DNA from: Aurantiochytrium sp. KH105
Lineage: Eukaryota > Sar > Bigyra > Thraustochytrida > Thraustochytriidae
Direction: 5' to 3'
Length of the DNA: 64,000 nucleotides
NCBI GenBank assembly: GCA_003116975.1
Contig: BGKB01000126.1
Location: 124,001-188,000, forward strand
The notes under the pieces were generated by a model. It did no database searches. It was not told the DNA's origin and saw only the letters and a list, made by a program, of their open reading frames with translations. The number at the start of each line of letters is the position of its first letter. The stretch's first letter is position 1. Of this stretch, positions 1 through 64,000 are shown piece by piece. The position numbers and the translations under genes are program-made.

Positions 1-347
1 ACTGTGTGTCATGAACTGCTCTGGGCGTTGCCTTTTTCTCCTTTTCAAGGCGCGCCGTGATCGCACGGCAACACATTTTTACGCGGCTCCATGTTGCTTG
101 CGCGTCAGCGAGCGAGAAGCCTACATCGTTATTTTATTCACCCTGTGACTCTTCATACACACACACAGCTTTCTTTGGCCAGTGATTGATTGACGAAACA
201 TAATTTCAAATTTCTACGTTGCTACTTTCCTCTTTCTCTATTTGGAGAGAAGGGCGAGGGCAGAGAGCATAAGTGACAAGTTCAAGAAAGAAGCTTTGAC
301 ACCCCTGGCTTCAGATGCCATTTGCTTTCCATTTACTTCAGAGGCGT
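1..347. other. Intergenic, 3' flank of the LtrA-like gene
   Basis: No supported gene. Mixed-composition sequence with a short (AC)n tract near 158-168. It probably holds the 3' untranslated region of the minus-strand gene that ends at 348. Confidence 0.5.
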
Positions 348-2612
348 CTACAGACTTCCAGCGTTGGGCCCAGCGTCGGGACCACGTTTTTTGTCTGCAT
401 CGCGATGACGTCTTGCTTTACTCCTCGATTTCCTCAATTTGGTCTTTTTCCTTGACGACGCGTTGCACTTGATAAGGACCCGCAACCCGTCCTGAATATC
501 GTGGTGCGGATAGCGATGCATAAGGTCGAGAAGGTCGGCCTGCAATTCTGGATTTCTCAAAAGATGTCGTTCTAGTTCAACGTTGTCGACTGCCTCTTGT
601 TCACCCACTTCTTCGTCGTAGTCGTCGTCCTCCTCCTCGGCGACAGCATCTTTGTCGCCTTCGTGGCGTTGGCCCTTCTTGGAGCGTCCTTGAGGTTTGT
701 TGACGCGAATGCCGTGAGGCACGGCATCCTCGCTCTTGAGCATGGATCCAAANTGCATTTCTTGCACTGTGAGAATATGATCGTCAATGCTGTCCCGTCG
801 ACTCGATTTCTTTTTCTTGCCTTTGCCTGCGTGAGAAAGGCGGCGAGACGAGACATTGACGAGGTGCAGCGATCGGAGATACTTTTCGTCACTTTCATTC
901 TCCTTGGAAATGCGATGCCAGAGGTCATGGGTGAAGACCTGCAAGGTGCAAATGCCCAGAGCTACGCTCACGACAACATAGCTCTTGAGATGAAACGGTA
1001 CGACGACGAGAAGCGCTAACGAGAGCATAAAGTTGCCGGTATACGTGAAGAGTTTGAGGTTGCGAATCCGAGGTGGGAGTGAAAGGAACTCGCGATGAAG
1101 GCCGTTGTGCAAAAAGGAGGCAAGCCACACGAGCACGAGCAGGGAGCTCGTAGAGATGCAAAAGAACCACGTATAGTGCGCGTACTCTGGTTTTCCAATG
1201 GCGTAGCTGTTCTTCAAGAGCTCTTTGAGACCAATGCCGACGCAGACAATGAGGCTGGACTCAACCGGCTGCAGCTGGAGCCATATGAAACCACGCCGCA
1301 CAGACTGGTTCAACGCGTGCCCCTGCGCCTTAAAGGGTTGGCTTGAATAGTACAAAATACGAAGCGCTGCCATGAGAAGGTATGCCGGGACAAACGTCAG
1401 GTACCGCTCGAGCATTTGGTCGAAATTGACAATGATGATTTGCATCACGCCCTCGCCGAGCATAAGCATTGTCCACTCGCCATATCGATGCGTGCAGTAC
1501 TCAATGTGCATGGGGACGGCGTGCAACCTCACCTTGTCCGATTGACGCAGGTAAAGAGCTCGCGAAAGCTCAAGGCCAACTTCAAAAATTGTCGATGCAG
1601 AGAGGCATAACGAGACGTAGACGGCATCAAGTTGCATGACCACGAGCGCAAGCGCGCCGAGCAGGGGAATAGACCCGAGTAAAAGCTCGGCCGAAAAGGC
1701 CTCTGATTGGCGCCGAACGATGACTTTGTCACTGTAAGCGTAGAGCTCAAGCCAGCGCAGGAGATGGAAGAATTGGTGAGCGACCTTGCAGGAAACGACA
1801 CCGAGAAGCTGGCTATTGGAACTGTCTTCAAAGTCTGCGACGGTGACGCTCAAATGTCCGGCCATGAGAGCGACAATAAGCACCTCGAAGATGTCAAAGA
1901 TTTTGTGCGCAATGTCGTCACTGTTGAACCGCGAGGAAAAGTGGAGCTTGAGCGACCAGCACTCGTGCAGAACGGCGAAAGTGGTGTAAAAGTAAAAGAA
2001 GCCGATCCAACGCTTGGTGAGCAAGGTGTCTGATATCAGTTTGCCCTCTTGGAAGGCGGTGCCCACGAAGACGAGATCCATGAAGAGATCGGCCCAATTT
2101 ACGCGGTGCTCCTTTTGCTTTTGTCCCCAGTCGTGCGTGGTTTCTGGAGTCGCGTACAGGCCGCTACCGACGCCCTGGCGCTTCTGGATGATTCGAGAGT
2201 ACTCGAGGAGAGACTGACGAATGTCCTCGACAAAGGCCGGATCGAGACCTTGCCCAGAACTACCTACCGAGCTTGATCTGCGTCGCCTGCGAAAAGACGA
2301 GCGCATGAACGACTTGCGAAAGGTCTCTGCCGTCGACCTTCTCCTCTGCTTCGCGGTCTCGGACTGGGTCTCTGTATTGTCCTCGTCGTCGTCGTCGTCG
2401 CCGCGTTCGTCTCCGTTCATGCCCATGACCGAGTCTGCGCTTTTGCTGCGCATCCGTCCCAGCTCAGGCACGTTTACCTCGACCTCGACTTCATCGCAGC
2501 TGTCCAGATCGCCGTCGAGCTCGCGGGCATCGACGTCTTCGTCGTCCAGTTCTTCGTCGAAGCTGCCCGTCCGCGGCATCACCGCGCTGTCGTCCTTGGC
2601 GCGCCGCGGCAT
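348..2612 (-). CDS. LtrA-family multi-pass membrane protein with long cytoplasmic tails
   Basis: A 754-residue protein from an ATG. Residues 171-185 read VNWADLFMDLVFVGT, the signature of the bacterial low-temperature-requirement A (LtrA) family, and about eight hydrophobic segments follow through roughly residue 560. Bacterial LtrA proteins are about 360-400 residues, so this one carries two additions. The first is a ~165-residue N-terminus with acidic runs and a basic RRRRRSSS patch. The second is a ~190-residue C-terminus that is acidic and then strongly basic (KKTKLRKSRSKARR near the end). The biochemical role of LtrA is unknown; membrane localisation is inferred from hydrophobicity. One ambiguous base (position 753) leaves residue 620 undetermined. 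The next gene upstream (GH5-like) is also on the minus strand, about 1 kb away. Confidence 0.85.
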   Translation of the reverse strand: MPRRAKDDSAVMPRTGSFDEELDDEDVDARELDGDLDSCDEVEVEVNVPELGRMRSKSADSVMGMNGDERGDDDDDEDNTETQSETAKQRRRSTAETFRKSFMRSSFRRRRRSSSVGSSGQGLDPAFVEDIRQSLLEYSRIIQKRQGVGSGLYATPETTHDWGQKQKEHRVNWADLFMDLVFVGTAFQEGKLISDTLLTKRWIGFFYFYTTFAVLHECWSLKLHFSSRFNSDDIAHKIFDIFEVLIVALMAGHLSVTVADFEDSSNSQLLGVVSCKVAHQFFHLLRWLELYAYSDKVIVRRQSEAFSAELLLGSIPLLGALALVVMQLDAVYVSLCLSASTIFEVGLELSRALYLRQSDKVRLHAVPMHIEYCTHRYGEWTMLMLGEGVMQIIIVNFDQMLERYLTFVPAYLLMAALRILYYSSQPFKAQGHALNQSVRRGFIWLQLQPVESSLIVCVGIGLKELLKNSYAIGKPEYAHYTWFFCISTSSLLVLVWLASFLHNGLHREFLSLPPRIRNLKLFTYTGNFMLSLALLVVVPFHLKSYVVVSVALGICTLQVFTHDLWHRISKENESDEKYLRSLHLVNVSSRRLSHAGKGKKKKSSRRDSIDDHILTVQEMXFGSMLKSEDAVPHGIRVNKPQGRSKKGQRHEGDKDAVAEEEDDDYDEEVGEQEAVDNVELERHLLRNPELQADLLDLMHRYPHHDIQDGLRVLIKCNASSRKKTKLRKSRSKARRHRDADKKRGPDAGPNAGSL

Positions 2613-2761
2613 CCTTGTCCCTGCGCCACGTACGTCTTCACGCGGTGTGCTCCGCTCCCCGCGCAGCTGCGCCCGCGCTCTTGCGCCCGCCCTCGCGTCC
2701 TCGCGCCCTCGCGCGCAGCCCCTCCTTTTCTAGGTTTGCTTCGAGTAGTAGTACCACCCCT

Positions 2762-2820
2762 TGTGCACGTGCACGTGCTCGTGCTCGTGCTCGTGCTCGT
2801 GCGCTCGTGCTCGTGCTCGT
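2762..2820. repeat. Hexanucleotide (CGTGCT)n array
   Basis: Degenerate tandem hexamers of the form GTGCTC/GTGCAC, directly upstream (minus-strand sense) of the LtrA-like start codon at 2612. Confidence 0.8.
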
Positions 2821-2923
2821 TCTGATCAACGATGGACGTCCGGATGGTCGCTGCAAGCTACGCACGCCTCGCCGACACCTCTCGGCGCACGGCTGCGCGG
2901 TCGTCGAGTTGCGTGCTTGCCAG

Positions 2924-2980
<57 letters not shown>
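2924..2980. repeat. (GCTT)n tetranucleotide microsatellite
   Basis: About 14 near-perfect copies of the tetramer TGCT/GCTT. It lies about 310 bases upstream of the LtrA-like start codon and belongs to a recurring class of short GC-containing microsatellites in promoter regions of this window. Confidence 0.95.
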
Positions 2981-2981
<1 letters not shown>

Positions 2982-3646
2982 ACAATGAGCGCGTGCGTGA
3001 AGGTCCTCGCGACTCGGGACTTCTAGTCGCGGTGCACTAGTAATCGGAGCTGCTGGCCGCTAGCACCCCGCAGGACACGGGCCGTGCGCTGTGAGCGCGA
3101 ACATGCAGCACTTGCGCCAGCCGCAGTGGCCGCTGGTCACGGACGCTGGTCACGGCCAGCCAGCCATTGAGACGATCATCGATCGGCACCATGAGCATCA
3201 ACGATCGTCGACGTAGCAATGAAGGACGACGAGAACAGAAACCAGCGACACGCACGCATCTGCATGCACTATGGCATCTCGGAGGTCAAGGACGGAACTC
3301 CGCGGTCGAGGACCCGAGAACTGCCAAGGCTAGCGAGAGTCTGCATGAGAAGGAGGATGTTGACATCGGGCTTGAGCAGCCACGCGAGCGACTGCGACGA
3401 GCAAGCGAGCAGCTTCGCCGTAATGGGGAAAATGGGTAAAGAGGACGTCTTTAGGGCCAAAAGCTTCGAAAGGCTGTACGTAGTAACGGCAGAGGAGAAC
3501 AAAGAAATCGAGACTTTTTATGTTATGGAAAAAATAACAAGTATAGCAAGTAGGCCTAGTCGCAGTTGTCTGACTATTATTATAACACGCCTTGCCTTGG
3601 ATACTCTGCGGATTGCGACCATTTGGTGGAGAGGAAGATCAATCAT

Positions 3647-6103
3647 CTACTTCTTCTGAAAGGAGGATTGAGCCTCGAGATCTTCAAGAGATGAAGACGA
3701 AGAAGCAGCAGCAGCGTCGTCGAGGTCGACGTCCTCAAAGTCAGCATTCGAGTCATCGTCGCCAGGTTCGACGCGACGCGACGCCGGGCCCGGCTGATGA
3801 GCCTTGAGTGATTTGGTATCGTCCGCCTCGGAATCTGGTATGGATGGCGCAGGATCAATGGGCTTGCGAATGACGACCCAATGGGTGTGCGGGGCGTTGG
3901 CGCGCTGGTGGCGCCAACTCAGAGTCTGGGTTTCCCAATTCATTTCGTAGGTACCGTCGCTGACCACAATATTTGCACCACGAGGATAATGATAACGCGG
4001 AACGAAGAGAATCGTCTCGGTAACACGAAGCGCCGGGTCGCTGCGAAAGACAAAATCGAAACGACGATCGGTGGCGTAAGGATCAAACTTGATCGAAGTA
4101 GGGTCGCCACAGACGCGAAAAGGATACGGACGAATCACCGCTGGCAAGCAGCGACCGCCCGAGTGAATATCACCGGGATCCTGACGTTGGTCTCGGGAGA
4201 AAATGCTCAGGTCTTCGCCATTCCAGTTGTCGCCGTGCGCATTCGAGTTCTCAGGCGAGTAGTTCCAGAGCGTGAATGAGGCGAGGCCCACCTCGAGTGC
4301 CCGCATAGACGTGTTCATGGCGCAGGTGACCTCGACAAAGTCCTCAGAATCAAAGGCGGCCCCTGCAGAAAGGTCGATGGGGACGCCAACCTCGCCAACG
4401 AGAACAGGACTGCCCGAGGATCCCATAACACGGGACTCCTCGGCAAAGGTGGCGATCCCTGCGCCATGTCCACGCTGAATGAATCCAAGGCCTATAAGGG
4501 GCATCATGCGCACGGAATCGAGGCCAAAGTACTGAGAAAAGTGCTTGGACATGAGAGTCGTCCCATCGTACCAGTGTTTGGCCCAGACGTAGCCAGCGCC
4601 GACGTCGCTGTCAGAAAGCTCGGGGAACTCCTTTGCGCCAACCTTGGCAAGGTCGAGCACAGGCTCCGCGAAGATGACGGCATCTGGGATGTGCTCGCGA
4701 ATGGCCTTGGCAGCTCGTTTCCAAAAAGGTATGGCATAGTCCGCGGTGAAGTCAATCTCCGCTCCCGTCGATGGATTGCGCGCGAAATAGTCTTTAACGA
4801 GAAGCTCTGGGGTTTCGCGGCCGTTCCCGCTCGCCTGCAGCTTCCATACGCCATTTTGAAGCCAAACGCACGACGCTGGGCCGTTGGCCCATGCACAAAC
4901 CTTGGTCGGGTTGAGCGTGCGACGACCGTCATACATGAGAAAGCTAGAAAAGTAGTCGACACGAACAGACGCCCCCGCGCCGAGACGCATGGCGTCCCAG
5001 GGCGCAACGCGCCAACCCATGTAGAATGAATTGTTGGAAATATCAGTGGCATCCTCGATGCCGACAAAGCCATTGGACGGTTCATTGAGAACATCAAAGC
5101 CGACAACGTTCGGTTCGTCGCGCAAGGCCTGGGCCACGCGCCCCGTTGCGGCGCAAAAGTGGCGCTGAAGGTATTCCTGGGCAGGTTCGCCGTCAATGAG
5201 GGTTTTGGGCGCGAAATCGTTTCCAGCAAAGAAGAGCGTCCACATTGTTGCTGCGCCGAGGCGTTGGTGGTTGGAGTTCCAGAGCATGCGCGGGTAAGTC
5301 CTGTCCTTGAACGACTGCTTGGTGACGGCTGCGCCGCTGGCGTCGAGGTTGTCGAGGTTGAAGCCGACCTTGCCAAGCGTCCATGCGGGCGCGCCGTCGC
5401 CGCCGGTCCAGCGGCTCCAGACGTCTTGATGAAAGTCAATGAAAACGCAAAGCTCGTGTTCGGCGCATTTGCGGACGACCGCCTGCAGGTAGTCAAGGTA
5501 CGCGCGGTCGTAGACTCCCGGGCCTGCGTGTTCAACGGCCTCCCATGTGACAATGAGCCGAAAAAAGGTGTATCCCCAGCAGCGCAGGCGGGCGAGATGC
5601 TCGTCGGCCTCGTCCAGAGGAAATGGGCGGTTGACAAAGCTCACCTCTCCACGGGGCTCGTCGAGGCTGTGCGGATCGTGCGTGTAACCTAGAGGCTGTG
5701 TTGGCATTTTGCTGCCGCCAGCAAGATTGACGCCGCGTGGAATGATGCGGCGGCCATCTGCGTCGCGGAACCAGCGATTTGCATTGCATTTGAGTTCACC
5801 GCGAAGGAGCATGGGCGGGGCTGTGGGAATCTTTTCAGGGTCATCAATTTCGACTCGGTCGACGTCATGGGCATCGGGGACCCTGGGAAACTGGCGGACC
5901 TTGACGAGAAGCCACACAAAGGCGCCGCCAGAGCCGACGCCCAGAACCACGAGCACGAATCGCCCTGCAGGCGTGTCGGCGGCAATGCATCCAATAAAAA
6001 AGAGCAGGGAGAGAAGGAGGAGTGGGCTCAGCAACCACGCCTCGATGCTTGCCACTCTCGTGATAGCGCGCAATAGAACGAAGGCCAGCACCGGCGCGCC
6101 CAT
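3647..6103 (-). CDS. GH5 family (GH5_12-like) membrane-anchored glycosidase, probable glucosylceramidase/sterylglucosidase
   Basis: An 818-residue protein from the first ATG (6103, GGCGCGCCCATGG context on the minus strand); the frame stays open upstream only without an ATG. Two hydrophobic segments at about 11-45 and 48-68 anchor the N-terminus. The GH5 fold starts with RGVNLAGGSKMP at 123-133. DFHQDVWSRWTGGDGAPAW near 223-241 is typical of endoglycoceramidase-like GH5 enzymes. The acid/base is Glu341 in VLNEPSNG and the nucleophile is Glu571 in LVGEVGVP. A beta-sandwich-like C-terminal part follows, then an acidic serine-rich tail. Characterised GH5_12 enzymes of fungi hydrolyse glucosylceramide and steryl glucosides; applying that substrate range here is inference. 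Anchoring by N-terminal membrane segments, rather than a cleavable signal peptide, is notable. Confidence 0.85.
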   Translation of the reverse strand: MGAPVLAFVLLRAITRVASIEAWLLSPLLLLSLLFFIGCIAADTPAGRFVLVVLGVGSGGAFVWLLVKVRQFPRVPDAHDVDRVEIDDPEKIPTAPPMLLRGELKCNANRWFRDADGRRIIPRGVNLAGGSKMPTQPLGYTHDPHSLDEPRGEVSFVNRPFPLDEADEHLARLRCWGYTFFRLIVTWEAVEHAGPGVYDRAYLDYLQAVVRKCAEHELCVFIDFHQDVWSRWTGGDGAPAWTLGKVGFNLDNLDASGAAVTKQSFKDRTYPRMLWNSNHQRLGAATMWTLFFAGNDFAPKTLIDGEPAQEYLQRHFCAATGRVAQALRDEPNVVGFDVLNEPSNGFVGIEDATDISNNSFYMGWRVAPWDAMRLGAGASVRVDYFSSFLMYDGRRTLNPTKVCAWANGPASCVWLQNGVWKLQASGNGRETPELLVKDYFARNPSTGAEIDFTADYAIPFWKRAAKAIREHIPDAVIFAEPVLDLAKVGAKEFPELSDSDVGAGYVWAKHWYDGTTLMSKHFSQYFGLDSVRMMPLIGLGFIQRGHGAGIATFAEESRVMGSSGSPVLVGEVGVPIDLSAGAAFDSEDFVEVTCAMNTSMRALEVGLASFTLWNYSPENSNAHGDNWNGEDLSIFSRDQRQDPGDIHSGGRCLPAVIRPYPFRVCGDPTSIKFDPYATDRRFDFVFRSDPALRVTETILFVPRYHYPRGANIVVSDGTYEMNWETQTLSWRHQRANAPHTHWVVIRKPIDPAPSIPDSEADDTKSLKAHQPGPASRRVEPGDDDSNADFEDVDLDDAAAASSSSSLEDLEAQSSFQKK

Positions 6104-7038
6104 GGTGACGGCGTGCAAGGTACTGAATGAATGAGCCTTTTTCTTTTCTTGCCTTCTTTCCGCGCTACGTCGGCCAAGGACACGGCGCACACGCACAGAC
6201 GGACGCGCCCTACGCGCGTACGTCCTCTGGTCTCCGCGCCGCCGAGGCCGGCCGGTACGCCTATGAAGCGTGAATGCCCGGGGAAGCGCACGGACCTTCT
6301 TCAGTCGTCAGGCGCCTCATGTGTCAGCGCATGCCCGGCTGGACCATGACAGTAATAAGAAGGCGGAGTGAAGTGAAGGGTGTGTGCATGCATACTATAC
6401 GTGCTTCAGCTGTTGGAGCCCAAGAAAGCGTGACCAAAAGCGAGGGAGGCCTTGCTCGACTTTTATGCAATGAAGCTTGCATCGAAGCAGCACAACGCGC
6501 TCTGTAGTCTCGGCATGGATGACGTTCTTGTGCAACACGTAGACCCGCAATACGTAGAAGATGCGAGCGAAAAAAATTGTTGGTTTGGCCAACGGCGATG
6601 ACGGTGATGCTCCACATCACGAAGCATTTTCCAATAATCACAAAGGAGTGAGACGCAAAGGGGAAGGTCAAAGATTGAAGTAGTAGGCCAAGAAGAAAAA
6701 GAACAAGTTTTTTTTAAAAATCAGGACCAGCGGTGCAGAGCTGTCGCTTCGTTCGCCAGAGGGCACAAATGTGCAATAGAGAGTGAAGTGAGACGATGCG
6801 ATGTGCTAGGGAATTACCCCATCGGCGCCGCATCACACCGAGCAGTGCCAATGTCTAGCCACCATCGTCAACCGCTTGGCACCATTAGACCAGGGTGCTG
6901 GTGCTGCTGCTCGAACGATGCTTGCCCCTTCGGGACGACCATGATTCAATTATACTCAAAAGGGAAAGAAGAAGAGATTGCGAGCGTAGAATGCGTGCGC
7001 GGAAAGGAAAGAAAAGAAAAGAAAGAAAAGGGAGCGCA
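6104..7038. other. Intergenic between GH5-like and Cys/His-repeat genes
   Basis: No supported gene. It holds the promoter of the GH5-like gene on one side and the 3' end of the minus-strand repeat gene on the other, with a purine-rich GAAAAGAAAAGAAAG tract near 7005-7030. Confidence 0.5.
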
Positions 7039-7770
7039 TTACATGACTACGCAGCAGCCACCACCGCTCGGAGCTGCGCCGTTGGATGCCTGAGGGCCAG
7101 ACTTCCCGGCGTCCTTGATACCGAGCGCAGCGCGATCTGCCTCGTCGTTGTGCGCCTTGTTACGCTCGTGGAGGTTACGAAGCATGGCCGCAGCAGCATC
7201 CTCTTGCTTTTCGCCATGCTCACTCTTGTGGAAGCCACAGACACACATGCCGAAGCGATCTGCCTTGACGTCGGCGACGTAGTTGTGGCAAGGCTTGCCG
7301 TCGGGCGTCATCGGCTTCGAGGATGAGGTGGACCGAAGGGACTGGAGAGCGCGGCGCGCCGGGTTGTCGGCCTTTTCCTTGTGCTCGCTCTGGTGGTAGC
7401 CGCACTTGCACATGCCGAACTTGTCAGCAGTAACATCAACGCGAAAGTTTTGGCAGGGACCATCGCCGCTCGAGAAAGCGCCATCGTTGCCCTTGCCGCT
7501 GCGCAGCCTGGAGAGAGCCTGGGCGGCCTTGTTCTCGCCCTTGGTTTCGTGGGCGGTCTTGTCCCAGCCGCATTTGCATGTTCCAAACTTGTCGGCGGTG
7601 GTGTCCACGCGGTAGTTCTTGCACGCCACGGCGGCCTTTTGCGGGGCGCTCTTCGACGGCTTCTTCACCTCAACGACCTCCTCTTCCACAACCTCTTCGT
7701 ACTCGCCATCGCTTTCCGAGTCGCTGCCGCTGTCGGTCTCGTACTCGTATTCCTCAACGACGGTAGTCAT
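7039..7770 (-). CDS. Triple Cys/His-repeat protein with C-terminal CaaX prenylation box
   Basis: A 243-residue protein from an ATG. After an acidic N-terminus (1-35) there are three copies of a ~25-residue motif, C-x-N-[YF]-x2-D-x3-D-[KR]-F-G-x-C-x-CG-x5-H, at 50-74, 106-130 and 161-185. Each copy has three Cys and one His and would suit a small metal site. Copies are separated by ~30-residue linkers of the form A-x2-[AM]-L-x2-L. The protein ends GGGCCVVM, so CVVM is a CaaX box (Met suggests farnesylation) and the preceding Cys could be palmitoylated. The architecture therefore reads as a membrane-tethered adaptor with three metal knuckles. I do not recognise a named family; single copies of such a C-x-CG-x5-H motif do occur in other protist proteins. 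Function unknown. Confidence 0.85.
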   Translation of the reverse strand: MTTVVEEYEYETDSGSDSESDGEYEEVVEEEVVEVKKPSKSAPQKAAVACKNYRVDTTADKFGTCKCGWDKTAHETKGENKAAQALSRLRSGKGNDGAFSSGDGPCQNFRVDVTADKFGMCKCGYHQSEHKEKADNPARRALQSLRSTSSSKPMTPDGKPCHNYVADVKADRFGMCVCGFHKSEHGEKQEDAAAAMLRNLHERNKAHNDEADRAALGIKDAGKSGPQASNGAAPSGGGCCVVM

Positions 7771-7902
7771 CGTGTCGAAAGTAGTTTGCTGTTTCGCTTT
7801 TGCTTTGGCAGAAACTTGCTTTACTCGTCGGCGGAGACGGCCTCAACGCCGAACACCAATTGATTGAGCACGCTACCTCTCGACAGCAGCAGCTACTGCA
7901 GC

Positions 7903-7936
7903 AAGCCGAGCCGAGCCGAGCCGAGCCGAGCCGAGC
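7903..7936. repeat. (AGCCG)n pentanucleotide microsatellite
   Basis: About seven tandem copies, about 135 bases upstream of the start codon of the Cys/His-repeat gene. Confidence 0.9.
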
Positions 7937-8123
7937 GCGACGTGTCGCCAAGCGGCCTTTGCTGACCGCGTCGGCCTGCCTTATTGGCGTTTTTTCGCTC
8001 GCTCGCAAAACTGGTTGGTAAGTTATTCTACACGTCGAGCAGCACAGCGCGTGCCAAACAATGCGCCTCTATCCCACGCCGGCACCACCTTACGCGGCCT
8101 CTCCTCGACGCGCCCGGCCCCTC

Positions 8124-8130
8124 TATATAA
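8124..8130. promoter_or_regulatory. Possible TATA box
   Basis: TATATAA in an otherwise very GC-rich stretch (CCCCTCTATATAAGGCG). It reads as a TATA element on the plus strand, with an imperfect match on the minus strand. No obvious transcript unit begins within ~30 bases on either strand, so its use is uncertain. Confidence 0.3.
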
Positions 8131-8403
8131 GGCGTATCGGCGCGCGCACTGCAAAAGTTTAAGGTGATACCCAGGGTGCACGCGCCGCTTGAGCGAGGAT
8201 AAGCTGGATTACAGGTCAAGGATATAACTGGAGGTATCGGAGGCGAATGACGTGATTCTTGATGTTGAAGGATGTGCTATTACGCACGCGTAAGTTCCGA
8301 ATCTGACAACGCGAGTTTCGAGTTTCGTGTGACGTCAGACAGACGGGCGCGTAGGACGTGTGTGGAAATGCACAGGACGGAGGGGGGAGGGGCGCGGCGG
8401 GCG

Positions 8404-8422
8404 GAGAGAGAGAGAGAGAGAG
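8404..8422. repeat. (GA)n microsatellite
   Basis: About nine GA dinucleotides in a non-coding stretch. Confidence 0.9.
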
Positions 8423-8660
8423 ACCGAAAGTTCAATTTGTAGCGGCTGCGGGTCTGGTGGATGAGACAGCAAAACGACGATTGAGCTGACTCGAGCTCAG
8501 ATGATGGGCAAGACGAGATGGATGCAGGCCATCCGACGCGTTTACCTTCAATGAGCCGCACACTGCCGCTTTCGACGGCAACTGCAACACATGCGACTCC
8601 GGAAAGCAAAGCGAAAAAGGTAAAGAAAGGAAAGAGAGAAGGGACATTACATTCAATCAA

Positions 8661-8729
8661 TGGCATGGCATGGCATGGCAACCCATCTGTTCATCCATCC
8701 ATCCATCCAATCAATCAATCAATCAATCC
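8661..8729. repeat. Adjacent TGGCA, CATC and AATC microsatellites
   Basis: Four copies of TGGCA (8661-8680), then CATC repeats (about 8692-8709), then AATC repeats (about 8709-8729), just beyond the 3' end of the isocitrate lyase gene. Confidence 0.9.
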
Positions 8730-8786
8730 GTCAGTCAAACAATCATGGGTGGCGTATTATTTAGATAGATGTGATAGGGTCGAAAA

Positions 8787-10373
8787 TTACAGCTTGGACT
8801 GCTTGAACTGGTCCTCGGTGGCGCCGTGGAGCGCCGAGGTGGAGGCACCACCGCCGGTGGCAGCCTGGAGGACATCGTCCATGAGCTCAGCGCCGGACCA
8901 CTTCTGGTGGGTGAGGGTCTCGACACCGTGGACACGCTCCTGGTTCTGGACCATCTGCACGTAGGCGAGCATGCCGTCAGGACCAGCGTAGGCCTTGGCG
9001 GCCTGGTCGATGGCGAGGGCGTTGGTGTGGAAGCCAAAGAGAGTGACAAAGTGCCAGGTGATACCGAGCTTGCCGAGCTCCTTCTGGAAGTTGCGGATAT
9101 CGTTGTCCGAGCCGGCAATGCTCCAGTTGAAGCTGGGGCTGAGGTTGTAGGCGCAGATCTGGTGAGGCACGACGGCGTGGACGCCGTTGGCAAAGTCGGC
9201 GATCTCCGGGATGGACGGGGTCGAGGTCTCGCACCAGATCATATCCGAGACGGGCGAGAAGGCGATGGCGCGCATGACGGCGTAGTCAATGCCGCCGATG
9301 ACGCGGAAGAAGCCCTCGCGCGAGCGGGGGGCCTGCTTGCACCAGAAGACGTCACCAAAGCCGAGCTTGGTGGCGAGGGCCTTGGCCTCGTCGTTGGACA
9401 GGGCCATCGAATCCTTCATCCACTTGTCGACGAGGTTGCCCTTGCCAGCCTTCTTCATGGCAGCGGCGACGGCGTCCGAGTAGCGCATGAGGCCGGCCTT
9501 GTCCATCCAGGCGATGGGGTCCTCGGCATCGACGGAAAGGCCAACCTCCTTGTTGGTGGCACCGGCGATGTAAGGGTGGTCGCGGGGATCGATGTCGTTC
9601 TCGAGGAAGTTAGCCGAGTCGGCATCGGTACGGCAGACAAGCACAAGAGGGTGCTTCATGATGTCGGCCTGGAGGCGGGCGGCGGCCATGCGGTCGGCGT
9701 GCTCACGCACGGGGACGAGGACCTTGCCTCCGAGATGGCCGCACTTCTTGGCGCCGACCTTTTGGTCCTCAAGGTGGACACCCGAGGCGCCGGACTCGAT
9801 CATCATCTTGATGAGCTTGGTGACCGAGGTCATGCCACCAAAGCCGGTGTCGCCGTCAGCGACGATGGGGCGAAAGTAGTCAACGACGGGAGTGTTCTTC
9901 TTCTCCTCGGCGGACATCTTGGAGCGGGCGTTGCGCTGCTTGCGGGCGTGGAACTGCTGGGCCTTGAAGAGCTGGTCGACCTTTTGGGGAAGGGAGTTGG
10001 CCGGGTAGTCGGCAAAGTCGGGGCCGGGCTCGTTGCTCGAGGAGGCCGTCGAGGACGCCTGCCATCCGGACACGTACACGGTCTCGAGGTACTTGTTCAT
10101 CTGCACGAGCTGGACGGGGTCAAGGCAGCCAAAGGTGTGGCTGTACTTGCCCTCGTTGAAGCGGGCGCGCACGAGGTTGTACAGCTTGGTGGCGAGCGGG
10201 GCGTACATGTGCTCGCTCGAGGTCACGGAGCCGATGTCGCCGCGGCAGGCCACGACCTGCTCCGGGGTGTACGGGCGCTCGGTGTACTTGAAGCGCTCCG
10301 AGCTCATCCACTCCTTCATCTCCTGGAGCTCCTTGGCCACGATGGCATCATCGTTCACGTTGAAGTTGGCCAT
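8787..10373 (-). CDS. ICL1: Isocitrate lyase, peroxisomal (PTS1 SKL)
   Basis: A 528-residue protein. It cleaves isocitrate to glyoxylate and succinate, the first committed step of the glyoxylate cycle, which lets cells grow on acetate or fatty acids. The family signature KKCGHLGGK is at 209-217, with the catalytic Cys211. The substrate and metal loop region VADGDTGFGG is at 171-180. The C-terminus is QSKL-stop, a canonical peroxisomal targeting signal, so a glyoxysome-like location is strongly suggested. I chose the ATG at 10373 (MANFNVNDDA, AAGATGGCC context). The open frame upstream has no ATG and is a TTGGC/CTTGC low-complexity 5' leader. The length fits the family (~530-560). The antisense open frame covering almost the whole gene is a composition artefact. 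Confidence 0.97.
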   Translation of the reverse strand: MANFNVNDDAIVAKELQEMKEWMSSERFKYTERPYTPEQVVACRGDIGSVTSSEHMYAPLATKLYNLVRARFNEGKYSHTFGCLDPVQLVQMNKYLETVYVSGWQASSTASSSNEPGPDFADYPANSLPQKVDQLFKAQQFHARKQRNARSKMSAEEKKNTPVVDYFRPIVADGDTGFGGMTSVTKLIKMMIESGASGVHLEDQKVGAKKCGHLGGKVLVPVREHADRMAAARLQADIMKHPLVLVCRTDADSANFLENDIDPRDHPYIAGATNKEVGLSVDAEDPIAWMDKAGLMRYSDAVAAAMKKAGKGNLVDKWMKDSMALSNDEAKALATKLGFGDVFWCKQAPRSREGFFRVIGGIDYAVMRAIAFSPVSDMIWCETSTPSIPEIADFANGVHAVVPHQICAYNLSPSFNWSIAGSDNDIRNFQKELGKLGITWHFVTLFGFHTNALAIDQAAKAYAGPDGMLAYVQMVQNQERVHGVETLTHQKWSGAELMDDVLQAATGGGASTSALHGATEDQFKQSKL

Positions 10374-10615
10374 CTTCGCTTGCTTGCTTGGCTTGGCTTG
10401 GCTTTGCTTCGCTTGACTTGCTTGCTTCTTGGCTTGCTTCTTGGCTTGCTCGGCTGAGTGCCTCGCCTGGATTGTTGATTCGGGTTTGCTCTGCGAGCGA
10501 TTCTGGTTTGCTCGCGACCGCCCGGTTGACTCACTCACTCACTCACTCATCCCCCACTGACTGACCGACTGACTGACTGCCTGACGCCTCTCCTGCTCGT
10601 GCCGGCTTCCTTCTG

Positions 10616-10780
10616 CAACGCAATGCAATGCAATGCAATGCAGTGCAATGCAATGCAGGGCGCTGCGGTGCAATGCAGCGCAACGCCCTGTAATGCAATG
10701 CAACAGCGCGCAGTGCAATCCAGGGCAGCGCAGTGCAGCGCAGCGCCGCGTAATGCCGCGTAATGCAGGGCGGTGCAAGG
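10616..10780. repeat. Degenerate (AATGC)n pentanucleotide minisatellite
   Basis: About 30 imperfect copies of the pentamer TGCAA/TGCAG, starting as near-perfect AATGC units and decaying towards the distal side. It lies about 250-400 bases upstream of the isocitrate lyase start. Confidence 0.9.
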
Positions 10781-12381
10781 TACCAACGAAGGGCAGTGTA
10801 ATGCAGTGCGGCGGGGTGCTGTGCACTGGCCCTGCAGCTAAATGCAGGGCGCCGAGCCTCCTCGTGCCCGCCGCCGTAACAGGCAGCTAGCTCGCTAGCC
10901 GGAAGCAAGGAGACGAGCAGGAGGAAAGAAGGCATCCAAGCAAGCAGCCAGGAAAAAGCCGCCCGCCCGCCCGGGCAGCCGCAGGAGCAGCTCGCTCCCG
11001 GAGAAGAAATCGAGAAGAAAGAAATCGAGAAGAAAGAAACCTCGAGCGCCGTAGCCTCGGCAGGCTGGTGCTGCAACGCGCGGTGCAGTCGACGCGGCGG
11101 TCCATCCACTCGTCCATCCACGCATCCATCCCGGGGCGGCTCGGCCTGGACTCGCATCATCCACCATCCAGCCAGCCAGGCGAAAAGCATGCATGCAAGC
11201 ATTCATTACCTCGCCTCCGCAGCGGCGCGGCCGCCCGCCTCGCATTTCACTGCCGGCTTGGACCCGCGTCACTCCAGCGCCTCCGGGATTCCTCGCCGCG
11301 GCCTGCCTGGACTTCCCGGCCGCGTCCGCGCCCGGTTCGCCGCCCGAGCCGAGTCTCTCCTCCCCTCTCCTCTCCTCTCCTCCCCGCGCGTCGGCGAGCC
11401 TCGCCGGGAGAGAGAGCGGCCGTTCGGGGCGGCGCGCCGCGGCGTGAAAGCGGCGACGCGGCGAGGTCCTGGTCGCGGTCTCCGGTAAAAGGAGGCGGGA
11501 CTCGGGACGGGATCCGGGCGCAGGAAGGGCCGTTTCAGCCGCGCGAGGAGAAGCGCCCGAGAGCCGCGCGAGACGCGCGGCGTGCCCCCGCGTGGGACGC
11601 GGCCGCCTGCTACGATCCGCGGCGGCTCTGGGCGCGGGGGGCGCGGGGGGGTGTTTCGCGGCGGGCGTGCGGAGCGCACGGGACGGGGAGGCAGATGGAG
11701 CAGGACGCGCGGAAGAGAGGGGAGGAACTCGGTGCGCCGCCGCGGGGCCCGGTACGGGGCCAGGGGGAGGCGGGTGTTTCCGCGGAAAGGCGGGCTCGGG
11801 CTCGAGGTGCGAGAACGAGGACGAGGAAGACGAGGAGGACGGGGACGAAGACGAGGACGAGGCCGCGAATTCGTGCGCTGCTGCGGCTGCGGAGCGCAGC
11901 CCGTGAGAGCGGCCACTGCGGCACGCAGACGAGGGTGGAAGCAGGGAAACGTGGAAGCTCGGAAGGAAGCTCGGAAGGAAGGAAATCACAAAGGTGGCGG
12001 CAGCCATGGATGTTAGGTGCAGAGCGGGCGCGTGAAAGTAAGAGAGCGTGTGCGGCGTGCGTCAGCGTGCGTGCGCGGAATCATTCGTGTAAGACCTGCG
12101 AGCAGTGTATTGATGCCGTGGATTGTTTATGAGGCTGGCTGTCATCAGGCCTTGTCGCTGGAGCGGATGTAGATAAAACGTGGGTTGGCGAGCTCACGAT
12201 CAGCAGACACTGCCAGCTGCTGCTGGCTGCAGGCAGCATCTTTTTTTCCCTGGCTCGCAGCGGGAAGAAATGAGGACAGCGCTTATGCTGCTGTGGCTGG
12301 ACGGCTACATTTCCTCTTCACAGGTTTTCATGACGGCATCAGCCTCACAGTCAGTCACACACACACGCACCATGCTGGACT

Positions 12382-12537
12382 TCAAAGCTGCAGCTGCAGC
12401 TGCTGCTGCAGTGCAGCTGGCTGGCTGAGCACGGCGGCCCAGGCCACTTTAGACTTTCCTTGGGGCAACACACTGACGCCACTGCTGATGCGGAAAGCCT
12501 CGCCGACAATCAGAACGAAAGAGATGAAAATCATCAT
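12382..12537 (-). CDS. Possible 51-residue hydrophobic micropeptide
   Basis: A short ATG frame whose first 16 residues are strongly hydrophobic (MMIFISFVLIVGEAFR) and whose end is Gln/Leu-rich from a CAG/CTG repeat. It could be a micropeptide with a signal-like start, a degraded exon, or chance. No other support. Confidence 0.15.
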   Translation of the reverse strand: MMIFISFVLIVGEAFRISSGVSVLPQGKSKVAWAAVLSQPAALQQQLQLQL

Positions 12538-12711
12538 CGTGCGACGTTCAGCCAGCCTGGCCTGGCTGGTCTGGTCTGGTCCGGTCCGGCGTGGGCCTTG
12601 CCCGACGCAGCCACAGCCGTACTGCTAGCAGTATGAAAGGAGCAAAGGAAGGAAATAGAACGTCGTTTTCACGTTCACACACAAAAGTTTAGTAGTCGTT
12701 CGACAAATCAG

Positions 12712-13824
12712 TCAGGGGACAAGGTGGTACTCGAGGACAGAAACAAAGATCTTGCCCTCGTGACTATGCTGACGGTTGTAGCCCGCAATAAGGGTAGACC
12801 TGCCCGCGTGGTAGGTGATTCCGTCAGCCTCGTTGCCCGCAAAAAGAGGCTCGTGGCGCAGCGCAGTGCCCGTGGCAAGGCTGATGTGGCTCATTGTATT
12901 CGACACGTCATCCGAAAACAAAAGCAATGTATTGGTCTCTGGAATGATTGTCGCACTTTGAATGTATTGCAGACCGCCCTCGCGATATGGGTCGCTCGCA
13001 TTGAAATTGATCGAGAAACTGCCGCCGTCGTTGTCGAGATCGACAATGTCTACCCAATAGACTGTCGTGACATTGAAAAAGTACCCATAGTAAAGACGAT
13101 GGGTACCCGGGTGATACGTGACCCAGTCCCATCCCTCGCCCTTGGACCGCGCCGCAACGCGATCCGGCTTGGGCTGAAGCGTATTTGCGTCCACCGCGAT
13201 TAATGCGCCCTCGGTGTTCATTTCTTCGGCGTGCGTTGCAAGCCAGATCTCCTCGCCGTACTCTTCCGAGGAGGCCCACTCCACACCACCAATGTGAAAG
13301 AAGGGCCTGTCAATGATGGTCCCAAAGTCACGCGACATGTTGTACAAGTGGACCTTGTCCACACTACTAATCGTCCCGTTCTCCGCTTCAAGACCAAAGA
13401 CTCGCACACCGTGCATGTGAAACGTGTACAGCTTGGAAAAGCTGTCGTCGATGGTGATGCCTTGGAGTCCTTCGAAACCTTTCCCAGGCTCGTACCAAAT
13501 CTCCTCTTCCAGCTTGCTCGTGCGCAAGAGATCGCGCCCAGGCACCCAGTGATTTCTAAACTCCTTGGGGAGTGTGCCCCAGCAGTAGTCATCGTCTGCA
13601 GCGACGACCGACATCCCAAACTTGATGAGCACCCAGAGCACGAAACTGAGTCCGGCCAAGCCAAAAGGGATCATGAGGATTGCCTGTTTCCCGTGAAAGG
13701 TATTCCACTCGCCCAGACACCTGCAGCAGCCCCAGCAGCGCAGCCGCCGCCGCAAGCGGGAAACCGGCCGTCGTGCGCGCAAGGACTCCACCTCCATCTC
13801 CTCGAACTCATCGGCCTCCAGCAT
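12712..13824 (-). CDS. Single-pass membrane protein with predicted lumenal beta-propeller-like domain
   Basis: 370 residues from MLEADEF (13824); an in-frame upstream ATG at 14010 would add 62 Arg/Ala-rich residues. A cytoplasmic N-terminus carries a basic stretch and a Cys cluster (CWGCCRC, 30-36) next to a membrane segment at about 47-72, so the orientation is probably type II. The rest has several candidate N-glycosylation sites (NGT, NMS, NVT, NAS). It also has repeating blade-like phrases: GITIDDSFSKLYTF, VTYHPGTHRLYYG, VYWVDIVDLDND and GITYHAGRSTLIAGYN. These recall YWTD/NHL-type beta-propeller blades. The Cys cluster may be palmitoylated. I do not recognise a named family; surface or secretory-pathway location is inferred. 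Confidence 0.7.
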   Translation of the reverse strand: MLEADEFEEMEVESLRARRPVSRLRRRLRCWGCCRCLGEWNTFHGKQAILMIPFGLAGLSFVLWVLIKFGMSVVAADDDYCWGTLPKEFRNHWVPGRDLLRTSKLEEEIWYEPGKGFEGLQGITIDDSFSKLYTFHMHGVRVFGLEAENGTISSVDKVHLYNMSRDFGTIIDRPFFHIGGVEWASSEEYGEEIWLATHAEEMNTEGALIAVDANTLQPKPDRVAARSKGEGWDWVTYHPGTHRLYYGYFFNVTTVYWVDIVDLDNDGGSFSINFNASDPYREGGLQYIQSATIIPETNTLLLFSDDVSNTMSHISLATGTALRHEPLFAGNEADGITYHAGRSTLIAGYNRQHSHEGKIFVSVLEYHLVP

Positions 13825-14833
13825 CGAGCCGGCCGGCCCGAAGCCGTCGGCGACCCGCGCGAGTGCACGCCGCGCCGCGCCGCCGCCGCCGCTCCTCCTT
13901 GCACACGCCCTCAGCGCGCCTCTTCGCGCGAGCGCGCGAGTTCTTTTTGCTCCACCAAAACTTGATTGATGCGTTGTTGTTCTTCGTCGCTGACTTGGCA
14001 AGTTTGTCATTGTGCACCCGCCAACACTGGCAACAAGATGCGACTTTTCTCTTGCGTATAGGCTACTACAAAAGAAAAAGAAGAAAGCACAGCGCCCCGG
14101 ATGAGCGTCCAAATCCCTGCTAGCATGATGTCCATCCAACAGCTTTGCAAGCAGTCAGGCAAAGAAGTTGTTGTTATGCGGAAACGTAAGCTTGTTTGCA
14201 TTTATTCTGCGTACGCATCCTTGCATCGATTCATTCACCTCATGATCGATCGCCTGGCGAGACGTCTTCGCATCGTAAACTTTGCCTTTATGTGAGTCGT
14301 GGATACTTTGTCGTCGACGTTTTCGAGTTAAGGGGAAACAGAGCAAAATTCTTTGGCTTTGTGCACAAATCCACGAAGCTTCTTTTCGCGACAGAATCCG
14401 CGCAGGGCGATCCGCCGTGATCTACTGCTCCATGTCTGTCGCGCACTCGGCTCTTTTGCATCAAAGTGAGTTCGACCCAGCCAAATTCGTTGATCAACAG
14501 GTCTAGATTGCGAGACGGACCGCCGATCGAATCACGCTCGTGCTATAGCCAGGTGTTCGCCTCGCGACTCCAGGCACACTCTCACCGTTGCGTAAATTGC
14601 GTGGCTTGGCCCGAAGCTTTCGGACGTGAGCAACTTTTAAAAAATAAGAACTTTTTTGAGCAAAACATGGGAAGTCAACAAGTGTGAAGCAGCAGCAGCG
14701 ACGAGAGCAAGATTCGCTTTCATCAATACCCTTGTCATCCTTCGCGCGCAAGGGAGCCGAAAAGATGAAAAGAGAAAAAACAGATAGCTTCAGGCGGCCA
14801 AAGAAAAAGAAGCTGAGCTCGAGCTCGATTTTG
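13825..14833. other. Intergenic
   Basis: About 1 kb of mixed composition with no gene I can support. It includes the 5' side of the membrane-protein gene; an ATG at 14010 is in frame with it. Confidence 0.45.
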
Positions 14834-15040
14834 TTCTTGATGGGCCCGTATGGCGATGTGCTCATGCGTCAAGCGAAAAGGAAATGCAAATTCAAAGTTC
14901 AAGATATTTAAAATCGTGTTCTGCATGGGCCCAAATGGCGAATTTGCTCACGCGCCAAGCAAAAGGGAGTCACATAATCAAAGCTCAAGATTTAAGGAAG
15001 TTCCTGCTGGGCAACAATGGCGATATGTTCATGCGGGCCT
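14834..15040. repeat. Three degenerate tandem copies of an ~84-base unit
   Basis: Units begin at 14834, 14919 and 15001 with TTCTTGATGGGC, TTCTGCATGGGC and TTCCTGCTGGGC. Each continues through a shared ATGGCGAT-TTGCTCATGCG-like core, and the first two through a shared TCAAAG-TCAAGAT-TTAA tail. The third copy is partial and forms the 3' end of the small minus-strand gene described next. Confidence 0.75.
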
Positions 15041-15393
15041 CGACCTTGACAGAAATCGAGCAGCCAGCTTTAGTTTCGTAATATTTGCGCATGCGGTATT
15101 GGTCATCGAGATCTTCCGAGTGCATGAACGGCATGTACCGAGAGGTGTGCATATGAAAGGGCTGGCCAACGTCCGTTTTTGTGCTGCAGGGCGTTCTCGA
15201 CGATGCCGCGCACCTTTTCATCTTGTGCAACGGCACTGGCTTCGCTCTGGAACATATTGTACGACGTTTGGGCACAAAGGATGCCGCACAGGGTGACGTC
15301 TTTGGCGATTTCGAGCCAACCGCCGTACTCGCTGCGCTGAATGTCTTTCAGATCTTTGCCAAAGTTACCCTTGATGTCCTTCAAGTTGTCCAT
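14985..15393 (-). CDS. Small unknown protein in two joined frames (short intron or frame break)
   Basis: Two overlapping minus-strand frames look like one protein. From the ATG at 15393 the first frame gives a soluble-looking N-terminal part (MDNLKDIKGNFGKD... YGGWLEIAKDVTLCG...). Near 15170-15185 coding quality moves to another frame that continues with HTSRYMPFMHSEDLDDQYRM and RKYYETKAGCSISVK and stops at 14985. The change can be explained by a ~52-base intron (GTGCGC...CCAG, phase 0, non-ideal donor), or by a one-base change in the AAAAA run near 15173-15177. The last ~15 residues come from the third unit of an ~84-base tandem repeat. I do not recognise the family. Confidence 0.45.
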
Positions 15394-15825
15394 TGCCTTC
15401 TTCTCCCCTCAGCGGGCGCTGGCTTATGAAACCTCGGCCAGACCAAACTATGTATTGCGCTATGAGATTGCCTTGTACATCAGTACTCGTACACGGCCAG
15501 CTGCCGTGCCAAGCTGTCGCCCTTCGACCCCTTGCTCTGCTCCTAGCCCATGCTGCCGCTCCGCATGGCATGGTCTTCTGCAAGTCAAGTAGCCTTGCTC
15601 ATCACGTTACTCCAGGATCCGTCCAGCCTGTTGTAGGCCTAATCGTAATCTGGATGAGAGAGAGAACTTGCAAGCAAATCCGCAACCTCGCGACCGACCG
15701 ACCGGCAGAGCAACCGACGAGTGAGCGGGCGCGGGACGGGCTTGAGCACGCGCGGACGCGAGCAGCGCACGCTCCGCGGGTGACGGCGCGACTCTGCGAC
15801 GAAGGCGGCAGCAGCTTGCAGTGGA
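15394..15825. other. Divergent intergenic region
   Basis: About 430 bases between the small minus-strand gene and the plus-strand glycosyltransferase; it presumably holds both promoters. Nothing else recognised. Confidence 0.4.
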
Positions 15826-17741
15826 ATGGGCAAGAAGAACAGCAAGGAGAGCACGACAGGCGCCATGGCGAGCACAACGTCGACCTCGTTCTTCTCGCCC
15901 CCCGAAGGCAAGCCCTTCCTCATTTACCAGTGCGGCACCAACAATTGGCAGCGCGAGGGCGAGTTCTCCCCCGGTACGTCCACCGCGTCGGCGCGGCAGC
16001 GCACCGCAGCACAGCGCTGCGCAGCGCCGTGCGGCCGCGCGCGATCCAAGGCGATGCGACGAGGCTGAGAAAGGTGGCAAATGGAAAGAGGGTGTGTGCA
16101 GACTTGTCCTTTCCCGATCTTTTTGATCTTTTCTCTGCTTGGGCCGGCCTTGTTGTTTCCCTCTTTTGGGCACAGCGAGCGAAGCTTCGCGTTTCTTGCT
16201 TGCACGGCGAGCGTCCCGCGTCGCCGTACTTACCTTGTGCGAGACGATCGATGGGGAGACACAGAGGACGAGCACAGGAAGGGAGGGGAAAGCCACGTAA
16301 CGGACGGAACACAAAACTAACAACTTGATGATGATGATGCTGACGATGACGACGACGATGATGATGATGATGATGATGCCCCATTGACTGACGTACTGCG
16401 GCGTATCTACGACTTGACTCTGGGGTTGGGGGATCTAAAGGCAGCGGCATCCTGCATGAAGCGCATCACAATGCGTACATGGCCATGGAGGGTGTAAAGA
16501 GCTACAGCATTTACCCGAGCGAGCACCAGAGCCCGCACGAAGACCCCTATGTGGAGGTCTTCAAGCTGGAGCACCCGATCCCGATCTGTGAGTCGGCCTC
16601 GCCCGTGTCCTCGTACCGCTGGCATTCCATGAGCGAGGAGGAGTTCACCGCCTACACGAAGCGTCTGGAAGACACTGTTTATAACCAAATGGAGGCCGCC
16701 GAGGAGCGCGAAGGCACCAACTTTAGCTTGTGCATTGCCCATCACACCTTTACCAATCCGCTCGTCATGCGCAGAGTTCTTCAGCGCCGCAAGGAGGCCG
16801 GCAAGCCCCCCGCGGCGCTCGTCTGCTTCGTTCATGGCACGGCACTGAAAATGTACGTGCACGAGCGCGACCAGAAAAAGCCCGACGAATTTCCCATGCG
16901 CTTCCTGCCCATGATGAAGGACTCCGGCGTCTTTGACCCGTCCGACGACTGCAGCGTTCAAATCTGCTTTGCCATTAGCAACCAGCAGATTGATGCCTTC
17001 TTGGAAATCTTTTCCCCGTTTCCCAAGGATCGCGTGGTCATTTCGCCCAATGGTATCAACCAAGTCATCTTTCACCAACAAAAGGGATGCACCATCTCCA
17101 ATACCCTCACCCAGTACCCTTCGTGGCACTACGAGGGAAGTCCGCGCGAAAGCGTTACGATCGAGGCGGACAAGTACGAGCACGTGGTTGTCATGGTGAG
17201 CAAGTTTGCCGACTGGAAGCGCGTTCCGGCGCTCCTGTACGCGGCCAAGACCTACGAGTCGGACTTTGACGGCAAGGTTGCCACCGTTATTGTTGGGACT
17301 GGGCCCAAGGACGCCCAGGTTGAGCTCCAGGAACTCGCCTTTGGAGAGCTTGACCTGCAGCATACTTATTTCCTCGGACCCCAGCCCCAACCTGAGCTCG
17401 CCAAACTGTACACCATCTCCTCGGTGGGCGTCTTTCCCTCCTACAAGGAGCCCTTCGGCATGGTTCTCATCGAGTGCATGGCCTGCGGTACGCCTGTTAT
17501 TGGTGCAAACTCGGGCGGCCCCAAGGACTTCGTGGACCCCTCTGTCGGCACCCTTGTCGAGGAGACGGACGACCTCGAGGAGCTGGGCTCGCGCGTTTGC
17601 GTCGCCGTCAAGGATGCCATCAACGACGACTGGAAGGACGCGCGCACCGACGCCTGCAAAAAGCTTGTTTCGGAACGCTTTTCCGTCACCAAGCAGGTCA
17701 CCGAGCTCCTTTCTGGAACTCGCGAGGCGCTCAGCATTTAA
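15826..17741 (+). CDS. GT4-family glycosyltransferase, two exons
   Basis: Exons 15826-15973 and 16441-17741 give 482 residues. The intron (GTACGT...CTAAAG, 467 bases) is inferred because exon 1 ends ...REGEFSPG and exon 2 continues GSGILHEAHHNAYM without loss of sense. That restores a typical N-terminal Rossmann loop. The C-terminal half has SKFADWKRV, VIVGTGP and EPFGMVLIECMACGTPVIG, the GT-B donor-binding E-x7-E motif of family GT4. An antisense frame across the gene is a shadow. The N-terminus MGKKNSKE fits the MGxxxS consensus for N-myristoylation, suggesting possible membrane association. Acceptor and product are unknown. The intron holds a GAT microsatellite. Confidence 0.88.
16324..16378. 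repeat. (GAT/GAC)n microsatellite inside an intron
   Basis: GATGATGAT-type array within the predicted intron of the GT4 gene, about 60 bases before the acceptor. Confidence 0.9.
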
Positions 17742-18281
17742 TCTAAAAAAAGGTTCTATGCAATGCTGCACCACAAAGGTCCGTCGAACCATTGTCTGAA
17801 TGCACGCATAAATCATGCATGAATCAGAATCTGACAGACCACACAGCAAAGAGCCCAATATTAAAAGTCACTTTTCTTTTTTCATGTCTTTTCGCAGTAG
17901 CAGCAAAGTCTTCTCAATCAAGTGATGGAGCCTTTTTGACTTGACCCTGTCGGCTTCGCAGTGAGTGCTTATGCTGGCAGCACGAGGAGATCTTCTTTTC
18001 ACGACTACAGCTCTTGGTGAAGACCTCGTTCGGTTTGCTGAGGTTATTACTTGACTGCGAGCTCGCGATTATTCGTTTGCATGCGTGCGCGCGTGCGTAC
18101 ATGCATGCGTGCGTTGGTCCGTGGTCCGTAATTCCCAAGCGAGTCGCCGCCGGGGTCATCAATGCCGGGCTTTTTGATTTTGTTTTGACCCTTTTGCAAA
18201 AGCCTCGTGCCGCAAGCAAAGGCGAAAGCGCCACTTGCCGACGAGACAAGACAGGAGAAGGCAAGGCAAGGCAAGAAGAGA
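17742..18281. other. Intergenic between GT4 and SURF1 genes
   Basis: No supported gene; a GCGTGC/CATGCG-rich stretch near 18075-18115 and an AAGGC repeat just before the SURF1 start. Confidence 0.5.
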
Positions 18282-19013
18282 ATGGCGACGCGACGCGGCG
18301 TGGACTGGCTTGGCCTCGGGCTCTTCGGCAGCCTCGCGGCCGGAACCTTTGGTCTTGGATCGTGGCAGGTGAAGCGCTACTTCTGGAAAGTCGATCTTGT
18401 CGAGGAGCGACGGCGCATGCTTGAACGCGACGCTGTCCCGCTTGCGGAGGCTTCGCGGCCCTATGAGCGCGTGCGCTGCTCAGGCACCTTTAACTACGCG
18501 CAAAGCATGTTTGTTGGACCTCGAAGTGCACCTGCGCACGGCGTCCAAGGCACTGGTGCGATGCAACCAAGCGGCTGGTATGTGGTCACCCCGTTCACCG
18601 ACAAAGACTCGGGCAAACGCGTGCTTGTGAACCGCGGATGGATCCCACGTGACCAGCAACAGCTCGCGCTTCAAGGTCTTGAAAAAGGACTCGACGCAGA
18701 GACATTTGATGGCGTCCTGGCAAAGGCCGAGGAGGGCGGCACCTTTACGCCAGACAAGCTCAGCAACGAATCTGTCGAGTATTTTCGTATGGATGTCGAG
18801 ACCATGCGTGCTCAGCGAGGACTCCCTGAGGATACACCTTTGGTCGAGCGCGTTCAGACGTCGCCTCAAGAGGCAACCATTATGCCACGACCCAAGGCCC
18901 CCGAGGACATGATGGTCTTTCAGGTCCATCCCATGACACACGTTGGATATGCGGCCACCTGGTACGGCCTTAGCGCTGCTGGTCTCTTTCTCATTCGCAA
19001 ACGTTTCCTCTGA
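18282..19013 (+). CDS. SURF1: SURF1-family protein, cytochrome c oxidase assembly
   Basis: 243 residues from MATRRGVDWL (AGAGAATGG context); the frame stays open further upstream but through AAGGC low-complexity leader sequence. SURF1/Shy1 is a mitochondrial inner-membrane protein that helps haem a insertion into subunit 1 of cytochrome c oxidase. Family landmarks are an N-terminal membrane segment (about 9-25) ending in GSWQVKR, then SGTFNY...FVGPR, GWYVVTPF, VLVNRGWIPRDQ, and the C-terminal HVGYAATWYGLSAAG with a second membrane segment. Length is normal to short for the family. The Arg-rich start is compatible with mitochondrial import. Confidence 0.93.
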   Translation: MATRRGVDWLGLGLFGSLAAGTFGLGSWQVKRYFWKVDLVEERRRMLERDAVPLAEASRPYERVRCSGTFNYAQSMFVGPRSAPAHGVQGTGAMQPSGWYVVTPFTDKDSGKRVLVNRGWIPRDQQQLALQGLEKGLDAETFDGVLAKAEEGGTFTPDKLSNESVEYFRMDVETMRAQRGLPEDTPLVERVQTSPQEATIMPRPKAPEDMMVFQVHPMTHVGYAATWYGLSAAGLFLIRKRFL

Positions 19014-19697
19014 TGATCCTAAAAACAAATATCTGCCTTTTAACCTTGTCACTTGCTTTGTCCGCAACTCAAAAGTTGTAGCCTGAGGTTCAAAAGGAAA
19101 ATAGGGGCTGGCTGTCGACGTCAATCTCTGGCACGTTTGGTTGCCTGTTCCGCTTGCAGTCAAGTTAATAAAGTCTCTTGCTTCGATGCAGCCCTCAGGA
19201 CCAAGAACAGATCACCTCGATTGCTACAGCCGCGATAGATTCGTGGCTGAACTACACGCAAAATTCGCCAGAGTCGCACTGTGCAAAGCTCCTCGTCTGA
19301 GTGCACACCTTGTGTCTCCAAATCCGCATCATCCGGGCAGCGTCAGCGTCTTCGCCAGCAGCATCATCGCCCCCCTCAGCTCGCGGTCCGCAGCGTCAGC
19401 GACGTCGCAGGGCCGTCGCGTCCTCTTTGCGTGGTCGCTGCTGCTGCGCCACTGGCTTGCGCAGCTGCAGTGCAGGGCAGTGCAATGCAGACGGCGACCG
19501 GGGAGCTCAAAGGGCGGCACGGGACGGTTTATGATGTGTGTCTCTTGCGCTCCTCCTTTCGGGAGCGGAACGGGGCGCGTGGTCCGACCTAGACAGGGGA
19601 GGAAAGGCGTCTCGGCAAACCCAAATCACAAAGAGCGAGGCTAGCGGCACGAGGAGGAGTGAGACAGCAGCAGCAGCAGGGCGGGAGAGCAGGCAGG
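19014..19697. other. Intergenic upstream of the crotonase-fold gene
   Basis: No supported gene. Small frames on both strands have no recognisable content. The start-proximal part has short GCAGCA/GGA-rich tracts. Confidence 0.45.
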
Positions 19698-20513
19698 ATG
19701 ACGTACCAGACGATCACGGTGGAGCGCGACGAGCGCGGCTGGGACGTGCTGACGTTGAACCGGCCCAAGAAGCTGAACGCGGTGAGCCCGCTGGTGATCA
19801 CTGAGCTGCTCCAGTACTTTTCGGCGCTCGAGACCGACGAGTTGGTGACCCACGAAAAGGGCGGCCCGTTCCCGCGCGCCATTATTCTCAAGGCGAACGG
19901 ACGCGCGTTCTGCGCCGGTCTCGATCTCACCGAGGGCACCGACACGCTCAAGTCGGATGGCACCCACTTTTTCAATGTCCAGCGTCGCCTCGTGCAGATC
20001 GCCATGATTATGCGCCGGATCAAGCAGCCCATCATTTGCCTCGCGCAGGGCTCGGCAGCAGGCTTTGGTCTGGCGCTCACCCTCGCATCGGATGTGCGTC
20101 TCATCACCAAGGACTTTCGCTGCAACGTGGCCATGGCCAAGATTGGTCTCACCGGCGGCGACATTGGCATCTCTTACTTTTTGCCCCGTCTTGTGGGCCC
20201 CGGCGTTGCAGGAGAGATGATGATGACGGGCCGCTTCCTTCACGCGGAGCGCGCCTACCAGCTCGGCTTTGCGAACTCCATGCACGACACCTACGAGGAC
20301 ATGGTCAAGGCCGGCGAGGCCATGGCGGAGACCATGATCGAGACCATGGCTCCCATGCCTCTCTTCCTTACCAAGGAGGCGCTCAATATTTCGCTCCAGG
20401 CCCCGAGTCTCCATAGCCAGATCGCTCTCGAGGATCGCCAGCAGCTCATGTCGCTCAAAGACCCTGCCTTTCCCATTTACGTGCAAAAGGGTTTCAAAAA
20501 GAGCAAGATCTAA
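19698..20513 (+). CDS. Enoyl-CoA hydratase/isomerase (crotonase) family protein, possible PTS1
   Basis: 271 residues from MTYQTITVER. The crotonase fold is clear: LNRPKKLNAVS near 20-30, the oxyanion-hole segments RAFCAGLDLTEG (69-80) and AQGSAAGFGLALTLASDVRL, then IGLTGGDIGISYFLPRLVG. The Asp in GGDIG sits where dienoyl-CoA isomerases have a catalytic Asp and hydratases a Gly, so isomerase or hydratase action on unsaturated fatty acyl-CoA is possible; the exact reaction is not decided by sequence alone. The last residues are KKSKI; SKI is a weak variant of the peroxisomal targeting tripeptide, which would fit peroxisomal beta-oxidation alongside the SKL-tagged isocitrate lyase. Confidence 0.9.
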   Translation: MTYQTITVERDERGWDVLTLNRPKKLNAVSPLVITELLQYFSALETDELVTHEKGGPFPRAIILKANGRAFCAGLDLTEGTDTLKSDGTHFFNVQRRLVQIAMIMRRIKQPIICLAQGSAAGFGLALTLASDVRLITKDFRCNVAMAKIGLTGGDIGISYFLPRLVGPGVAGEMMMTGRFLHAERAYQLGFANSMHDTYEDMVKAGEAMAETMIETMAPMPLFLTKEALNISLQAPSLHSQIALEDRQQLMSLKDPAFPIYVQKGFKKSKI

Positions 20514-20977
20514 AGATGTCTTGTTTACCTCCAGTCTGCCCTTTACCTTTTCTCATAATGCAATCATAAATCAAAATTCCACATCGTGTCGTGTCGTGTC
20601 GCTGTCACCTTTTTTGCCCTTTCGCAAATTCTGTCGCCGCCCCAAATTAGGTCTTGTTTATAAAACACAAAAACTAAAGGTTCTTTCAAATTCTCCGACT
20701 CCTTAGGTCAGCGAGTTACTCGATGGTGCATAGGACGAGTCGTCACTGCAGTTAGATCGAAGGATGTCTTGTTCAATCCAATTTTCCTTTTACCTTTCCT
20801 AAATTATGTAATCATAAATCAAAATTCCACATCGCCTCGTGTCGTGTCGTGACGTTTCGCGGCGCTTTCACGTTTTCCGCATTTTGCGCAGATTTTGTCG
20901 CCGCGCCAGAATGGGTCCACGATTTACCTCTTATTCTCATGTTTAAACGTAGGCCTACTTTCGACGTCTGCGACATC
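20514..20977. repeat. Tandemly duplicated junction between two convergent genes
   Basis: Two diverged copies of a ~250-275-base unit: copy 1 about 20505-20745 and copy 2 about 20752-21015. Both start with AGATC-AA-GATGTCTTGTT, share AATCATAAATCAAAATTCC and TCGTGTCGTGTCG, then TGTCGCCGC. Both end with GGTCAGCGAG and a TCACTGC element. The left edge covers the last codons and stop of the crotonase gene; the right edge covers the last codons of the minus-strand winged-helix-like gene. Confidence 0.85.
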
Positions 20978-22231
20978 TCAGGTCAGCGAGTCACTCGACG
21001 ATGAGCCGTCACTGCTTTCGCCACTACTTTCTTCTTCGCTTTCGGAAACAGCACGCCGTCTCCTGCTTGTGGCCCTTTCCTTGCCTCTTGACCTGCTGCA
21101 CGATGCCTCAACATAATACGCTGGTGCCTTGCCTCGAGTTCGTTCCGATGTCGACGGTTTGACAACGCCAACAATCCCTTCGCGCTCAAGCACCTGCAGC
21201 ACAGAGGAAACCTTGCTCGGGCTTCCCAATCTGGTCTTTTGCGCAATCTCCTTGGCCGTGAAGGAACGTCGTCTCGAGCTCTTGGCACTCGTGAGGTATG
21301 AGCTAATCTTACGGCGGAGCATTTCGCGCTCATCATTTGCAGCAACTTGGTCCAAATCTGCAATTGCAGCGTCCGAGGTGAACGCTGCGCCGTTTTCCTG
21401 TGATTTACACTGGGGAGAACTTGGAGCGTGCGCGCTTTTGCCGCCAGTAAGCCTCGCAACGATATTGCGGGTTGACACTCGTTTGTCAGGAAAACGCTGC
21501 TCATTTGCATTTTCGCCAAGGTCTCGCTCCGTTGAACTTTGCGTGGACCGACGGCTGACCGTCGTCGGAGCAGCAGCAGAATCATGCACCGGAAGCGTAG
21601 AGTCGGTTGCTGGAAGAGTAGAGTCCGTCGCTGGAAATGAAGAGTCAGTGTGATTCCTTTCGGCGCTGTCTACAGCTACAGCTTCGGCTGTTTCTGGCGC
21701 AATCTCTTCGCCAGTAACATCGTCGACTCCCTCGTTGGCGTTCGCTGCGCTTTCTTGCACGGTAACTGTCGCTTTTGCAACATCTTGCGTTGCATTTTCT
21801 TCTGCATTTCCTCTTGCTGGCTGAGGCTGCAAAAACGAGGATGATGGAGAAGATGAAATAGCCGAAGAAGAAGAGGAGGAGGAGGAGGAAGAAGAAGAGG
21901 CTAGTAATGAGACCCTAGGAGCCATGCCTGCAGGGACATGCGGGCTCAAGAAGTTGCTGGCGGAAAATAGTGCTCTCTGTGTCTTCTCCATGGCTTCGAG
22001 CGCCTCAAGAGCCTTGTCCATGCTCTCTTTGTATTGGACACTCTGCGCACGTAGCTTGTCGAGATGATTTAGAAATGCGATTGTCTCTGCCTGTTTCTCT
22101 CGTAAAGCCTGTACCGTGGCTGCAAGGCCAGCAAGCGGGGCCGGGGCGCCGAGGAGGTTGGCGCTGGCATCGTCCTCGACACGTCGGCGCTTCGTGCCCT
22201 CGCCTCGAGACGCTGGCGACCCGTTGTGCAT
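20978..22231 (-). CDS. Nuclear-type protein with coiled coil and winged-helix-like segment
   Basis: 417 residues from the first ATG (MHNGSPASRG, 22231); the frame continues upstream without ATG, so a further 5' exon is possible. Features in order: a basic KRRRVED patch (14-20) usable as a nuclear signal, a helical coiled-coil region (about 36-90), and a Ser/Glu/Ala-rich linker. Then comes a segment at about 320-385 (ISSYLTSAK... FTAKEIAQKTRLGSPSKVSSVLQVLEREGIV) with the helix-turn-helix and wing pattern of winged-helix domains. An Arg/Ser then acidic Ser-rich tail follows. The final codons lie in the second copy of a tandem duplication. A DNA- or RNA-binding regulator is inferred; family not recognised. 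Confidence 0.65.
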   Translation of the reverse strand: MHNGSPASRGEGTKRRRVEDDASANLLGAPAPLAGLAATVQALREKQAETIAFLNHLDKLRAQSVQYKESMDKALEALEAMEKTQRALFSASNFLSPHVPAGMAPRVSLLASSSSSSSSSSSSAISSSPSSSFLQPQPARGNAEENATQDVAKATVTVQESAANANEGVDDVTGEEIAPETAEAVAVDSAERNHTDSSFPATDSTLPATDSTLPVHDSAAAPTTVSRRSTQSSTERDLGENANEQRFPDKRVSTRNIVARLTGGKSAHAPSSPQCKSQENGAAFTSDAAIADLDQVAANDEREMLRRKISSYLTSAKSSRRRSFTAKEIAQKTRLGSPSKVSSVLQVLEREGIVGVVKPSTSERTRGKAPAYYVEASCSRSRGKERATSRRRRAVSESEEESSGESSDGSSSSDSLT

Positions 22232-22981
22232 CGCGTGAATTTCGCTGCTGTAGAGAGATGCCGGCTCTCCAGTCAAGCGATTCCTCGGCAGCTCGTTGTG
22301 TCGCAAGTTTTGGGCACGTCGCCCGCGCCAGAGCGCTGCGTTGCAGTCTGAGTTAACGATTTGGCCAAATCTTGTTCAACTTCTTCTGTCTCCTTGGTCT
22401 CACGCTCGGAGCTGCGAAGCCGATTCCTGCACCAGCAGAAATGCTCTTGGAGAGGCGTCTGCTGCTGACAGTGATGCACGCGCAAACGACGCAAGCGGAC
22501 CGACTCGAGCTTCGCTTCTATTGAAATACACGCGTGGCAAGCCTGGCACAGCCAAGAGCGCACGCCATGGTCCTCCCTCTTGCAGCAGCAAGCTGCAGCA
22601 GCAGCAGCAGCAGCACGGCAAACTTGGCGCGAGGTTCGCGCCCAAGCGAAAAGGTGCTAGGCCCAAGATTGCGGAAGTACAGCTAGCGAGCCAGCCAGCC
22701 AGCCAGCCAGCCAGCCGCGGCCGTCACAGCTAAGAGCACGGGCGAAGGGGCGCGAGGCCCAAGTGGACTTCGGTTCTGGTCCTGGCCAAGCTTGACGGGG
22801 AAAAGGGGTGCGCCCCCCCCCCCCCCCCCCCTTCTCTTGTCATGGCGCAAGCAAAACGCGAACTCGGGCCTCGCCGCGCGACGCCACGCCGCGCGACGCG
22901 ACGCGACGCGGAGAACGAGCGTCGAGGCGAGCCGAGGGAGGCGACGACGACCGGCAGGCCGGGCGCCCGAGCGCAGGCCTC
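22232..22981. other. Divergent intergenic region with simple repeats
   Basis: About 750 bases between the divergent winged-helix-like and eEF2K genes. It contains a CAG run (about 22586-22612), an AGCC array (about 22688-22713) and a C homopolymer (22813-22831). The AGCC array and the C run could complicate sequencing. No gene supported. Confidence 0.5.
22813..22831. repeat. C homopolymer of about 19 bases
   Basis: Uninterrupted C run about 150 bases upstream of the eEF2K start. Its true length is uncertain in any assembly. Confidence 0.9.
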
Positions 22982-24979
22982 ATGGTGCCCGTGAGCGTGG
23001 CGCAACGCGGCGCCAGTCTGCTGAAAAGCGCGCTCGGAGGAGGAGCAGCAGCAGCAGCAGCAGCAGGCGAGCCAGGGACGCTTGGCGAGGTCGCCGCGCC
23101 GCCGCCTGGGATGCTGAGGGCTGGCGGCAACTGGCGCAAACTGGCGAGGCAGGGCGCCGACGCGGAGGACCCATGGGCAGACATGACCGCCTCGTGCAGC
23201 GTCGAGAGGGCCGAGGAGCTCGTGTATGACGTGAAAAACGATGTCTGGGTCACACACGAGCTGCTCGTGCGAATCAACACGGACGCCCCCGTGGCCAAGG
23301 GACGCATGCGCGAATGCTTTCGCATGAAGAAGATCGGCTTGGCGCCCGGAAGTCCCGGCAGCGGCGGCAAGTTCGTCAGCGAAGTGAAAGCGTGGGCGGA
23401 CATGTGCAGTAAATCAATCTGTGACGTGGTGCGGAATCTTGGCCGTCGCACGGCGTGTCGGGTGCGTACCAAGCTCGGCCTCAATGCCGTCAGCTTTCAC
23501 CACCCAACCATCATTACAGTGGGCGAGCTAATGCAGTGTGTTCGAGCCCAGGGCGCGCGTAGCGTTGCTCTGGCCTTTGCCGATGAGGGCCACAGCCTGC
23601 AAAAGGAAGACCTCGCAAACCTCGAGGCGCTCATTCAGAGTGGTCTGGCCGACGACTCTCGCTGGCAACGAACCACCGTCAACTTTATGGCCAAGCGCTA
23701 CATGGCGGCCAAGGATGACACGCGCAAGGTCTACGAGGAGGATGTCATTATGCAGGAGGTGTGCAAGCTGCTGAGTGACCAATTCAATGCTCATGATCCA
23801 GCTCCCCCCAAGCGGATCGACATGCTGCACGTGGGCCTCATCCGCCTTATCGATCGGCCCGGTCAGCCGTTCCTGGGATATGAATGCTTCTTGCAAGGTC
23901 GCTATCACAAGTGGAACACCAACGCCGGCTGGGCGGACACCATGACGGTCCGCCACACGCCACACGCCTTTAGTTTTGCTTCCTTTCGAGAGACGCAGGG
24001 CGCGGTAATGGTCGTCGATGTCCAGGGCATCAATGACTTGTACACGGATCCGCAAGTCCATACCCGAGATGGCGTTGGCTTTGGCGAGGGCAACCTCGGT
24101 GCGCGGGGCATGGCGCTCTTTTTGCGCCAATTCCGCTTCGATCTTAATCCCGTTGTGCAGTACATGGAGTACACCCCTTTTGCTCTCATGGAGGACGAGC
24201 AGGGCGAAGCATCTGCGGATGAAGTGGAAAGATACCGCTCCGGCAAGGCGTATCTGCGGAGCCAGGCGTGGTCCAAGCGTCGGCAGCTCTCGCGTCAGTC
24301 GTCCTCTTCCTCAGAGGGTCCCAGCATCGAGGAAATCGCCCTCGAGAGGGGCGTCAGCGTCGATGAAGACGCGTATGGCGTCCCAGAGTTCCTTTTGAAC
24401 TGCGCAGAAACGCTCGACGTGGGCGAGTGCCCCATCACGCTCCGCGGCAATATTCCTCAAGAGGAGACGGCAGAAGCTGCTGTGCATGCTGCGCTCGCAA
24501 AGCTGTACGACGAGTGTGACGAGCGCGTCGTGTGCGAGGGCGTCAATCCAGAGGAGTGTTCCCGTTTTCACAAGTGGATGGCCGCCCTGGGTGGCTCGCA
24601 GCAAGCCATGATCACCTGCGCGGAAGATTCGAGGACGAGTGCATCAAGCGTCACGAATTGGTATCATGTCGCTGCTCTTGCTGGTTCGCGTCCTGCGTGC
24701 TTGGCTGCTCTGGATCGCGTGCCGTCGGATGACTACATTCTTGCTATATTTTACACGCAGCGCGCACTTGACATTGACGATGGCAAAACGGATGCAGAGC
24801 GCAAGGTGCAGCTCGAGCCCACCTCTTTTGACCTCCACGGCCGTCTCGGAGCTGCTTTTCGGGCACTTGGGGAGATTGATACTTCTCAGATGCATTATCA
24901 GACCGCGGCTGACCTTGCTTTGGAGGCTTGCGAGTTCAAGTGGCACGAGCACTATCTTGCGGCTCTTGATGAGTCGTAA
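22982..24979 (+). CDS. EEF2K: eEF2 kinase-like alpha-kinase
   Basis: 665 residues from the first ATG (MVPVSVAQRG). eEF2 kinase is a calmodulin-activated atypical kinase that phosphorylates elongation factor 2 and slows translation elongation. The N-terminal NWRKLARQGADAEDPWA (50-66) matches the calmodulin-binding region preceding DPWA in animal eEF2K. GRMRECFRMKK (107-117) opens the alpha-kinase domain; the nucleotide Lys lies in NFMAKRYM. VVDVQGINDLYTDPQ and GFGEGNLGARGMALF (about 366-380) are the diagnostic metal/ATP loop. A Ser-rich regulatory linker (RQLSRQSSSSSEG) follows, and the C-terminal helical repeats resemble Sel1 repeats (DLHGRLGAAFRALGE, MHYQTAADLALEAC). Unlike animal eEF2K, about 90 extra residues sit between GRMRECF and the Lys strand. 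Confidence 0.93.
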   Translation: MVPVSVAQRGASLLKSALGGGAAAAAAAGEPGTLGEVAAPPPGMLRAGGNWRKLARQGADAEDPWADMTASCSVERAEELVYDVKNDVWVTHELLVRINTDAPVAKGRMRECFRMKKIGLAPGSPGSGGKFVSEVKAWADMCSKSICDVVRNLGRRTACRVRTKLGLNAVSFHHPTIITVGELMQCVRAQGARSVALAFADEGHSLQKEDLANLEALIQSGLADDSRWQRTTVNFMAKRYMAAKDDTRKVYEEDVIMQEVCKLLSDQFNAHDPAPPKRIDMLHVGLIRLIDRPGQPFLGYECFLQGRYHKWNTNAGWADTMTVRHTPHAFSFASFRETQGAVMVVDVQGINDLYTDPQVHTRDGVGFGEGNLGARGMALFLRQFRFDLNPVVQYMEYTPFALMEDEQGEASADEVERYRSGKAYLRSQAWSKRRQLSRQSSSSSEGPSIEEIALERGVSVDEDAYGVPEFLLNCAETLDVGECPITLRGNIPQEETAEAAVHAALAKLYDECDERVVCEGVNPEECSRFHKWMAALGGSQQAMITCAEDSRTSASSVTNWYHVAALAGSRPACLAALDRVPSDDYILAIFYTQRALDIDDGKTDAERKVQLEPTSFDLHGRLGAAFRALGEIDTSQMHYQTAADLALEACEFKWHEHYLAALDES

Positions 24980-25370
24980 AGTTTGTCTTTTGGCCATGGC
25001 CGCAAAACACACCAAAAATCCTGTTGTTGCTCGTTTTCAGAAATCTATTCTCTTTTTTCTTTTTTTTCTCTGTGTGATGTGCAGTTGCGCTCCATTCCAT
25101 TTGGGAAAGGCTTTTTTCACGGACGCTCTCGATGAGTCACCATCTTCTTCAAGTCGTTAGTCGTTCTCTTTTGGGGAGAGGAAATGCGTTGCGCTGGCGG
25201 TCACGTCACTGGCAGAACTTCAGAATCTCTGTCCTCGAACCAAAACCGTTTGACGAAGTTGGCGTCGCGGTGCGTCTGGGCGCTGACGTGGTGGGGCGCG
25301 CAAGGTCTCCAAGGGAAGGAGGGAGCGAGCGCGCAAGAGAAGTTGCTGCGCGTCGCGGCAAAGCGCGACC
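24980..25370. other. Intergenic between eEF2K and TTLL1 genes
   Basis: About 390 bases with a T-rich tract near 25047-25070 after the eEF2K stop and no other feature. Confidence 0.5.
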
Positions 25371-26696
25371 ATGACGGGTGAGACAGGGGACGTTGCGCCG
25401 GCGCGCGTTATCAGGTGGAAGATGGACTTTGACAAGCAGTGCTTACTGGGCTGCTTTGACAGAAGAGGCTGGGAACGCTGCTCGGACGCGAGCGACCAGG
25501 ACTGGCATGTATACTGGGCCAATGTGGGCACCGTGAAGCAGCTCTTTAGCCCAGACTGCGTGTATCGACTCCGCGACGGGCAACTCATAAATCACTTTCC
25601 GAATCACTACGAACTCACGCGCAAGGACCTGCTCGTCAAGAACATTAAGCGGTACCGAAAGGAGCTGCTCGCGCTCCAGCAGCAACAACAGCAACAACGA
25701 CCACGATCTTCGGCACCTGCTGGGCCTCAACGGGGCACTCACTGGCAAACGGTTGCCGACGCGGACGTAAATCCCGGTGCTCTTGCCCATGTGCCTTGCA
25801 ACTTTTTGCCACCAACGTACGTGCTCCCTGTGGACTATTCCTTGTTTCTCGAAGAGTTTCGACGGAACCCCAATAGCGTGTGGATCATGAAACCAACTTC
25901 AAAGGCGCGCGGAGTGGGCATTTTTCTCGTCACCAAGCTGCACCAAATCAAGAAATGGGCTTCCAAGGGAAATGGTCAAGACGTTTACGTCATTTCCAAG
26001 TACATTGAGCGTCCTCTGCTGATTGGAGGTCGCAAGTTCGATCTTCGCATGTATGTTCTCGTTACCTCGTATCGGCCGCTCAAGGCATTCTTGTACCAGG
26101 ATGGTTTCGCTCGGTTTTGCAACGAAAAGTATTCGGGCAGCGCAGCCGACCGTGACAATCACTACATGCACCTCACCAACGTTGCCGTGCAAAAACACAA
26201 TGAAGACTACAATGAAAATCATGGCGGAAAATGGAGTTTGGCCAACCTGCGACTTTATCTCCAGGCAATGTACGGCGCCGACGCAACAGCGCGTCTGTTC
26301 GAGGAGCTCGAGAGCGTCATTCTTGTGTCAATCAAAGCTGTGCAGAATGTGATCATGAACGAGCGGCACTGCTTTGAATGTTATGGATATGACTTGCTCA
26401 TTGATGAGAATCTCAAGGTGTGGCTCATCGAGGTGAATGCGTCGCCTGCTCTCACCGCCACCACCAAGAGCGATCGATCGCTCAAACACTCGCTCGTGCA
26501 CAACATTTTCAATATCCTCTTGCCTGAGGACCTTCCTGAGGACCACAAGGAGCGTGAACAGCGCATGCAAGAGATTATTGCATCGTCAAACTTTGTCACG
26601 CTCTGCAATGAAGAGTCGTCGGCCACCGCTTCGAGTGCGCTGACGTCGTCGTCATCCTCGGTTCCAGCAAGACGCGTCACAGGCACATGGCGCTGA
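25371..26696 (+). CDS. TTLL1: Tubulin polyglutamylase catalytic subunit, TTLL1-like
   Basis: 441 residues from an ATG. TTLL1 is the catalytic subunit of the complex that adds glutamate chains to tubulin tails in cilia and flagella. Similarity runs nearly end to end: INHFPNHYELTRKDLLVKN then IKRYRKEL, VWIMKPTSKARGVGIFL, PLLIGGRKFDLRMYVLV, HYMHLTNVAVQKH, HCFECYGYDLLIDE and WLIEVNASPAL. These cover the ATP-grasp-like fold with the metal/ATP residues of the TTL family. A 15-residue Gln-rich insert (LQQQQQQQ region near 103-115) and a disordered Ser-rich tail are the only differences. Its presence implies the organism makes flagellated cells. It is convergent with the phosphatase gene, only ~190 bases away. 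Confidence 0.95.
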   Translation: MTGETGDVAPARVIRWKMDFDKQCLLGCFDRRGWERCSDASDQDWHVYWANVGTVKQLFSPDCVYRLRDGQLINHFPNHYELTRKDLLVKNIKRYRKELLALQQQQQQQRPRSSAPAGPQRGTHWQTVADADVNPGALAHVPCNFLPPTYVLPVDYSLFLEEFRRNPNSVWIMKPTSKARGVGIFLVTKLHQIKKWASKGNGQDVYVISKYIERPLLIGGRKFDLRMYVLVTSYRPLKAFLYQDGFARFCNEKYSGSAADRDNHYMHLTNVAVQKHNEDYNENHGGKWSLANLRLYLQAMYGADATARLFEELESVILVSIKAVQNVIMNERHCFECYGYDLLIDENLKVWLIEVNASPALTATTKSDRSLKHSLVHNIFNILLPEDLPEDHKEREQRMQEIIASSNFVTLCNEESSATASSALTSSSSSVPARRVTGTWR

Positions 26697-26885
26697 CGTA
26701 TCTGTCTGTCTTGCTTTGTCTGTATGTAAATTCCTATTTGATCTGTTTTCATTTCGAAAAAAAATTGGTTTGTTCGACACGAAGGCGGTCCGTATGCTGG
26801 TTGGGGCCAGGGTAAGCAAGACTCTTTCTTTTTTCGGGAGGGGGAGGGGATATAAAACGAAACACCAATTTTTTTTGTTCACTTT

Positions 26886-28367
26886 TCATGCGCGGCAGTC
26901 TGTGCGATCCATGACGACCGCGTCTTCGCGAGCAAAAGACCCAAGCGGCGTGATGGGTTGCTCAGGGAAGTGGTCGAAATCGTGCGGGTTGCGATGCCAA
27001 GTCCAATTGGCGTGCGTTGCGTTTTGGATTTCCATCGAGGCAAAGCCAAAGCTCGACTGGCGAAAAGCTGACCATGAGGGCGCAAGCGCGCCGATGCGTA
27101 GAAAGGGAGAAGCCTTTTCGCGGTTTCCTCCGTCGCCCACCACCACGTACGTAGGACCGCACGTCGAAGGTCGGCCATATTGCATTGGCGTCGTGCGCTC
27201 ATAGGCGTGGACGTGTCCACTAATGACCAAATCAACGTGATGCTCGACAAAGAGCGGCTCCATGCCGGTGCGCATGGGCTTGGCCTTTTCGTGGTGCGAC
27301 GGGTTACTGCAGTAAAAGGGAGCATGAAATTGTACAATGATCCATGGCGTCTTGTCACGTCCTTGCGAGGCCTGTTCCAGCTCGAGCTCCAGCCAGCGAA
27401 ATTGGGCCGATCCGGGCTCGGTGCGACAATAGCTGCACAGGGACAGAAAATGCACGGGCCCACGGCGCTCCGCGAACCACAGTTCACGCGCTGTCGAGCC
27501 ATAGCGGTCCAAGTAACCGCCATACGCCTCTTGTGCCGAGAGTTCGTGGTTTCCCGGAGCCCACATTGTCACAACAGAGCTCAAGAGTGGTTCAGCAAGG
27601 CGACCAAAACTGTCCCAGCGCAGCGGCTCGCCGTCGCTGTACGCGAGGTCACCAGCGTACAACAGCGTGCTTGCGCGCTTTGCGCGTAGCCACGACAGGG
27701 CGCCGTGGTAGGTTGCGTTTGAGTACCGCGTTTGGCCGCCATCGGCAATGACAGCAAAGGAAAAAATGCCGTCAGTTTGGTCAGGGTCAACTCGGGGGTA
27801 CTTGCCAGCGGCAGGCGGCGTGATGAAGTGCGCAGCGTTTTCGCGCCCACCGACATTACAAATGTATTCTGTGTCAGCGTCTACCTGCACGGCGCATCTG
27901 TGAAGGTATGGAGAAGTGTAAATTCCGCTTCGAAGATTGTAGTCGGCGGTGCTACTGATCAGGTTACTGTACGTGATGGCCCGACCAGATCCATGCGCGC
28001 GATTGGAGTTGTTCTTGGCGGACGAGCATAAACACGAAGTTTCCGTGGGTGGCTCTGAGCTGTTTGTTGCATACATGATTTCAATCGTCCATTCCCCATC
28101 CTCGCAATCCCGGCCTTCTGCTGCGATTCGGACCGAGACTTGCCTCGCAGGTGCAGCATTCATTTCGCCATTTGCACGCTCGAATTCTTCATCACTGAGG
28201 AGATGTTCAAGCGGCAGATCTGCGCCGGGTCCTGGGCGCACATAAAGCGCTTCCCTATCGTTTGCAAATGTTTGGGTTGTCGCCGTCGGCGTCGCCGTTG
28301 TGACGGGTGTTGCCACCAGCGCAGCTACAGCAGCAGCGGCGAGCGCTGCAGAGCTTTGGAGTCGCAT
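26886..28367 (-). CDS. Secreted purple acid phosphatase-like metallophosphoesterase
   Basis: 493 residues from MRLQSSAALA; the first ~25 residues form an Ala/Val-rich signal peptide. An N-terminal fibronectin-like part is followed by the metallophosphoesterase core: ADGGQT (metal Asp; the usual GDLGQT is altered but keeps D-x-G-Q-T), GDLAYSDGE, GNHE, QFHAPFY and GHVHAYERT. These are the five metal-ligand blocks of purple acid phosphatases with a dinuclear iron/zinc-type centre. Several N-x-S/T sites fit a secreted or vacuolar enzyme that releases phosphate from organic esters. Length and domain order resemble the plant-type high-molecular-mass class. The gene is divergent from the RNase HII gene with ~460 bases between start codons. 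Confidence 0.93.
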   Translation of the reverse strand: MRLQSSAALAAAAVAALVATPVTTATPTATTQTFANDREALYVRPGPGADLPLEHLLSDEEFERANGEMNAAPARQVSVRIAAEGRDCEDGEWTIEIMYATNSSEPPTETSCLCSSAKNNSNRAHGSGRAITYSNLISSTADYNLRSGIYTSPYLHRCAVQVDADTEYICNVGGRENAAHFITPPAAGKYPRVDPDQTDGIFSFAVIADGGQTRYSNATYHGALSWLRAKRASTLLYAGDLAYSDGEPLRWDSFGRLAEPLLSSVVTMWAPGNHELSAQEAYGGYLDRYGSTARELWFAERRGPVHFLSLCSYCRTEPGSAQFRWLELELEQASQGRDKTPWIIVQFHAPFYCSNPSHHEKAKPMRTGMEPLFVEHHVDLVISGHVHAYERTTPMQYGRPSTCGPTYVVVGDGGNREKASPFLRIGALAPSWSAFRQSSFGFASMEIQNATHANWTWHRNPHDFDHFPEQPITPLGSFAREDAVVMDRTDCRA

Positions 28368-28827
28368 GTTGCGCTTTCAGGCGAGGCGGGTTGGGCGTAT
28401 GCGTGGTTACCTTGTGCTGCGCAGCGCTTATTCTCTCGGTCGCAGACTCTCGTGAGTGAGGTTAGTAACACTTTACTGTCAGTCGAGTCTGGCGTCCCCA
28501 GCGTACGTTGGGAGAAGAATCTTCTTTGCCGCAAAGTCGCGCAAAGCGCTGCAAAGCATAAAGATAGATGCCATCGAATGATCGATTTTATGAAACCGAC
28601 CTATTGTGATCGAAATCTGATTTAGGTGGGATTTCAACGTGGCTGCTGTTTGGTTCTAACCATCTCAGCTTTCTCGCACATCATCGCGCGAAATCAGAGT
28701 AGGCCAGACCAGATCATTGCGCGACTCGACGCTTGCGCGAGAGCGAGGCACATACGAAGAGACGAAAGTGGAGGGAACGCGAGTAGACAATTGCCGGGAC
28801 CGGCGCCGGGCTCACTGCAGCATCGCG
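28368..28827. other. Divergent promoter region of phosphatase and RNase HII genes
   Basis: 460 bases, moderately AT-rich, holding the promoters of both neighbours. No recognisable specific motif. Confidence 0.45.
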
Positions 28828-29871
28828 ATGCAACGGAGATCTACACGCCTCGCGGCGCTCGCCATGGCAGCCCCGACACCTCGCACGCTGGCGACGGCTA
28901 CGCGGGCGACGAGGCGACGCGCGGACGAGGCAAAAACGAGTGATGGCGAGGCAAAAGTTGCAGTAAGAGCGACAAAGCGTGCCAGAAAAACGAGCACGAG
29001 TTCTTCGGAAACAACAGCCAAGGAGGCAACGGCGAAAAAGGCCAAAGCTTTGGGGCCTAGCAAGGACCGAGAGAATGGGCTTCGTAAACTTGAGGGCTTC
29101 AAGGTTGTTGCAGGTGCGGACGAGGCCGGACGTGGCCCCCTGGCGGGACCCGTGGTTGCCGCAGCATGCGTGGTGCCAGAACACGTCACCTTTGAGGGCG
29201 TGGAAGACAGCAAGCGCGTGTCAGAGACCGACCGCGAGCGCCTTTATCATGAGATTACCTCCCATCCGGAGGTCTCATATGGCATCAGTCAGGCCTCGCC
29301 AGCAGAAATCGACGAGTACAATATTTTGCAAGCTTCACTTCGCGCAATGAGTCGCGCTGTGGCAGCGCTTTCACCAAGCGCAGATTTTGTTCTCATTGAC
29401 GGCCCGCATTTGCCAAAGGACCTTCCTGCCTCTGTGCAGGGCAAGGAAGCCGTCATCAAGGGAGATAGCAAAATATACGCCATTGCCTGCGCATCTATTC
29501 TTGCCAAAGTTACCCGCGATCGCATCATGGTGGAACTCGACAAGACCTACCCCATCTACGGCTTTGCAAAACACAAGGGTTATCCAACCGCTGCACATCG
29601 CGCTGCCGTTGCGACGCATGGCCCAAGCGAGGTCCACCGGCAATCGTTTGCGCCGGTACGACTTGCGGCCGAGGCAGCGCGTCTTCGCGCCGGAAAGGCC
29701 GCGCAAGCTCTCGCAGAGGAGGATCCCGAGGTTGCGCAAGAACAGGAAAAGAAAGGCAAGGAAAAGGAGCAAAAGGAAATTTCTACGGCGTCAAAGCGCA
29801 AGTCGCGCGCCAAGCGCAAGCCAAGCGTCAAGCGCACCAAGCGCACCAAGCGCCAGCACCAGGCAGCATGA
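28828..29871 (+). CDS. rnhB: Bacterial-type ribonuclease HII with N-terminal presequence and basic tail
   Basis: 347 residues from MQRRSTRLAALAM; the frame upstream has no ATG. RNase HII cuts the RNA strand of RNA-DNA hybrids and removes ribonucleotides from DNA. The core begins AGADEAGRGPLAGPVVAA (Asp98, Glu99). It continues with EDSKRVSE, FVLIDGPHLP, KGDSKIYAIACASILAKVTRD and ends YGFAKHKGYPTAAHRAAV...GPSEVHRQSFAPV. This C-terminal block is the bacterial single-subunit form, not the eukaryotic RNase H2A form. The Arg/Ser/Ala-rich, acid-free first 31 residues look like a mitochondrial presequence. The C-terminal ~100 residues are Lys/Arg-rich (KRKSRAKRKPSVKRTKR), which could bind nucleic acid or act as a nuclear signal. 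Confidence 0.92.
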   Translation: MQRRSTRLAALAMAAPTPRTLATATRATRRRADEAKTSDGEAKVAVRATKRARKTSTSSSETTAKEATAKKAKALGPSKDRENGLRKLEGFKVVAGADEAGRGPLAGPVVAAACVVPEHVTFEGVEDSKRVSETDRERLYHEITSHPEVSYGISQASPAEIDEYNILQASLRAMSRAVAALSPSADFVLIDGPHLPKDLPASVQGKEAVIKGDSKIYAIACASILAKVTRDRIMVELDKTYPIYGFAKHKGYPTAAHRAAVATHGPSEVHRQSFAPVRLAAEAARLRAGKAAQALAEEDPEVAQEQEKKGKEKEQKEISTASKRKSRAKRKPSVKRTKRTKRQHQAA

Positions 29872-31311
29872 GGCACATTAAGGAAACTACATCGCGCGTC
29901 TTGTCGACGTCAGCGACCTTTCTTTTCTTTTCCAGGAGCTTTCTTTTCTTTTCTGTCAAAATTTGGTCGAAATCATTCCTTTTTTTCAGAGTACGAGTCC
30001 AGTGCGTCACCGTTGAGGCCTGCAACGAGTTTTTTTACAGAGACTTGGTTGCTTGAAAGTTGTTCATGCTGTTAGCTGCAGTGAGTAATGATTTGAGCCG
30101 AGGCTAAAACATAGATGAGTCTTACTGTCTCCGTGGGAACGAGTGAGGACAGAAAAATGAACCCCTGTTCACCGACCATCTTGTTGGCGCTCCTTGCTGC
30201 CAATGCATACGTTTCGCGCTGCCACCCCCACCCCCCTAAAAGCCAGCACGGTAACACTTGTAACTGCTAAAGACGCACGCTTCGCGTCTGGACTGGCTCG
30301 TACCCCACTCTGTCGATCGATCCATCGACGAGCCGGCCAGCTATGCAAGCTCGTTAACACATAGCTGGCGAGGAAACGTCGCGGAAAGGCGCGCGGGTCT
30401 GCCGTTCAGGGAGCGCCTGAGAAGCGGGGCGTCGCAGCAGCGATCGCAGCGCGACAGGAACCGACGTCCATGATGACATGCCGCCAGCCACGGCGTTCAG
30501 TCCAGTGGCGGTGGCATCCACTTTGCCAGGCGCCTTCTCCTCGCGTCCGCCGGGACGACGTCGCTCCAAGTCCACTGCAGCATTCTCATCCGGTACCTCA
30601 GCCAGCTCTGCCTTGCTGTACACTTGCGGGACTGGGACGCTTTTTTAGCGCATGGGACGCATCCAAACCGCAGCTGCTGCCGCTGCTGCCGCTGCGTCGC
30701 GCTGACTCGCCGAGCGGCGCGGCACTTCGCTCGCTCGCGTGCGCGCGTCCTGCGGCGGAGCCAGGACCCCGCCAGCTGCGCTGCACTTGGCTGGCGCGAG
30801 CAGCTTCTCCGCGGGCGGCGGCAGCTCCGCTGGCCCCGTTTCGAGTATCGAGCTGGCTGTGGCATTAGCTGTGCGCTCTGCAGTGCAGAGCAAGCACACC
30901 GCAGCAGCAGCAGCAGTTGCAGCTGCAGGAGCTTGTCGGCGGCGAGGGCGTTGCGAGAAAGATAGACTGCGCGGAGACCGATGATGGCGGGGCCCAACGG
31001 CATTTGCGCGTAGCGAGCAGCGGTTTGACTATTGATGGCAAAAGAACGCAGAGTGGCAGTGGAAGAGGTGGACAGGCCGTACTCGGAGGGCATAGGGCCC
31101 ACACGTTCAGGTTTAGCTTCTCTTGGGTGACCAGAGAAGCAGCTCGAGGGTGCTGGACGGCATCCCGTGAGCAAGAAGCGACCAGGCCTTGGTTTCGGCC
31201 GGCGTGGCGGTCGCAGATTGGCCAACCTGACAGTAAGCAAACGAACGCACGGCACAACAAATACCGAACAGGGAGAGACGGCGCGATCGTGAACTACGAA
31301 GGGCGAGAGAG
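29872..31311. other. Intergenic, 1.4 kb, no confident gene
   Basis: A TTTCTTTTC-rich 3' flank after RNase HII is followed by mixed then GC-rich sequence. A 323-residue minus-strand frame (30497-31468) is Arg/Ser/Leu-rich with no family resemblance, so I do not call it. The GCAGCAGCAG region near 30900-30930 is a short CAG tract. Confidence 0.45.
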
Positions 31312-31554
31312 ATGCCGAGCAGCAAGAAGAGTGCCCCAGCGCCGTTGACCGATGCACAGATTGAGAATATCGTGATGGAGATCCTTCAAAACCCGGCCGC
31401 GGAAATCGATGCAGGCCAAGACGCGGGCTTGGGCCTTGGCGCTGGAGAAGAAGTAGGCCCAAATCCAACTGGGGCGCAACACTACCGTGAACGTCTTTAC
31501 GCTGTAGACGAGCTTCCGATGTGGAAGCCGCAATCTTCGCCAGTCAGCAAATGA
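31312..31554 (+). CDS. Small unknown protein, 80 residues
   Basis: ATG-initiated frame with protein-like composition. An amphipathic helix (LTDAQIENIVMEILQN) is followed by an acidic Gly/Ala segment and a C-terminal part with HYRERLYAVDELPMWKP. No membrane segment or known motif. It could also be the last exon of a longer gene. Not recognised. Confidence 0.4.
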   Translation: MPSSKKSAPAPLTDAQIENIVMEILQNPAAEIDAGQDAGLGLGAGEEVGPNPTGAQHYRERLYAVDELPMWKPQSSPVSK

Positions 31555-31808
31555 GGCCACGAACGTGCATGGAGATCTCTCCTCCCTCTTTTGGCTCAGC
31601 AAATGTAGCCCGTCTGACGGCAAAGCAATCAAGGCGACGACTGCAGCTTTCTTATATTCGTGTACCAACTTTGAATCATTTGTTTGTATATTTGTTTGTT
31701 GTTTCGTTATCCGACAAGTCTGAAACGTATTTTACACCATATCACCAGAGAATGTGAGCTTGCCTTGTGCAGCAGCCTTTCCCCGTTTTTCCTTCGTGCA
31801 CGTTGCAC

Positions 31809-32711
31809 CTATTTGTGAGCCTGCTTGGACTCGCTTGCTGCGTCGCGACCACTTTCTGCGTCATTTCTCCTGTGACCACGCTTTGTCAAGAAAGGATGAG
31901 CGAGGACCTCTCGGCCGCCAAAGTGATAAGCAAGGCGCTGCTTTGGATCCTTGTCCTCTATGAGATTGCGAATCAGACCGATTGAAGAGGCGAATGAGGG
32001 TTCAGCAGCTTGCTGCGGCATCTCGAGAGGTTGCGTGCAAATCATTTCTGCCATGTCATCAAGACTCTTGGCATCCCAAGGCAGACATCGGAAGATGAGC
32101 TCGTACAAGACAACCCCAAAACTCCACCAGTCAACCTCGAGGCCATGTAGTTTACCCTGGAGTTTTTCGGGCGATGTATAGGGTACAGTACCATGTCGCG
32201 AGGAAAGTTGTGCGTGTGACTCGAAAGATTCGAATAACTCGGTGGGTCTTGTGCGCACGGCGAGACCAAAGTCGAGAATGCGCACATGAAAATCAGCCGT
32301 CATGCCAATATTGTCCGGCTTGACATCCTCATGCGCAATGCCATGGTCATGAAGAAAGACGAGACCGAGTGCAAGTTCACGGGCAATCCTGCGCGTCTCG
32401 CGAAGACACGGCGACACATTGTGAATGTAGTCGGCGAGGTCTCCACGTGCGCACAACTCAAGACCTATGAGCGGGTATGGGACTGCACCAAGTCTCGGCG
32501 AGATTACGTACGGCGAGGATTGGGAGAGCCCTTCAAGGTGACGCAAAATACTCGTTTCTCTCTTGTATTCACGATCACCACGGTCTCCGGTCATATAGCG
32601 CTTGACCGCGATTTCCTCTCCGGTGCTGCTGCTTACTGCAATGTAGATTCTGCAATATGACCCTTGCGCCAATTGGCGGATGAGCTCTGGATGTTCTACG
32701 CAGACAGGCAT
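31809..32711 (-). CDS. Compact Ser/Thr protein kinase with HED catalytic loop
   Basis: 300 residues from MPVCVEHPEL (32711); the frame continues upstream without an ATG. It is almost only a kinase domain: glycine loop LAQGSYCRIYIAV (14-26), VAIK Lys37 in EEIAVKRY, catalytic loop HEDVKPDNIG (127-136) with Asp129, Lys131 and Asn134, and DFGLA (147-151). The activation segment GTVPYTSPE (174-182) and WWSFGVVLYELI complete the core. The usual HRD Arg is Glu, so it is a non-RD kinase whose activation loop may not need phosphorylation. The APE motif reads SPE. CAMK/AGC-like in style; substrate unknown. All catalytic residues are present, so it is probably active. Confidence 0.9.
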   Translation of the reverse strand: MPVCVEHPELIRQLAQGSYCRIYIAVSSSTGEEIAVKRYMTGDRGDREYKRETSILRHLEGLSQSSPYVISPRLGAVPYPLIGLELCARGDLADYIHNVSPCLRETRRIARELALGLVFLHDHGIAHEDVKPDNIGMTADFHVRILDFGLAVRTRPTELFESFESHAQLSSRHGTVPYTSPEKLQGKLHGLEVDWWSFGVVLYELIFRCLPWDAKSLDDMAEMICTQPLEMPQQAAEPSFASSIGLIRNLIEDKDPKQRLAYHFGGREVLAHPFLTKRGHRRNDAESGRDAASESKQAHK

Positions 32712-34107
32712 TCTCGCTGTCGAGGCGATCTGGGTCTGCCAATGGGGTCGGTGAGGAAGCTTCTTCGGACTGCATTTCGCCTCATGAGCCCCATCCAAGA
32801 ACAAAGGAGCCAAATTTTGGACTGAAGTCTATCGAAATGGGATTTGCCCAATGAGCATCGTTTAATTTTAAGAAAGAACACAGGAATCGAATGTTTGGAG
32901 GGCGTTCCTCCTCTACGCCTTGACAATATTTATACTGGCTGTGAGGGTGATGCTTCGCGTCTTGCACGCTTTCCCCTCACTATTGCATTCCAACAGTGGG
33001 CATCACAAATCCATTTTGGGGCGAACTGGCTTTCCTGGTGAGCTGGGCTGGAAATTAGTCTTTGGGAAAGAGGCAAAGTGGATCCAAGCAACCAGAGGCA
33101 TGGACCCCCAAGCATCCCCATGAGACTCTTGTATGTGTGGGGTACACATGGCAATGATACATTTCAAATGTGCTTGGCCCTACCAGCGCCGCTCAAATGA
33201 AATTTTAGACCTGTATTCTTCGATTATTAGACCACTTTTACGAGGTAAACTTCATCACGAGCTGCGCACGCAGCAATCGAACGCGACGCGCAGATCACAG
33301 ACCCTGCAAGAAGGTTAGTTGTTCTTTGTCTGATTTTGACGTAATTTCTTGTATAAGTTAAGAGAATTTTATTTTAGCCCCCTCCATTGTCCGCGAAAGG
33401 CATCAGAAACGTTGTCAATGAGAAGCCGGCACTGCGCTCCCAAAGAGCATACAAAACGCAATGGCTACGAATTCACCTTGCGGTGATTGCAACGTTCTTG
33501 ACAGTTGCACATACCTCTCAGAGTTCTTTAAAATTAAAATACTTGAATGAAAGGTTCTTGCAATCGGGACAAGGCGAGAAGCGAAGAGGGAAAAGCAGCA
33601 TGATTTCAATCTTTATAATTTGCAAAACGAAAAGTTTCGTATTTGTCGAGCAGTGACAGGAAATATTGGGGCCAATTTTAAGAAAGAAAGGATAAGAGCC
33701 ATGCTTTTCCCCTTCAAATTTCAAAACTATTGACTGCACGTCCAAGAGGTCCAAGGCTGCTGATATACGCAAGCCCATCGCTCTGCTCTTACGCAACAAC
33801 ATGGCTCCTGTGCAGCTAGGTCGTGTCCAGTGTGGATCCTTCCTTGCGAGCACCGTCGCACGCTCATTGGAAAAAAAAGTAGGAGAGATCATCTTTCGTC
33901 GGATCAGAGCGGGCCGAATCGGAGCGGAGCGGAGCAAGCCAAATAGCCATTCATACATGAGAATAAAAAGGAAGGGAGTATGAGTGACTTGATCATGACA
34001 ATTGTTGCCTGAGCGAGCGAACCCTTCGCCCTGCTAGACATCAACATCACCCTCTTCATCAGTATGATCATCCTCTTCATCGCAAAAAGTAGCCGATCGA
34101 TACAGCA
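32712..34107. other. AT-richer gene-poor stretch
   Basis: About 1.4 kb with clearly lower GC than the surrounding DNA. A 146-residue minus-strand ATG frame at 33518-33958 has no recognisable motifs and is not called. The words TTTTAAGAAAGAA occur twice (near 32868 and 33678). I see no terminal repeats or transposase. Confidence 0.45.
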
Positions 34108-34809
34108 TCATGAGTTGCCTGCCTCCTTTGCCTTATCGATCTCATGGATACGCAAGGCGACCTGGCGCGCAGCGTATTCCTTCCAACTTTGCTCGTTAAA
34201 GCCAAAGTTGAAAAAGTCATCGAGACTTGCGTTCATGCGTGTCCAAGGCTTGTCCACCATCTGCGAGAGGTCCACTTCGAAGGGTGTGTTGCGCTTTCCG
34301 AGCTCCGCATGGTATTGCGTGTAGTTTTCTGCGTTAATGGTGCCGGCGCGGCCGGGCAGCTTGGGAAAGCGCTTCCGTTTGTTGCCGTGGCTAAATTTGA
34401 ACTTTTCCTCATCGCCGTCATCTTCTTCGCCCCGCTCCTCGTCATCGTCTTCAGCATCTTCTCCATTCTCGTTGCCTTCACCGCCCTCTCGGGCCCGTTT
34501 GGATTTGCCAACACCATCCTCCTCGCTTCCCTTGCCGTTTTCGGCGTCTCCAGGCGCCTCTTGCGCCTCGTCCTCGGCGTACGGGTTATCCGTCAGCTGT
34601 CCGAGCTCCTCCGGTGCGCGCAGCACAAGTTCGATGCCGTCGTCGTCGCTGTCGGCCTCCTCGACCTCCTTTTCATCCTCGTCCTCCCGCTCCTCCTTGT
34701 CCCCCTTCTCCCAGTCCTTTTGCTCGCCGTCCTCGGCGGCCTTGACGGGCTCGTCGGGCTCGTCGGGCTCGCGCTCGTCCCGTTTCTGTTCGTCCTCGCC
34801 GCCGGCCAT
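34108..34809 (-). CDS. FIP1: Fip1-like pre-mRNA polyadenylation factor
   Basis: 233 residues from MAGGEDEQKR (CGACCATGG context). Fip1 is a subunit of the cleavage and polyadenylation machinery that binds poly(A) polymerase. The N-terminal ~150 residues are highly acidic and disordered. The conserved Fip1 motif is near the C-terminus: PFEVDLSQMVDKPWTRM then NASLDDFFNFGFNEQSWKEY, matching the D-x-x-KPW...D-[YF]-FN-[YF]-GFNE-x-[TS]-W pattern. The protein ends ~20 residues later, lacking the long Pro/Arg-rich tails of animal Fip1 and resembling the short yeast form. It is divergent from the MscS gene. Confidence 0.92.
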   Translation of the reverse strand: MAGGEDEQKRDEREPDEPDEPVKAAEDGEQKDWEKGDKEEREDEDEKEVEEADSDDDGIELVLRAPEELGQLTDNPYAEDEAQEAPGDAENGKGSEEDGVGKSKRAREGGEGNENGEDAEDDDEERGEEDDGDEEKFKFSHGNKRKRFPKLPGRAGTINAENYTQYHAELGKRNTPFEVDLSQMVDKPWTRMNASLDDFFNFGFNEQSWKEYAARQVALRIHEIDKAKEAGNS

Positions 34810-35175
34810 GGTCGCTCGCCCGGCTGCCGCGTGGCGTGCGGCAGCGAGCTGCTCTCGTCTCCGCTCCGCGCGACGCGGCGGCCGTCGGCAGCGTCGAGCG
34901 CGAATCTGCTTTGCTTGCGAGACGGCGAGCGAGTCGAAGATAAGATCAGATTCGACTCGCCAAGCAACTCGAAGCAACTATACTCGCAACACTCGCAACA
35001 CTGGTTAGAAAGAAGAAGAAGGAGGAGAAGAAGAGCGCCGTGGACAACGAGACCGAGACGCAGACGCGCTTCGGGCGCTCGCCAGCAGGCAGGGCCGCGC
35101 GACATGCGGCGGGCCTCCCGTGGGTCTGCAGCTGGAGGAGAAAGCGCTTGAGGCCCCGAGAACGGGAGAAGCGAG
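34810..35175. promoter_or_regulatory. Divergent promoter region of Fip1 and MscS genes
   Basis: 366 bases between two divergent start codons. It includes a GAAGAAGAAGGAGGAGAAG purine tract near 35009-35033. No specific factor site recognised. Confidence 0.4.
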
Positions 35176-36418
35176 ATGTCGCTCGGCGTGGACGTCAAGG
35201 CGACAAGCTGGGTAGTCCTGGGCACCGGGCTGGCCGGCCTGGCGACCGTTCGCGCCCAGCATGGCTTCGTGGTGTCGCTGGTGACGACGCTGGCGGAGGA
35301 ATCGCAGCTTGCAATGCTGCTGGTGCGGTAAGTACGGCGCGGAATTCCTGGCGAGAGAATGATGGCGACCTGCCGGTCTACTAACTTACTCGGTTCGGCA
35401 TGTGCACACTTGCGACGACAGCAAGGCCGTGCGACTCCTCTCCTTGCCACTCACAATTCTCTTGTATATGCTGTGGGTGTATGTAACGGCGTCCTCCAAT
35501 CTGGTACCCAACGTGGTGCAGAGCATCGTGCAGGATCTCCTTGCGCTTGCCGCGCTCATCTTCTCGCCCTTTCTCATTTATCGAATTCTACGTTACGCGG
35601 AATTTGCTGCACTTTTTGTTGCAAAGGAACGCGTCAGGGATCCTCTCATTGTCGAGTACTTGCGCAACACCTTGCCGCTTCTTGTGGTGGTCGCTTCGGT
35701 CGTGCTTGCCATTGTGGACTTTCTCGTGTACCTGCGCAGAGCGCGTGAACTCAGCGAGGCCGTTATCAGCCTTTTGTACTCTTTTGTCGGGGTCATTGTC
35801 ATTCTTGGCGCCATTACGCTTTTTCGTGATGCCGTGGGCAGCCTCACATTGCTCGTTGACCAGGAAATCAAAATTGGAGATATTATTCAAATTAGGGGCG
35901 TCACGGGTCGCGTCTTACGCATCGGCGCGGTGGATGTGGCCGTATTACAAGGCGGGTATAGAACAATGCACCTTCCCAGCTCTGACTTTCTCGTTTGGCC
36001 GTTTATCAATCACTCCAAAGCAGATCGACGCGGGGGCGTCGTTCGGCTCCAGCTGCGCGAGTCCGTGGGGCCGCCGCGCTCTGCAGAGGCTTATCGGTGC
36101 CTTGCACGAGACATCAAAACTTTTTTGGAAGCGGATGATGCTGTGCAGCGTTGCTCGGTCAATTTCTTTGCATGTGGTAGCGATGTCTCGCACCCTTCGA
36201 CTCATTTGCCATCGCGGCGGCTGCGCGCCTCCACCTCATGCTTTCTTGTGGTCTGGGAGACCACGCCAGGCCCTCATTTATCGTATTCGCGGAGCCGGTC
36301 TGGCGTTGTCTTGCGCCTTACGGAGTGGCTCGAGTCTTGCAATATCCAGCTTGAGCCCTGGCATGTTTCACAGGTCGCCTATTCGTCTCGTGCAAGAGCT
36401 CTTCAAGTGACGTCTTGA
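35176..36418 (+). CDS. MscS-family mechanosensitive channel-like protein, two exons
   Basis: Exons 35176-35327 and 35422-36418 give 382 residues. The 94-base intron has GTAAGT at its donor, a perfect TACTAAC branch point (35379-35385) and a CAG acceptor; joining restores ...AMLLVRKAVRLLSLPL. Several hydrophobic segments lead to the pore-lining-type helix and the MscS beta domain. The diagnostic phrase is LTLLVDQEIKIGDIIQIRG followed by VTGRVLRIGAVDVAVLQGG, MHLPSSDFL and FINHSKA. MscS channels release osmolytes on hypo-osmotic shock; eukaryotic members also act in organelles. The C-terminal ~120 residues are less typical. Location is not determinable here. Confidence 0.88.
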
Positions 36419-36563
36419 TAACGTGGCCAGAAGGCAGGCCTGAACCGCCCAGAAAGGAAAGACGAGAGTTGTCTCTGGCTTTGGCTTCTCCACGTTGAGC
36501 TGAGCTCCTGACTTTGGCGATTGATACATGTTGGGACAATGTGTCATCAACACGAGGCCTAGA

Positions 36564-39500
36564 CTAGTCTCCATCGTTCTCGCCGTTAACCTCCCAGAGT
36601 ACAAAGAGCTCATGGCCGACAATAAAGGCCAGATACCCCATAATGGCGGTGATAGACATGTAAAAAACGGCATAGAGATCGAGATCCCGCGGACGCACAT
36701 GAAAGGTGTCAAGCCCAAAGACGCGAGTCGACAGCCAACTCTTGAAGATATCGACTGGAATTTCAATCACAAAGAGAATGACGAGCGTGCGGAGGAAAAT
36801 CTCAACCCAGTGCTGCCTTTCCTGGCCAAATACGTGGCCATTGGCAAAGTGCAAGGGCAATTGACTAATAATAGGTCCAAATGCAATGACGAGCATTTCT
36901 GCCACATCCTGTGTGCGAATCATGAGAGCCGTCTCGAGACGAGTTTTTTGCGGGAACATCCGCCACCCGGGAAGACCGACGGCGTTGGCAATGCGAACGC
37001 GCATGTGCGGCGCCCGTGGATGGTGGCGGCGCAGTGCGCTCACGCACAGCATGCCAACCTCGAAGACCGCATTGGCCAAGCAGGCCAATACAAAGGCACC
37101 AAAGCCAGGAACTCGCCCAAGACCAAAGCCTTGTACCAGAGAAAAACCAATTTTCACTGTGCGAATCGCGAAGAGATAGGCTTGAATCTCGTCCGCCTCC
37201 GTGAGCACCGCCACGAGGCCCTTGGTCAAGAGCGCTGTGAGCCACACGCGGGTCGTGGCATCCAGAGCGGCCACGAGGAGGAGTGTTAAATACTGCATGA
37301 AGGCGCTATCGAGCTCCAGGTACTGGTACGTGTAAAAGCACATTATGATGAGCAAGAGCAAAGAGGAAAATTGCAGCGTGGGAATGATGATGAGAAAGCG
37401 CCTGATCGAGGTCACAGTTTCGTCACGCTTCACGAGCGTCGGATAACCGCAGCCTCTGCACTCGATGCGAAAGACAAGCAAGAACGTTGTCACCGCGTGT
37501 GCAGCCACGTAGGCCACCTTTGCCGACAGGTAAGCTCCCAAGAAGATGACCCAGCTTTCGGCGCTGTCAACATCAGAATCCTCTTTGCGCTTGTTCAGTG
37601 TCGCAGGTAGCCACACCACGAGACTTGTGACAAGACCAACCAGTGTTGACCATCCACTAATAAAGGTGTTGGAGCGCCAGATGATCGAGTGCACGGCAAA
37701 GCTTTCGAAGAATGGATAGAGCGTCAACTCGAGAGTCAGGGCCACCCACATGACCGCAGAGGTGGATTCTGCTTCGGGCATCATCAGCGCAAAGTGCACC
37801 ACAATCATCGCCGCGCCAATGAGCAATGCAGCCGGGCGTCGGTCTTGTAACGAGCGCAGCTCGCGACCGAGAAAGTTGCGAACCAGGAAGGACGCTGGCA
37901 AGGCATCTTGCTTGATCTTATCCTTGTAGTCAGCTTCCCAAAAAGCGCGCGGTCGGATACGCGGACGGTGTAGTTTTGCGGTCTGCACGCTTGGGGCCGA
38001 ATGTGACCAGCGACGAAGAGACGATGGCTTTGGTGACCCAGGATTGGAGGCGAATGGTCCGTCTGCTAAATTGGCCCATGTATGGGTACCGCGGGCGCGT
38101 AAAATTTCTTTTTCGCGTCGCTTTTTTGCTCGTCGCCGTCGATCAAGCTCTCTTTCGCGTACGAGCGAGTGATAGCGGTTAGCATTGGCGCGCGTTCGCG
38201 GATGATGGTCGAAAAGCCCAGATTCGAGCGCCAGGTCGCTGTGCAGAGAAACGGGACTCATTTTGCCGAGACTTTCGTCCTCTGAATGACGTAGGCCGTC
38301 ATGTCCGTCAGAATCCGGTGATCTCAAAGTTGGGCTTGCAACGTGGCTGCTCATACCATCCGTGTCGAGATTAAGCGTATGCTGGTTAGGCGACAAAAGT
38401 GATCTTTCGCTCTGCGAGTCTCTGTCGCTGTGTGCGAGATCGTCGTCATGGGTATCGTCAAGGTCCGAGTCGGAATCCGAGCTCTCGTCATCAATTCGCC
38501 ACCAATTGACGAGATGAATCGTGAGCGGAGGACGCCGTCGCGGTTTGCCCGTACGAAGATGAAAGTATAAGGGGATGATGGACACGACCACAAGGAGACC
38601 ACAAAGAAACGATAAAGCGAGCGAGACTTGATCGTGCTTGGCACGCTGCAGTGAAGAGGTCGCCAAGAGCCCCACAGAGACTGCCGAATAGAGGCCCGCC
38701 ATGGGGCCATAAATGACAAGACCGCGTCTCGCGGATATCCATGTCAGTATGACATTCAAAGTGGTGACTACGGCGAGCGAGATGGAGAAACCGCCGCGGT
38801 ACCCGGCTGCGATCGAGTATGACTCTCCAAAGCCCTCCACATCGGCCGCGCACACCATTTCTGGAAGCAAGGGCACCCCGAGGGAAATGGGACCGCATGC
38901 ATCTTGAAAGGATGTGGTCGCCGACGGACACTCGACGGTGAGCGGAGGGTCGAAGCGCGGGTCTGACCATCCACATTGAGCAACCTTGGATTCGACAAAG
39001 ATCCAGGTCACATTTTGCAGACACCATGGCGCGCAGCGAGCCAGAAAGTCAGGTCGTATTTTGCCCATGCAGCCCGAGGCCACGAGACCTATCGAGGAGA
39101 CCGTGCAGGCCGAGGCAGCGACGGTGAGCCCCAACGCGTGCATCATTTCTGTATCGGGCCAGAACCTGATGCCAAGGCTTACTACAGGTATTGCTACCAT
39201 AGCGGCAAAGAGCCAGGTCACGTCGGTTTGTAGCGGTGCTCCGATAGATGGGTCATTGAGTACAAAGGAAGACGTATAGTAGTAGTCGACGCCATAGAGC
39301 GTCGAACTCAGCATGAGCATGGCAATGATACCAGCGTAGTCGCGCTCAAATGAAGGAGAATAAAAAGGATACCGCATGTGCAGCATTTTGTGAACAGTGA
39401 TGAGGTCGCCACTTCGAAAGTGCTCAATCGTGCTTTGACTTCGATGCGCGAGGCGATGAGGTCTTGGACTTGAGCCCTCGGTGGCATGGCGTCGAAATGC

Positions 39501-40097
39501 CCGCGTGGGACTCCATGATCGCATTCGGCGCTTAGCCTCGACGCGATCGCGCTCGAGCCTGCTGGGCACTTTGCCACGAGACGAGCATAGCACGTAGACG
39601 ATTTTGGCCCAGGGTGAGAGGTCCTCGTATTCGAATTCGGACACGACTGTACTCATGGAGTTAGCGTCTTGATGCGAGACAATCCTTCGTCGACTACGAC
39701 GTGGCTCCAAGGAGAGCGCACTGTTGGTTTCATCGTCTTTGAGTAGCTCCTCCTCAATGGCTTGGAAGGCGATTCCCTCGAGGTCGAGTTCGAGCTTGGG
39801 TGAGTTCTTGTCGGTGTCGTCGAGAATGTCTTCGGCGCTCAGCTCGAGATGTGAAAGTCGATTTTCGTCTTCTTCCTCCCGCTCAAGCACCGTCTCCTCG
39901 TCCTCGTCCTCATTCTCCTCGTCCTCCTCGCTGTCTTCTGAACTCCCTGTCGCGTTGAGCAAGCCGCGCCGGACGTGAAGGTGCCCAGCCTCGGTGTCCT
40001 CGTGCTTGTCGTCGCCCGCTTGATCTCCACACACACCCGTTGGCGACGCAGACGTTGCTCCTCGCGCGTGCCCGTCTCGCGCGCCGCCCCCCGGCAT
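36564..40097 (-). CDS. Large membrane protein: degenerate PAP2 domain plus unknown C-terminal membrane domain (paralogue A)
   Basis: 1,177 residues from MPGGGARDG (first ATG, 40097). An acidic Ser/Glu-rich N-terminus leads to a PAP2/lipid phosphate phosphatase-like six-pass domain at about 240-560. The landmark MGKIRPDFLARCAPWC survives near 345. The PSGH motif is replaced (YSIAAGYRGGF near 430), and the R-x5-H-x3-D motif reads QRAKHDQVSLA, keeping only the His. YPLYFH-like and RRPPLTIHL after the last helix still match the intact LPP at 49 kb. After a charged linker, RPRAFWEADYKDKI (about 717) opens a ~450-residue domain with about nine hydrophobic segments, shared with the plus-strand paralogue and unknown to me. 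Catalysis as a phosphatase is unlikely. Confidence 0.85.
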   Translation of the reverse strand: MPGGGARDGHARGATSASPTGVCGDQAGDDKHEDTEAGHLHVRRGLLNATGSSEDSEEDEENEDEDEETVLEREEEDENRLSHLELSAEDILDDTDKNSPKLELDLEGIAFQAIEEELLKDDETNSALSLEPRRSRRRIVSHQDANSMSTVVSEFEYEDLSPWAKIVYVLCSSRGKVPSRLERDRVEAKRRMRSWSPTRAFRRHATEGSSPRPHRLAHRSQSTIEHFRSGDLITVHKMLHMRYPFYSPSFERDYAGIIAMLMLSSTLYGVDYYYTSSFVLNDPSIGAPLQTDVTWLFAAMVAIPVVSLGIRFWPDTEMMHALGLTVAASACTVSSIGLVASGCMGKIRPDFLARCAPWCLQNVTWIFVESKVAQCGWSDPRFDPPLTVECPSATTSFQDACGPISLGVPLLPEMVCAADVEGFGESYSIAAGYRGGFSISLAVVTTLNVILTWISARRGLVIYGPMAGLYSAVSVGLLATSSLQRAKHDQVSLALSFLCGLLVVVSIIPLYFHLRTGKPRRRPPLTIHLVNWWRIDDESSDSDSDLDDTHDDDLAHSDRDSQSERSLLSPNQHTLNLDTDGMSSHVASPTLRSPDSDGHDGLRHSEDESLGKMSPVSLHSDLALESGLFDHHPRTRANANRYHSLVRERELDRRRRAKKRREKEILRARGTHTWANLADGPFASNPGSPKPSSLRRWSHSAPSVQTAKLHRPRIRPRAFWEADYKDKIKQDALPASFLVRNFLGRELRSLQDRRPAALLIGAAMIVVHFALMMPEAESTSAVMWVALTLELTLYPFFESFAVHSIIWRSNTFISGWSTLVGLVTSLVVWLPATLNKRKEDSDVDSAESWVIFLGAYLSAKVAYVAAHAVTTFLLVFRIECRGCGYPTLVKRDETVTSIRRFLIIIPTLQFSSLLLLIIMCFYTYQYLELDSAFMQYLTLLLVAALDATTRVWLTALLTKGLVAVLTEADEIQAYLFAIRTVKIGFSLVQGFGLGRVPGFGAFVLACLANAVFEVGMLCVSALRRHHPRAPHMRVRIANAVGLPGWRMFPQKTRLETALMIRTQDVAEMLVIAFGPIISQLPLHFANGHVFGQERQHWVEIFLRTLVILFVIEIPVDIFKSWLSTRVFGLDTFHVRPRDLDLYAVFYMSITAIMGYLAFIVGHELFVLWEVNGENDGD

Positions 40098-41078
40098 GTG
40101 GACGTTCTCGCGCACGCGATCCCCGCGTCGTCGTGGTCGTCGTGGTCGTCGTCTACAACCTGGCCCCGCGAGAGAGACTCTCCTGAAAGCAGCAGCCAGA
40201 CGCAGGTGTGCTCGACCTGGTCCTGTTCGTTGGCACTGGCACTGCAGGGTCACCCTGGAACGTCTTTCGAGTCCTCGAACCCGGCCACCCTACGCTGCCG
40301 TCGAACGAACCTCGGGCAGGCTGCCACGCGCCGGCAGGCCAGTTCGTCCACATTGAAGGAGTTACGGTCGTCGAGGTGCTTTAAGCGGGTCTTCGTAGCC
40401 GTCGCAGCGACGCAGCGCGAAGGCGTGGTTGTGGACGAAAACATCGGGCGCGACGATCAAGCTCTTTGACGCGATTTTGACAAATATGTGCCTGTCTGAG
40501 GGAAATTTTTATTTCAGGCCTGCCCTATAAGCACTTAGGCCCTAGTGCGCGCGTCCTTCACCTCGTTGAGCCAATCGGCGAGTAAGCAACTTGGGCAGGA
40601 AATGAAATTGCGCGCCGACAGTGCGTGAGCACACAGAACAGCAAGTAAGGCGAGCGCCTGGATGAAGTTTCCCAGCCCAGGAAAGCAAGCGTTCATTGCG
40701 TGGCGGATTTGCACGATTTTTTTTTTAATTAAAAATCACGCGACTCTGGAAGGAAAGAAAGCGCATCGCGGATGTGGTCGCCGAGGTATGGAGCAGCGAG
40801 CTTCGTCAAAAAACGAAGCAGTCGAGTCCCCTTGCCTATCATAAACCTACACTACGGCGCCAAATAGAGCTGCGCATCACTCGCCTCTCGGCTGCCCCCG
40901 CGCGCCCAGAACTCATAGGCTACCGTGTCAAGGAACGAGGAACGACTCTCTCCATACCGCTATCTCTGAACAAGACCCAAAAACCCATACGTTGTTCTCT
41001 TTCAACCTGACCTGTCCCGACGCGACGCTACGTCGAAGTCGCATGTCAGCGGCCCTTCGCCGACGCTGACGAAAGCGT

Positions 41079-41110
41079 AGAGCAGAGCAGAGCAGAGCAG
41101 AGCAAAGCAA
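41079..41110. repeat. (AGAGC)n pentanucleotide microsatellite
   Basis: About six copies, the last with AAAGC variants, ~720 bases upstream of paralogue B. Confidence 0.85.
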
Positions 41111-41698
41111 AGAGGCCTCGGAGAAACATTGTGCGACGGCGGTGAGCATCAGGATTCGGTCACTGTGCCGACATCGTCACTAACAGTAAATGTCAGGAAT
41201 CAGCCGGTGAGGCTGGCAAGTTGTTGCTGGCAAGTGCGGGCGCCATTATCCGCTCGACGCGGCCGGCTGAGGCAGGCAAGCGGGCAGGTCGCGGTGCGCG
41301 CGGCGAGGCGGCGCCGCGGCGCGCACTGCAGAAGAAGGGCTCGGTCAGCCAGCTCTGGCAAGCAGCGAGGAGCGGGAGCGGGCGGTGAGCCTCGAAGGTG
41401 TCGGTGCGACGGGACGCGCGCGGGGCGTCCCGGCGCCCTCCGCGGGGTCCAGCTTGACGCGGGCGCGGCGGAGACGGCGAGACCAAGTCCGAACGGAGGA
41501 GAGGCCGCGCCGAGGCCGCCGCGCGAGGTCGCAGACGGCGAGGCGGAGGAGGGCGCGCGCGAGAGGGGCGCGCCGGAGGGCCGCGTCCGCGTGGCGTGCT
41601 GGCTGGCTGGCTGGCGGGAGAGCGAGGCGCGAGCGTGCAGTGACGGTGACGTCCATTCCGATTTTTCAAATTGTCGATCCCCTCCAGTCCGCGTCGCG

Positions 41699-41752
41699 CT
41701 CGGCTCGGCACGGCTCGGCACGACTCGGCTCGGCTCGGCTCGGCTCGGCTCG
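41699..41752. repeat. (GGCTC)n pentanucleotide microsatellite
   Basis: About ten copies with some GGCAC variants, ~75-125 bases upstream of the start codon of paralogue B. Confidence 0.9.
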
Positions 41753-41825
41753 AGGCGGCGCAGCTTGGCTCTGCGGAAGCCAGAAAGCCCGAGGTGCGCT
41801 CGCGGCTTGAGCGAGGCAAATCACG

Positions 41826-44800
41826 ATGATGCAGCGGACGGGAAGCTCGAGTGAGCACACCCTCTCGGACACGGAGGACGTGGAGCTGGGCCTCGGCGAC
41901 CTCGGCGACAAGCAGAGCGAAGAGCCCTCTCCAAACGAAAATCTCAGATCTCTGGACGTGGGCGATGAGCTCGCCGCAGATGATTGCTTCGAGAGTGGCC
42001 ATGTGCTGCAAGCCGAGTCGGTGCGCTTGAACGACAAGCCTGGGTGGGGCCATCGCGTGCCTAGACCCCGCTCCTCGGAATACGACGGTGGCGACGAGGC
42101 AGAAGCAGACGATGACGATGCTTCTGACTTCTTTTCCGACGCCCAAGGTTCACAACGGAGCAAAAACGGGACTAGGAAGCGCGCCAAGAGCGACTTTGAT
42201 GAGTCAAAACTGAGTTGGCCAGCGTGGTGTTTCTTTGTACTCTTCGGCGACAGACCATCAGACAACCGCACCGGGCGTCACAAGCACTGCAGCATCTCTT
42301 CAAGACGAAAAAGACCAACGAGTCGCTCGAAGGCGAAACAAACGTCAAAACGTCGACTTTCTGCTTCCCCCTCGGACAACGGCTCCGAGGCATCGGGGCA
42401 AGAGACGGATTCCGAGACCTCGCGATCCTCGCGACGGAGATCGCGAGGTCTCTCGCTGCCTGGGCCTCTCGTTCTTATCTCATACCACCGGCAGCTTCGG
42501 CGCCGCCGGCCTCGAGAGCTCTTTCCCTTTTACGCGTCATCGTTCAAGCGCGACTATTTTGGCATCATTGTTGTCTTGTGTCTCAACGCGACGCTCTACG
42601 GCATTGATTACCACGAGGAATCGGCGTTTGTGCTCGATGATCCGAACATAAGTTTTCCACTAAAGCAGGAGCGGTCGTGGATCTGGGGACTCCTCTTTGC
42701 CGCTACAGGCCTGTCATTCATTGCTTGGCGCTGGGGAGAGCTTGAGGTTCTTCATGCATATACGCTCACCGCTTTTGCCAGTCTCTTGACGACAAATGTT
42801 ATTGGAATGACTGCAGCGAGTGCCTGGGCGGCGCTTGGGCCCGATTTTCTGGCGCGCTGTGCGCCATTTTGTATGGAGAATATTACGTGGATGTGGCTCG
42901 ATAACGCCACCATTGTCCAGTGCGGATACCCGGATCCGCGCGGCGACGGTATTACTGTGTACGAATGTCCTAACCAAGGCGCGGATTTAGAGGCCGCATG
43001 CGCTCCCATCTTTCATGGTGTGCCGCAAGCCCCGGAAACGGGGTGCGCTGCCTCTATTGGAACGCTTGGCGAACCATATTCCATCTCACGCGGCTATCGG
43101 AGCATGTACTCGTCCTCTGTTGGGTTTCTTACGTGTGGCTGGCTCACAGTCGCTCTGATTGCGTTGGGGGCTGCGAAACACCGCCCGTCCGCCTACATTA
43201 TTGCCGGCCTCGGCTCTGTTTTCATTGCCGCGTGCGCATCAGTGCAAAACATGACGGGCCAGCACGACGACGTCGTCACTTTTTACTCTGCCGTTTTGGC
43301 CGTTTTGGTCACACTCTCTGTGTACCCGTTGTACTTTCATCCTATCTGGGAAAACTCGACGCCACGCCGCCGCCCGCGCAACCTCATCCACCTTTTCCAG
43401 CGAGGCGAGTTTTCCGACTCGGAGACGGACTCTGACGGCGAGACTTCGCCAGGACTAGACTTTGAGCTGGAGGACAGTCTCTTTAGCTCGGGCAAGAACT
43501 CACTGACCTCGCCCTTTTCGCAAAGCGCCGAGGAGGACGAAGAGGTCGTCGAGGAGGAGACCCTGGCCGCTGCCGCCATTCTTTTGCAGAGCGGGAGCAT
43601 TCGCGCCGACGAAGAATTTACTGACCCGGAAATGCGCACCTTGGGCGAAGATCCGCTTCTGGACGCCAAGGAGACAAACGCCGGGACACCGCGCGTGGTG
43701 ACACGACCCGTGGCGTCGGGCGTTCACTCGGCCTCTGCTTCGAACACGGGCTCGGGCTTGGGATCGGGTGTCGCAGCAACTCCGAGCCCATCCAGTGCCA
43801 TAAAGTCGCCTGCTTTGTCCAGCGAGACGCAGTCAAAGGAACCCGGGCAACGCATCGAGCAGGTTCTCCGCCCTCGACTGGAGAGAGGACGAGGAAAACG
43901 TGATGCCTTTCGGCGCAAGAAGCTCCGCCCTCGTGCGTTCTGGGAGCCGAACTTTCGACAAAAACTCAAGGATGAGCGCATTACCAGCGTCTATGTATTG
44001 CGCAAGTTTGTTTTGCGCGAGACGCATATAATTCTCAAGCTTGTGCCAGGATACATTGTGGTGTGTGCGATTGTGGTGGCCATGTTTTTCATGTTCTTTT
44101 TTACGTTTACGACGAGCACGACGTTTGTGATTTGGGCATGCTTCACGATGGAACTGTATATTTTCCCGTTCTTCGAAACCTTTGCGTCGAGCGCCATCCT
44201 GTGGCACGCGGACGTGCTTCTGGGCGTCTTTCCGCGAGGCGTAGGTGCGGTGGCGATGTCTCTGTTCTGGTTTCCCACGACGCTCTACATACGGGAAGTC
44301 TTTGACAAGCAGGCGTCGAACCAATGGATGATTCTCTTTTTCATGTACGTGATTGCAAAAATTCTGTACACTGGATCGGTCATCGCCGCTATTTATTGGA
44401 TCCAGCAGCGTACGCAGTCGGTCATCGACACTCCGCAATTTGCCGAGCTTCCCCCGGGCCAGCAAGAGGCCTTGCGACAGTACGCACGAGGTCTGGATAT
44501 GCGCGCTATCTTTAAGATTTTCCCCACGGTGATCTTTGCGGTAGTTTCGCTTTACTTTGCGTGGTGTTTTTACACGTATTCATTTCTCAGCATTCGCAAC
44601 CAGCAATTTTTGCAGTATGCGATTACTGGCGTGGTGGTGCCGCTCGTGGACATTGTCTTTCGCGTTTGGCTCACGGGTTTTCTGTCCAAGACGATTTCGC
44701 GTCTGCTCGGCGAGCTGGTGAATGAGGTTGAGTCCTTCAACTTTGCTGTCCGCTTTGTAAAGATTGGTTTTTCTGCGGTTCAGGCCTTTGGCACCGCGGC

Positions 44801-45500
44801 AATCACGAGCAATGGCGCTTTTTTCGCGTCGCTAATCTCGCAATTCGTGATTGAGGTGATTATGATCATTGTCTCGCTCTTCCGTCGCCATCATCCGAAG
44901 CGATATCGCTTACGCAAGCGTCTCGCTGACTTTTTGGGCTTGCCTGGAGACCAGATGTTCCCGGACAAGACGCGTCTGGAGAGCGCCAACTTGTACATTA
45001 ATCAGGACCTGGCCGAGAAGCTCTGTGTTCCGTTCGGTCCTCTCTTTGCGCAGCTCCCGCTCACTCTTCGCAGTATTTCTGACAACTTTCCCACGGCCGA
45101 GCTCAAGTGGTACGACGCTGTGCTGCGCACGCTTGTCATGATATTTCTTTTTGAGCTTCCGGGTGACATTTTGCGCTCATGGATCGCAACGCGACGCTTT
45201 GGAGTCGACACTTTCCATCTCAAGGTTCGCATTGGTCTCTATCAAATTGGTTACATGAGTACAATGGTCGCGAGCGCCTTTCTGTGCATCCTCGGGGCGC
45301 ATTCTTTGTACGTTCTTTGGGAGGGTGATGAAGATGACATTGATGAAGACGACGACGACGACGACGATGATGATGATGATGATGATGATGACGATCGTCG
45401 CCGTCGTCTGAGTCCTCGGCATTTCCTCTTGTCATTTGTCGAGTACTATGTCGACATCGCGGCCGACAAGCTCGCGACTGTGACGGCCGAGCTAGTGTAG
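41826..45500 (+). CDS. Large membrane protein: degenerate PAP2 domain plus unknown C-terminal membrane domain (paralogue B)
   Basis: 1,224 residues from MMQRTGSSSEH. Same plan as the minus-strand paralogue. An acidic Ser-rich N-terminus precedes a PAP2-like domain (about 240-520) with ALGPDFLARCAPFCMENITW near 335. Here even the motif-1 Arg is lost (GP for RP). PSGH is replaced by YSISRGYRSMYSSS (about 420). The third motif reads QNMTGQHDDVVTF, keeping His but losing Arg and the final Asp. RRRPRNLIHLF still matches the LPP tail. The shared C-terminal domain starts RPRAFWEPNFRQKL (about 701) and includes VPLVDIVFRVWLTGFLSK, VKIGFSAVQAFG, RRHHPKRYRLRKRL, FPDKTRLESANL and RRFGVDTFHLK. The end carries a run of about 20 Asp codons (GAT/GAC repeat) and a hydrophobic-amphipathic tail. 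Confidence 0.87.
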   Translation: MMQRTGSSSEHTLSDTEDVELGLGDLGDKQSEEPSPNENLRSLDVGDELAADDCFESGHVLQAESVRLNDKPGWGHRVPRPRSSEYDGGDEAEADDDDASDFFSDAQGSQRSKNGTRKRAKSDFDESKLSWPAWCFFVLFGDRPSDNRTGRHKHCSISSRRKRPTSRSKAKQTSKRRLSASPSDNGSEASGQETDSETSRSSRRRSRGLSLPGPLVLISYHRQLRRRRPRELFPFYASSFKRDYFGIIVVLCLNATLYGIDYHEESAFVLDDPNISFPLKQERSWIWGLLFAATGLSFIAWRWGELEVLHAYTLTAFASLLTTNVIGMTAASAWAALGPDFLARCAPFCMENITWMWLDNATIVQCGYPDPRGDGITVYECPNQGADLEAACAPIFHGVPQAPETGCAASIGTLGEPYSISRGYRSMYSSSVGFLTCGWLTVALIALGAAKHRPSAYIIAGLGSVFIAACASVQNMTGQHDDVVTFYSAVLAVLVTLSVYPLYFHPIWENSTPRRRPRNLIHLFQRGEFSDSETDSDGETSPGLDFELEDSLFSSGKNSLTSPFSQSAEEDEEVVEEETLAAAAILLQSGSIRADEEFTDPEMRTLGEDPLLDAKETNAGTPRVVTRPVASGVHSASASNTGSGLGSGVAATPSPSSAIKSPALSSETQSKEPGQRIEQVLRPRLERGRGKRDAFRRKKLRPRAFWEPNFRQKLKDERITSVYVLRKFVLRETHIILKLVPGYIVVCAIVVAMFFMFFFTFTTSTTFVIWACFTMELYIFPFFETFASSAILWHADVLLGVFPRGVGAVAMSLFWFPTTLYIREVFDKQASNQWMILFFMYVIAKILYTGSVIAAIYWIQQRTQSVIDTPQFAELPPGQQEALRQYARGLDMRAIFKIFPTVIFAVVSLYFAWCFYTYSFLSIRNQQFLQYAITGVVVPLVDIVFRVWLTGFLSKTISRLLGELVNEVESFNFAVRFVKIGFSAVQAFGTAAITSNGAFFASLISQFVIEVIMIIVSLFRRHHPKRYRLRKRLADFLGLPGDQMFPDKTRLESANLYINQDLAEKLCVPFGPLFAQLPLTLRSISDNFPTAELKWYDAVLRTLVMIFLFELPGDILRSWIATRRFGVDTFHLKVRIGLYQIGYMSTMVASAFLCILGAHSLYVLWEGDEDDIDEDDDDDDDDDDDDDDDDRRRRLSPRHFLLSFVEYYVDIAADKLATVTAELV
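45344..45394 (+). repeat. Coding (GAC/GAT)n tract, poly-Asp
   Basis: Trinucleotide repeat in frame near the 3' end of paralogue B, giving an unbroken Asp run; probably length-variable. Confidence 0.9.
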
Positions 45501-46198
45501 AAATGAATAAATGTGATAGTGAAAGGAAAAAGGCTTGTATAGGCTAGAACAGCCTCGTGAATTTTGTTAATTTTAAAGCCCGGGCCTGGCTGTGTGCTTG
45601 CTTGCTTGTGTGAGTGCTTGCTTGTGTGCTTGCTTGCTTGCTTGCGTGCCTGCGTGCTTGCGTGCTTGCGTGCTTGCGTGCTTGCGTGCTTGCGTGTGGC
45701 GGCAGCTCCTCATAACTGACTTTAAAGCCAGGCATGCCGCATCGGCTTCGGCGGCATTTCATTTCTTCTACGCCTCTCCCAAAGTCGAGTGACTCTCAAC
45801 AACAACAATGCCTTCGTTGTTCTCTTCCTTATCTGCTGGGTGCGCGATGCGCGTCCTTCCGTGTCTTGTATTGCAGGCATCAATGGCATATGACATCACT
45901 TACATGTGGGAAGTAGGGACTTGCCGAGCACAAGACGCGGAAGAGAAGCGTAGAAAGCGCATAGTTGCATGTGCCGCGGGAGATCTTGCGTCAGACTGGC
46001 GATGACAGTGAGTTGACGGTAAAGGCTTGGGCAGACAGAAACCTTTTGGGCCAGCGGCGCGCGCGCGGGTACTTACGCGACGCAGGCAGGTATCGTCCGC
46101 ACGCACACTCGCGCAGGGCCGACATACGAGCGAGCGCAGCGACGCGAGCGAAAATAGAAAGAAAGTCGGGGAACGCAAAGGTTCAAAGCAAGTGAACC
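45501..46198. other. Intergenic with TGCTTG minisatellite
   Basis: Holds the 3' flank of paralogue B, a TGCTTG/TGCGTG array (about 45592-45706) and the 5' leader of the DEP-reductase gene. No gene supported. Confidence 0.5.
45592..45706. repeat. Compound TGCTTGCT / TGCGTGCT minisatellite
   Basis: About 115 bases of alternating TGCTTGCT, GTGTGCT and CGTGCTTG units, switching from TGCTTG to GCGTGCTT along its length. Confidence 0.9.
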
Positions 46199-48085
46199 AT
46201 GGACTTGACGGACCTGAGCGGCCTGTGCGCCCTCGTGCAGCGCAACGTGACGTCGAAGGACCGCACGTACCACTTTCAGAACTTCAAGCAATGCTTTATC
46301 GGCTCGGAGGCCGTGGACTTTATGGTGAACTCCAAAGTGGTCGGAACCCGCGAAGAGGCCGTAGAGCTTGGCCAGCAAATGCTCGAGCAGGGACTCTTTC
46401 AGCATGTGACGCAGGACAGAGACTTTGAGGACAACAAGCTGTTTTACAGATTCAAAGCTCTCGACAGGGACCGTGGACACGCAGAGGAGGGCTCGACATG
46501 GGCCGCCGTCGAGCTGCAAGGTGGTCGGCCTGTCGGCGAGGACGTCGGCCACGGCGACGAGGATGAAGATGTGCCGGTGGAGCCGCTCGACGAGCACAAT
46601 GTGCGGCTCTTGGACCTTTGCAAGCCCGCCAAGTGGGTAAACCCCAAGCCCGAGAAGCGGTACAATATGGTTGTGATTGGCGCGGGCGCCGGAGGTCTCG
46701 TTACCACCGCATCTGTGGCCGGGACTGGAGGCAAGGTGGCCATCATTGAAAAGCACGTCATGGGCGGCGACTGCATCAACGTGGGCTGTGTGCCCAGCAA
46801 GGCCCTTCTCCGCTGCGCTCGCGCGGCCAAGGAGGTGCGCAACGCGAGCGAGTTTGGTATTGAGGTTACAGATTTTACCGTAAACTTTGGCAAAATCATG
46901 GAGCGCATGCGCCGTCTTCGCGCAAGCATTGCGCCCAACGACTCGGCGGATCGTTTCACCAGTCTGGGCGCTGACGTATTCCAGGGCAAGGCTCGCTTCG
47001 TTGGCCCCGATGAAGTCGAAGTGGACGGCCAACGACTCAAGTTCGCTCGAGCGGTGATTGCCACGGGCGGACGCGCGCGCGTCCCGCCCATTCCGGGCAT
47101 TGAGTCCGTGCGATACCTGACCAATGCCTCGCTGTTCAACCTCACGGAGCTTCCCGAGGTCTTTGGTGTGATTGGCGGCGGGCCGATTGGCTCAGAAATG
47201 GCGCAGGCGTTTGCGCGTTTTGGCAGCAAGGTGTTTTTGTTCGACCGTTCGCCCAAGATTCTGCCACGCGAGGACGCCGAGGCGGCCGAGATCGTGCAAG
47301 CGTCAATGCTTGCCGACGGCGTGAACTTCAAGTTTAATGCAGAGGTACGGCACGTGGAACCTGCTGGCGAGGACGGCAATCGCATCGCCTTGACGGTCTC
47401 CTGCGACGGCGGTCCGGAGGAGGTGATTGAATTGGACGAGCTTCTCATCTCAGCTGGCCGGGTTCCAAACGTGGAGGGCCTGGGTCTCGAGGAAGCTGGC
47501 GTGGAATACAATCAGCGGGGCATCGAGGTGAACGACCGCCTGCAGACGTCGAACAAGAGCATTTTCGCTGTGGGTGACGTGTGCCTGCCGTATCAGTTTA
47601 CACACGCGTCAGACTTTTCGGCGCGCATGGTTGTGCGCAATGCGCTATTTTTCGGCAACAACAAGTTCTCTGACCTGCTCATTCCGTGGGTCACGTACAC
47701 CGAGCCGGAGGTTGCGCATGTAGGCAAGTACGAGCACCAGCTGGACGAGGAGGGCGTCGCATACGACGTCTATCGCGTGGACATGGCCGAGAACGACCGC
47801 GCCATTCTCGAGGGCGACACGGAGGGTTTCGTCAAGGTTGTTTGTGCCAAGGGCAAGGATACCGTGTTGGGCGCGACAATTGTCTCGGACACGGCTGGCG
47901 ACATGATTGGCGAGATCTCGGTCGCCATGCAGAACGGCATTGGTCTCTCCGGCGTCGGCGCCACGATTCACTCGTATCCGACGCGCGCCGACGCTATCCG
48001 TCGCACGGGCGACCTGTACAACAAGACGCGGCTCACGCCACGCAACAAGGCTCTCCTGCGGACCCTGCTCTCGCTCCGCAGGTAG
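46199..48085 (+). CDS. DEP-domain / FAD-dependent disulfide oxidoreductase fusion
   Basis: 628 residues from MDLTDLSGLC. Residues ~1-88 form a DEP domain (RNVTSKDRTYHFQNFKQC, FIGSEAVDFMV, LGQQMLEQGLFQHV, NKLFYRF), a module that docks signalling proteins to membranes or receptors. An acidic linker (~95-145) leads to a class I pyridine nucleotide-disulfide oxidoreductase. It has FAD motif VVIGAGAGG (158-166), redox-active CINVGCVPSK (Cys192 and Cys197), NAD(P) motif GVIGGGPIGSE, SAGRVPN, FAVGDV and C-terminal IHSYPTRADA. The last replaces the HPT-x-E of glutathione reductase and lipoamide dehydrogenase, and is closer to MerA-like proteins (IHPYPT). It has neither the N-terminal HMA nor the C-terminal Cys pair of mercuric reductase. 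The electron acceptor is unknown. Confidence 0.92.
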   Translation: MDLTDLSGLCALVQRNVTSKDRTYHFQNFKQCFIGSEAVDFMVNSKVVGTREEAVELGQQMLEQGLFQHVTQDRDFEDNKLFYRFKALDRDRGHAEEGSTWAAVELQGGRPVGEDVGHGDEDEDVPVEPLDEHNVRLLDLCKPAKWVNPKPEKRYNMVVIGAGAGGLVTTASVAGTGGKVAIIEKHVMGGDCINVGCVPSKALLRCARAAKEVRNASEFGIEVTDFTVNFGKIMERMRRLRASIAPNDSADRFTSLGADVFQGKARFVGPDEVEVDGQRLKFARAVIATGGRARVPPIPGIESVRYLTNASLFNLTELPEVFGVIGGGPIGSEMAQAFARFGSKVFLFDRSPKILPREDAEAAEIVQASMLADGVNFKFNAEVRHVEPAGEDGNRIALTVSCDGGPEEVIELDELLISAGRVPNVEGLGLEEAGVEYNQRGIEVNDRLQTSNKSIFAVGDVCLPYQFTHASDFSARMVVRNALFFGNNKFSDLLIPWVTYTEPEVAHVGKYEHQLDEEGVAYDVYRVDMAENDRAILEGDTEGFVKVVCAKGKDTVLGATIVSDTAGDMIGEISVAMQNGIGLSGVGATIHSYPTRADAIRRTGDLYNKTRLTPRNKALLRTLLSLRR

Positions 48086-49026
48086 GCCTGTTGGACCCTG
48101 GCACACAGAGGAACAGGAAGATCTTGCTTGCTTTGATTCTGATCAACAAGTCATCGTAGTAGCATAGTATGCTAACAGCAAATAAATAACATCAGCCAGC
48201 AGCAGCAGCAGCAGCCAGCAGCTACTACTCGCCACTTCGAACTCGGCGAGGCTCTGCCACACTGCCGGTGGCAGTGGTCATAGGGTGGGTGGCTGGCGGC
48301 CACTGACCGACCGGTATTTCGCAAGCGCTCGGAAGAGAAGGGCGTGCTTGCGGCGCGTGGCTTCCACTTCCTTGCGGCGGCTCTGGTCCTCGCGCTTGCT
48401 GTAAGATTGCACCGTCACTTGCTCGTGCTTCGATTGTTCGCCCGCTCCTCGCTGAGCCTCGACGCAATCCCATCAGCTGCAGGCCGCAAAGCAAGCGAGC
48501 GACAGCGAGCGACAGCGACTGCGACTGCGACTGCGACTGCGGCCGGCTGCTGACAGACAGGGAGGGCTTGAAGCAAGGCCCGAGGCCTTTTTTTCTTCGC
48601 GCGGACTGCATCTGGCCGCTCGGGTCTGCGCGCGCCAGAACCCGATCGGCAGGACGGCGGTTCGGTCCGGGCCCCGTCAACGACGCGCGAGGCGAGGCCG
48701 AGGCCGAGGCCGAGCCGCGCAAAGTAGCTGCAGCACGAGGCAGCGCAGCGCGGCGCAGGGCACTCACAGTCAGGGCGGCAGTCCTGTCCATCCGGGGGCG
48801 GCACGCCGCGGCGCGAGGCGCGGAGCAGAGCACTCACTAGCAGGGCGGCGGAGGCTGCGGCGAGGCGGAGGAGGGAGCAGAGCAGAGCAGAGCAGAGCAG
48901 AGCAGAGCAGAGCAGAGCAGAGCAGAGCAGAGCAGAGCGCGAAGCGGAGTCCAAGCGACCGGGAGCGCCCGCGGGTGCTGCGCGCGAGACGTTTGCGCGC
49001 GAGGCGGCAGATCGAGGCGAAACGAG
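48086..49026. other. Intergenic with simple repeats
   Basis: Includes a CAG tract (about 48197-48220), a GCGACT array (about 48500-48542) and the AGAGC array (listed separately) before the LPP gene. Antisense open frames across this and the LPP gene are not supported. Confidence 0.5.
48875..48937. repeat. (AGAGC)n pentanucleotide microsatellite
   Basis: About 12 near-perfect copies ending ~90 bases upstream of the LPP start codon; the same pentamer occurs upstream of paralogue B. Confidence 0.95.
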
Positions 49027-50634
49027 ATGGCGCAGCGCGGCGAGATGGACGGCGACCTCGCGGGCGGCAAGCGCGACGTGGAGCAGGGCGACCCCGGCGA
49101 GGAGGCGCAGCAGGAGGGACAGAGGCGCGTCTCGGAGGCGACGGCGACCTCGGAGGGAGACAACGAGGAGCGCACGGCGGCGGAGAATAGGGAGGCGCAA
49201 GAGGCGCTTCACACGGCCGCGGCGCAGGCCGCAGCCGCGGCGGCAGACCAGGAGGCCCGCGCAGAAGACGAGCAGCTGGAGCAGGCCAAGGCGGAGCGCG
49301 AAGTGGCCGAGGCGCAGTTGAACGAGGACGACGCGACGACGCGGACGGCGTCCAAGACCTTGTCCCAAGAGAGCGCGGTCCTGGAACCGGCGACGGCGCG
49401 GGTCGAGGGTCTTCCGGGCACGGCCATCGCCTACAAGCTCTGCGGCTGCCTGCCCATCCCGCAATGGTGGTCGAACACCTATATCGTCGACTGGGCGGGC
49501 GTGGTGCTCTGCGCGATTGTCCTTTTGATCGCCAACGGCCCAATCGACTGGCTCAAGCACTTTCCCATTGATATGTCCGAGGTGCACATCCAGCAGCCTC
49601 TGCACAGCGACCGCGTGCACATGATCACCGTGGGCATCCTCGTCGTGGTCCCGTGCGTCGTGGTGGCCATCTTTTTCTGGTTCAAGCGAAGAGATATGTT
49701 TGAGGACTTGCACGCCTTTGCGCTTGCCACGGTCGCCCCCGTCGTCTTTGCCTATGTCGTGTGGGTCATCATTGGCAATGCGGCTGGCAAGCTGCGTCCT
49801 GACTTTTTGGCGCGCTGCGCGCCCGCGTGCATGGAGAATTTCACGTGGACATGCGCCCCCGATCCGTCCTTGTACGCCGCGGACGCCTGTGACCTCAGCG
49901 AGCAAAAGTGCTGTCCGGTCCAGTGCGGGCGCCAGGATCCGCGGTATCCGGACATTCTCGATTGCTCGTTTACGCAGAACGGCATTGATCTGAGCACGAG
50001 CACGTTGCAGAGCGTCTGCAACAAGTTTTGGGACAGGTCCGTTAGTTTGGAGCAAGCCGAATGCAACGGGTACCCCGGAGAGGCGGGTTACAGCGAGTTT
50101 TCCATTCGCGAGGGCTTCCGTAGTCTGCCCTCAGGCCACACCCAGGTCATGTTTAATGTTGCTACCACGTGGTGGCTGTACCTTGCAGGCAAGCTGCAGG
50201 TGTATGGGCGAGGTGTTCAGCAGCGCACGTTTTGCTACGGATACCTTGCCATTTCTTTCATGTTTGTTCTCAGCACCTATGTTGGTGTGACGCGGCTCAA
50301 CGACATGAAGCACGACATGTTTGACATCATTCTGGGAGCCTTTATTGGGTTCATTACGAGCTTTATTGCCTACCCGCTGTACTTTCAGAACCCGACGCTC
50401 GGCGGGGAGCCCTTGCGGCGTCCCAACCACTTTACCATCAAGGATGTGCTTTGCTGCCGCAAGCAGGATCCCTGGCCCGCTGCCAACACGCATCTGGCGG
50501 CATCAGACTACCCGTCCAGCGCCTTTGCGCAGCCGCAGCAGGCGGTGGAGGGACAAGAGTCGGCTACGCTTCTCGCCGATGTCCCCTCGAGTAGCAGCAC
50601 GCAGTACAAGCACGCGAATATGTCCATCGTGTAG
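49027..50634 (+). CDS. Lipid phosphate phosphatase (PAP2 superfamily), likely active
   Basis: 535 residues from MAQRGEMDGD. The N-terminal ~130 residues are a Glu/Ala-rich charged, probably helical region. Six membrane segments follow. Catalytic blocks: GKLRPDFLARC (~253-263; Arg-Pro kept, but the leading Lys of the K-x6-RP form is Gly), RSLPSGHTQ (~364-372, with the catalytic His) and TRLNDMKHDMFD (~421-432, R-x5-H-x3-D complete). These are the three motifs that make up a PAP2 phosphatase site. Family members dephosphorylate phosphatidic acid and related lipid phosphates on the outer or lumenal face. Between motifs 1 and 2 is a Cys-rich loop (CAPACMENFTWTC, CCPVQC) whose first part is shared with the two degenerate paralogues nearby. 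Confidence 0.92.
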   Translation: MAQRGEMDGDLAGGKRDVEQGDPGEEAQQEGQRRVSEATATSEGDNEERTAAENREAQEALHTAAAQAAAAAADQEARAEDEQLEQAKAEREVAEAQLNEDDATTRTASKTLSQESAVLEPATARVEGLPGTAIAYKLCGCLPIPQWWSNTYIVDWAGVVLCAIVLLIANGPIDWLKHFPIDMSEVHIQQPLHSDRVHMITVGILVVVPCVVVAIFFWFKRRDMFEDLHAFALATVAPVVFAYVVWVIIGNAAGKLRPDFLARCAPACMENFTWTCAPDPSLYAADACDLSEQKCCPVQCGRQDPRYPDILDCSFTQNGIDLSTSTLQSVCNKFWDRSVSLEQAECNGYPGEAGYSEFSIREGFRSLPSGHTQVMFNVATTWWLYLAGKLQVYGRGVQQRTFCYGYLAISFMFVLSTYVGVTRLNDMKHDMFDIILGAFIGFITSFIAYPLYFQNPTLGGEPLRRPNHFTIKDVLCCRKQDPWPAANTHLAASDYPSSAFAQPQQAVEGQESATLLADVPSSSSTQYKHANMSIV

Positions 50635-51997
50635 GAAATGCATTTCGTTTGATGCGCGTGTATGTGTAGTACGTGTTTTTTTTTCTTCCCCATCATGGCC
50701 ATGGACCCCTTTCCCCGCCTTTCAATATAATTTATCATTCTGTGAAATGCCTTGGGTTTCCTTGCTTGTTCGCGACCGCCATAGCGACGTCGGTCCTCTG
50801 CGGCCACGGCTGGCTGGGCCATCTATAAACTTTGTAGTAATAGTAAGCAATGACAGACAGACAGACAGACAGACTGATTGACAGACAGGCAGACGCAGGC
50901 CTGCAGCGGTTCCCATTTCCTCCCCCCCTCCAAGTTCCCAACCAGTCAGCTGCAGTTGCATAGCTAGGCTAGCTAGGTCCCCGGTCCCCGTGCTGGACAA
51001 ACGACGCGTGCTGGCCGGCGGGTCTACGACTGTCCACTCCGCTTCACTTTTTCACATGATGAGGCGGGGACCCCTGCACTCGACATTGCACAGCGGCCAC
51101 TGTCGTCTCGTCAAGAAATGACCTTCGTTCGGGTCCGCAGAAGCGAGCGAGCGAGGGCTCCAACCCTCGGGGCGATGGAGTGGCGATGGGTCACATCACA
51201 TCGCATCGCATCGCATCGCATCGCATCGCATCACAGCGCCTGCATGCATCCATGCATGCTTGCATGCATGCATGGATGCCTCCATCGCACACATCCGTCA
51301 AGGTAGAGACAGTCCATCGCGAGCCCGCCTCGTCTCGCGCGGCTGCGCTTGCTTGGGCACGGAGTCCATGTGCACGCGCGAAGTGAAAGTGGACGCGGCG
51401 GAAGTGGAGCAAGGCGCGCGGCAAGTGCGGTATAGCCATTCGGTTAGTTAGTTAGTTGCCCGCGCGATGGACTCGCAGTCAGAAGAAGCAGAACCGACTC
51501 TCCGGGCGGCGGGCGCGAGGCCAACTACAAGAGCAGCGGCGCGCGCAGCTTGGCTCGAGGGGAAAAGAGGCGCGCAGAGGCCGCGGGCGCGAGGCCGGCG
51601 CCTTTGAAAGCAAAAGGAAAAAGCGCCGCGCCGCGAGCGCAGCAGACGCGCCCGCGGCTGGCGCGCGCAGACAGACCCGCAGGCTCTCGTGCGCGCGCGG
51701 GCACGCAGGCACGCAGGCACGCGCGCAGGTAGGCTCGCGCGCAGACTCGCGCGCGCTCGCAGGCAGCGGCGCGCGGCGCCTGCGGCGGCAGCAGCGCGGA
51801 GGAGGCAGGAGCGTGTCCATCATTATCGCGCTGGCGCGTGCCCTGCCGCCGTGCGCGCCTTGCGTGCCTGGGGAGACAGCGCGCGCGGGCGGCGCGGCCT
51901 GCCTGCCTGCCCTTGGTCTGGGCGCGTCCGGCCGCAGCCGGCCTGGCCCGAGCCCGGGCGGGGCCGCGCGAGGAGGTAGCGCGAGGAGGTGCGGAGC
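50635..51997. other. Intergenic and 5' leader of adenylyl cyclase, repeat-rich
   Basis: A T-rich LPP 3' flank, a CAGA array (about 50852-50872), a CATCG pentamer array, CATGCATGC palindromic sequence (51240-51280) and then a ~550-base extremely GC-rich leader. No gene supported. Confidence 0.5.
51192..51233. repeat. (CATCG)n pentanucleotide microsatellite
   Basis: About eight copies in the adenylyl cyclase upstream region. Confidence 0.9.
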
Positions 51998-52118
51998 ATG
52001 GGCGTGAAGCGGCAGCGCTCGGGCAAGGGCCGCGAGCAGCTGGCGCCGCCAAGGGCGCCTGAACTGCCGCCGCCACCACCGCCGCCGCCGACGACGCCGC
52101 CGCCGCCGACGACAGCAA

Positions 52119-52150
<32 letters not shown>

Positions 52151-55100
52151 ACGAGGCTGCCGCACGTAGGCAATGGACGAGCGCCAACGTGCATCGATGT
52201 TAGCAAATCCGCGGTCGTGCGACGTTTCGTCCCGCGCGTCGTGGTCGAGAGGTTTCAGCAGGAGTCGTACCTGGAGAGCAATGAGGCGAACCTGGAGGAG
52301 ATCCCGGGCGTTGTCGCGTTCTTTGACATTTCGGGCTTTTCGAGCCTCGCAAACGAACTCAAAATCGAGGAGCAGCGCGAAACGCAAAATCAGGCCTTTT
52401 CCGCGGGCATTCCCCGCTTACCCACGCAGTTCACCGTCGGGTCATCGGCCTCCAACCTTGGCCCCCTCGCGCCTTCGTCGGAGCGTCTGGCCGAGATCCT
52501 CAATCATACTTTGAGCGGACTCGTGAACTACATTCTCATGAGTGGTGGTGACATCATCAAGTTCGCTGGCGACGCACTGATTGCCATTTGGCGGAGCTCA
52601 CTGCAAGAAGTGGGCAGCATGGCCGCGGTGGCGTGCCATACGGCCCTCAAGTGCACGGCGCTCACCTCGGAATCCAACGCTGGCCTACAGCTGCACACGG
52701 GCATTGGCTGCGGCCAGCTCATCCTCGGCCACGTCGGAGGCCAGCTAGACCGCTGGGAGTTTTTTATTGCCGGCGACGCCAACACGCAAGCCGCACTGGC
52801 CCAAGAGGCTTCGAAGCGCGACCAGGTGGTGGTCTCATCCACTGTTATGAAAAAGCTGGGCACCCTCATGGAGCTCAAACCAACGCCCATCGAAATCGAA
52901 CTCTTTCCTCAACTCGGACACCCAGGTTATTATCAAATCCGCATGGTCAAGCTGCTGCACGGCAACTACAAGTTCCCGGACAAAATCAATCTTGCAGCAG
53001 AATCGATGCTTCCGATGGAGACGCGCATTCTTGGTCTCGCCACGGCGTACATTCCACGACCGGTGACGAAGATGATTGAGAACCGGTCCGCGAACGTGGA
53101 CGAGATTCGCAAGGTGTCGGTGATCTTTTTCCATCTCTTGGAGCCGCTCAACTCGCCCTCCCCTCGCGAGGGGCTTTTGCGCAAGTACTCGTCCGCCTCG
53201 CTCACTGACACGCTCGAGCATGAGTCGATGCCCTCCTCTCCGCAACACGTTGGCATTTCTGCCACCTTGCCGTCGCAAGACAATGCAGGTGAAAGCCCGC
53301 GTAACGAGGAGCCACCGCCATTGAGTGCCGCTGGACTGCTGCAGCCTCCGCCGCTCGCGCTGGGCGGAACGAGACGTCTCGGTGGCAAGCGCGTCGATCT
53401 CTCCGTGGATACCTCGTCTATCAATGGCGACGACAACATGGACATTGGAGCAGCGTCAGGGCACACTGCTGGTGATGGCGCGCATAGCGAGCGACAGCAA
53501 GCTCTGGACATGTTTCTCGACTCGATCCACGAGCGTGTGAAGGCCGTGCAGCGCGCCGCTTACAGCCAATGGGGCACACTGCGTCAATTTATTATCGACG
53601 ACAAGGGCTGCGTGGCAATTGTTGTAATGGGACTTCCTCCGCACTACTTTGAGGACAACGCGGCGCGCGCCGTGAAGATCGCTGCCAATCTCATTCATTC
53701 GCAAGGCGTCCAGGCTTCTGCCGGAATCTGCACCGGTACAGTCTTTTGCGGTGCCATTGGGTCCGAGTATCGCGCCGAGTATTCCGTGACGGGCGAGTGC
53801 ATCAATCTCGCTGCGCGTCTCATGGGCAAAGCAGAACCCAATTCGGCGCTTTGCGATGCCCAGACCTACAAGGAGGCCAAGTCGAACCATAATTTCACCT
53901 TTTCCAAGGTAAGCCACACCCTCAAGGGTTACAATGAAAGCGTTACGGCGTACGCGCCAGGGCTGGCTGCCATTGCGGAAAAGAAGACGCTCAAGCAGGG
54001 CCACCTTGGCGGCGGCATGCGCGCTTCGCCGAACCAGGGAAGCATGTCCGGGCAGGATTGGGTAACGATTGGCCAGGAACAAGCAAAGGCCGACCTTTGT
54101 CGAGCCGCCTTTCTCGACCGAATTCGACCCTCCAAGGCTGTTCTCCTCGAAGGTCCGCCAGGCGCAGGCAAGTCGCATCTCCTGAGTTGGGTCAGCAACG
54201 TGGCGGATCGCAAAACGGTGGACATTTTCTACAATGTGGCCGAAGTCTCCGAGCGCAAGACACCCTTTTCCGTGTGGAAGGCCATTGTGCAGGAGATGCT
54301 CAAATTTAAGCCCAAGGAGATTGATCCAGCGTCCCAGGATGCGGCGGACCGCGACTCGAACTTGAAAAAGGTACTCACGGCCAATCGACACTCAACGTTG
54401 AGTTCAGTCATGACCATTATGTCTCCGAGCGAGGCTGCTTCCGCAGCGGAGAATCTGGGCGAGCACCACCCGATGCCGCTCGAGAGTCCCATGATCACAC
54501 CCTCTGGGTCTGGGCCAGGGCCTAGTGCATTGCCTCTTTCTTCGCCCTACATTAGTTCTGTGAGTCGGACCTCGTCAGTATCGTCCATTCGGCGCACTGG
54601 CATGCGTGGGCTCTTTGGCTCGAGCGCGGCGGCGGCTGCGGCTTCTCCCGAGGACGGCCCGGACTACGAATGGGATATCTCCAATCTGCAGACGCTAACT
54701 GGTGGTGGTACCGGCGGTGCCGGCGGTGGGTCGTCTTCGGCTGCAGGGACGCCCGTATCAGGGCCGATGCTTGTCCGGCGTGGCGGGAGCAATTTTATGG
54801 CCATTCGCAGCTCGGCGTCAGCAGACGTGGCGCATTCGCACGTGGAGCGCCGCCGCCTTTCGTCCAAATCGCGGTCCACGCCCAGACCTTTGACGTCGAC
54901 GCGTAGTTTTTCCTTTAACGGGACCGATGAGGATCGCGCGGCCTTGGCTCACGCCATTGCGTCTCCCAACCATCGGCCTCTGTCGCTCAACTCTCCCACA
55001 GGAGGATATGCCAACGCCGCAGCAACTGGGAACGCCCCAGGGACACCCAGCGCTGGACCTCTGGCCAAAATTTCGCACACTGTGGGTCAGGTTGGTCAAG

Positions 55101-58100
55101 TTCTGCAGCGCAGTCTCTCGATGGACGTGACGGCGCGTAGAATTCGCAAAAAGAGTCCTATTCCCTCGCATACGACAACTCTCTCTGCAGATGCCGGCAT
55201 ACCTGGTGCGTCTGGTTTTCCAGAGCCCCTTGCGCTGGGCCAGAGCTCCAACCTGGGCGCGGCTCCGGCCCTTTCAATGGCCTCTGCACGACTCTCCTCC
55301 TTGTCAAGTCCCGCCATTAGCCTGGACGCCGGGCAAGAGTCTGTTGGTCTCGACGAGCGCTTTCAGACGCGCGTCCTTAATTCTTACTCTGAAAATCCAC
55401 AGGAGGAGGAGGAGGAAGACGAGGATGGCAACGAGGAGGGGCAAGACAAAGATCAGAACGACGAGGCCAAGGAAACGCCTCGCATGCGTGCAGATATGAG
55501 TGACGCAGGCGATGACGATTATTCTGGCGATCACATGTCAGAAGGCGGGCACAGCATGGTGTTTGTGCAACGTTCACACGAAGGCAGTAGACGCAAAGGC
55601 AGCGCCGCAGAACATAGTCTGGCGGAAGGAAGTGGGGGAGAGGACAGTCATTTCGGAAGTCCCGGGTCGACGCGATCCTCCATCAACGAGCCAGGCCCTG
55701 TGAACCAGGCGGCACCCTCGCCCTGGAACACTTTGTACGATGACTTTCCCATGAGCGCCTCGTGCAACAACATGGAGGAGTTTATGTATTCCGGTGACAA
55801 CGAAATTGACCATCCGGAGCCCATTTATCGAACAACGAGCATGGGCCGACCCGCAAGCATGCCGCGCTCTTTGGGGCGAAACGCTTTGCCTTTGCAGTCG
55901 CCGCGGGTGCGAACGGGATCCGGCCATTACTCGGGTATACACGCGTCGGGGGCGGCGCCGTCTGCGTCGACCACGGGGAGTCGCTTTTTGCAAATGAGCG
56001 CACAGAGCGGCGACCACAAGCTTTTGGAGGGGTCTCCCATGCTGGCTCGTCTACGAGACAATGGCCATCTTCGCGGGCGCCGACTTTCGTCCCTCGGCCA
56101 CCTTTTGCCTGGCTTTGTATTTGCTTCCGCAGATGGCGGGGCGCCCTCGTCGGGGATGACAGCGGCGCCGACTTCAGGCGCAGCACCGCATCCCATGGCT
56201 CGGACGCCATCAACGGACCGGTCAAGCGCAGGGACGGCGGGCGACGAGGACGGCGGAGCGAGCACACATACCGCAAGCGTCTCGGGTCAGACGACGACGA
56301 GCCATCGCAAACGTGTCTTGAGCGATTCCAGCGAGAGCGGACTTTTCAATTCTTTGCTGCACTCTGCGCGCCCGGGCATGTTTCGCCGGTCGTCGCCAAC
56401 GCCAACACCTACGCCCCCCGCGTCGCATCCTCTGTCGCCGACTGGGCGGCTTACCCACCGCTTCTCGGACGCGGACCTGGAGGCACGAAGCTTGCGTTCT
56501 CCGAACGAGAATGTCGTGGAGGCTTCGCGCGGCCTGCATGGGCGGCGCGGGTCTGGGACCCTGCGCGCTGCCGACCGCGAGGACATTATCGAGATTGTCT
56601 TGGCCCTTCTCGACGAGATTGGAAAGCGCGGTCCTGTCGTGATTATCATCGACGACGCGCAACATTTGGACGATGCGAGCTGGGAGCTCTTGAAACGCGC
56701 CGTCTTGCACGGGATGGACGTGACGGCACAATTGCAGGAAGAAGTCATTGGAGCCAATGTCAAGTCCAATACCACGCGACGCGCGATGCCCGGGCCTTCA
56801 GTGCGCTTTATCGTGGCCTACCGAACAATGCAAGAAACCGAGCAACTGAATCCTCATTGGCTCGAGCTGCTGGAGCTGTGCCAATGCGAGAGCCAACGAG
56901 TGGCGCGTGCTCAGGGCCGCAGAGAGCATGCTGCAGACGAGAGCGCGGACAACTTGATGGACGAGGAAGGTAACGATCTCGAAGAAGACTCGCTGGGGTC
57001 CGCGGCGCCAATGAACAATTCGCTTGCCCCGGCCAAGCTGGGCGCAACGCAAGAGAACAGCGGGATTATGACGGCTGGCAACGGTATGGCGGAATCTTCC
57101 GCGGCACATTCGCGCGAGGAACACGAAGGTCTGGTGCGAAACGAGGCGGGAACTGCGCACTCGCAAGAGCTCTCAACAATGCACCAGGCTGGTAAGCCGG
57201 GGAGCACCGGGGAGCAAAGCTCTGACGACAGCGTGAGTCTGGACAATGAGCATGACGAGAACGGCACAAAAGAAGGCAAGAGTTTACGACCGGCCTGGTG
57301 CCTCGTGTCGTACACGGAGCCTTTGAGTCAGCGAGATGCGGCCAACTTTTTGACCTCAAATCGTGCAGTAGGCGTGGGCTCAGATCTGCTCGAGTTTTTG
57401 CACGATTCGACAAAGGGCAATCCGGGGTACATGTTGAACCTCTTTAGCAGTCTTGTGGAGCGTGGTTTTATTCGTATCAACTCGCTTACGGGCATGGCAC
57501 AGGTCATGGACGGTTTGCGAAACATGGCACCGGAGAACCTCTTGCTGATGAGTCTTCCAGCGCACTTTGTTGCTGAGGTTTACGGACGGTGGGACAATCT
57601 TTCGACGAATGTCCTCCTTATTCTCAAAATGGCCAGCGTCATCGGAAAAGTTGTGCTCGTGGAACTCTTGTTCGATGTGTATACGAAGAAGAATCAGCTC
57701 ATGCACGTTGCGTCGACGGAGCCATCTTCGACGGCCGCAATGGTGCAGCAAGAGCAACAGCAGCAAATGCAACTGGGCGGAGGAGGCCAACATGGATTGC
57801 TGAGCCCCGTGGGCGGAGTCCAGGGCGGCCTTCGTCGCGAGGATAGTATTGCTGAGCTACCGCCGCAAGCCTCGGACGCAAGCGCTGAATTTGCGGCCGC
57901 GGCAGGAACTGCAGTGCAGGAGACACGTCCGCGTGTAGCGCGCAGTATGACGGATCGGCCCTCTATCGGCGAGAGGGCAAGCAGCTCGCGGAGGGCAAGT
58001 GTGATCACGCCTTATGGACGGGACAGCATCACGCTGGTGCAGGATACGTCGGAACAACTGATTCTTTTGGCGGGGCGCAGCCAGAGTGACAATGGATTGC

Positions 58101-59080
58101 GACGCAAGACGTCGCGTTTCTTTTCGCGCCACATGAGCCGCAAACTCTCCGCCAAGAGTTCGTCGGGATCGAATGAAGGCGCCAACGGTGAGGGCCCCGT
58201 GCGACGCTTGAGCACGAGCGGAAGTCTTCAATCTTTGGACCCTATGCAAAAGGCGGCCTTGCGAGCCGAATTTTTCGAAGGCATTGAGGAACTTAAGCGC
58301 GTTGGCTTTCTCTCGGAACAAACGACGGGAGAAACCTTGTTCTTTAAAGAGGACTTGGAGCGGAGCATCGTGTACGATTTGATGCCCAACAAGGAGAAAC
58401 GTTTGATCCACCAATATATTTTGGAGTGGTACGAGGAGGATTCGGAACGCATTGACCTGGCGTTCCCGACGGGGTATGACATTGGCACCCTTGGTTACCA
58501 TGCCATGCTTGCGGAGGAACACCTCAAGGCGTTTTCATACTTTGAGGCGGGAATTGGAGACTTGTCCAGTCGTCAGGGAATCGGTAATCCAGAACTGGAA
58601 GAGACCTTTGAGGCGCTCTCCTTTAGTTTGAAGGATATTGCTTCGAGCGAGATTTTGGCCCGGCAGCTGTCGGAACAGACACGGAGTGCAAGTGTTGAGA
58701 TCCTCAAGCGATTCTTTCGGTGCCGCGCGCTGACAGCTCTGTGTAGATTTTATGTTATGCGTCGCCAGTGGGTGGAAGCGCGCGCGTGCGCGAAGACAAC
58801 GGCACAAACGTGCCGGTTTGCGCGCGTTGCGCTGCAAAAACGCGAGACGACGCTGAAGAAGCTGATTCGGCGCATGCGCTCTCTGGGGGCTTCGCGGGCG
58901 GCGCGTGATGGCAATTGGATGCGTCGGAATCTGGCTACTGTGAATGACGAGACCGTTCTGCGCGAGACGGTCAAGTGTGGCGATCAGGCTCGGCGCCTTT
59001 TACAGCGCATCGCCGCCATGAACGAAAAAGTGGATGCCATGATTCGCAATATTGACGATATGTCCGTCCAGATGATTTGA
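51998..59080 (+). CDS. Soluble adenylyl cyclase (ADCY10-like) with large disordered insertions
   Basis: 2,360 residues from the first ATG (MGVKRQRSGK). A Pro, Ala and Thr homopolymer N-terminus (CCG and GCG repeats) precedes cyclase domain C1. C1 has metal Asp110 in FFDISGF and Asp192 in KFAGDALIAIW, both as in sAC. C2 (about 500-650) has GICTGTVFCGAIGSEYR and EYSVTGECINLAARLM. A P-loop NTPase follows: Walker A GPPGAGKS (719-726) and Walker B VVIIIDDAQ (Asp1552, Asp1553). Between them lie about 760 Ser/Pro/Gly/acid-rich residues; animal sAC has no such insertion. A second low-complexity region lies at about 1910-2080, before the C-terminal helical repeat part (YDLMPNKEKRLIHQYI). sAC makes cAMP in response to bicarbonate and calcium in animals; that regulation here is inference. 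No membrane segment. Confidence 0.92.
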
Positions 59081-59767
59081 ACAAAATGCGAAGAACCTGT
59101 TTAGCCATGGATCGCCAAATGGACTGTTTGCTGATCTCTTTTATTTTTTGTATACCTGTAGGAGGTGAATGAAAGAGAAAGCGCAGCTTGAAAAAAAATT
59201 AATATTGTGTTATGAAAGTCGCTTTTCGTCATTCCCGCGCAATGCCTTGTGCGTTTTACTCTGCGCTTGACAGATAGTTTATCAACATCTTTCTGGCGCG
59301 ACCCAGAATATTTATCGAACCCGATCTTGTCCGACTTGATGTCGCTTCTGCTGCTGGCACGTGAAAGACATGCTTGTCCAGATGATTTCTTTGAGCGCAA
59401 CGCATTTTTGAACCATGTATGATGAATTCGAATACGGTTTTCGAAAACAAAATTAGGCCCATTCTTCCCAGCCATTTGCTGCCAAATAGCTGGCTCTTGG
59501 CCGAAGCCCAATTACGAAACCGGGCCTTGAAAAGGATTGCGGAGACTCGCGACTTTGTTTCGACAAGCACTTTTGACGTATGATGGATCTGTTGGTGTCC
59601 AGTGGAAAGTTCAAAAGAGCTGCATCTACCTTTTTCGGTGCAAACGACTCCTCGATCGCTACTTTGTTCGCCACAGGTATTGACACATTGCTTTTTTGCA
59701 GCGGGGAAGAGAGGCCTCAGGCAGTCTTGAAATTTTTTGGCAAGTGAGTTTCCAGGCCTCGCCTCGC
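59081..59767. other. Intergenic between adenylyl cyclase and EF-hand-like genes
   Basis: AT-richer, about 690 bases, lying between the 3' ends of two convergent genes. No gene or repeat recognised. Confidence 0.5.
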
Positions 59768-61063
59768 CTACGTGAAGAAAAGTTCATCTTGCGGTCTCGG
59801 AGCCCCCCCTGGATAGGCTTCGATCAGGCGCAAGACAGCACGTGTGAGCTTTTCGGTTTCAGTGAAATGCTGAATGCGTCGAAAAGCGGAGATACGAGAG
59901 TCTGCAGTGCACGGGTGCGAGCAACCTGCCTCGAGGAGCTGGCGCAATGCAGCTTGCGCGAGCGGCACCATCGCTTCGCGCAACTGTAAGGATACGCCAA
60001 GTCCGAGATTGAGGAATGCATAATAGTCAATCTCTCCTGGTTTGCCGGTAGCCGAAGGCATGCAGAAACGCTCGAGGAAGGCATTGCTGACGTCACGCAC
60101 TCCGTTGGCCGCCAAGACGCTCTGTATCTTGCGCTTTGACAAGACGCCAGTGTACTCAGCGTCGTGCTTTTCGAAATGCTCTCGAAGATCTAAAGATCCC
60201 ACGTCAATCGAACGTCCGGGGATTTTCTCGAGCTTGGAGCTTAATACGCGACAGACCGCCTCATTGCGCCGCGGGCCGCGGAGCGCTTCTGGCTGCAGCG
60301 CTGGCCCCAGAACATCGAAAATAAAGGCGCTTGCATCGTCCGGCCCGCGAAGCACGTCAACATCAGAAACTGTGTCTTGAAGAGGAAAGCGTGAGAATTT
60401 TCGAAAGTTCGGATGGCGATTGAGCCTGGCGCAAAATTCGAAAATGCGCACATGCTTTTCGGCCGCGTTTTCTTTTTCTTTTTCTTCCATTTCTTCTTCT
60501 TCTTCTTCTTCTTCTTCTTTATTTGCTTTTTCAAGGTGCTCGTATTGAACGTCAGGATTGACGCGCTGACAGCTCTTGAAAATACAATGTATGAGGTCAT
60601 TGAAACTCGGGGAAAGGCTACCCTGCATTGCAGGAATGGGCCTTGTAACGCGGACGCCTGCGCACATGAGCTCGAGTGTCTTACGTAGCTCTGTCCATGT
60701 CATCTGCGTCTCCCGAGGCATCCGTGCAAGCATGGATACGACAATTTCCGGAACCCCCTGCTGACGCATGTATGCGCGAAGCTCTCCAATGAAGACAATA
60801 CCATCCGTGGATACTTTGTCAAAGCTTGCGCGGAGCACATTTCTAACGAGAGCATCGAGTGGCGGGACCTCTTTCGCGCGCGCGGTATTCTCTCTTGCTC
60901 TGACGAATGCCTTGAGCGCATGAACATGATCTTCGAGGGATGTGATGTTTCCCTTGGAGTGGAGCACGAGCGTTCGATGTGCGAGCAGGCGCGTTTTACG
61001 CCCACTGGCGGCAAGCGCCGCACGCGCGCTCGTAATCTCGGCGCGCGCCGTCTCCTCGTCCAT
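59768..61063 (-). CDS. Acidic EF-hand-like protein of unknown function
   Basis: 431 residues from MDEETARAEIT; the frame extends upstream without ATG. Mostly helical and soluble. VLRASFDKVSTDGIVFIGEL near 80-100 and LREHFEKHDAEYTGVLSKRK near 305-325 have the helix-loop-helix spacing of EF-hands with imperfect calcium loops. A Glu run from a TTC/GAA microsatellite (60478-60523) splits the protein. The layout recalls calcium-binding proteins of flagellar axonemes, but I cannot assign a family; calcium binding is unproven. Confidence 0.7.
   Translation of the reverse strand: MDEETARAEITSARAALAASGRKTRLLAHRTLVLHSKGNITSLEDHVHALKAFVRARENTARAKEVPPLDALVRNVLRASFDKVSTDGIVFIGELRAYMRQQGVPEIVVSMLARMPRETQMTWTELRKTLELMCAGVRVTRPIPAMQGSLSPSFNDLIHCIFKSCQRVNPDVQYEHLEKANKEEEEEEEEEMEEKEKENAAEKHVRIFEFCARLNRHPNFRKFSRFPLQDTVSDVDVLRGPDDASAFIFDVLGPALQPEALRGPRRNEAVCRVLSSKLEKIPGRSIDVGSLDLREHFEKHDAEYTGVLSKRKIQSVLAANGVRDVSNAFLERFCMPSATGKPGEIDYYAFLNLGLGVSLQLREAMVPLAQAALRQLLEAGCSHPCTADSRISAFRRIQHFTETEKLTRAVLRLIEAYPGGAPRPQDELFFT
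60470..60523. repeat. Coding (TTC)n / poly-Glu microsatellite
   Basis: Trinucleotide tract inside the EF-hand-like gene; likely variable in length between strains. Confidence 0.9.
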
Positions 61064-61588
61064 GGTGGAGTCTAGTTTTGGGAGGTGGATCTGGGCGCTC
61101 TGCAACTCGGACTATGACACGGCAGGCACAAGGGGGGGGGGGGATAAATTTGGCTCACCGGATAAATGCATGCCATGCACGAATTGCCGGCATTACCTAT
61201 GCGGGATGTGGCCAAGCGTGGCCATTCTTGCAATGCAAAGCGCAAGATTGGGATACAAGATGGATAGGTTCTCTTGTTGCGGAACATCTGGCACTATGCG
61301 CGCTGCAAGAAGCGTCGCCGCCTCATCGCATTTGCGCAAGATAGGGTATCCCTCCAAAAAGCCCCCAAATGGCGAAGGGTGGCACTAAAAAGAATGTCTC
61401 TCTGCGTTCGATTTCCTGGAATAGCAGATAGGAATCGCGATTGCCGTCTGCGGTCGCGTCGCGTGGACGGGCAACAGAGCGGCGCGCGGCCGCTACGCGC
61501 GGAGAATCAGCGCTACCGCGACGGGATCCTTGCGCTCGCACATAGCAAACGAGCGAGCGGAGAGTGAGCGGAGAGTGAGCATTGGGGA

Positions 61589-61602
61589 GGGGGGGGGGGG
61601 GG
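61589..61602. repeat. G homopolymer of about 14 bases
   Basis: Uninterrupted G run preceded by GGGGA; a probable assembly-uncertain site. Confidence 0.9.
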
Positions 61603-61721
61603 ACCTTGACGCAGACTTTTCCTTGACGCCGCGTGAGGCGGCGACAACGTAGCAGTGGCAGTGCAGTAGATCATTCGAGCTTGCACGCGACACGCGCATC
61701 AGGAAGCTAGCTAGCGAGTGC

Positions 61722-61758
61722 GAAGGAAGGAAAGAAGGAAGGAAGGAAGGAAGGAAGG
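61722..61758. repeat. (GGAA)n tetranucleotide microsatellite
   Basis: About eight copies of GAAG/GGAA, some 45 bases upstream of the Yippee start codon. Confidence 0.9.
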
Positions 61759-61802
61759 TAAGAACGACGTTGAAAATAAAGGAAAAGGAGGGGAAAAGTA
61801 CA

Positions 61803-62480
61803 ATGATTTTGCTTCAACACGAACTCGGACCGGGCCCGCTCTATGTGTGCGCCAAGTGCGGCATGCAGCTGACGCGCGTGTCGCTACTGGAGTCGGAGCA
61901 CTTCCAGGGAAACTCTGGGCCCGCGATTCTGGTGACAAACATTTGGAATTTCCGCGCAGGCCCCGAAGAAGAGAAACACTTGCGCACGGGTCCACACACG
62001 ATCCAGGATACCTACTGTAGAGGATGCAATACAAAGCTTGGCTGGAGCTACGTGCACGCTTACCAGGAGTCGCAAAAGTACAAGGAGGGCAAGTTCATTC
62101 TTGAGCTCAAGTACATTGACGAAGTTCTTGCCAAGGTGAAAATTCATGACCGCGCCCCGACGGGACGCTTTATTGAGGAGGCATTGGCTGCTGAACAGAA
62201 ACGCGACGCTGGAAGCGCAGGCAAACGCAAAGACTGCAGCAGCAAGAGGGGTGCGACGCAAGGCCAAAATACAAAGGACATGGATGCAGATGAAACGAGG
62301 AAGCGAAGTAAAAAGAACCACAAGAAGAAACAGAAAAAGCAAAAGGAGAAGCGCGAGCGCGAGGCGAAGAGATTGGCGGCGAATGCGCAGGATCGCGTAG
62401 CCTCCTCCCGATCGCCTCGATCAAGCACGACTCCTCTCGCAGCCGGGGCAGTGCCACCAGCCCCATCCACAGGATCCTAG
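61803..62480 (+). CDS. Yippee-like zinc-binding protein with basic C-terminal tail
   Basis: 225 residues from MILLQHELGP. The first ~110 residues match the Yippee fold closely: YVCAKCGMQL (Cys16, Cys19), SEHFQGNSGPAILV, the GPEEEKHLRTGPH turn, YCRGCNTKLGW (Cys72, Cys75) and ESQKYKEGKFILEL. Yippee proteins bind one zinc through the two CxxC pairs and work in nuclear or centrosomal and ubiquitin-linked processes; the precise role is unclear even in animals. Animal YPEL proteins end soon after the fold (~120 residues). This one adds ~110 residues of Lys/Arg-rich then Ser/Pro-rich tail (KKNHKKKQKKQKEKR), a likely nuclear or nucleolar signal. Confidence 0.93.
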   Translation: MILLQHELGPGPLYVCAKCGMQLTRVSLLESEHFQGNSGPAILVTNIWNFRAGPEEEKHLRTGPHTIQDTYCRGCNTKLGWSYVHAYQESQKYKEGKFILELKYIDEVLAKVKIHDRAPTGRFIEEALAAEQKRDAGSAGKRKDCSSKRGATQGQNTKDMDADETRKRSKKNHKKKQKKQKEKREREAKRLAANAQDRVASSRSPRSSTTPLAAGAVPPAPSTGS

Positions 62481-62930
62481 ACTATCGTTCAAATTCTTCT
62501 GGCTTCCTTTTCATGTCCTATAATCGCAGCATCTGAGCATTTCAGGTACAAAGACATGACAATTTCTTAAGGTCACCTTGCTTTCGTTTCTTTTCGTTTT
62601 GCTCGGTTCCACAACCAAAAAGAAATTTGCGTCTTTTCCCTTGGCGAGATGACAAAAGACGTCAAAGTTGAGTGGGGTTGTTTTTTCACTTTTTTATTTA
62701 TCAAAGTACCAGAGCAGTGCTGGACAAAGGAGTGCCTTTGAAATTCTAAAATTGCGCGCCTTGCAGTTGAAGACATACATTGTGTCCACGTTGCAAACAG
62801 GGAGAAAACCACAGATCAAATTTCGAAGGAATGATGAAGTAAACTCGATCCGTAGTTGGCGCTGCACAATGAATGCTATATCCTGCTTTTGCATTGCGTA
62901 GAAATATCACATGTTCCCGAATGGAGAATG
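62481..62930. other. Intergenic between convergent Yippee and GH114 genes
   Basis: AT-rich, 450 bases, 3' flanks of two convergent genes. Nothing recognised. Confidence 0.5.
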
Positions 62931-63851
62931 TTATCTACGCATGAAGAAGAGAAGACCGAGCAAGAATGTCCATAGGAAGAGTATGTCAGACGATGGGCCG
63001 CGCATGCGAAAGGAGGCCGCGGAAGGCGCGATAACAGTGTCTGGGTCAAAATTCGCATATGTACTGCTTGTCATGTCCACGAAGCATGTCTTCCATTCAT
63101 TCCCTCGGGTGCAGAGACCATCGGATCCCGTGCAGTACTTTGTGGACAGGATACGAGCATTGGATGAGGTGTCCATTTTCGTCTCGGACGAGCATGCATC
63201 GACGGCCCAAATGTACTCGGTATGCAGCACGGCCTTGTTGGCGTCCAGAAATGGAAAGTAGTAGTCGCACTCGCCGTATTGAAGGCAACTTTCATTGATG
63301 GCAAAGTCGTACTCATCGACGAGATCGTCGATGATCGTGAGGGCATTCTTGAGCCCAATGCCGAGCGAGAGATCGTGCGCCGTCGTTGCTTGCCACTTGT
63401 TGAACTCGATTTGGGCAGCCTTGGCCTGGGCCGCGGTGGAAAGACCATCAATGTGGGGCCAGCACTCGTCGGCTGTGTAACAGTCGACATTGTCGAGCTC
63501 GACGGCATCGCAGCCCAAGCTCGCAGCGCGCTCGAAGCGGGTTTTCAATAGGGTACGTGCAGCGGAAGAGGTGATGTCGATCCAGTACTCGTCCCAATCT
63601 TCGAGATTGCCGACGGTGACGGCCATCCATGCGTCCATGTCGGCTATGACATCGTCACGCCAGGTCTCGACGGTACCGACGGAAAAGTAGCAGATAATCT
63701 TTGCGCTTCCCGCCTTGTACTCGTCCATGTCCTCAGTGTCGATGTCAACCAGGATCGCATCGGGGTCCGCGGCGCTGTCGGCGCTGCCGTCTTCAAAGCC
63801 CCACGCCAGGTTTCTCCACGAGGCGCCGGCCTCGAGGGCGAAGCCGCTCAT
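62931..63851 (-). CDS. GH114-family glycosidase with C-terminal hydrophobic anchor, 5' end possibly incomplete
   Basis: 306 residues from the first ATG (MSGFALEAGA). GH114 enzymes are endo-alpha-1,4-polygalactosaminidases, TIM-barrel hydrolases of amino-sugar polymers. The family pattern is clear: VDIDTEDMD, KIICYFSVGTVETWRDD, DEYWIDITS, the CDAVELDNVDCY acid cluster (114-125) and DEYDFAINESCLQYGEC with the second carboxylate. These blocks carry the two acidic residues proposed as catalytic in fungal members. The C-terminal 20 residues (SSDILFLWTFLLGLLFFMRR) form a hydrophobic helix, either a membrane anchor or a GPI-attachment signal. No signal peptide is visible, so a 5' exon lying beyond or near the window edge is likely, because family members are secreted. 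Confidence 0.85.
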   Translation of the reverse strand: MSGFALEAGASWRNLAWGFEDGSADSAADPDAILVDIDTEDMDEYKAGSAKIICYFSVGTVETWRDDVIADMDAWMAVTVGNLEDWDEYWIDITSSAARTLLKTRFERAASLGCDAVELDNVDCYTADECWPHIDGLSTAAQAKAAQIEFNKWQATTAHDLSLGIGLKNALTIIDDLVDEYDFAINESCLQYGECDYYFPFLDANKAVLHTEYIWAVDACSSETKMDTSSNARILSTKYCTGSDGLCTRGNEWKTCFVDMTSSTYANFDPDTVIAPSAASFRMRGPSSDILFLWTFLLGLLFFMRR

Positions 63852-64000
63852 GGCGCTGGCTCGTCGGGCGAACGACACACAACCGGCGCGGCTGGGCAGG
63901 CAGGCTGCCTACCTCCCTGTCTCGCTCGCTGCCTCTCCTTCCGGCGACGCGCGACGCGCGCAAGCACGCAGGCACGCAGACGCGAAGGCGGGTCTGCCGC
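63852..64000. other. Window end, upstream of the GH114 gene
   Basis: GC-rich sequence with GCCT/GCAGG words. No ATG in the GH114 frame, so any missing first exon begins in or beyond this edge. Confidence 0.4.

Follow-up and report, generated by a model that had tools for sequence, protein, structure and literature searches.

Two putative LPP-derived pseudophosphatases encoded head to head and joined to a second, orphan multi-pass membrane domain

We describe here two proteins, A and B, which their sequences show to be LPP-derived pseudoenzymes linked, in both genes and on both haplotypes, to a second polytopic domain. They are encoded by head-to-head genes, each made of a single open frame about 1225 codons long, in the 64,000-nucleotide stretch of DNA that was analysed (the window). 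Both proteins have the same architecture, namely a half derived from LPP/PAP2 and a multi-pass half of about 465 residues. The original prediction had announced two paralogues of about 1,200 residues, and the corresponding open reading frames do lie at the positions listed below and recur on the other haplotype. A and B are 33% identical over 974 columns (E 2e-162).

36564..40253, minus strand: protein A, single open reading frame, 1229 amino acids
36564..40097, minus strand: likely coding sequence of A, starting at Met53 (codon 40097..40095), 1177 amino acids
38499..39401, minus strand: pseudo-LPP half of A, residues 285-585, by similarity to the window LPP
38793..39053, minus strand: cysteine-rich loop of A, residues 401-487, whose six Cys do not vary across A, B and two LPPs
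38778..38789, minus strand: lost PSGH site of A, F489-S-I-S492, by alignment
37962..38498, minus strand: hydrophilic linker of A, residues 586-764, without a hydrophobic segment; allele dN/dS 0.347
36579..37961, minus strand: C-terminal multi-pass domain of A, residues 765-1225, 37% identical to its B counterpart
41826..45500, plus strand: protein B, single open reading frame, 1224 amino acids
42489..43409, plus strand: pseudo-LPP half of B, residues 222-528, by similarity to the window LPP and a predicted model
43107..43118, plus strand: lost PSGH site of B, Y428-S-S-S431, by alignment
43920..45332, plus strand: C-terminal multi-pass domain of B, residues 699-1169, 37% identical to its A counterpart
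49027..50634, plus strand: neighbouring LPP (the window LPP), 535 amino acids, with PSGH and R-x5-H-x3-D and without K-x6-RP

The likely start of A is Met53, because the frame of the allele on contig C111, which represents the other haplotype, is interrupted by a stop 30 codons upstream of this ATG. A, B and the window LPP are all present on C111 in unchanged order, and the frames of A and B are open on both haplotypes. The assembly amounts to 76 Mb in 367 contigs, and the matches to our genome searches were mostly paired on different contigs, as would be the case in a haplotype-resolved diploid. No RNA families or tRNAs were found within the window. Elsewhere in the assembly, we observed segments resembling the polyunsaturated-fatty-acid synthase PfaA, the best of which scored 930 bits over profile positions 6-1035 of 2582. 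No segment was above the whole-model cut-off of this profile (1010 bits), and 11 of 14 control genomes gave some match, none of them over the cut-off. Taken with the gene content, these segments make it plausible that the host is a thraustochytrid.

As judged from sequence comparison, A and B are descendants of the LPP branch within the PAP2 superfamily. Pairwise alignment with the window LPP gave 26% identity over 325 columns for the A half (E 6e-19) and 25% identity over 327 columns for the B half (E 2e-18). The window LPP itself matches the Pfam PAP2 family (PF01569) at 2.1e-13 and, among PDB sequences, human PLPP1 (9l0i) at an E value of 0.0017. In a tree of six PAP2 sequences from the same genome, A and B form one clade with a support of 99.9/100, and of 100/100 with the catalytic columns removed; the parent of this clade among the LPPs of the genome is placed with a support of just 56-60. 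Pairwise E values and tree are thus in agreement with the LPP descent that had been proposed. More general searches were silent: full-length A and B matched 0 Pfam families at E<=1, the halves alone gave no PAP2 row in Pfam at E<=10, and neither A and B nor the alignments A2 and A3 gave a meaningful match to PDB sequences. In viral contigs, a scan with two short peptide patterns from the pseudo-LPP alignment A3, which distant relatives may escape, yielded 12 pattern hits and 0 relatives. As regards the six-helix PAP2 fold expected from the original prediction, an AlphaFold2 model of the B half, which is of low confidence, displays six long helices in the LPP order. When this weak model was compared with solved structures, human LPP1 ranked first and the best-ranked structures were PAP2 enzymes.

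We then consider the residues that are needed for LPP-family catalysis, which were compared in an alignment of A, B, the window LPP, a second genomic LPP (L017/L018) and L001. In motif 2, PSGH is replaced by FSIS in A and by YSSS in B. The disappearance of PSGH from both proteins had been recognized, but the segments proposed to have taken its place, AAGYRG and SRGYRS, align in fact with the REGFRS that stands just before it. In motif 3, the Arg, His and Asp positions are occupied by S534, H540 and S544 in A and by Q474, H480 and V484 in B, so that only the His is left in each, as originally read. The motif-1 Arg is kept in A (R400) and replaced by Gly in B (G338), again as anticipated. Motif 1 in its K-x6-RP form is absent from A (Ser-x6-RP, with Ser393 at the Lys position), from B (Ala-x6-GP, with Ala331) and from the window LPP (Gly-x6-RP), while the Lys is present in L017/L018 and L001. 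The window LPP had been described as intact; this is correct for PSGH and R-x5-H-x3-D but not for the motif-1 Lys position, and it is the second genomic LPP that possesses K-x6-RP, PSGH and R-x5-H-x3-D together. Catalytic residues do not seem to be supplied from another position, since a scan of the whole of A and B returned 0 PSGH and 0 R-x5-H-x3-D. A K-x6-RP string at A 760 falls in the linker. The amino-acid differences listed for the alleles leave all of these catalytic-motif sites the same on both haplotypes.

Conservation within the LPP half is highest in the loop that follows motif 1. Counted across A, B and two LPPs, 21 of its 85 ungapped columns are invariant, against 17 of 191 elsewhere (Fisher p 0.001). 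The loop contains six cysteines in A, all invariant, and six in B. By analogy with LPPs, it would face the luminal or extracellular side.

To estimate selection, alleles were compared haplotype against haplotype by the Nei-Gojobori method. Relative to neutral site ratios, both membrane halves of A and both of B turned out to be constrained (p 1.3e-5 or less). The dN/dS ratio is 0.048 and 0.054 for the C-terminal domains of A and B, respectively, and 0.011 for the pseudo-LPP half of B, and it ranges from 0.14 to 0.41 in the N-termini and linkers. Over the PAP2 region, the window LPP and the second LPP show ratios of 0.103 and 0.025. The pseudo-LPP half of A, with 0.213, has the highest ratio of the four LPP halves measured. 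Its constraint is looser than that on the B half (p 0.00075) or on the second LPP (p 0.008), and indistinguishable from that on the window LPP (p 0.40). The alleles differ in length only within Asp runs (A 115, B 1174), by two and three additional Asp codons, and these runs are located outside the membrane halves. Purifying selection between alleles argues that A and B are maintained pseudoenzymes, and the two haplotypes agree with the earlier view that catalysis has been lost. Together with the conservation of the loop, this constraint shows that the cap and the helices have been kept and the catalytic sites have not.

The C-terminal domain was said to be shared and to begin at RPRAFWE, which we find at residue 767 in A and 701 in B. 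It displays nine hydrophobic stretches, several of which are long enough for two helices, and conserved charged residues are not enriched in its membrane stretches (p 0.41). With respect to Pfam, NCBIfam, PDB sequences, prokaryotic and viral contigs and its own genome, this domain is an orphan by sequence. In Pfam no meaningful match was found, the one sub-threshold row being at E 0.023 for B, with none for A, and NCBIfam and PDB sequences gave no meaningful match either; in these three collections, the domain thus matches no known transporter family. Pattern hits were obtained in viral contigs (162 with A2 and 462 with A4) as well as in prokaryotic contigs (87 with A2 and 33 with A4), with 0 relatives by tblastn in both sets, each scan consisting of two short peptide patterns drawn from 2-3 sequences, which distant relatives may escape. 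As to whether the domain ever occurs without the PAP2 part, in its own genome it is found only joined to a PAP2 half: the C-terminal domain of B used as query gave 4 matches at E<=10 (4 candidates), which are B, A and their alleles. We also considered that the domain could be a second PAP2 copy, and rejected this idea since hhalign gave it a probability of 0.3% against the PAP2 half. A structure predicted from the two sequences is weak (pLDDT 41.2, pTM 0.29), and the structures that it matches are of mixed, unrelated kinds.

What, then, could be the benefit of a dead phosphatase half joined to such a domain? We tentatively propose, with a confidence that stays somewhat short of even, that A and B behave like the PLPPR pseudophosphatases of animals, binding to lipid phosphate or to active LPPs, with no hydrolysis, and in this way controlling the module attached to them. 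The dead LPP half would still bind lipid phosphate, or dock on active LPPs, and leave its ligand unhydrolysed. This binding or docking could control or position the C-terminal domain, which would be the effector and would most likely move a lipid or an ion. Such a working mode would be that of animal PLPPR/PRG proteins, with a membrane module in the place of the unstructured cytosolic tail.

Another hypothesis, to which we give clearly less credit although it remains the most serious of the alternatives, is that only the C-terminal domain is functional, as a transporter or channel, and that the pseudo-LPP half is an inherited anchor without ligand, or a part that serves targeting or assembly. 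In support of this idea, the C-terminal domain of A is far more constrained than its PAP2 half, with 43:7 synonymous to nonsynonymous differences against 21:14 (p 0.0099). On the other hand, the pseudo-LPP half of B shows 27 synonymous differences and 1 nonsynonymous one, that is a single amino-acid change between haplotypes, neither paralogue has lost any of the six loop cysteines, and the PAP2 halves of A and B (40% identical) have remained about as similar as their C-terminal domains (37%). These three features would not be expected of a mere anchor.

One could also assume that A and B join the active LPPs encoded nearby, as subunits or chaperone-like partners, and tune the phosphatase through mixed oligomers. 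The distance between B and the window LPP is 3.5 kb, and all three genes are found together on either haplotype; in addition, human PLPP1 is represented in the PDB by 8 chains of one sequence in 2 entries, which would fit a multimer. However, tandem duplication may be sufficient to explain the closeness of the genes, and a role as partner leaves the C-terminal domain unexplained. We regard this possibility as doubtful. Slightly more doubtful still is the idea that the C-terminal domains found a new protist family of transporters, channels or scramblases that is gated by the fused dead phosphatase as a built-in lipid sensor.

It is improbable that the pseudo-LPP halves support another chemistry, in which the motif-3 His would work with new residues in a transferase or a hydrolase acting on another lipid headgroup. 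This His (His540 in A, His480 in B) does not vary among A, B and the three LPPs compared with them, and the B half is strongly constrained, but both proteins lack the His of motif 2 as well as the Arg and Asp of motif 3, and B has also lost the motif-1 Arg. Furthermore, A and B differ at five of the six catalytic-motif positions lost in both, the common one being Ser in place of the motif-2 His, which argues against a new active site since the latter should be common to both proteins. Finally, that A and B are decaying pseudogenes heading for loss is hardly credible: the catalytic residues are lost and the A half has the loosest constraint among the LPP halves, but the frames are open on both haplotypes, length changes between alleles are confined to Asp runs, and purifying selection is strong on three of the four membrane halves and significant on the fourth as well.

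Coming back to the PLPPR-like proposal, dead relatives of LPPs shape neurons in animals without any lipid hydrolysis. LPP-derived pseudophosphatases being thus already known from animals, A and B do not, on present evidence, form a new category. If true, an independent protist case would mean that the fold has been repeatedly reused for non-catalytic work, and the attached domain would provide an assayable physical output for this work. The allele data make the case testable now: despite the loss of its catalytic residues, the B half shows as much constraint as do the two LPPs that were measured. No study of a pseudo-PAP2 fusion or of a thraustochytrid LPP was found among the matches listed by literature searches that covered the open-access literature and few subscription journals.

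A comparison can first be made with active LPPs (PLPP1-3, PF01569). A and B have in common with them the order of hydrophobic helices, the motif-1 region and the loop between helices 3 and 4, and they share with the window LPP the closing PLYF..P.RRP segment. They differ from active LPPs by the absence of the catalytic His, Arg and Asp, by the added C-terminal domain and by the lack of a Pfam PAP2 match. A likeness by description only concerns FIT/FITM, a membrane family which excerpts of PMC5798408 report to be related to lipid phosphatase/phosphotransferase enzymes.

If the C-terminal domains did found the doubtful new family evoked above, gated by the fused dead phosphatase, and if the host is a labyrinthulomycete, they may serve the ectoplasmic net, in parallel with the filopodia driven by PLPPRs in animals. 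This net is special to labyrinthulomycetes and has been likened to filopodia in passages of PMC12221091, a paper on ectoplasmic-net candidates of Aurantiochytrium; in its main text, the words 'phosphatase' and 'PAP2' are absent.

The closest precedent would be the animal PLPPR pseudophosphatases, as judged from published descriptions. According to excerpts of PMC9520309, PLPPRs are six-helix proteins that derive from LPPs, have substituted catalytic residues and are held, after an early contrary report, to be devoid of LPA phosphatase activity, with lipid-tail binding possibly retained. The same excerpts state that PLPPRs emerge late, homologues being first detected in nematodes. The protist case therefore looks independent, with the reservation that our tree is built from sequences of a single genome. 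Regarding the C-terminal extensions, PLPPR3 and PLPPR4 carry intracellular unstructured tails of about 400 residues (PMC9520309, in part), and the C-terminal tails of PRG3 and PRG5 are described in passages of PMC9657456 as interchangeable and important for membrane placement and outgrowth. Thus, as far as these partial descriptions go, A and B resemble animal PLPPR/PRG proteins in their LPP origin and in their substituted catalytic residues, and PLPPR3/4 in having a long C-terminal extension as well. They differ from them by the nature of this extension, which is an unstructured intracellular tail in the animal proteins and, in A and B, consists of a hydrophilic linker and, beyond it, a polytopic membrane domain.

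Beside the dead paralogues A and B, the lipid-phosphate phosphatase (LPP) gene of the window (49027-50634, + strand) retains both PSGH and R-x5-H-x3-D, and a glycine occupies the position of the motif-1 lysine. Judging from these residues, this LPP possibly has an altered activity and could represent a half-way state adjoining A and B. A cysteine-rich loop is common to this protein and to the second LPP of the same genome (L017 and L018, on contigs C196 and C15 of G000), in which all three canonical motifs are present and whose dN/dS of 0.025 indicates strong constraint. Between the window and C111, the contig of the other haplotype, dS is about 0.05-0.14 for the A, B and LPP genes, a divergence that makes the constraint test applicable to further genes of the assembly.

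Other genes of the window include the following:

22808-24979, +, alpha-kinase domain protein (E 5e-37)
35402-36418, +, MscS-type mechanosensitive channel beta-domain protein, its end adjoining the 3' end of A
46199-48085, +, pyridine nucleotide-disulphide oxidoreductase that carries a DEP domain at its N-terminus; the gene separates B from the window LPP
51989-59080, +, 2363-residue ORF in which Guanylate_cyc occurs as two stretches, alongside AAA_16

To our knowledge, the combination of DEP and pyridine nucleotide-disulphide oxidoreductase in one protein is uncommon. The 2363-residue ORF resembles soluble adenylyl cyclase.
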